IMG/VR virus record: IMGVR_UViG_3300031772_002685
Span: 1 to 22,169 of that record
Source: a virus
Strand: one strand, 5' to 3'
DNA: 22,169 nt
This document shows positions 1 to 22,169 of the stretch, piece after piece. The notes beneath the pieces were generated by a model. The model made no database searches. It worked only from the letters and a program-made list of their open reading frames with translations, and was not told where the DNA came from. Numbering within the stretch: the stretch's first letter is position 1; every line of letters starts with the position of its first letter. The position numbers were made by a program, and so were the translations under genes.

Positions 1-45
1 AATGTCCTGGTTCTTGTAAGTATTTTCAATGTGCATGTATCCCAT
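1..45 (-). CDS. Start of a gene cut by the window edge, possibly an RNA ligase
   Basis: An ATG at 45 overlaps the TAA of the metallophosphoesterase gene by one base (TAATG), and the frame is open to the window edge, giving 15 residues, MGYMHIENTYKNQDI. The junction style matches the other genes here, so a real downstream gene is likely. The stretch IENTYKNQDI recalls the N-terminus of some phage RNA ligases that precedes the nucleotidyl-lysine motif, but that motif lies outside the window. The ligase identity is therefore a weak guess from memory; only the start of a gene is seen. Confidence 0.5.
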   Translation of the reverse strand, partial: MGYMHIENTYKNQDI

Positions 46-920
46 TATATTACCCTCGTCTCATTGAACCCGCGCAGTTCTGTAAGGCACAAGTATTCAG
101 TTAGCTTGTCGTTGTAGATGTTCATGGTGTTTGCACCCGTTGCTGCATTCGAGAACACCGTTCCAGTCCACGGCGGCTCTCCAATATTGATCGATTCATG
201 GACATGTCCAAAGCAGTGTGCGGTCAGCGGACCAGAAACCTGAGCTTTTTCCCTGATCCACTCACGAAGATACGGACTTCCGCTTGCTCGAATCGTACCC
301 ATACCAGTCGTGTAGATATCGAATATCCCGCCAGACGGCATGTGAGTGATAAGAATGTCTAGATCTTTTGGAAGATCGTCGACCTGATCCTGAATCTGAC
401 CGTCATGAAGTTCATCAGCCCATTCGCCTGCAATGTACTTGATTCCGCGGAAGCCACCAATTTTCCATCCCTCGATGTCTACAGATCGACTCGAGTCTTT
501 GGAAACCTCCCAGACATTGCCTCCTACCATCTGAGACAAATCTGTAAAGTCGTGATTCCCGCGAACCATTACAACGGGTGCGTCTCTGTTACCGAAACAT
601 TCTCTCAAAGAAGGTTGAAGAGAGATGAACTCGTCCTGACATGCCTTCTCAGTTTCAGGAACCATCTCGCGACAGACAAACCTATCTTCCCAGTCATGAG
701 AAAAGCGATTAACGTCGTTGTAATCGTTGGCGCGCGGGCGTCCGAGAAGGTGAACGTTCGCGAGCTTCCTCTCTCTTACGCCGTTCGGCTTTTGAGTCGT
801 GATGAACGGGAAGTTGTAATTCATGTCCCCCGTCACAACATAAAGATCGGCGTGTGGGAGTATATACCTCTTGCCGTGCCAATCGCTGATGTGCACTATT
901 TTCAGTGACTTGCGCGTCAT
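45..920 (-). CDS. Calcineurin-like metallophosphoesterase, MPPED-like
   Basis: This 291-residue protein carries the full metallophosphoesterase signature: HISDWHG (10-16), GD (31-32), GNHD (121-124), THMPSGG (192-198) and FGHVHES (237-243), followed by VFSNAA (255-260). The motif spacing, the PSGGIFD stretch and the terminal NAA resemble the MPPED/class III cyclic-nucleotide phosphodiesterase-like branch more than SbcD or Ser/Thr phosphatases. Such enzymes hydrolyse phosphodiesters or phosphomonoesters using two metal ions. The ATG at 920 is preceded by AAGGAAAG at good spacing. A gap of 97 bases separates it from the upstream gene, the longest in the window. The next gene starts on its stop codon. 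The substrate is unknown; possibilities are 2',3'-cyclic RNA ends, a cyclic-nucleotide signal, or a DNA or nucleotide phosphoester. Confidence 0.9.
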   Translation of the reverse strand: MTRKSLKIVHISDWHGKRYILPHADLYVVTGDMNYNFPFITTQKPNGVRERKLANVHLLGRPRANDYNDVNRFSHDWEDRFVCREMVPETEKACQDEFISLQPSLRECFGNRDAPVVMVRGNHDFTDLSQMVGGNVWEVSKDSSRSVDIEGWKIGGFRGIKYIAGEWADELHDGQIQDQVDDLPKDLDILITHMPSGGIFDIYTTGMGTIRASGSPYLREWIREKAQVSGPLTAHCFGHVHESINIGEPPWTGTVFSNAATGANTMNIYNDKLTEYLCLTELRGFNETRVI

Positions 921-1017
921 CTTGTTCTTTCCTTTTCAACCTTCGGATGTACCTCTTCTCACGCTTCGTTTTCTTGCGCTTAACAAATAGTTTGCCGAAC
1001 GACGGCTTAATCAATTC

Positions 1018-1320
1018 TTACTTGCCCCCTCCAACGCTCGCACCAAGTCCACCATCGACGGGCATGACAACTTCTTCCTTCCATTCGGTATCGATCTGTT
1101 CCTCAACCTTGGCTGTTGGATTTGGATTAGCCATCTGAAACTTGACATGATTGAACCATTGATTGAATGAGGGGCGCATGCCAAGTTGCTCCTTGATTTT
1201 CTTCCCATCCTTGTCAAGCGTTGTGGAGCGCTTAAGCTTTTCGATCGACCAATTTTTGGCGAACATCTTATATTGGCGCTTTGCCTCTTCACGATCCAAA
1301 CTGCGGTTAAACGATCCCAT
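1018..1320 (-). CDS. Hypothetical protein, 100 aa
   Basis: Not recognised. It is a 100-residue, charged, soluble-looking protein. The N-terminal half is basic and probably helical (REEAKRQYKMFAKNW near 10-24), the middle contains aromatic FNQWFNHVKF, and the tail is Gly-rich (GGLGASVGGGK). No signal peptide, membrane segment or metal motif is visible. The ATG at 1320 has a clear Shine-Dalgarno (AGGAGA, about 4 bases away) lying in the 10-base gap after the preceding gene, so start and expression are well supported although the function is not. Confidence 0.7.
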   Translation of the reverse strand: MGSFNRSLDREEAKRQYKMFAKNWSIEKLKRSTTLDKDGKKIKEQLGMRPSFNQWFNHVKFQMANPNPTAKVEEQIDTEWKEEVVMPVDGGLGASVGGGK

Positions 1321-1330
1321 GTCTCTCCTT

Positions 1331-1777
1331 TTAGATGAATTGTTCGTGGTATTTACAGTTCAGAGCGAGGTTGCGCCAATATCCAGAATCCCCACAGCGA
1401 GGACATAACCCTTTCTTCTTGAAATGATCATACTGATCGTTTGTGTGCCAGAATGAAATTCCTTCTACCACAGAGACGAGAAGGAATAGTCCGTCTGGTT
1501 TTTCACCCCACTCAAGCCCAAGACTCAACTCATCCCAATCGTCGGGATGTCTAATGATCAAGCCATGATTTGGCTCCCTCGTGATATAGAGGCTCTCATC
1601 CTCAATCTTCGCAACGAAGGTTTCGGGATTCATTTCGAGACGCACACGTGTGTAAGAATCAAGCAAACCGTATGCTCTAAGCTTCATCGTTCGAACTGCA
1701 CCATCAAAGTCGGAGAACTTATACTGAAGAGTGTCTCCAAAAATAACGATAGAGTCTTCGATAGGATTTTTCAACAT
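1331..1777 (-). CDS. Hypothetical protein with C-terminal zinc-knuckle-like motif
   Basis: About 148 residues, not recognised as a family. Most of it looks like a small alpha/beta domain. The C-terminus carries CPRCGDSGYWRNLALNCKYH, a Cys-x2-Cys ... Cys-x2-His arrangement that could bind one zinc ion. ATG at 1777 is taken as the start; an in-frame GTG sits immediately before it (1780). The ribosome binding site is weak (AAGAAAG). It follows a 45-base gap, the second longest in the window, so an internal promoter there is possible but none is convincing. An adaptor or nucleic-acid-binding role is only a guess. Confidence 0.7.
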   Translation of the reverse strand: MLKNPIEDSIVIFGDTLQYKFSDFDGAVRTMKLRAYGLLDSYTRVRLEMNPETFVAKIEDESLYITREPNHGLIIRHPDDWDELSLGLEWGEKPDGLFLLVSVVEGISFWHTNDQYDHFKKKGLCPRCGDSGYWRNLALNCKYHEQFI

Positions 1778-1825
1778 CACTTTCTTATTTTAACACAATG
1801 AGTTCATGATGTATACTTGATTGTA

Positions 1826-2140
1826 TCACTTCACGTTCTCACCGCAGCTTCCTTCGCGCTCTTCATTTCCACATGTCTTGCTGTATCCCGCATCAAGACA
1901 ATACTGTTCTGACTCACGGTGACACCGCGCGAGCTCAATACACGAGTTGTTCCATACACATTGTTGATGTCTAGCGGTGGCCATCACCTCGAATTTTCGC
2001 TTTGCAGGAACCTGCCAACTATTGGGTAACAACGAGTCAATAGCAGCACAGCTAAATAGTCCAGTATAGATCAACGCGCAAATTACAAATACCAACAACA
2101 CCATGATACTTGCTTGCTTCTCATCTTCTCTATAATTCAA
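1826..2140 (-). CDS. Small Cys-rich membrane protein or lipoprotein
   Basis: 104 residues. A charged N-terminus (NYREDEKQAS) is followed by one strongly hydrophobic segment of about 20 residues (IMVLLVFVICALIYTGLF) and then SCAAID. LFSC is a poor but possible lipobox, so this may be a lipoprotein or a single-pass protein. The rest is hydrophilic with six further cysteines, suggesting disulphides in an extracytoplasmic domain. The start is a TTG at 2140 that overlaps the upstream TGA and has GGAG 6 bases upstream; an ATG at 2104 is an alternative without a good ribosome binding site. No family is recognised. A role at the envelope is inferred only from topology. Confidence 0.65.
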   Translation of the reverse strand: MNYREDEKQASIMVLLVFVICALIYTGLFSCAAIDSLLPNSWQVPAKRKFEVMATARHQQCVWNNSCIELARCHRESEQYCLDAGYSKTCGNEEREGSCGENVK

Positions 2141-2460
2141 GGCTTCTCCATAATGATCGTTCTCTGGCTCTGTAGCTTCTCGAGATCATCATACATCTTC
2201 TCACGATCTCTGATAGATAGCTCATACAGATCACGACGTTCCTTTGGAACTGACATTAGTTCCTTGAACTCGTGAACGATCTTTGTGACGTATGGATCAC
2301 CGCGCAGGTAAGACTGGATTACAGTGTCCATAAACCACTGGAATGATATTTCCTCATCAGAAAGTAATTTCTGGAGAATTTTATAATCCTCCTCATGAAC
2401 AAGGACGCGAAATGATTTAACAGGAACACCTTGCGGAAATTTTTTACTTTTTAGTATCAT
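2137..2460 (-). CDS. Ribbon-helix-helix-like small protein
   Basis: 107 residues from ATG 2460. The segment PVKSFRVLVHEEDY (a short strand) followed by KILQKLLSDEE (helix) and ISFQWFMDTVIQSYL (second helix) has the layout of an Arc/MetJ ribbon-helix-helix DNA-binding unit. The C-terminal part is a charged, probably helical or coiled extension (EFKELMSVPKERRDLYEL, then DDLEKLQSQR). If RHH is right, it would be a dimeric transcriptional regulator; this is inferred from the pattern only. The start is uncertain: in-frame TTG 2499 and GTG 2493 would lengthen it, but none has a good Shine-Dalgarno, and the longer form would overlap a possible tiny gene at 2444-2515. Confidence 0.65.
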   Translation of the reverse strand: MILKSKKFPQGVPVKSFRVLVHEEDYKILQKLLSDEEISFQWFMDTVIQSYLRGDPYVTKIVHEFKELMSVPKERRDLYELSIRDREKMYDDLEKLQSQRTIIMEKP

Positions 2461-2515
2461 TTCGTCGTAATTGTGCTTGACGCATATTTTCACGAGCAAT
2501 GACAGAACGCTTCAT
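2444..2515 (-). CDS. Possible 23-residue basic peptide
   Basis: ATG 2515 is preceded by AAAGGG about 10 bases upstream and opens 23 codons ending in TAA at 2444. The product begins MKRSVIARENMRQ and ends RRNDTKK, so it is very basic. The frame is open further upstream to the stop of the 51-residue gene, with only an ATT as a possible earlier start. It fills the otherwise empty gap 2461-2555 and overlaps the next gene by 17 bases. Very short ORFs arise by chance, so this is a tentative call. Confidence 0.3.
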   Translation of the reverse strand: MKRSVIARENMRQAQLRRNDTKK

Positions 2516-2555
2516 GCCTGTCTGCCCTTTACGTATTGTTTCAACATGTTGGTCT

Positions 2556-2711
2556 TCAATCTTCTTTCTTTTCAGGGTCAAACGGTTCCTCTGGAATCTC
2601 GACTCTTGGCTGATCTCGCCATCTTGCGGCCTCTTCTTCGCGCTGTTCTTTCAAGCGCTTAATCCACTCCAACTGAGCAAGGAGCTCAGGTGTAACTGGA
2701 CAAAGAGTCAT
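2556..2711 (-). CDS. Hypothetical protein, 51 aa
   Basis: ATG 2711 overlaps the upstream stop in an ATGA junction, and 51 codons run to TGA at 2556. The product starts MTLCPVTPELLAQLEWIKRL, continues with a Glu/Arg-rich helical stretch (KEQREEEAARW), and ends in an acidic, proline-containing tail (EIPEEPFDPEKKED). The composition is typical of small coding genes in this window, and the start junction is the same as its neighbours use. No family is recognised. It is below the length usually reported by ORF finders, so it is easily missed. Confidence 0.65.
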   Translation of the reverse strand: MTLCPVTPELLAQLEWIKRLKEQREEEAARWRDQPRVEIPEEPFDPEKKED

Positions 2712-3151
2712 GACCCGTTAAGACCTCGAACACCAGAAGATCCCATACCAGTAATTCTATTGAACTTGTCGACTTCTAAAAATGTCTGAACTGCTTGATT
2801 AGTTCCTGCAGACGTGACAGTGACAATTTGAGGAACGGTCCACGTAGGCCAGCAACTTGGACAGCCATAATGTCCACAGTGTCCGCCAACGTAGAGCGGC
2901 GCGCAAATCGGACGGTTGGCAAGATCCTCTCGAACGCGCTTCATTTCATCGAGAGTCTTGTACAACTCATTCTGGAAGCTTGGGTCGTCAAGTAAATCTG
3001 CAAGCCGTTTAACTTCATCTGTCAGAATCTTTGGGTTCTTCTTTTTCTTGCCGCCAGACTCATTGAGGTTCTTCTCGTACTCCGCGAGTTCCTCAGCGGT
3101 GCCTTCGATTACTTCCTCTGTGCCGTCCGGGTGTTTGATTGTCTTCTTCAT
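2708..3151 (-). CDS. Hypothetical protein with Cys/His cluster
   Basis: 147 residues, family not recognised. The start MKKTIKHPDGTEEVIEGTAEELAEYEK is a short strand-turn-strand plus helix element common at the front of small phage proteins. A Lys-rich linker (GGKKKKNPK) and a helical section (VKRLADLLDDPSFQNELYKTLDEM) follow. Then comes a compact cluster CAPLYVGGHCGHYGCPSCW containing four Cys and two His, possibly metal-binding, and a Ser/Thr/Gly-rich C-terminus. ATG 3151 overlaps the upstream TGA (ATGA), with GGGAG upstream. The role is unknown. Confidence 0.75.
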   Translation of the reverse strand: MKKTIKHPDGTEEVIEGTAEELAEYEKNLNESGGKKKKNPKILTDEVKRLADLLDDPSFQNELYKTLDEMKRVREDLANRPICAPLYVGGHCGHYGCPSCWPTWTVPQIVTVTSAGTNQAVQTFLEVDKFNRITGMGSSGVRGLNGS

Positions 3152-3627
3152 GGCTTCATCTCCCTTAGCTTACCTTTCCTAACTATCTTCTTGATGAACA
3201 AATCATCCCTGTATAGTACCACAAACTTCATCTTTCTTGAATGGCAGTAGGCCCTTGCGGCCGCACATTTTGTCTCGAAGTTAAGCCTGTCCTTTACGAA
3301 ACCCTTGACTTCCTCGAGTTGTTGAGTGCCGTTCCTCATGATTACTAGGATGTCTGGAACATATAGCCGTATCTTCTTGAGCTTAAGATCGTAATAGGGC
3401 AATCGAATCCTGTGTCGCTTGGTCCACGTAAGGACTCCAGCATTTAGATCAAGCATCCTGAACCGTTGAAGCTCATACGAGCTATCATACAATTCAGCTT
3501 GAGGTTTTGTACTCTTACCGCTCCAATACTTTCCCTTGGCTCCTTTACCGTTCGAATGAGCACCAGAAGCAAGTCTCTTTGCTGTTCGTTGAGATCTTCT
3601 CGATGGTAGATTTCTATTCATTTTCAT
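3148..3627 (-). CDS. PD-(D/E)XK nuclease, TnsA N-terminal-like
   Basis: 159 residues with a basic N-terminal tail (about 1-40, rich in Arg, Lys, Ser and Gly) followed by a compact nuclease core. Visible elements are E52 in YDSSYE, the strand-rich stretch to VPD (D92), and LEEVKG (E106, K108): the E ... PD-x(n)-E-V-K arrangement of PD-(D/E)XK enzymes. The wording PDILVI ... LEEVKGF resembles the TnsA N-terminal nuclease domain found in many phages. It would cut DNA with a divalent metal. The start is ATG 3627 (AAGG upstream) with a second ATG at 3621; it overlaps the deaminase gene by 14 bases. The biological role (host DNA breakdown, recombination or genome processing) cannot be read from the sequence. 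Confidence 0.8.
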   Translation of the reverse strand: MKMNRNLPSRRSQRTAKRLASGAHSNGKGAKGKYWSGKSTKPQAELYDSSYELQRFRMLDLNAGVLTWTKRHRIRLPYYDLKLKKIRLYVPDILVIMRNGTQQLEEVKGFVKDRLNFETKCAAARAYCHSRKMKFVVLYRDDLFIKKIVRKGKLREMKP

Positions 3628-4027
3628 ACAACCTTCTGAATGGAATCTCTGCTAACTCAAGTATGATAAGGCCGGCGCGATCTCTATACTCATCGCGATA
3701 GATCACCTCACCAATATGCGAGTTAATAATCCTCTTGGCGCACATTACACACGGCGAAACAGTGACGTACATCTTCTTTGAATATGGATCGCTGAAGTCT
3801 GTCTTGATGATCGCGTTGTCTTCGGCATGTAAACAACCACACTTGCCTGGCTCTTCGCTGTCGCAACCATTTGGAAGACCTTCAGCGTTTCCATTAAAAC
3901 CTAGACCGAGCACGCGATCATTCGTCGATGACACGATCACACAACCAACCTTGAGACGAGCACAGGTGCTTCTCTCCGAAAGCTTATCGGCGAGGTTCAT
4001 CCATATCTCGTCCCAAGCTGGTCTCAT
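3614..4027 (-). CDS. dCMP (deoxycytidylate) deaminase
   Basis: 137 residues of the cytidine/deoxycytidylate deaminase fold. The zinc and catalytic motifs are CLHAEDNAI (H67, E69) and SPCVMCAKRI (C93, C96). Further Cys residues in NGCDSEEPGKCGC (55, 63, 65) match the extra zinc site seen in phage dCMP deaminases. The FNGNAEGLPNGC stretch is also typical of the family. It converts dCMP to dUMP, feeding thymidylate synthesis; in a phage with modified cytosine it would also drain unmodified dCMP. ATG 4027 overlaps the upstream stop (ATGA). The length is close to the short members of the family and no key residue is missing. Confidence 0.93.
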   Translation of the reverse strand: MRPAWDEIWMNLADKLSERSTCARLKVGCVIVSSTNDRVLGLGFNGNAEGLPNGCDSEEPGKCGCLHAEDNAIIKTDFSDPYSKKMYVTVSPCVMCAKRIINSHIGEVIYRDEYRDRAGLIILELAEIPFRRLYENE

Positions 4028-4371
4028 TCTACGTCGAGATCAGGAGCGTCTGCTCCAACAACGATGAATCGAACAAGCGTTTCACCCGCACTCACATGCA
4101 TGACACTTGTTGTCTTGTTGACGAGTGTTGCATTCAACGGTCCAAGAAGGATCGTTCCTTTGTTTTGTAGATGCACGTCAGGTGTTTCAAGCGGTGAGCT
4201 CGTGAAAAGGACAGGGAGATCACATGATACCCCGCTATTGATCGTTACAGCGGTATTTACTGGCAACTTCACATCGACAGGCGAAGATAGCAAGAAAGCT
4301 TTGCCGTCCAACGACTTCTTGACTTTCAGTCCATCGGTGTAATCAAACTTCACGGTCTTCTTCTTGGCCAT
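4024..4371 (-). CDS. dUTPase-fold-like protein, catalytic motifs not seen
   Basis: 115 residues from ATG 4371, chosen because AAGGAAA lies 5 bases upstream and because the longer open frame to 4572 runs back through the Tad2 gene in another frame. The pattern LPVNTAVTINSGV (36-48) then ILLGPLNATLVN (74-85) then VSAGETLVRFIVV (93-105) follows the strand order of trimeric dUTPases and dCTP deaminases (LP-x-GT, strand-LVN, GDRIAQLV). I see no motif with the catalytic Asp and no Ser-rich or Gly-rich C-terminal motif, so it may be a structural or binding relative rather than an active enzyme. An in-frame ATG at 4407 is a less likely start. The fold assignment is inference. Confidence 0.6.
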   Translation of the reverse strand: MAKKKTVKFDYTDGLKVKKSLDGKAFLLSSPVDVKLPVNTAVTINSGVSCDLPVLFTSSPLETPDVHLQNKGTILLGPLNATLVNKTTSVMHVSAGETLVRFIVVGADAPDLDVE

Positions 4372-4376
4372 TGCGA

Positions 4377-4383
4377 TTTCCTT
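4377..4383 (-). promoter_or_regulatory. Ribosome binding site deciding the start at 4371
   Basis: AAGGAAA, 5 bases before ATG 4371, supports the short form of the dUTPase-fold-like gene over the long open frame that begins at 4572. Confidence 0.6.
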
Positions 4384-4412
4384 TTCCTTCTTATCCAACA
4401 GTTTCATGAATC

Positions 4413-4631
4413 TCAAACAACTACTTCCCAATCTATTGCCAACAGATCTGCCTGAGAACAAAGCCATGGAATCAACCCTCCTTGAACAGTCTTCATAAAG
4501 ACATACGGCTCTGTCATTTTTGAGTTGGCATCTGGAATTTGCAACATAACATACATATTCTTGCCATTCCATCCAAAACGTGCAACCTTGTTCCCGTGTC
4601 GCATCTCATCTACGGCTTTTCCGATATTCAT
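4413..4631 (-). CDS. tad2: DUF2829 / Tad2-like anti-Thoeris protein
   Basis: 72 residues matching the DUF2829 pattern along its whole length: MNIGKAVDEMRHGNKVARFGW, then NGKNMYV, then a variable segment, then FMKTVQGGLIPWLCSQADLL and AIDWEVVV. The Gly-x2-Ala start, the R-x-GWNG turn, the MKT-x-x-G-x4-PW-x-SQ-x-DLLA-x-DW core and the terminal VV are family hallmarks. Tad2 proteins, known from phages of many hosts, bind and sequester the cyclic-ADP-ribose-type signal of the Thoeris defence and so block NADase activation. ATG 4631 overlaps the TAA of the glycosyltransferase gene by one base. It is at the short end of the family. The family call is strong; activity as an anti-defence protein is inferred from the family. 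Confidence 0.88.
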   Translation of the reverse strand: MNIGKAVDEMRHGNKVARFGWNGKNMYVMLQIPDANSKMTEPYVFMKTVQGGLIPWLCSQADLLAIDWEVVV

Positions 4632-5725
4632 TATTTCACTCTCTCAATCTCATCGACGAAGTGTTTCACGTCCATAAATCGAAGCTTCTCGACTGCGTGT
4701 TCTCTTAGCTCGTGTTTACGTGCCAAAGATATAGTAGATAGCTCTTCAACGACATCACCCAATTCGGTCGCATCGGCGATCACGATGTCAGTGTAGGAGC
4801 TGATGTCGGTCAACTCACACAGACCCACAGGAAGCGTGCCGAACATCAATGCCTCCCATGGTCTCGGCGTAATGAACCCACTCTCGAGATACGATCTCTT
4901 TGCAAGAAGAGGGCAAGCAACCGCAGAGGAGTAGACCTTGTAGAAGTCCTTCACTGTGATTCGACCATGGAATGAGATGTTCGGCCAGCGCTCCTTACAA
5001 TCACCATCCCACTTTCCCCAGAACTCTACCTGTCCCGGGAATCGATCTGAGACAGGCTTGATGTATTGATCGATAACATCATCTCTCTCATAGCGGCTTC
5101 CAATATACACCAGCTTTCTGGTGGGGTCTGGAGCCACGAGGTTCATCTGTAGAAGATCATCTGTACAGATAGGTGGTTCCACCCTAGTCCTCTTAAGATG
5201 AAGCTCCAGAGGCTTCGAGGATGTCTCGAAGATCGCGTCAGGCAAGAATTGCTTTTCGTCCTCGACTCTCAGTTTGTGATCGAGGTCCCAGAAAATGATC
5301 TTCGTCTTTGATTCCTTGTAATGCTTAATCAGGTCAAGTTGGCGTAGAAGATCTGATGAATGTTTCTCGGGCACAAATGTTGCCATATTTCCGGTGATAT
5401 CGCAGTTTCTTCCATCGATAGGCCAGCGCCATTCGATCAGCAGATAATCAAGGACAGGATACGACTGGTCCATGAGACGACAGTCCATATAAGCATCATA
5501 TCGTTTCTGGGTGGAGAAGGCAAGGAAGTTATCTCTGTGGAATCTCTTGTAAGCAGGAAAATCACGGTCCTCTTGCATGAGGTAAACGAGTCCGCCGCGT
5601 TTCTGAACTTCATGAATAATACTCCACGAGTATGTTGCATTGCCATCCGGTGTAGATAGTTCGTTGCCCGAGCTGTCGAGCTTATTATCGCCTAAGAATC
5701 CCCAGAAAGCATAACCGAATCTCAT
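4631..5725 (-). CDS. GT-B-type glycosyltransferase
   Basis: 364 residues from ATG 5725, which overlaps the upstream TGA (ATGA) and has GAGGAAA 5 bases before it. The N-terminal half begins with a short hydrophobic strand (MRFGYAFWGFLGDN) and contains KIIFWDLDH (142-150). The C-terminal Rossmann-like half has KLVYIGSRYER (204-214), NISFHGRITVKDF (249-261), CPLLAKRSYLESGF (271-284) and TPRPWEALMFGTLPVG (286-301). The last is the typical donor-sugar-binding Pro-Arg-x-x-E-A-x-x-x-G-x-x-P region of GT1/GT4-like GT-B enzymes. It transfers a sugar from a nucleotide donor. Its neighbours (sugar-nucleotide mutase-like protein, methyltransferase, nucleotide kinase) make phage DNA the most attractive acceptor, but protein or envelope targets cannot be excluded. 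Confidence 0.8.
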   Translation of the reverse strand: MRFGYAFWGFLGDNKLDSSGNELSTPDGNATYSWSIIHEVQKRGGLVYLMQEDRDFPAYKRFHRDNFLAFSTQKRYDAYMDCRLMDQSYPVLDYLLIEWRWPIDGRNCDITGNMATFVPEKHSSDLLRQLDLIKHYKESKTKIIFWDLDHKLRVEDEKQFLPDAIFETSSKPLELHLKRTRVEPPICTDDLLQMNLVAPDPTRKLVYIGSRYERDDVIDQYIKPVSDRFPGQVEFWGKWDGDCKERWPNISFHGRITVKDFYKVYSSAVACPLLAKRSYLESGFITPRPWEALMFGTLPVGLCELTDISSYTDIVIADATELGDVVEELSTISLARKHELREHAVEKLRFMDVKHFVDEIERVK

Positions 5726-5922
5726 TTTAATTTCCTCGAGAACACCTTCCACCACAAATCACTTATTACGACGTATGGAATTACAAGCCATATGAATCCT
5801 ATAAGAAACGCGGTCATTGGACCGTCAGCAGTGCCGGCGTTTCCACTAAATGAAAGAACAACCCAAAACGTTGTCCACATAGCAATTAAAACGCCACATG
5901 TTATAAGAATTATTCCAATCAT
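5722..5922 (-). CDS. Small two-helix membrane protein
   Basis: 66 residues with two clear hydrophobic segments: IGIILITCGVLIAMWTTFWV (2-21) and MTAFLIGFIWLVIPYVVI (about 36-53). They are separated by a short Gly/Asp loop (SGNAGTADGP) and followed by a basic tail (WWKVFSRKLK). It is an integral inner-membrane protein by composition. ATG 5922 and the final TGA both sit in ATGA junctions with neighbours, so it is translated as part of the chain. Size and topology would fit a holin-like or superinfection-exclusion protein, but nothing specific supports either and no lysis gene is nearby. Confidence 0.7.
   Translation of the reverse strand: MIGIILITCGVLIAMWTTFWVVLSFSGNAGTADGPMTAFLIGFIWLVIPYVVISDLWWKVFSRKLK
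5731..5737 (-). promoter_or_regulatory. Ribosome binding site deciding the start at 5725
   Basis: GAGGAAA, 5 bases before ATG 5725. It supports the start that forms an ATGA junction with the preceding gene over the upstream in-frame codon at 5755. Confidence 0.65.
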
Positions 5923-6110
5923 CGTGATGGCTCATAATCGTCAGGATCGCGCTCAATGTCTTCATAAAACGAACCCATTCCGTCTGGTGTAGAAGTTACC
6001 ACATACCAACAACCGCCAACGAGTTTCTTTGACTTGCTGATCCCAAGGGTCGTTTCGGGCTTCCTGTTCTTTTTCTTCTCGTCGTCACCGTCTTTTCTAG
6101 AGAATCTCAT
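5919..6110 (-). CDS. Hypothetical protein, 63 aa
   Basis: 63 residues, not recognised. A strongly charged N-terminus (MRFSRKDGDDEKKKNRKPE) precedes a small strand-rich region (KKLVGGCWYVVTSTPDGMGSF) and an acidic tail (YEDIERDPDDYEPSR). No membrane segment or metal motif is present. ATG 6110 lies inside the last codons of the kinase gene (14-base overlap), and its stop overlaps the start of the membrane protein. It belongs to the same translational chain; its role is unknown. Confidence 0.65.
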   Translation of the reverse strand: MRFSRKDGDDEKKKNRKPETTLGISKSKKLVGGCWYVVTSTPDGMGSFYEDIERDPDDYEPSR

Positions 6111-6645
6111 TGTTATTACCGTCGAACTTGTATTTCGTGTAGAGTTCCAAAATTTTCATCTCTTCATCTAAGTTGTTATTCCATCGAGTAACATCAATCC
6201 ACATCGTACTACAGTTTGTCCAGTATTCAAACTCAAGATACTTGGAATGAATGTCACCGAATCTTCCATTCACCTCTTCGACGTCATCGACATATCCAGT
6301 ATAATCCGTCCGATATGGAATAAAAATCTTCGCACCGAGATCTGCAAACTGCTTGTCTGTCTTCTCAAGCATGTTCATATTTGTCTTGCGACCAAAGACC
6401 TGCGAGTAAACCCATTCCGACGGGTAACTGCGATCAAATACGCAACTTACCTTCGTCGCCTTGAGAAACTGAGGAAGAGTGTAATCGAACCACAGCGAAT
6501 CCTTGAGAAGTCCAGCTGTCCAGTTCTCCTTCTCGTTGGCCGCCTTGAAGTACGGGATATCGAGTCTCTTGGCAAGCTCTGTTGCCATCTCAGTCTTGCC
6601 ACAACGGTCAGGACCCTCGAAGATATATATCTGTTGATCTTTCAC
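6097..6645 (-). CDS. Deoxynucleoside monophosphate kinase, thymidylate-kinase-like P-loop enzyme
   Basis: 182 residues from GTG 6645. This start forms a GTGA junction with the methyltransferase stop and has AGGAG 10 bases upstream; an ATG at 6675 would force a 34-base overlap. The P-loop is EGPDRCGKTEM (10-20) and the DRSYPSEWVYSQ motif (71-82) matches the thymidylate-kinase-like DR(S/T) element that grips the substrate. The family phosphorylates dNMPs using ATP. In phages with modified pyrimidines a kinase of this kind lifts the modified dNMP to the diphosphate, and its place between methyltransferase and glycosyltransferase genes suits that role. The exact substrate is not visible. Confidence 0.85.
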   Translation of the reverse strand: MKDQQIYIFEGPDRCGKTEMATELAKRLDIPYFKAANEKENWTAGLLKDSLWFDYTLPQFLKATKVSCVFDRSYPSEWVYSQVFGRKTNMNMLEKTDKQFADLGAKIFIPYRTDYTGYVDDVEEVNGRFGDIHSKYLEFEYWTNCSTMWIDVTRWNNNLDEEMKILELYTKYKFDGNNNEIL

Positions 6646-7373
6646 AGTGGAAGGACTCCTCGAGATAGAACCCAATAATCGCTCGGTGCTTCATCGGGTT
6701 CATTCTTATATTGTTTCGTATAGAGACGAAGATTGTTAAGCCTTGCGAACTCATCAACGGCGAGAATCACTCCACCCCAATAGCGACAATAATCGTCTCC
6801 AAAGATGATGCCGCCCTTGTCCAACAATGGAAAGTAGGACTTCAAGTCCTGCTTGACATCTTCATATTCATGGCTCGCATCGATATAGATAAGTCCAGCC
6901 TTCACGTTATTCTTGGCAAGATGACGTGCAGCATTGACAGACGTTTGAGGGAATGGAACGATCCGATCGCTTAGGTTCGCGCTCACAACATTCGAAAGGA
7001 ACGTGTAATAAAGTTGTGGATAACCGTTCTTCAGCTTCAAAGAAAGATATCGTTTGGTGTCATCCTTCTTGTCCCACATCTCTGTTGCACCCAACCAGGT
7101 GTCAATGCAAACGATCTTCGTGTCGAACGTTACGTCTGCCAATGATCCTTCAAGCGACGGAGTATCGTTCGCTGCTTCAAGAATGTTTCCCATTGCAATT
7201 GCGGACTTTCCCTTCCATGTCCCAACCTCAAGGATCAGCTTTGGACGAGATAGCTCGATCATCTTCTTAAAGAACTCTTCATGTCCTCCCCAACCCTGGA
7301 GATCTTCATCAAAAGGATTGTGATAGAAATTAGTATAGGGATTGTTTACATGAATCAACTTTGAGATGTCCAT
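6642..7373 (-). CDS. Class I SAM-dependent methyltransferase (Methyltransf_24 / CmcI-like)
   Basis: 243 residues with a Rossmann methyltransferase core. Motif I is LILEVGTWKGKSA (46-58), the second acidic strand is IVCIDTW (87-93), and IYIDASHEYEDV (162-173) followed by GGIIFGDDY (187-195) is the hallmark of the CmcI/rhamnosyl O-methyltransferase-like branch. Relatives methylate sugars or small molecules and some need a metal held by the Asp/His cluster seen here. ATG 7373 has GGAG 6 bases upstream. It is flanked by the RGP-like gene (16-base gap) and the nucleotide kinase (4-base overlap), so a role in finishing a sugar or base modification is plausible. The substrate is unknown. Confidence 0.82.
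   Translation of the reverse strand: MDISKLIHVNNPYTNFYHNPFDEDLQGWGGHEEFFKKMIELSRPKLILEVGTWKGKSAIAMGNILEAANDTPSLEGSLADVTFDTKIVCIDTWLGATEMWDKKDDTKRYLSLKLKNGYPQLYYTFLSNVVSANLSDRIVPFPQTSVNAARHLAKNNVKAGLIYIDASHEYEDVKQDLKSYFPLLDKGGIIFGDDYCRYWGGVILAVDEFARLNNLRLYTKQYKNEPDEAPSDYWVLSRGVLPL
6656..6660 (-). promoter_or_regulatory. Ribosome binding site supporting the GTG start at 6645
   Basis: AGGAG, 10 bases before GTG 6645. With the GTGA junction it favours a GTG start over the ATG at 6675. Confidence 0.5.
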
Positions 7374-7389
7374 TGTTTCTCCTCAACCA

Positions 7390-8478
7390 TCAAAACAATT
7401 CTGACCACAGAACCATGGCTTCACCAAGAGTCGTAAAATATTCTTCGTACTCTTTACCAGCATCGAAACTTTTGACATGTACTCCCATAGACCTGTAGAT
7501 CTTAGGAAACGCTACGAACGTATTCCATGGAATCAATGGAAACTTATCAACGTGTTCCCAGAAAGTTTCATTGAGACCAATTCCATCAGCTTCCTTCTTC
7601 AGGTTTGCAAAAGGATTTGATGCGCGCTCATGTCGAATATATGGCATGCCCGTTGTTACGAGGTGTCCCGTCATGTCTGCGATCTTCTTCATGATAATTC
7701 CGCACCAAATATCGCCGAATCTATCGAGCTGAAGCTTGACGAGGCTGTCCTTGTCCAGTTTCTCGGAGGTTATTCCAGACCACATTCGACGACCCATCAA
7801 CAGATGGTACATGAGAACAGTTGCCTCGCTCTTCCACATCACGTTCATACCGCACATCGGGAAATATTGACCGTGTGGAACAATTCTATTGTCGAACGAG
7901 AAGTCCTCGGGAATTGGATTTACAAGCTGGTATGGAGCGTCATAGTCAAGTACGTTCGTCCATAACCCATGATTCACGATTACTTTGTCACACTTCCCGA
8001 CATTATAGAATGGAACACCTCGTGGTTTGACAGAGTTGAGCGTGTTAAACCAGCGCGATCGTCCAGTAAACTGTTTTAGATGTTCTTTGAGGAACCCGGC
8101 ACCGTCATACTTCAAGCCATCTACATCGCTACATGGGTAGCAATCGTCGTCAAGCGTGATGATGTAATCGCTGCTATAGCTTTTAGCCGCAACAAGGTAA
8201 CCATAGCTACGAACCGTATCAGATCTTCGCGGGATGATCCATGAGTTCTGTTCTAGATGATTATCGATATTTTCCCATGAAAGATGTTTGACGTTGCAAC
8301 CAAGATGATCGTTGTTGATACCGAATGTTTTCTTTGGATTGTCTTCCATCACGATGAAATTATCGATGTGATCGAACAACCCAATATCTGACCATCGCTT
8401 CACAAAGTCATTAAAACAGTTCTCTCGGATCGTCGGGATGACGAGAGAGATCGTTACATCTTTACCGTCTACTTGCAT
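7390..8478 (-). CDS. Reversibly glycosylated polypeptide family (GT75), UDP-arabinopyranose mutase-like
   Basis: 362 residues, the usual length of plant RGP/UAM proteins. It has the nucleotide-sugar DDD motif in ITLDDDCYP (107-115), then PRGVPFYN (152-159) whose Arg153 lines up with the arginine glycosylated in plant RGPs. Next come NHGLWTNVLDYDAPYQL (169-185), FPMCGMN (206-212), RFGDIWCG (253-260) and GMPYIRHERASNPFANLKKE (277-296). These are the family's most conserved stretches and are nearly intact. Plant members interconvert UDP-arabinopyranose and UDP-arabinofuranose. ATG 8478 has GGGAG 8 bases upstream and overlaps the preceding gene by 10 bases. In this phage it most likely supplies an activated pentose for DNA glycosylation. 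The family is certain; the exact sugar is inferred. Confidence 0.9.
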   Translation of the reverse strand: MQVDGKDVTISLVIPTIRENCFNDFVKRWSDIGLFDHIDNFIVMEDNPKKTFGINNDHLGCNVKHLSWENIDNHLEQNSWIIPRRSDTVRSYGYLVAAKSYSSDYIITLDDDCYPCSDVDGLKYDGAGFLKEHLKQFTGRSRWFNTLNSVKPRGVPFYNVGKCDKVIVNHGLWTNVLDYDAPYQLVNPIPEDFSFDNRIVPHGQYFPMCGMNVMWKSEATVLMYHLLMGRRMWSGITSEKLDKDSLVKLQLDRFGDIWCGIIMKKIADMTGHLVTTGMPYIRHERASNPFANLKKEADGIGLNETFWEHVDKFPLIPWNTFVAFPKIYRSMGVHVKSFDAGKEYEEYFTTLGEAMVLWSELF

Positions 8479-8660
8479 TCTCGTTTCTCCCGTTCTTCGA
8501 GATAACCAAGAACAATTCTTCCTGGAATCTCTGATAATATTGTCTCGACATCGACTGCTGGTAGCGCTCTAAGCCCAGCGTCCTTAAGCAGGATTGCCAT
8601 CCACAACATTTCCGCTGGACTGAACGACTTCACTAGTTTGCTGAACTTGTTCGGGCTCAT
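8469..8660 (-). CDS. Hypothetical protein, 63 aa
   Basis: 63 residues from ATG 8660, which has a strong AGGAG 4 bases upstream. The open frame extends to 8702 but without a better site. The product (MSPNKFSKLVKSFSPAEMLW, AILLKDAGLRALPAVDVETI, then a charged tail EEREKRECK) looks like a small helical soluble protein. It shares 77 bases with the end of the preceding gene in another frame, the largest overlap between accepted genes here. No family is recognised. Confidence 0.65.
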   Translation of the reverse strand: MSPNKFSKLVKSFSPAEMLWMAILLKDAGLRALPAVDVETILSEIPGRIVLGYLEEREKRECK

Positions 8661-9150
8661 ATCGCTCCTGTAATTCATCGAATGCGACTGCGACTTTACC
8701 AATACCGTTTTCTCTAATCAATGCTTTGATTTGAGCATGAATATCTACAGTCTCGACAACTGGCGTTCCATATTCATTGGCTGCTTTCTCAAGAACTTCG
8801 CGCATCTTTGGATCAAAAGAAACTGGAGAAACAATAAGGACGTTGTCGAGACGAGCTATCGTTGATGTTCGCTGCACTTCCCATGAAGCTGTAAGTGAAA
8901 TAAAATGTCCATCTTCGTTTTTCTTGCTCCGAGTTTGATAAGTCGCGTAAACAATTTTTATCTTTGGTTCAATGAATTCTTCATTCGATTTTGTAATATA
9001 GTTGTAACGTGGTTGTGATTTCTTTGTTCGAGCCAGAGCCAGAACAAGACCGACGCGCATGTCTGCAGATCGACGAACAGTTGCGGCATATGCAACATAG
9101 TTGCCAGCCTTTATCTCACGTCCAGTCATGTCCTTGTATTCTAGTCCCAT
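8584..9150 (-). CDS. Hypothetical protein with SH3/KOW-like N-terminus
   Basis: 188 residues. The N-terminal third (DMTGREIKAGNYVAYA, then MRVGLVLALA) looks like a small beta-barrel of the SH3/KOW kind often found in phage proteins. The middle is strand-rich, and the C-terminal third is helical (DPKMREVLEKAANEYG, IHAQIKALIRENGIGKVAVA) ending in a Gln/Glu/Ser/Val-rich low-complexity tail. That tail (about residues 163-188) is where it overlaps the next gene by 77 bases. ATG 9150 overlaps the upstream gene by 10 bases, with AGGTGA upstream. No known function. Confidence 0.7.
   Translation of the reverse strand: MGLEYKDMTGREIKAGNYVAYAATVRRSADMRVGLVLALARTKKSQPRYNYITKSNEEFIEPKIKIVYATYQTRSKKNEDGHFISLTASWEVQRTSTIARLDNVLIVSPVSFDPKMREVLEKAANEYGTPVVETVDIHAQIKALIRENGIGKVAVAFDELQERYEPEQVQQTSEVVQSSGNVVDGNPA
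8665..8669 (-). promoter_or_regulatory. Ribosome binding site deciding the start at 8660
   Basis: AGGAG, 4 bases before ATG 8660, lying inside the preceding gene. It picks this start over the in-frame codon at 8702. Confidence 0.6.
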
Positions 9151-9389
9151 TCATTCACCTGAGAACCACTAACCGCAAGTTCAACGGCTCTTCGAGCCAA
9201 TCCGCCATTGTTAAATTTATTACTGAGAACGGTCTCATCTTCTGCGATTCCGACGGATGCTCCCCATGTCCCGTCGTCATTAAACCAAATGCGACCGACA
9301 TAACCATTATCCAATCCTATCACACCATTCACATGACAGGTAGTTTTATTTGAAGAATCTGTACACCAATTTACTTTAATCTTGCTCAC
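9141..9389 (-). CDS. Hypothetical protein, 82 aa
   Basis: 82 residues starting at GTG 9389 in a GTGA junction with the preceding gene. It reads as a single small mixed domain: SKIKVNWCTDSSNKTTCHVNG, a strand-turn section with GYVGRIWFNDDGTWGASVG, then a helix LARRAVELAV. No signal peptide, membrane segment or catalytic motif is visible. It sits in a run of four small genes between the DNA polymerase and the RGP-like gene. Family not recognised. Confidence 0.7.
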   Translation of the reverse strand: MSKIKVNWCTDSSNKTTCHVNGVIGLDNGYVGRIWFNDDGTWGASVGIAEDETVLSNKFNNGGLARRAVELAVSGSQVNEWD

Positions 9390-9787
9390 GTTGTCACCGG
9401 AACAAGCTCGACGAGGAACTTCACGAACTTGCTCGATTTCATCGAGAGATCATCGACGAACGCGGCATTGAGCTTGACGCACTTACACGCATTCGTCTCG
9501 AACGTGGTACGAGCCTTATTCTTCCTAAGTTCGTCGACATTTCCCAGAGCATCGAGATGAAGTAATGGATTCATCTCATCGCCGATGTCTGCACCGGCCG
9601 CAAGTTGGTAAGGAAGAAAATCACCCTTGTTCTCGAAATAACGTCGAGTTACTCGAAGTACTCTGCAGATCGTCTTTGACTTGGCATCACAGATGACGAT
9701 GTCACCAACTTTCACCTCGTCGAATGTTAGTCCACCTTTCCGTCCAAAGAACTTTGGATCCTGCTTTACAGTAGTGTTAGTTGCCAC
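9386..9787 (-). CDS. Hypothetical protein, 133 aa
   Basis: 133 residues from GTG 9787, which overlaps the end of the DNA polymerase gene by 11 bases and has GGAGG about 6 bases upstream. The region FDEVKVGDIVICDAKSKTICRVLRVTRRYF (22-51) looks like a small beta-barrel opening. The middle is acidic and helical, and the end FVKFLVELVPV is a strand. No known family. Its start inside the polymerase gene suggests translation coupled to the polymerase, but that does not define a role. Confidence 0.7.
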   Translation of the reverse strand: MATNTTVKQDPKFFGRKGGLTFDEVKVGDIVICDAKSKTICRVLRVTRRYFENKGDFLPYQLAAGADIGDEMNPLLHLDALGNVDELRKNKARTTFETNACKCVKLNAAFVDDLSMKSSKFVKFLVELVPVTT

Positions 9788-12700
9788 AGCCCGCCTCCAA
9801 ATCCATTATCTGTTTTGCTTCGATGTCTGCGGCTTCATCCAACGAAATGTCATCCACGTTCGTCATGTATCCTGACACTGAGTGTTCAGAATGTGCGAAT
9901 CCAGGTTTGCCGATCACGAGCTTTGTTGTATCCTGATCTATCTTTCTATTGAATGTCGTGATGTAGACTCCGCCCTTCCTGATTATCTTCTGAAGATGCT
10001 TCCATACTGTCGAGAATGCCGGCGCCTCGAACTCTTCATCTTGTGCGGTAGTGAACTTAAGGAACGCCATCTCCTGTCCGTTCCTCTGGTTCCTTGCCTT
10101 GAAGTCCTTCAAGAACACAGGAATATCTATCACCTCATCCTCTGATTCGATGAGCTCTTTGTACGTTGGAACATGTCCGCCAAACAAACCGACAAGCTTC
10201 TCCTGGCGATCGAGAACCTCGAACGGAGTCCCGCGAAGTGTGAAACCAAGCAGCTCATTCTCGAAATCAATTTTGTGGATGAGTCCGATGTCAGGAGGTG
10301 GAAGTGTTTCCCACGCAGCGAGTGTCTGCTCTCGAACGATCGAATTATTCCGTCCCTTGAATGCTAGATCGATGTACGTTCCATAAAACTTCATAAGCTG
10401 ATTCATGTTCTTGTTTAGACTATCAAATGCGCCGACCTTAATGAGAGGAACGATTGACGTCTTGCTCGTCTTGGATCTCTTTAGATAATCTCTGAAGTCG
10501 AGGTAGGGCTGATTGTCTACGATCTTCTCGACAGCAGACTGCCCGACACCAAGAACTGACTTTAGAGATAGACGAATCGCATCGCCTTCCACGGTGTTAC
10601 TCATCTTACTCTTGTTCACGTCGACTGGCAGAATCTTGATTCCTCTTCGCTTGATATCATTGACATGCTTCTGCATGTTGCCAGACTGTTGAACCGTAAG
10701 AACAGCTGCGGCAAACTCAAGCGGATAGTAAGTCGAGAGATGTGCGGTCTGCATCGTGATGAGAGCATACGACTTGGAGTGTGCCACGTTGAATCCGTAA
10801 CCACCGAATTTTGCAATCGATGCCCACAGATCATTCGCCTGCTCCTCAGTCCACCCATTCTCTTTGCAACCGACGACAAGCTTTCCCTTCAGTTCCTTCT
10901 TCTCATTATCGAGAAACTCATCAGACTTTGACTTGTCCTTCTTGAGGAAGAGTTTACGAAGACGGTTGACATCCTTCATTGGAAGCTTGCCCAGTTCAAG
11001 GCCAATCTTCAGAAGTTGTTCCTGATAGATCATACATCCGTAAGTGTTCTTAAGCAGACGCTCGAGGATTGGATGTCCGTACTTGATGTTTTCCTTGTTG
11101 TGTTTGTTCTCGACGAACAGTTCATCCATCTTCGATCCTAGAGGTCCTGGTCGATAGAGCGCACAGATTGCCGATATGTCTTCATAGCAATCGGGCTTAA
11201 CACGCATTGCCAACTCTCTGATTCCCTTCTCCGTGAACTGGAAGATGCCGTCGAAGTTCCCGTCACAAAAGATCTTCTTCATTACGGTCGGATCATCCTT
11301 GTTCAGATTGTGCGCTCGTAGACCCTCTTTCAAATCGACGTACTTCTTGCCTGTCCTCTCTGCAATAAGTTTCAGGCAGAAATCCATCACAGCAAGAGTT
11401 GCAAGCCCGAGGATGTCGAACTTTACCAGACCCATTGCTGAGATGTTCTTGTTAACAATTCCGTCCGTGAAACTCGTCTGTACGATCCCTTTCGACATGA
11501 ACACGGCGGTTTCACGTGGCAGGTCATCACCGATGATCACGCCCGACGCATGTCGACTCACCTGTCTATTACGACCATATAGACGAGAGATGTTCTCACC
11601 GACGATTGGATATTTGTTAACGAACGCGTTGTAAGACTTGCTTACTCTTTGCACGTCCTCAAGTTTGATGACGATCGTACTCTTGTCTGTGCCTGCCGTA
11701 TGCAGGATTCGAAGCTCAGACTCGATCTTCTTGTTCACGTCATTTGTTTCATTATGGTCGATGTTATAGACTCGCGAAAGATCCTTGAGCAGACCCTTGA
11801 TCTGGAACGTGCCATATGAAGAGATGCACGCAACGTTATCCTCACCGAACGTTCGGCGAAGAAGATCCTTCGCAGCATCTGGATCCTGGAAGTCGACGTC
11901 GATATCTGGAAGTTCAACACGAGTCGGATCAATGAATCGCTCGAACATCAGATCGTTTGCAATTGGATCAAGGTCAGTGATTTGTAGAAGATAACAAAGC
12001 AAAGATCCAGCAGAAGAACCTCGACCGGGTCCAACCCACATGATCTTCTTTGCTTCGCCAACCATCTTGTCCATCGTAAGAAAGTAATTCGAGATTCCTT
12101 TCTCTTTGATGATCTTCAATTCATGCAATAGACGAGACTTGTAAACTGGATTCTCTGCAAGACCCATCGCCTTCATCGCCTCGATCGCCTTACCACCAAG
12201 CTCCTTGAAAGGATTCTCGGATGTCGTCTTTGGAAGACGTTGCGTCACGTCGGGTTCAAAGTCCTCGATCAAGCTATCCATCAACATCGTATTCTGAAAA
12301 GCCTCGAGCGCAATCTTTGGCTCAAGCGTTCCGCCAAACTTCTCGAACGTCTCCCACATCTCCATCGGAGACTTGATGTAGAGCTGACGAACGCCGAAAT
12401 CCCAATCATCACCGCGAGTTGCTACGGTCAGCTTGCCGCGAAGCATGTACAAGAACTCTTGAGCCTTCCATCCGTCCTTATCGATGTAGTGGGCGTCCGT
12501 CGTCACTGTCAAGGGAATACCAGTCTCTTGATGGATCTTTACGAGACACTCGTTGATGTAACGCTGGGCGTCAACCTCATTAAACTGGAGCTCCAGAAAG
12601 AATCGACCCCGTCCGAAGATCTCATCAAAATCCTTTGCTTCATTAACGACATCGTTCCAACCACACTCTCCACGCTTGAACTCCCAACACTTGTTGCTGA

Positions 12701-13259
12701 CGACGCCACCCATACAAGCGGAAGACGCAATAACTCCGGCCGAGTGGCTTCGGAGCATCTCTTTGTCCATACGTGGCTTGCCATAGAACCCCAACTTATG
12801 CGCCTTATACGTGAGATCGTAGATGTTCGAGAGGCCAATCCTGTTACAGGCCAACAACACCAAGTGACCCTTACGACGAAGAGCTCGAGCATTCTGCTTA
12901 CCGACCATGTCTTCGGTCAGCTCAGTTCGAGATGCTTCGTCGTCTTCCTCTTCGCCAGCAACAGGAGTCTCGATGATCTTCTTCTTTGCAACCTTGTCTG
13001 CCTTGATCTTTGCTCGTAGGTCGTTCCACTCTTTGAGGTCGTGGATGACATATGCTTCTACACCGAGCGCAATCTTCTGGCCTTGCTTCTTTCCTTGTAG
13101 AAAAATATCGGCGTGTGCATGACAATGTCCATGATCAGTAATTGCAAGTCGAGCAAGTCCTTTCTCTTTGGCGACCTTCACCATTTCCTCTGGCAAAGAA
13201 ATCCCGTCCATCATTGAGAAGTGACTATGATTATGCAGTGAGAAGAACTTATCAATCAT
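9777..13259 (-). CDS. dnaE: DNA polymerase III alpha subunit, C-family (DnaE type)
   Basis: 1160 residues, the same length as bacterial DnaE. The PHP domain opens with SLHNHSHFSMMDG (7-19), ITDHGHCHAH (40-49), IASSACMGG (177-185) and TTDAHYID (253-260), keeping its metal ligands, so proofreading by PHP is possible. The polymerase core has GPGRGSSAGSL (410-420), LPDIDVDF (450-457, catalytic D454 and D456) and KFDILGL (613-619, D615), plus fingers with LYRPGPLG and FNVAHSKSYA. An OB-like domain lies near 1045-1105. An acidic insertion (about 100-117) interrupts the PHP region. No clear clamp-binding motif or separate proofreading subunit is visible in the window. ATG 13259 overlaps the upstream small gene (ATGA). 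Confidence 0.96.
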   Translation of the reverse strand: MIDKFFSLHNHSHFSMMDGISLPEEMVKVAKEKGLARLAITDHGHCHAHADIFLQGKKQGQKIALGVEAYVIHDLKEWNDLRAKIKADKVAKKKIIETPVAGEEEDDEASRTELTEDMVGKQNARALRRKGHLVLLACNRIGLSNIYDLTYKAHKLGFYGKPRMDKEMLRSHSAGVIASSACMGGVVSNKCWEFKRGECGWNDVVNEAKDFDEIFGRGRFFLELQFNEVDAQRYINECLVKIHQETGIPLTVTTDAHYIDKDGWKAQEFLYMLRGKLTVATRGDDWDFGVRQLYIKSPMEMWETFEKFGGTLEPKIALEAFQNTMLMDSLIEDFEPDVTQRLPKTTSENPFKELGGKAIEAMKAMGLAENPVYKSRLLHELKIIKEKGISNYFLTMDKMVGEAKKIMWVGPGRGSSAGSLLCYLLQITDLDPIANDLMFERFIDPTRVELPDIDVDFQDPDAAKDLLRRTFGEDNVACISSYGTFQIKGLLKDLSRVYNIDHNETNDVNKKIESELRILHTAGTDKSTIVIKLEDVQRVSKSYNAFVNKYPIVGENISRLYGRNRQVSRHASGVIIGDDLPRETAVFMSKGIVQTSFTDGIVNKNISAMGLVKFDILGLATLAVMDFCLKLIAERTGKKYVDLKEGLRAHNLNKDDPTVMKKIFCDGNFDGIFQFTEKGIRELAMRVKPDCYEDISAICALYRPGPLGSKMDELFVENKHNKENIKYGHPILERLLKNTYGCMIYQEQLLKIGLELGKLPMKDVNRLRKLFLKKDKSKSDEFLDNEKKELKGKLVVGCKENGWTEEQANDLWASIAKFGGYGFNVAHSKSYALITMQTAHLSTYYPLEFAAAVLTVQQSGNMQKHVNDIKRRGIKILPVDVNKSKMSNTVEGDAIRLSLKSVLGVGQSAVEKIVDNQPYLDFRDYLKRSKTSKTSIVPLIKVGAFDSLNKNMNQLMKFYGTYIDLAFKGRNNSIVREQTLAAWETLPPPDIGLIHKIDFENELLGFTLRGTPFEVLDRQEKLVGLFGGHVPTYKELIESEDEVIDIPVFLKDFKARNQRNGQEMAFLKFTTAQDEEFEAPAFSTVWKHLQKIIRKGGVYITTFNRKIDQDTTKLVIGKPGFAHSEHSVSGYMTNVDDISLDEAADIEAKQIMDLEAGCGN

Positions 13260-13354
13260 TTCTTCATATCCTTGATTGCTACAATGAAAACACCAGTCAG
13301 AACAGCAAGAGCAAAGACAACACAGAACAACGTTATGATGTCATTTGCCGTCAA
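13256..13354 (-). CDS. 32-residue single-helix membrane peptide
   Basis: TTG 13354 has AAGGA 5 bases upstream, inside the end of the preceding gene, and opens 32 codons whose TGA forms an ATGA junction with the polymerase start. The product is MTANDIITL, then about 19 hydrophobic residues (FCVVFALAVLTGVFIVAI), then KDMKK, a textbook single-pass membrane peptide with a positive C-terminal flank. The 81 bases between the two flanking genes would otherwise be empty. Composition, ribosome binding site and both junctions agree, but the size leaves doubt. Function unknown. Confidence 0.6.
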   Translation of the reverse strand: MTANDIITLFCVVFALAVLTGVFIVAIKDMKK

Positions 13355-13847
13355 GCTTTTCCTTCTCGATCTGAGTCCTCAGATACACTGCAAGGTCGAG
13401 TGCTTCCTCGTATGCGTCTTGCAGATGATTGCGTCCGTTGTCTGCTTGAAGACGCACGCCATACTTCTTGAATCCAGTCTTGTCTCGAGCCTTCATGTCC
13501 TGAATAACAAGTTCCCACGATGGGCGCGCCTTTCCAGACTTTGGTGGTGGATTAGATCCTAACACCAATTTCTCCTGTTGTACACGAGCTCGATTCTTCT
13601 GTATATCCTTTTGCATTTCTGCGGCAATTTGGATTCCTTCACGGTACAACTTATCGAACTCGATGATGTCTTCGAGTGTCAATTCGCGTTTATGTTTCTT
13701 CGTTGGAAGTGTTATCTCCTTTCCTTCAAGATTCTCTAGTTCGACAAGAGAGAAATCAGATCTCCATGTCTTACCAGCACTGCCATTGTTTTCATCGAAC
13801 CACATAGTAATATCTGTAAGTGTAACTCGATGTTTGTATTTCTTCAT
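13341..13847 (-). CDS. Hypothetical protein, possible MazG-like C-terminus
   Basis: 168 residues from ATG 13847, one base after the preceding stop, with AGGATAT upstream; the open frame continues to 13886 over the previous gene. The N-terminal part is mixed and charged. The C-terminal part, FKKYGVRLQADNGRNHLQDAYEEALDLAVYLRTQIE (near 126-161), has the helical EEALD signature seen in a group of phage proteins related to MazG-type pyrophosphohydrolases. It lacks a full EExxE plus ELGD pair, so catalysis is doubtful. It directly follows a clear NTP pyrophosphatase gene, which fits a nucleotide-pool role. Family placement is tentative. Confidence 0.65.
   Translation of the reverse strand: MKKYKHRVTLTDITMWFDENNGSAGKTWRSDFSLVELENLEGKEITLPTKKHKRELTLEDIIEFDKLYREGIQIAAEMQKDIQKNRARVQQEKLVLGSNPPPKSGKARPSWELVIQDMKARDKTGFKKYGVRLQADNGRNHLQDAYEEALDLAVYLRTQIEKEKLDGK
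13360..13364 (-). promoter_or_regulatory. Ribosome binding site of the 32-residue membrane peptide
   Basis: AAGGA, 5 bases before TTG 13354. It is the main support for translation of this short reading frame. Confidence 0.5.
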
Positions 13848-13848
13848 C

Positions 13849-14307
13849 TCAATATCCTGTCTCGAGCCGAGTCTTGACGATCCCATTCTTCCTCAAATAC
13901 TCATCAAAGATTTCCTTTGCAGAGAATCCAGAGAGGATACAGATCTCTACAAAATACGCGAGTGCATCTCCAAGTTCCTCTTTGTAGTGATCAAGATCTA
14001 CTTTGCGATCATCACTAATCTTATGGGCCTTGTTCTTCAATGTAAACGAAGCCTCTGCAAGCTCTTCGATAGTATTGAAGATAAATTCCTTAATGAGACG
14101 TTGTCCGCCCTTCGTGGTGAGATCAACAGGCCATTCGGGAAGAATGTCATTGTCCTTGAGTTGTGTCATGAACAAACGCTGCGTCTCAAAGATCGTTCCC
14201 AACATGTCTTCGGGCATGCAATGTTCTGTTTGTTTCTTTGACAGTTCAACAACATACTCTTCCATCGTAAACTGCTTCGAAGTATTATCACCTTCCATTC
14301 CACTCAT
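13849..14307 (-). CDS. All-alpha NTP pyrophosphatase (dCTPase/dUTPase-like)
   Basis: 152 residues. The helical metal-binding motifs of the all-alpha NTP-PPase superfamily are present: FIFNTIEELAEASF (about 85-98, with the EE-x2-E ligands) and HYKEELGDALAYFVE (about 117-131, with the E-x3-D ligand pattern). The last helices, GFSAKEIFDEYLRKN, match dimeric dUTPase and T4 gp56-type dCTPase/dUTPase proteins. Such enzymes cleave dNTP to dNMP and pyrophosphate. With the dCMP-type synthase nearby, removing dCTP (and giving dCMP as substrate) is the likely job. ATG 14307 overlaps the upstream stop (ATGA). Substrate specificity is inferred, not seen. Confidence 0.8.
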   Translation of the reverse strand: MSGMEGDNTSKQFTMEEYVVELSKKQTEHCMPEDMLGTIFETQRLFMTQLKDNDILPEWPVDLTTKGGQRLIKEFIFNTIEELAEASFTLKNKAHKISDDRKVDLDHYKEELGDALAYFVEICILSGFSAKEIFDEYLRKNGIVKTRLETGY

Positions 14308-14693
14308 TTCACATACCTCACCGCAAGTCCTTCGTTCAGAAGCAATTCGTTCAAATTAAACATCGTGCCGTCTGCGGCTTGAAATCCAATTGAAGCAAGC
14401 CATCTGCCAAAATTATCCGTGTCTTTCTGTATCTGAACAAACATATTCCACTTAGTGGAACCGGGGGCAAGAAGTGAAATTACACGGTCCTTTGCGACAT
14501 GGGCTCGAGCTTTAAGAACAGGATCTTTGGAGTTTAACTCTGGAGTATCGATGCCAAGTAGACGGAATCGTCCAGAGAAACTGCAATGAAAACCCATGTC
14601 GACAACAAGATCGACAGTGTCTCCATCGACGACATTCGTGCACTTGGCTCTGTAGTTTGATGTTTCTGGAAACTGCACTTCGGCGACGGTCAT
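14304..14693 (-). CDS. Staphylococcal-nuclease-like (thermonuclease) protein
   Basis: 129 residues forming one SNase OB-fold domain. Recognisable elements are NVVDGDTVDL (20-29, D23), FRLLGIDTPE (43-52, with Arg44, Asp49 and Glu52 in the catalytic positions), a helix KARAHVAKDRV, and DNFGRWLASI (93-102) whose Arg97 matches the second catalytic arginine. All key residues are present, so it should cut DNA or RNA with calcium or a similar ion. There is no signal peptide, so it would act in the infected cell or be carried in particles. It overlaps both neighbours by four bases. The target is unknown. Confidence 0.88.
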   Translation of the reverse strand: MTVAEVQFPETSNYRAKCTNVVDGDTVDLVVDMGFHCSFSGRFRLLGIDTPELNSKDPVLKARAHVAKDRVISLLAPGSTKWNMFVQIQKDTDNFGRWLASIGFQAADGTMFNLNELLLNEGLAVRYVK

Positions 14694-15571
14694 TTATAGT
14701 CCCTCGTTACCAACCATTTAGAAAACTTGAACTCTGGTGGAATGATATTGATAACGGACTCACCAGCGGAAACTGATTGGGCAAGAACATCAATCATGAA
14801 CCAAACTTCTTTCGACCCATAGATTTGCGGACACTCGATTTTTGTAAAAGAATCATCTTGATTCTCGGACGGGTAGAGATGATTATCATCTACAGCATAT
14901 CCAGTAATTGTCTGCATCATCTTGAAATGACGTTCATACACGTGAAACGAATCAGCGAAGTGACAATACTTTCCGTACCGGAGATCTGGATATTGATCTT
15001 TGAGAAGATTGAACATCATCTCGTGAATGAAACTAAATGCTGGTGCATCGTTTCCCATTCCGAATATTGCATCCTGTGATCTCATGTGAACTGTCATATT
15101 CAACATGTTCTCACGAATTCTAAAATTGAGAGCATAAGTGCACGGAACGTCTTTAGTCACTGACAGTAGATGATCAGCGCTTAATATCATCATGCTGGCT
15201 CTTCGTGAATCTTTATCCTCGATCAGTGTACAAAACGCTGAATTGAATTGGCCACATTTACTCGGGAAAAGATATTGTCCATAATTTGAATTGATCGAGC
15301 CGTCGTCGTTAACGATTCCTTTCCAGATCTTTGCTTTCTCCGTTATGCTAAGATCGAATCGATTGCCCTTTAAATACCAGAGCAACTCGTCCTTGATGTA
15401 ATTCAAATTAAGCTTGCGACAATTGAAACTCTGAAATCGCTGATACGGTTTCAAAGTGTATTGGAAGTTCTCTGCCTCGAGGACGAGTTGTCCTCTTGGA
15501 GACACGAACTTGCCTTCTAACATCAGCCGCGAAAAGATTTCTCTGAAGGCGCCTTCTTCACCAATCGCCAT
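14690..15571 (-). CDS. Thymidylate synthase family, predicted dCMP hydroxymethylase
   Basis: 293 residues from ATG 15571 (GAGG 6 bases upstream; a TTG at 15583 is in frame but poorer). The fold is clear from DSRRASMMIL (121-130, phosphate-binding arginines), DVPCTYALNF (141-150, nucleophile C144), MRSQDAIFGMGNDAPAF (163-179) and ADSFHVYERHF (206-216). Aligning RSQDAIFGMGND without gaps to RSCDVFLGLPFN of E. coli ThyA puts Asp175 at the Asn that recognises dUMP. Asp there is the known switch towards dCMP, as in T4 gp42. The HAFFQF stretch after the nucleophile is also changed (CTYALNF). I infer dCMP hydroxymethylase, with dCMP methylase as the alternative. Confidence 0.88.
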   Translation of the reverse strand: MAIGEEGAFREIFSRLMLEGKFVSPRGQLVLEAENFQYTLKPYQRFQSFNCRKLNLNYIKDELLWYLKGNRFDLSITEKAKIWKGIVNDDGSINSNYGQYLFPSKCGQFNSAFCTLIEDKDSRRASMMILSADHLLSVTKDVPCTYALNFRIRENMLNMTVHMRSQDAIFGMGNDAPAFSFIHEMMFNLLKDQYPDLRYGKYCHFADSFHVYERHFKMMQTITGYAVDDNHLYPSENQDDSFTKIECPQIYGSKEVWFMIDVLAQSVSAGESVINIIPPEFKFSKWLVTRDYK

Positions 15572-16559
15572 GTACCGCCTCAATTATAATCTTCTCTAAG
15601 TTTTTTGGCAAAGGATGTCCGCTTGCTGCCCTATGTCCGCCGCCACCAAACATCTTGGCGATCTTGGCAACATCAACATTTCCTCTCGAACGCAAGCTTA
15701 CAGATCCCTTATCGACACTAATCTGTGCTGCAACGTCTACGTCTGGATATCTGTCAAGAACATCCATTAAAAGCTGAGAAACATTCTGTTCAGACGATAC
15801 GACATATCCGATGTTAACAACGTAATCAACAAGTTGAATAGAATGTTTGACAACGTTCTGAAGAAGACGTTCGATGTTGCGCTTCTTCTGACCCTTGATG
15901 ATTTCTAGAACATCACCTTCCCAGAAATCCCAGATTGACGGATTAGATTCTTCCCATCGACCCATGTCCATAAAGTCTTGCACAAATCTCTTTTGTCCTA
16001 CAAACGTCATCCAACAAGCCATGTCCATGGAGCGCGGGTCTTTCTGCAACCATCGATCGTTATCGTCCACCACAGTCACAAAACGAATCATTTCAGGGAT
16101 GATATCTGCCAAACCGCCAAGCCCCAATGGAGACATAACTCCAAGATAGTGATAGAGCAACATACATCCACATCCAGTTCCACCATTACCTTCACAGTCG
16201 ATATATGCCCAATAACGATCCTTCATGTGAGCAGACGTCAAGTGATGATCGAGTAACACGCATTTGCCACGCTCCTCAAGAACATCTGCTTCCTCTTCGC
16301 TGGTCAAACCGACGTCCGCAAAGATGATAAACTTGTCAGACTTCATCACAGGATTCTCATCCATGAATTTCTTCAGACTTCCAGCTCCGACATAGTAAAT
16401 GTCTTCAGGAAGTCCGCCGAACTTAAGGAAGAGAATCGCACACGCTGCACCGTCCATACAGTTCACATGAGTGACAAGCGCAGTTGTGCCAGCAAGAGTA
16501 GTGGGAACCCAGGGAAGTTCCTCGTTAATCTTCTTGTTCATGCTTTGGGTATCAATCAT
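15558..16559 (-). CDS. DHH/DHHA1 family phosphoesterase
   Basis: 333 residues with a complete two-domain layout. The DHH domain has THVNCMDGAA (30-39), FADVG (80-84), LLDHHLTS (102-109) and VTVVDDNDRW (161-170), giving the Asp/His metal cluster. The DHHA1 domain at the end has SLRSRGNVDVAKIAKMF and GGGGHRAASGHP (305-316). The family (RecJ, NrnA, GdpP relatives) hydrolyses phosphodiesters in ssDNA, short oligonucleotides or cyclic dinucleotides. At 333 residues it is nearer NrnA-like enzymes than RecJ, so breakdown of short oligonucleotides or pAp-like molecules is more likely than long resection. ATG 16559 overlaps the RNR stop (ATGA). Substrate not determined. Confidence 0.9.
   Translation of the reverse strand: MIDTQSMNKKINEELPWVPTTLAGTTALVTHVNCMDGAACAILFLKFGGLPEDIYYVGAGSLKKFMDENPVMKSDKFIIFADVGLTSEEEADVLEERGKCVLLDHHLTSAHMKDRYWAYIDCEGNGGTGCGCMLLYHYLGVMSPLGLGGLADIIPEMIRFVTVVDDNDRWLQKDPRSMDMACWMTFVGQKRFVQDFMDMGRWEESNPSIWDFWEGDVLEIIKGQKKRNIERLLQNVVKHSIQLVDYVVNIGYVVSSEQNVSQLLMDVLDRYPDVDVAAQISVDKGSVSLRSRGNVDVAKIAKMFGGGGHRAASGHPLPKNLEKIIIEAVHGDW
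15578..15581 (-). promoter_or_regulatory. Ribosome binding site deciding the start at 15571
   Basis: GAGG, 6 bases before ATG 15571, within the end of the DHH gene. It supports the ATG over the in-frame TTG at 15583. Confidence 0.5.
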
Positions 16560-19264
16560 ATTTCACAGGCGCCGCTCTTACAAGAATCAATACCCTCAGC
16601 AGATGAGATCTTTGCAATCTCTGCATGGAGAACGGCTTCCTCCAACGAGAGCGGTGTTAATGGCTGGTCGGCGCGACTTCCCTCTGGGTATATTGTAACA
16701 CCTTTGAGTTCAGGAAGATACTCCATGTAGAGCTCCGATAGTTCTTCTTCGCTCACACCCTGTGGGATATTAATGGTCTTTGAGCAAGCGTTATCCAGAT
16801 GCTTCTGGCATATCCTCTGGACCTCGAAGTGATCCCTAATGGAGAGGTCATAGGCCCCTTGAAAGTGATCAATCGAGCGGCCTCGAGCGTGGAACTCTTT
16901 AAGAAGAGGATGTACGACGATCTCTTCCTTAAGAACATCTCCATCTCTGTATCGTCGCTTATAAGCTGGAGCAAACATCGGCTCAATCCCTGAAGTAACG
17001 GCGCTTACCATTGATGTGGTGCCAGTCGGTGCGATCGTGAGGATAGCACAGTTTCTAATGCCATGTTTCTTTATCAGAGATTTGATAGAAGGTTTCAACG
17101 TCTTGATAAATCCCGACTTCAAGAACTTATCTGCATCAAACATCGGGAATGATCCCTTCTCGATTGCAAGTTCAATACTTGCCCCATATGCTGTTTCCTT
17201 GATAAACTTCATGACCTTGTCAATCATCTCAAGACCAGCATCAGAGTTATATTTCAGACCGAGAAGCAACAACATGTCATGCAATCCCATAACTCCGAGA
17301 CCAATTCGACGAATGTTAAAACACGTCTCCTTGATTTCTTCAAGCGGATAATTGTTGACAGTTAGAACATTATCAAGAAAACGAACCAGTGTGATAATCG
17401 CTTTCTCCAACATCGCCCAGTTGATTTGATTGAACTTTAGTCCATCCATCTCCATGATGAAGCGCGGCAGCACTAGCGCGCCAAGATCACAACAATCGTA
17501 TTCAACAAGCCAGATCTCACCGCAGTTCTTGACGCAGAGACCGGATGAAGTAACGTGTTTCTTGTCTTCTCCAGACGTGACAACGTGATAGTTATGGTTG
17601 TCGTCGACCGTGATATTATAGACATCCTCATGACCGCAGAACTCGACAGAGACAACTTTATGGTTGTCAGCTACCTGATTCCTAAAATTCGTCCAGGTTC
17701 CAAACCTGAACTCGTTACCAAGAAACTGCGGAAAACCTTTGTTCTTTGCACTTTCGATCCAAAGTTCCTGAGTTAACTTCCCGTGTTTCGAGAAGATTTC
17801 ACGTCCTTCTTCAAGCAGCTCTTCATTTGTCCAACCTGAGAATCTCGCATTCTCTGCGCCAGGATGAGATGCAAAATTCTCCTTCCACTCATCACTCATC
17901 ATGTGGTAAGGATTTTTATCACCTCGAATACGCTCAGCGTGCAATTCCCTGTGATCTTCATGAGACATTCTCATCAGGTTCTCAAGTCTGTCGTCTTCAC
18001 TGTCAAAATTGGCATGATGGATGGCGATCGTCTTACTATCTACGGATCCACGAGAGAACTCATCGATCAATCTGTATTGACGTTTGTTACGACGAGCCCC
18101 TCCCTTCATCGGAGCACCAGTTCCGCAGACCTGTCTGTAACCATTTGAGTTAAACGTGTTGAATGGAAACACGCTGTCTCCTGGCTTTAGATCCTTGAGC
18201 TCGACGTAAGAGCGATCATTTTTCATAATCTTATGATTGGGCGTCGCTCGTAAAACAGATCCATCATCGATGGTCAGTTTCCAAATTTCCTTCTTCTCAC
18301 CAGTGACCCGAGGATTTCTGCCCATCTTAATCTCAACCTGGCCCGTTTCTACGTTTGTAGAGTAGACAGGAATATCATTTCCTTCTTCTGTCAATTGCTT
18401 GATTGAGACAGCATTCCTGCCGTCAGCGACGGCAATCTTGATGTCTCCCGCGATACACGGATTGGTACAAATCAGTGGCTTGAAGTACCAGACATTATTC
18501 ATACGGTTGGCAAGATAGCCGTTCAGTAAACCAGGCTCTCCTCCCTTTAAGGCATTTGAGATGATTTTCTTCCACAAAGAAACCGCAGAAGCTGTACCAA
18601 TGACTTGGCCGTTGTGTTTTAGTTCAAGCGTTCTATCAGACTTTACGAGAGCAAAAAACTGTTCGGGGTCTTCGTCAAAGATCACACTGACATTTGCATT
18701 GTTCAGTTCCTTCTTATCCAACTTCTTATCGAGGAACTCAACGATGTCACCATGATTGATGTTGAGAGCCATCATCAAAGCGGTTCGACGTCCGCCACCA
18801 CCCTTCATCTTCTCGCCAAACGCGTTGATACCTTCCATCAAAGAGACCGCACCAGTAGCTAATCCACCAGAACCAGCGATCTTTGAACCACGAGGGCGAA
18901 CAGGGCTATAATTTGTTCCGGCACCACCGCCAGTACCAGAGATAACGATCGTGTCGTATGCAACAGATCCCCAACCCTCACGGCTATCTTTGGATGGTAT
19001 CACAAAGCAGTTGAGAAGCTGGCCTTTCGGGCGACCCGAACCATACCAGATTCTGCCAGCGGGCATAATAAGATTCATCTTCAGATATTCTGAAAATGTC
19101 TCCCTCCACTTTAGGATGTTTCCATTTGTCTCAGCGGTGGCAACATGTCCAGCAACACGATCACATGCTTCTTGCCAGGTTTCCTCTTTGTGGATCTGGT
19201 AGCGCTTCTGGAAAATCTCTAATGCCAACCCTTCTGGTTGGTAATAGATCGTCTGCTTCTCCAT
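16556..19264 (-). CDS. nrdJ: Class II (B12-dependent) ribonucleotide reductase with intein
   Basis: 902 codons: extein parts 1-269 and 581-902 (591 residues after splicing) interrupted by an intein. Class II hallmarks are LLNCFVIPSKDS (83-94, first redox Cys), GGGAGTNYSPVRPRG (112-126), SGGLATGAVSLMEG (132-145), the active site ICTNP-[intein]-CGEIWL, IAPTGTTSMVSAVTSGIEP (744-762) and the C-terminal redox pair SCKSGAC (894-900). It reduces ribonucleotides to deoxyribonucleotides using adenosylcobalamin, so no NrdB-type partner is needed, and none is seen. ATG 19264 has GGGAG 4 bases upstream, 9 bases after the helicase gene. Activity depends on intein splicing because the intein separates the NP and CGE of the active-site loop. 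Confidence 0.95.
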   Translation of the reverse strand: MEKQTIYYQPEGLALEIFQKRYQIHKEETWQEACDRVAGHVATAETNGNILKWRETFSEYLKMNLIMPAGRIWYGSGRPKGQLLNCFVIPSKDSREGWGSVAYDTIVISGTGGGAGTNYSPVRPRGSKIAGSGGLATGAVSLMEGINAFGEKMKGGGGRRTALMMALNINHGDIVEFLDKKLDKKELNNANVSVIFDEDPEQFFALVKSDRTLELKHNGQVIGTASAVSLWKKIISNALKGGEPGLLNGYLANRMNNVWYFKPLICTNPCIAGDIKIAVADGRNAVSIKQLTEEGNDIPVYSTNVETGQVEIKMGRNPRVTGEKKEIWKLTIDDGSVLRATPNHKIMKNDRSYVELKDLKPGDSVFPFNTFNSNGYRQVCGTGAPMKGGARRNKRQYRLIDEFSRGSVDSKTIAIHHANFDSEDDRLENLMRMSHEDHRELHAERIRGDKNPYHMMSDEWKENFASHPGAENARFSGWTNEELLEEGREIFSKHGKLTQELWIESAKNKGFPQFLGNEFRFGTWTNFRNQVADNHKVVSVEFCGHEDVYNITVDDNHNYHVVTSGEDKKHVTSSGLCVKNCGEIWLVEYDCCDLGALVLPRFIMEMDGLKFNQINWAMLEKAIITLVRFLDNVLTVNNYPLEEIKETCFNIRRIGLGVMGLHDMLLLLGLKYNSDAGLEMIDKVMKFIKETAYGASIELAIEKGSFPMFDADKFLKSGFIKTLKPSIKSLIKKHGIRNCAILTIAPTGTTSMVSAVTSGIEPMFAPAYKRRYRDGDVLKEEIVVHPLLKEFHARGRSIDHFQGAYDLSIRDHFEVQRICQKHLDNACSKTINIPQGVSEEELSELYMEYLPELKGVTIYPEGSRADQPLTPLSLEEAVLHAEIAKISSAEGIDSCKSGACEI
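17525..18457 (-). mobile_element. Intein with HNH homing endonuclease, inserted in nrdJ
   Basis: Residues 270-580 of the RNR reading frame (311 residues) form a Hint intein. It begins with Cys270 (CIAGDIKIAV, block A), has block B as VLRATPNHKI (337-346, T-x-x-H), block F as HEDVYNITVDDNHNYHV (545-561) and block G ending SSGLCVKN580, followed by Cys581 of the extein. The splice site lies at the catalytic NPC motif. Between the splicing blocks is a nuclease region with IAIHHANFDSEDDRLENL and HEDHRELH (about 413-442, HNH), then repeats like NUMOD3 (GDKNPYHM, GAENARFSG). The residue before the terminal Asn is Lys instead of the usual His, which may alter or slow C-terminal cleavage. Confidence 0.92.
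17942..18028 (-). other. HNH nuclease motif inside the intein
   Basis: Codons 413-441 of the RNR frame encode IAIHHANFDSEDDRLENL then MRMSHEDHREL: a double His followed by Asn429 and His435/His438, the HNH arrangement found in homing endonucleases. Within the intein it would cut intein-free nrdJ alleles and promote gene conversion. The motif looks intact, which suggests a still-mobile or recently mobile intein. Confidence 0.8.
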
Positions 19265-19273
19265 ATGTCTCCC

Positions 19274-20659
19274 TTAACGCGATCCGCTAGCAGGCAAATG
19301 TTTGCCCATCAGCTTCTCAAAGCGTTCGCCCATTTTCTTTTGCATGTTGTTATTTGTGCCCATGAACTCTGCGATGGGATCGTGGCCTTGTTCATGTACT
19401 ATCGCCTTGACAGTCGCACTGTTCATCGTGAATGGAAACACCATTCCGTCACGACCAAGTCTCGACTTGGCAATAAACAAACGACCAGCGTTCATTTGCT
19501 TGTCCTCAGGACGTCGACTGACGGTAAGGATCACATCACAAACGGTTGCCTTTGCATAACTCTCGCCAATCTGAGAGATTGTTACGACCTCCATGTCCAT
19601 ACCAGATCGATTCGTTTGATCTGCGGTGATGACGACGATGTTAAGCTCCTGCGCAAGAGCTCGAAGTTCCTCATACACACCCTCAAGCTCATGGCGCTTC
19701 TCGCCATATGAACGAGACCCACGCAAAAGATCCGCATAATCGACGATCAACATGTCTGGCATGAAGTTCTTGGTAGCGATCAAGCGTTGAATGTATGCGC
19801 GGATTGTCTGGACAGTTGCTGTCTTAGTGCCAAACTCCTTGATGTAGAGTCGACCACTGACACAGCCTCGTACCTGCTCCTCAATCGCCGATGGATTGTC
19901 TGAGACCTTGTTAATCTCAACGCCCGAGAAATACGAGTCGAATCTCAGTCCGATCTTGTAATCAGCCATCTCACACGTCACATACAAGACATTCAGTCCC
20001 TGGGCAATGAGAGATGCTCCACAATTAACGAGGAACATGGACTTACCTGCACCTGTAGGAGCGATGAAGGTTGATAGAGTCGCACGTTCCCATCCACCAT
20101 TGAACTCACGGTCGATGACGGACCATCCAGTGCTGATGGGTTTCCTAAGAGCCTTCTCGCCTCTCTTTGCAAAACCATCAAGATAGTCATGACCAATATC
20201 GCGTGACCCACCCTTGTTCAATGATTCGCGAATAACAGATTGGATGGAGTCGTAGTTGCCGCTCTCCATCATGTCGATGGCCTTGATAAGACCTTCCTTC
20301 AAGCTCTGCTTCTTACAGAACTCAAGAGAGCTATCTTGAATGTATCCAGTATCACCGTTCAACGGATGTCCAAGGACTCGAGTAAAGAACTCCTTCACCT
20401 GTGACTTGGTTGTCCCGTCGATATTCGTATCATTTGAGATCATTACCGACAGAACATCTGGTGATGCGAACGTCTTAAACTTTTGACGATGAGCGTAGAA
20501 TTTCTCGACGATCTCTTGAAGATAACTGAGCTCAAAATACTTCGGCAGAAGTAGATCATGCATCTGTTCTGCGAACAGAGGATCACTCAATATCGCTTGA
20601 GTAACCTTCTCTTGGTATGATACTCCGAATGATGCGAACGAATCAACTGTGTCTGACAT
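19274..20659 (-). CDS. Replicative DNA helicase, DnaB-like
   Basis: 461 residues, the normal DnaB length. A helical N-terminal domain (about 1-150) is followed by a RecA-type motor. Motifs are ISTGWSVIDREFNGGW (175-190), Walker A APTGAGKS (200-207), VTCEM (227-231, catalytic Glu230), Walker B MLIVDYADLL (303-312, D307), TADQTN (345-350) and AKSRLGRDG (397-405) with the arginine finger. It forms a hexamer that unwinds DNA 5'-3' ahead of the polymerase. ATG 20659 has GGAGG about 3 bases upstream, in a 10-base gap after the metallopeptidase-like gene. No loader or separate primase is visible in the window; a primase could lie outside it. Confidence 0.93.
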   Translation of the reverse strand: MSDTVDSFASFGVSYQEKVTQAILSDPLFAEQMHDLLLPKYFELSYLQEIVEKFYAHRQKFKTFASPDVLSVMISNDTNIDGTTKSQVKEFFTRVLGHPLNGDTGYIQDSSLEFCKKQSLKEGLIKAIDMMESGNYDSIQSVIRESLNKGGSRDIGHDYLDGFAKRGEKALRKPISTGWSVIDREFNGGWERATLSTFIAPTGAGKSMFLVNCGASLIAQGLNVLYVTCEMADYKIGLRFDSYFSGVEINKVSDNPSAIEEQVRGCVSGRLYIKEFGTKTATVQTIRAYIQRLIATKNFMPDMLIVDYADLLRGSRSYGEKRHELEGVYEELRALAQELNIVVITADQTNRSGMDMEVVTISQIGESYAKATVCDVILTVSRRPEDKQMNAGRLFIAKSRLGRDGMVFPFTMNSATVKAIVHEQGHDPIAEFMGTNNNMQKKMGERFEKLMGKHLPASGSR

Positions 20660-20669
20660 GATCCTCCTG

Positions 20670-21509
20670 TTACTTCATCTTCGCCATCGTATCTGTGTAT
20701 AGTTGATAAATTCGCTTGAGCAGCTTCTTTCTATTTGCTGTCGATAAATTCTTTACAAATTCTGGAGCCATATGTTTGAGGGCGATCTTTGCAAATCCTT
20801 GCGAAGATCCTCCCATCAACATGTTCGCACCAGCTCTTGTCTTGACGTTTTTCAGATGATTAGCCATTGACGATAGACCCATCTGCGTGAATGCATTCGT
20901 CTCAAGCGGATTGTTGAAATAATTAAGGGCACCACCACTTCCTGATTTACTTGCTTGCGCTGCCCAACCTTTTTTAGAAATACGAGCTTTATCGAGATGG
21001 TGGATGAATTCATGGACATATGCTTCACGAACGCTATTGTCGTCTAGAAACTTCCCCGCGCCGCCAGAGACGATCGATTTCTTCCACCGATCCAATCCCT
21101 TACGAGCCGAATCAGATTGAAAATCTTTAGGCAAACCTTCTTCATATGAAGGTATGTACTTCTTTTCTTTGTCGTAATGTGTAAGAGTTATACGCTCTTT
21201 CTTCTTTGATGTAGAAAAAGAGAACTGTCCACCGGGCACACGTTTGTCACTCGTTATTCCAAATGCCAACTCAAGACCCTCATGTTTAGGACCAAGTGAC
21301 GAAAGATCGTACACGACATAGAAACTATTCTTATTGTCGGTGTTGGTCCATGGAGGAATCTCATCGAAGAATCCGTCCTCAAATGTCGGTTTAATAGTTC
21401 CAGCTTTCAGTTTTTTTGAGACGAGATCATGGCTGGCATCTGCCATTGCACGGAATTCCGCATCTTTGGCGCCTTCCCTTAATGCGAAGAACTCTTTTAG
21501 ATCGTTCAT
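20670..21509 (-). CDS. Putative HExxH zinc metallopeptidase
   Basis: 279 residues. The motif YVHEFIHHLD (164-173) is a canonical zincin HExxH site (H166, E167, H170), and YFNNPLETNAF (197-207) about 30 residues later offers Glu203 as a third zinc ligand, as in gluzincins. The N-terminal half (1-155) is mostly soluble and charged, with a short strand-rich region (NSFYVVYDLSSLG, LELAFGITSD). The C-terminus is basic and helical (LKRIYQLYTDTMAKMK). No signal peptide is present, so it should act in the cytoplasm or be packaged. ATG 21509 overlaps the exonuclease stop (ATGA). Its place between exonuclease and helicase is odd for a protease. A virion or anti-host role is possible; the target is unknown. 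Confidence 0.7.
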   Translation of the reverse strand: MNDLKEFFALREGAKDAEFRAMADASHDLVSKKLKAGTIKPTFEDGFFDEIPPWTNTDNKNSFYVVYDLSSLGPKHEGLELAFGITSDKRVPGGQFSFSTSKKKERITLTHYDKEKKYIPSYEEGLPKDFQSDSARKGLDRWKKSIVSGGAGKFLDDNSVREAYVHEFIHHLDKARISKKGWAAQASKSGSGGALNYFNNPLETNAFTQMGLSSMANHLKNVKTRAGANMLMGGSSQGFAKIALKHMAPEFVKNLSTANRKKLLKRIYQLYTDTMAKMK

Positions 21510-22169
21510 GCCGCATTCCTCATCCTCACACCGAACTGTGTGAACACTGACATCAGGTCCTTATCCTCTAAGGATAATCCCTCTCGAATGAGAAGAAGCT
21601 TGAACTCTGTCAAATTCAAGACGCGTTTCGAATTATCGAGCGATGATCGAATATGAGCCGAAGCTTGAGCGCTCATTGTTGGCGACGACAGCTGCATGAG
21701 CTGGTAGTTCATGCTAAGCTTTTCCTTGTCCTCGACCACGCTCTTGTACTTAGTCCCCTTGGTGATGTTGAGGCTAGCATGATCGATAATTTCGTTAAGC
21801 GAAGTTGGTCGCTCAGAAAGAAAGGGAAACAACTTTACAACAGTCTTCTCACCGAACCCTTTTACGCCATCAATGTTATCACTTCCATCACCCATGAGAC
21901 ACTTCATGAGGATGAAATTCTCTGGCAAGATGTTCAGTTTCTCCTTGAGGTTAAACGGGGTCCACGTGATATCTTTGGACGCTGAGTATACGGAGGTCTT
22001 TCCATCAACCAATTGAAGGAAATCCTTATCCGTGGAGACGATCACCTTCTCCGCTCCATCATACATCCAGCGAGCAAGATATGCAATAACATCATCCGCC
22101 TCGATGGCGGGTATCTCGATGAAATTTACGCCGAGGATCCCGATGATCTGCTTGACCTTGTCTCCCTGC
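21506..22169 (-). CDS. 5'-3' exonuclease, FEN family (N-terminus cut by window edge)
   Basis: The frame is open to the right edge, giving 221 visible residues at most; the true start lies outside. From the edge, the visible part opens QGDKVKQIIG, then EADDVIAYLARW with the metal-binding Glu-x-Asp-Asp, STDKDFLQLVD (a second acidic cluster), and GDGSDNIDGVKGFGEKTVVKL, the helix-hairpin-helix DNA-binding region with its Asp pair. These define the flap endonuclease/5' exonuclease family (T5 D15, PolI N-domain, T4 RNase H). It would remove RNA primers and flaps and could resect DNA ends in recombination. Its place upstream of the helicase and polymerase genes fits replication. Confidence 0.92.
   Translation of the reverse strand, partial: QGDKVKQIIGILGVNFIEIPAIEADDVIAYLARWMYDGAEKVIVSTDKDFLQLVDGKTSVYSASKDITWTPFNLKEKLNILPENFILMKCLMGDGSDNIDGVKGFGEKTVVKLFPFLSERPTSLNEIIDHASLNITKGTKYKSVVEDKEKLSMNYQLMQLSSPTMSAQASAHIRSSLDNSKRVLNLTEFKLLLIREGLSLEDKDLMSVFTQFGVRMRNAA

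Follow-up and report, generated by a model that had tools for sequence, protein, structure and literature searches.

A divergent BGT-like glycosyltransferase and a GT75-family protein in a putative hydroxymethylcytosine-modification module of an uncultured phage

The presence of a glycosyltransferase, a nucleotide kinase, a methyltransferase and an RGP-family protein side by side in the genome of an uncultured phage raises the question of whether these genes modify its DNA and, if so, which base is altered and which sugar it carries. The window analysed is the whole stretch of 22,169 nucleotides (IMG/VR virus record IMGVR_UViG_3300031772_002685, positions 1–22,169), and its relevant features are listed in Table 1. 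The gene chain between 4631 and 8478 described by the first-pass annotation is real: all six genes are found on the minus strand, RGP being followed by the methyltransferase, the P-loop kinase, the 63-aa ORF, the 66-aa ORF and GT-B. Its description as a chain of overlapping genes holds in part. The GT-B gene starts at an ATGA (position 5725) overlapping the stop of the 66-aa ORF, and the kinase gene at a GTGA (position 6645) overlapping the upstream stop, while 16 bp separate the RGP and methyltransferase genes. Both overlapping starts have a Shine-Dalgarno-like GAGGA upstream and are likely to be the true ones, the ATG of GT-B being likely preferred over a GTG at 5755. The operon-like region also holds three genes that the earlier annotation overlooked, coding for a hydroxymethylase, a MazG-like protein and a dCMP deaminase, and the decisive one, the hydroxymethylase, lies outside the span then considered. 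The MazG-like and deaminase genes both recur within the module of other contigs. Judging by its sequence, the 66-aa ORF probably codes for two membrane helices, and the conserved neighbour ORF, which overlaps a Tad2-like gene and gave no match in a Pfam search, is suspected from its sequence to have a dUTPase-like beta-fold. We consider it fairly probable that the phage makes T4-like DNA with glycosylated 5-hydroxymethylcytosine (hmC), in which the sugar would be a furanose made by the mutase and perhaps O-methylated.

Table 1 Features of the putative modification module and its neighbourhood in the window.
Feature	Coordinates	Strand	Basis or remark
Predicted dCMP hydroxymethylase-type enzyme, thymidylate synthase family	14690..15583	-	PDB matches, diagnostic residues
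MazG/all-alpha NTP pyrophosphohydrolase, candidate dCTPase removing dCTP	13849..14307	-	MazG 5e-4 and dUTPase_2 5e-4, each just under Pfam cut-off
DNA polymerase III alpha subunit, listed for context	9777..13259	-	adjoins the module in most relatives
Predicted GT75/RGP-family NDP-pyranose mutase, candidate furanosyl-donor maker	7390..8478	-	Pfam PF03214, E 9e-39
SAM-dependent methyltransferase, Methyltransf_24/CmcI/TylF-like, candidate sugar O-methyltransferase	6642..7373	-	Methyltransf_24 (PF13578) 4e-18, far above cut-off
P-loop dNMP kinase, GTG start, candidate hm-dCMP kinase	6097..6645	-	phrog_761 ‘thymidylate kinase’, 3e-11
63-aa ORF	5919..6110	-	no family match
66-aa ORF	5722..5922	-	no family match above cut-off; stop overlaps GT-B start
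GT-B glycosyltransferase, candidate hmC-DNA glycosyltransferase	4631..5725	-	fold and profile match to T4 BGT
Conserved neighbour ORF	4024..4572	-	homologues in the same place in several contigs; start uncertain
dCMP deaminase	3614..4027	-	PF00383 4e-21, ComEB-type 1e-18

The base is indicated by the ‘thymidylate synthase’ gene. The best PDB match of its product is the T4 dCMP hydroxymethylase gp42 (E 3e-19), further matches being MilA (4e-17) and the E. coli thymidylate synthase (TS, 5e-8). The cytosine-selecting position (N177/D179) is an Asp in all 20 full-length homologues from GT-B-bearing phages (the window and 19 further ones); as a control, the TS of the RGP-bearing huge phage LR756511 has an Asn there. 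The window enzyme also retains the catalytic Cys148 of T4, together with Ser94, Tyr96, Asp145 and Asp171, which have roles in hydroxylation and folate in the T4 hydroxymethylase (PMC6400193). Judged by its sequence, the protein is thus a dCMP-hydroxymethylase-type enzyme, and its residues favour hm-dCMP over 5-methyl-dCMP as the predicted product. The first-pass annotation had invoked RB69 as a phage that arabinosylates hmC; according to recent work, RB69-type phages carry arabinose on 5-hydroxycytosine, not on hydroxymethylcytosine (PMC13390438). A chemistry of this RB69/Thanatos kind, with arabinose on 5-hydroxy-dC, would share with the window the logic of a TS-family enzyme combined with a kinase, a transferase and sugar genes (RB69; PMC13390438), but we give it very little credence. 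RB69 ORF048c has Asn171, Glu145 and Thr94, whereas the family of the window enzyme keeps the T4 residues, with an Asp at 171, an Asp at 145 (a Glu in one case) and a Ser at 94 in most cases, and the 5-hydroxycytosine chemistry was rejected for the window on these residues.

The glycosyltransferase is a remote homologue of the T4 DNA beta-glucosyltransferase (BGT). It gave a weak Pfam match to Glyco_trans_1_2 (5e-4, below the cut-off), and a search with its profile against PDB sequences gave no match. Its AF2 model (pLDDT 84, pTM 0.86) was compared with 350,542 PDB chains using Foldseek, which placed the cyanobacterial GT-B tll1591 at ranks 1–2, T4 BGT at ranks 3–5, 11 and 12, and a T4 AGT-DNA complex at rank 10 (TM 0.55–0.64). 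At the sequence level, the GT-B profile scored 62.4 against T4 BGT, with shuffled sequences reaching at most 21.7, and 24.8 against T4 AGT. The RB69 proteins ORF003c (score 13) and ORF050c (15) have no detectable similarity to the profile, which also speaks against an RB69-like chemistry. Arg224, Arg298 and Glu301 of the window protein align with Arg195, Arg269 and Glu272 of T4 BGT, which we take to be donor-site residues. These three and Glu108 are invariant in the 22 GT-B proteins; Glu108 stands opposite the catalytic Asp100 of T4 BGT, at a place where the alignment has low confidence. GT-B is a candidate for the transfer of a sugar to hmC in duplex DNA.

The gene neighbourhoods of the GT-B family were compared across 22 viral contigs, which represent about 18 independent lineages since several are near-duplicates. 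A dNMP kinase lies beside or near GT-B in 22/22, a hydroxymethylase is present in 21 (directly adjacent in ten), and nine have an RGP. Neither GT-B nor hydroxymethylase occurs in any of 23 RGP-only viral records. The order RGP-kinase-GT-B recurs in independent contigs, with 43–63% identity for RGP and GT-B, and is therefore not due to chance. Some 40 actinobacterial chromosomes likewise have a member of the family next to a hydroxymethylase, together with a carbamoyltransferase; its acceptor there may not be DNA but a free nucleoside or nucleotide. The apparent small-molecule cluster of these relatives and the constant proximity of the kinase would fit a GT-B that acts in the phage on the free hydroxymethylated nucleotide before its incorporation. 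We judge this very unlikely, as the nearest solved homologues include the DNA-acting BGT and AGT of T4 and the module adjoins replication genes. It could also be proposed that transferase and mutase have no role in DNA and decorate a virion protein or a host surface polymer, given that cell-surface glycans are also built by GT-B and RGP families and that the 23 RGP-only viral records lack a hydroxymethylase. The linkage of GT-B to a cytosine-specific hydroxymethylase in nearly all the viral records, the presence of a hydroxymethylase in most actinobacterial GT-B loci, and a neighbourhood of early replication rather than structural genes make such a role highly improbable.

The preferred reading, modification of hmC in DNA, leaves the sugar to be considered. 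The profile of the RGP protein matched the UDP-arabinopyranose mutase (1.5e-23) and MtdL (1e-20) in the PDB; its structure model is poor (pLDDT 55). The DDD motif and the equivalents of MtdL Arg159, Asp195, Arg257, Asp260 and His287 are conserved in 5/5 RGP proteins. Mutant data define the residues needed for mutase activity, MtdL Arg159 (Arg153 in the window) being the autoglycosylated one (PMC9937993), and the mapped mutation-sensitive residues are all kept in the window except for the Ser228-Gln229 pair (here Gly-Met), at the first position of which plant mutases have a Gly (Gly216 in AtRGP2; PMC9937993). The protein is accordingly classed as a predicted GT75 NDP-pyranose mutase with intact functional residues, which suggests a furanose (five-membered-ring) form for the attached sugar. 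The ‘nucleotide-activated pentose’ of the first-pass annotation is too specific: sugar and nucleotide are not fixed, because GT75 mutases also use GDP-L-fucose and UDP-galactose (PMC9937993) and the nucleotide-selectivity sites are mixed, with a Pro at MtdL Thr13 (UDP-type) and Ser-Asp at 86–87 (GDP-type, as in MtdL), position 42 not being reliably aligned. No NDP-sugar dehydratase/epimerase or nucleotidyltransferase was found in the window or in contigs G002 and G007. Contigs G004 and G013 each encode, about 20 kb away from the cassette, a glucose-1-phosphate-cytidylyltransferase-like protein paired with a 4,6-dehydratase-like one; this pair may have another purpose.

An ordinary pyranose on hmC would require no mutase; the RGP would then either glycosylate itself or be a second transferase, of the GT-A type. 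The GT-B family can do without RGP, which is absent from 13 of the 22 GT-B/hydroxymethylase contigs, and members of the RGP family do self-glycosylate (PMC9937993). This alternative is nevertheless unlikely in view of the mutase residues retained in the window, with the one differing pair, and of the stable linkage of RGP to GT-B within one clade (8/9 of the RGP-bearing GT-B proteins fall in one supported clade, with one outlier). We thus keep a mutase-made furanose as the preferred sugar. Its possible methylation involves the methyltransferase, which matches RMNT_CmcI with 24.9 bits (cut-off 23.2) and TylF below the cut-off, and which may plausibly act on the sugar. Its gene is found in only 2/9 contigs having both RGP and GT-B: the homologue in contig G002 has the same place (56% identity), and the other RGP-bearing relatives have none. 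Contig G002 also has T4-like head and tail genes. Single-sequence PDB searches gave no match for the methyltransferase or the MazG-like protein, and nothing useful for the kinase.

From the family membership, diagnostic residues and linkage read in the sequence, we infer the reactions, the furanose, its methylation and a protective role. The MazG-like enzyme would convert dCTP to dCMP, part of which the dCMP deaminase would divert towards dTMP, while the TS-family enzyme would use methylene-tetrahydrofolate to turn dCMP into hydroxymethyl-dCMP. The P-loop kinase would phosphorylate the latter towards hm-dCTP, which the polymerase would build into DNA. After replication, the BGT-like GT-B would place a sugar on the 5-hydroxymethyl group. 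Its donor would be an NDP-furanose produced by the GT75 mutase from an NDP-pyranose supplied by the host or by genes beyond the fragment; if GT-B uses this donor, the base would therefore carry a furanosyl sugar, which the CmcI/TylF-like methyltransferase may O-methylate in the phage of the window and one relative. The most specific version, hmC with an O-methylated furanosyl sugar that depends on a plant-type metal-dependent GT75 mutase and is attached by the BGT-like enzyme, is possible but doubtful. Of the earlier interpretation, a DNA-hypermodification cassette glycosylating a modified cytosine, with a donor-sugar enzyme adjacent, is upheld; the pentose and the RB69 analogy are not.

An arabinofuranosyl base, which the first-pass annotation regarded as new or little described, would not be new, arabinofuranosylated phage DNA having already been reported. 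If correct, our reading would show that furanosyl DNA can be reached through a GT75 mutase, by a route other than the arabinose route of RB69-type phages. It would also bring to light a divergent family of BGT-like transferases that is linked with cytosine hydroxymethylases both in phages and in actinobacterial chromosomes; no member of this family, and hence no cultured phage carrying it, was found in the phage genome collection searched (INPHARED). An O-methylated furanosyl-hmC would represent both a new base and a new viral way to a furanosyl donor. Glycosylated bases make DNA resistant to many restriction and Cas nucleases, and modification-dependent defences in turn target them; furanosyl-hmC could likewise shield the phage from bacterial DNA-cutting defences. 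DNA glycosyltransferases with a different donor would be useful for hydroxymethylcytosine labelling.

Among known systems, the hmC glucosylation of T4 (gp42, gp56 dCTPase, gp1 dNMP kinase and BGT) has an equivalent set of predicted functions in the window, including a gp42-type enzyme with the diagnostic Asp and a GT-B remotely homologous to BGT; T4 BGT and gene 42 are also neighbours, as are GT-B and hydroxymethylase in relatives of the window. The differences are that the homology to BGT is visible only by profile and fold, that the hydroxymethylase is only 27% identical to gp42, that a GT75 mutase and a methyltransferase are added, and that a DNA polymerase III replaces the T4 polymerase. 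As in RB69/Mosigvirus and Thanatos, a furanose or pentose donor would be made by the phage, whose predicted DNA glycosyltransferase, kinase and TS-family enzyme are encoded within a single region, but the RB69 donor set consists of an arabinose-5-phosphate-isomerase-like protein and a nucleotidyltransferase, with no GT75, its transferases are unrelated to GT-B by profile, and its base is 5-hydroxycytosine (PMC13390438). The RGP protein resembles the GT75 enzymes (plant UAM/RGP, bacterial MtdL and Hyg20) in its family match and in having all the key residues for metal and autoglycosylation and most of those for the sugar, and differs from them in being phage-borne, beside a DNA glycosyltransferase, and in its mixed base-selectivity residues. 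In the phage 5-carbamoyloxymethylcytosine module (MetaGPA), the second step is reportedly carried out by a carbamoyltransferase, whereas in the window it would be carried out by a glycosyltransferase; the actinobacterial cluster has both. That module and the window both have an enzyme of the TS family in which Asp177 is the mark of cytosine modification (PMC8670742).

Judged by its sequence, the product of the gene annotated as a thymidylate synthase (TS) upstream of the cassette is not an ordinary TS. Among solved structures, it is best matched by the T4 dCMP hydroxymethylase (3e-19) and by MilA, a CMP hydroxymethylase (4e-17), compared to 5e-8 for the E. coli TS, and it carries an Asp at the position of Asn177 of the latter, a change which switches TS from uracil to cytosine (PMC8670742). 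This Asp is present in 20 of the 20 full-length members from phages bearing the GT-B transferase, window included; LR756511, the sole huge phage in INPHARED bearing an RGP (GT75-family mutase), has Asn at this position of its TS. The T4 residues tied to hydroxylation and folate, Ser94, Tyr96, Asp145 and Asp171 (PMC6400193), are all retained in the window, and exceptions in the family concern single positions (Gly94 in two members, Glu145 in one).

The recognisable genes of the viral record (22,169 bases, G+C 45.6%) are all on the minus strand, and the six cassette genes named in the first-pass annotation were all found, tightly packed. Two annotated starts should most likely be shifted: that of GT-B to the ATG at 5725, which forms an ATGA overlap with the stop of the 66-aa ORF and where homologues start, and that of the kinase to the GTG at 6645 (GTGA overlap with the methyltransferase stop). 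The Tad2-like gene is a possible second counter-defence gene, and the TnsA-like protein is possibly a recombination or resolvase nuclease. The methyltransferase (METHYLTRANSFERASE) is a Methyltransf_24 member whose CmcI match also exceeds the cut-off; this class frequently methylates sugars or hydroxyls. As part of the cassette it is found only in the window and in contig G002 (56% identity), a 102 kb contig with T4-like head, tail and terminase genes; sugar O-methylation by this enzyme is a guess that could go either way.

Features of the window outside the six-gene cassette
Feature	Position	Strand	Remarks
TnsA-like endonuclease N-terminal domain protein	3148-3627	-	PF08722, 1.7e-7
Tad2-like protein (Thoeris anti-defence 2 domain)	4413-4631	-	PF11195, 5e-24; directly downstream of GT-B, same gene chain
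TS-family gene, annotated "thymidylate synthase"	14690-15583		six kilobases upstream of the cassette
Ribonucleotide reductase large subunit	16556-19264	-	contains an intein (splicing domain and HNH endonuclease)

Single-sequence searches with GT-B gave only a weak glycosyltransferase match. An AlphaFold model from six sequences was good (pLDDT 84.3, pTM 0.86), and in a Foldseek search of the PDB the T4 beta-glucosyltransferase (BGT) came third (E 3e-9, TM about 0.55-0.64) and the complex of T4 alpha-glucosyltransferase (AGT) with DNA tenth. The first two ranks are taken by a cyanobacterial GT-B, and the fold evidence alone is therefore suggestive. With a profile built from 22 family members, the T4 BGT sequence reached a score of 62.4 (E 4e-8 as a single comparison), compared with 24.8 for AGT, 13 and 15 for the RB69 transferases ORF003c and ORF050c, and no more than 21.7 in 40 shuffles. 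Arg195, Arg269 and Glu272 of T4 BGT align with Arg224, Arg298 and Glu301, and Asp100, in a less certain part of the alignment, with Glu108; all four are invariant (22/22) in the family. In T4 BGT, Arg195, Arg269 and Glu272 are donor-site residues and Asp100 is catalytic.

Across 22 GT-B-bearing viral records, or about 18 independent lineages since several are near-identical (G033/G037, G005/G041/G042, G043/G044), a dNMP kinase is always near GT-B. The hydroxymethylase is present in 21, the exception being a 34-kb fragment (G034); it directly follows GT-B in ten and overlaps it in some. Genes for a MazG-like protein and a dCMP deaminase are also found repeatedly. Among 23 records whose RGP is more distant (≤41% identity), none has GT-B or the hydroxymethylase. 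Contig G035 has tandem GT-B copies (L075:7603-8748, 8992-10143) beside the hydroxymethylase, without RGP, which could perhaps build a disaccharide on the base. In contig G005 (L007:1257-2141 and 3981-5126), the kinase and GT-B genes are separated by one whose product shows a radical-SAM-like motif on visual inspection (LCNSRCKTCHIW), and the hydroxymethylase is followed by what looks like a second glycosyltransferase gene; further base decoration is possible.

Members of the GT-B family are also found in about 41 contigs of actinobacterial chromosomes (L114-L154), nearly always with an upstream TS-family hydroxymethylase that also carries the Asp (Asp179), which strengthens the tie of GT-B to hydroxymethylated cytosine. 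In L114 (5159-13767), a carbamoyltransferase lies between the two, and GT-B is followed by a methyltransferase, APH-type kinases, a histidine phosphatase and an epimerase (APH-epimerase fusion). This cluster, Pfam-annotated in L114 and partly L115, is conserved in about 40 chromosomes. Its product is likely a modified hydroxymethylcytosine nucleoside or nucleic acid, DNA, RNA and free nucleoside being candidate acceptors.

The RGP protein matches PF03214 (9e-39), and in the PDB its family profile hits both UDP-arabinopyranose mutase (1.5e-23) and MtdL, a GDP-fucose mutase (1e-20). It retains the DDD motif, the autoglycosylated Arg (MtdL Arg159), Asp195, Arg257, Asp260, His287 and Arg289; mutating Asp109, Arg159, Asp195, Arg257 or Asp260 abolishes MtdL activity (PMC9937993). 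The base-selectivity residues are mixed: the Thr13 position carries the Pro of UDP-type plant enzymes, and Ser86-Asp87 is shared with MtdL, which is of the GDP type. The sugar nucleotide may therefore be UDP-arabinose, UDP-galactose or GDP-fucose, and these data do not establish the pentose proposed in the first-pass annotation. Eight of the nine RGP-bearing members group in a single supported clade (96/94) of the GT-B tree and the ninth is an outlier, which we read as RGP being a donor-changing gene added onto a wider hydroxymethylcytosine-glycosylation module. Two RGP-bearing relatives have a glucose-1-phosphate-cytidylyltransferase-like/4,6-dehydratase-like pair about 20 kb from the cassette (G004:64118-66619, G013:13175-15923).

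The sequence evidence establishes the protein families, their diagnostic residues and the conserved gene linkage. In the proposed pathway, dCTP would be removed, and dCMP would be hydroxymethylated, phosphorylated and incorporated; the BGT-like enzyme would glycosylate the DNA post-replicatively with a furanose supplied by the mutase, methylation being possible, and the modified DNA would be shielded from nucleases.

Glycosylation of hydroxymethylcytosine is established in T4. Arabinosylated cytosine occurs in RB69, NP and relatives, the base now being given as 5-hydroxycytosine (PMC13390438), and arabinofuranosylation is named in a 2026 paper cited there. Thanatos carries a pentose on cytosine and has a UDP-xylose pyrophosphorylase (PMC12838424). 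At T4 positions 94/96/145/171, RB69 ORF048c (L102:7498-8214), a TS-family protein, has Thr, Tyr, Glu and Asn, whereas the window has Ser, Tyr, Asp and Asp; Asn thus replaces the folate-binding Asp171 of gp42. These substitutions fit an altered reaction in RB69, yielding 5-hydroxy rather than 5-hydroxymethyl, and from its position within the arabinose cluster we infer ORF048c to be the 5-hydroxy-dCMP synthase of PMC13390438. The literature search found no paper connecting GT75 to phages, and the INPHARED search no record with this GT-B.
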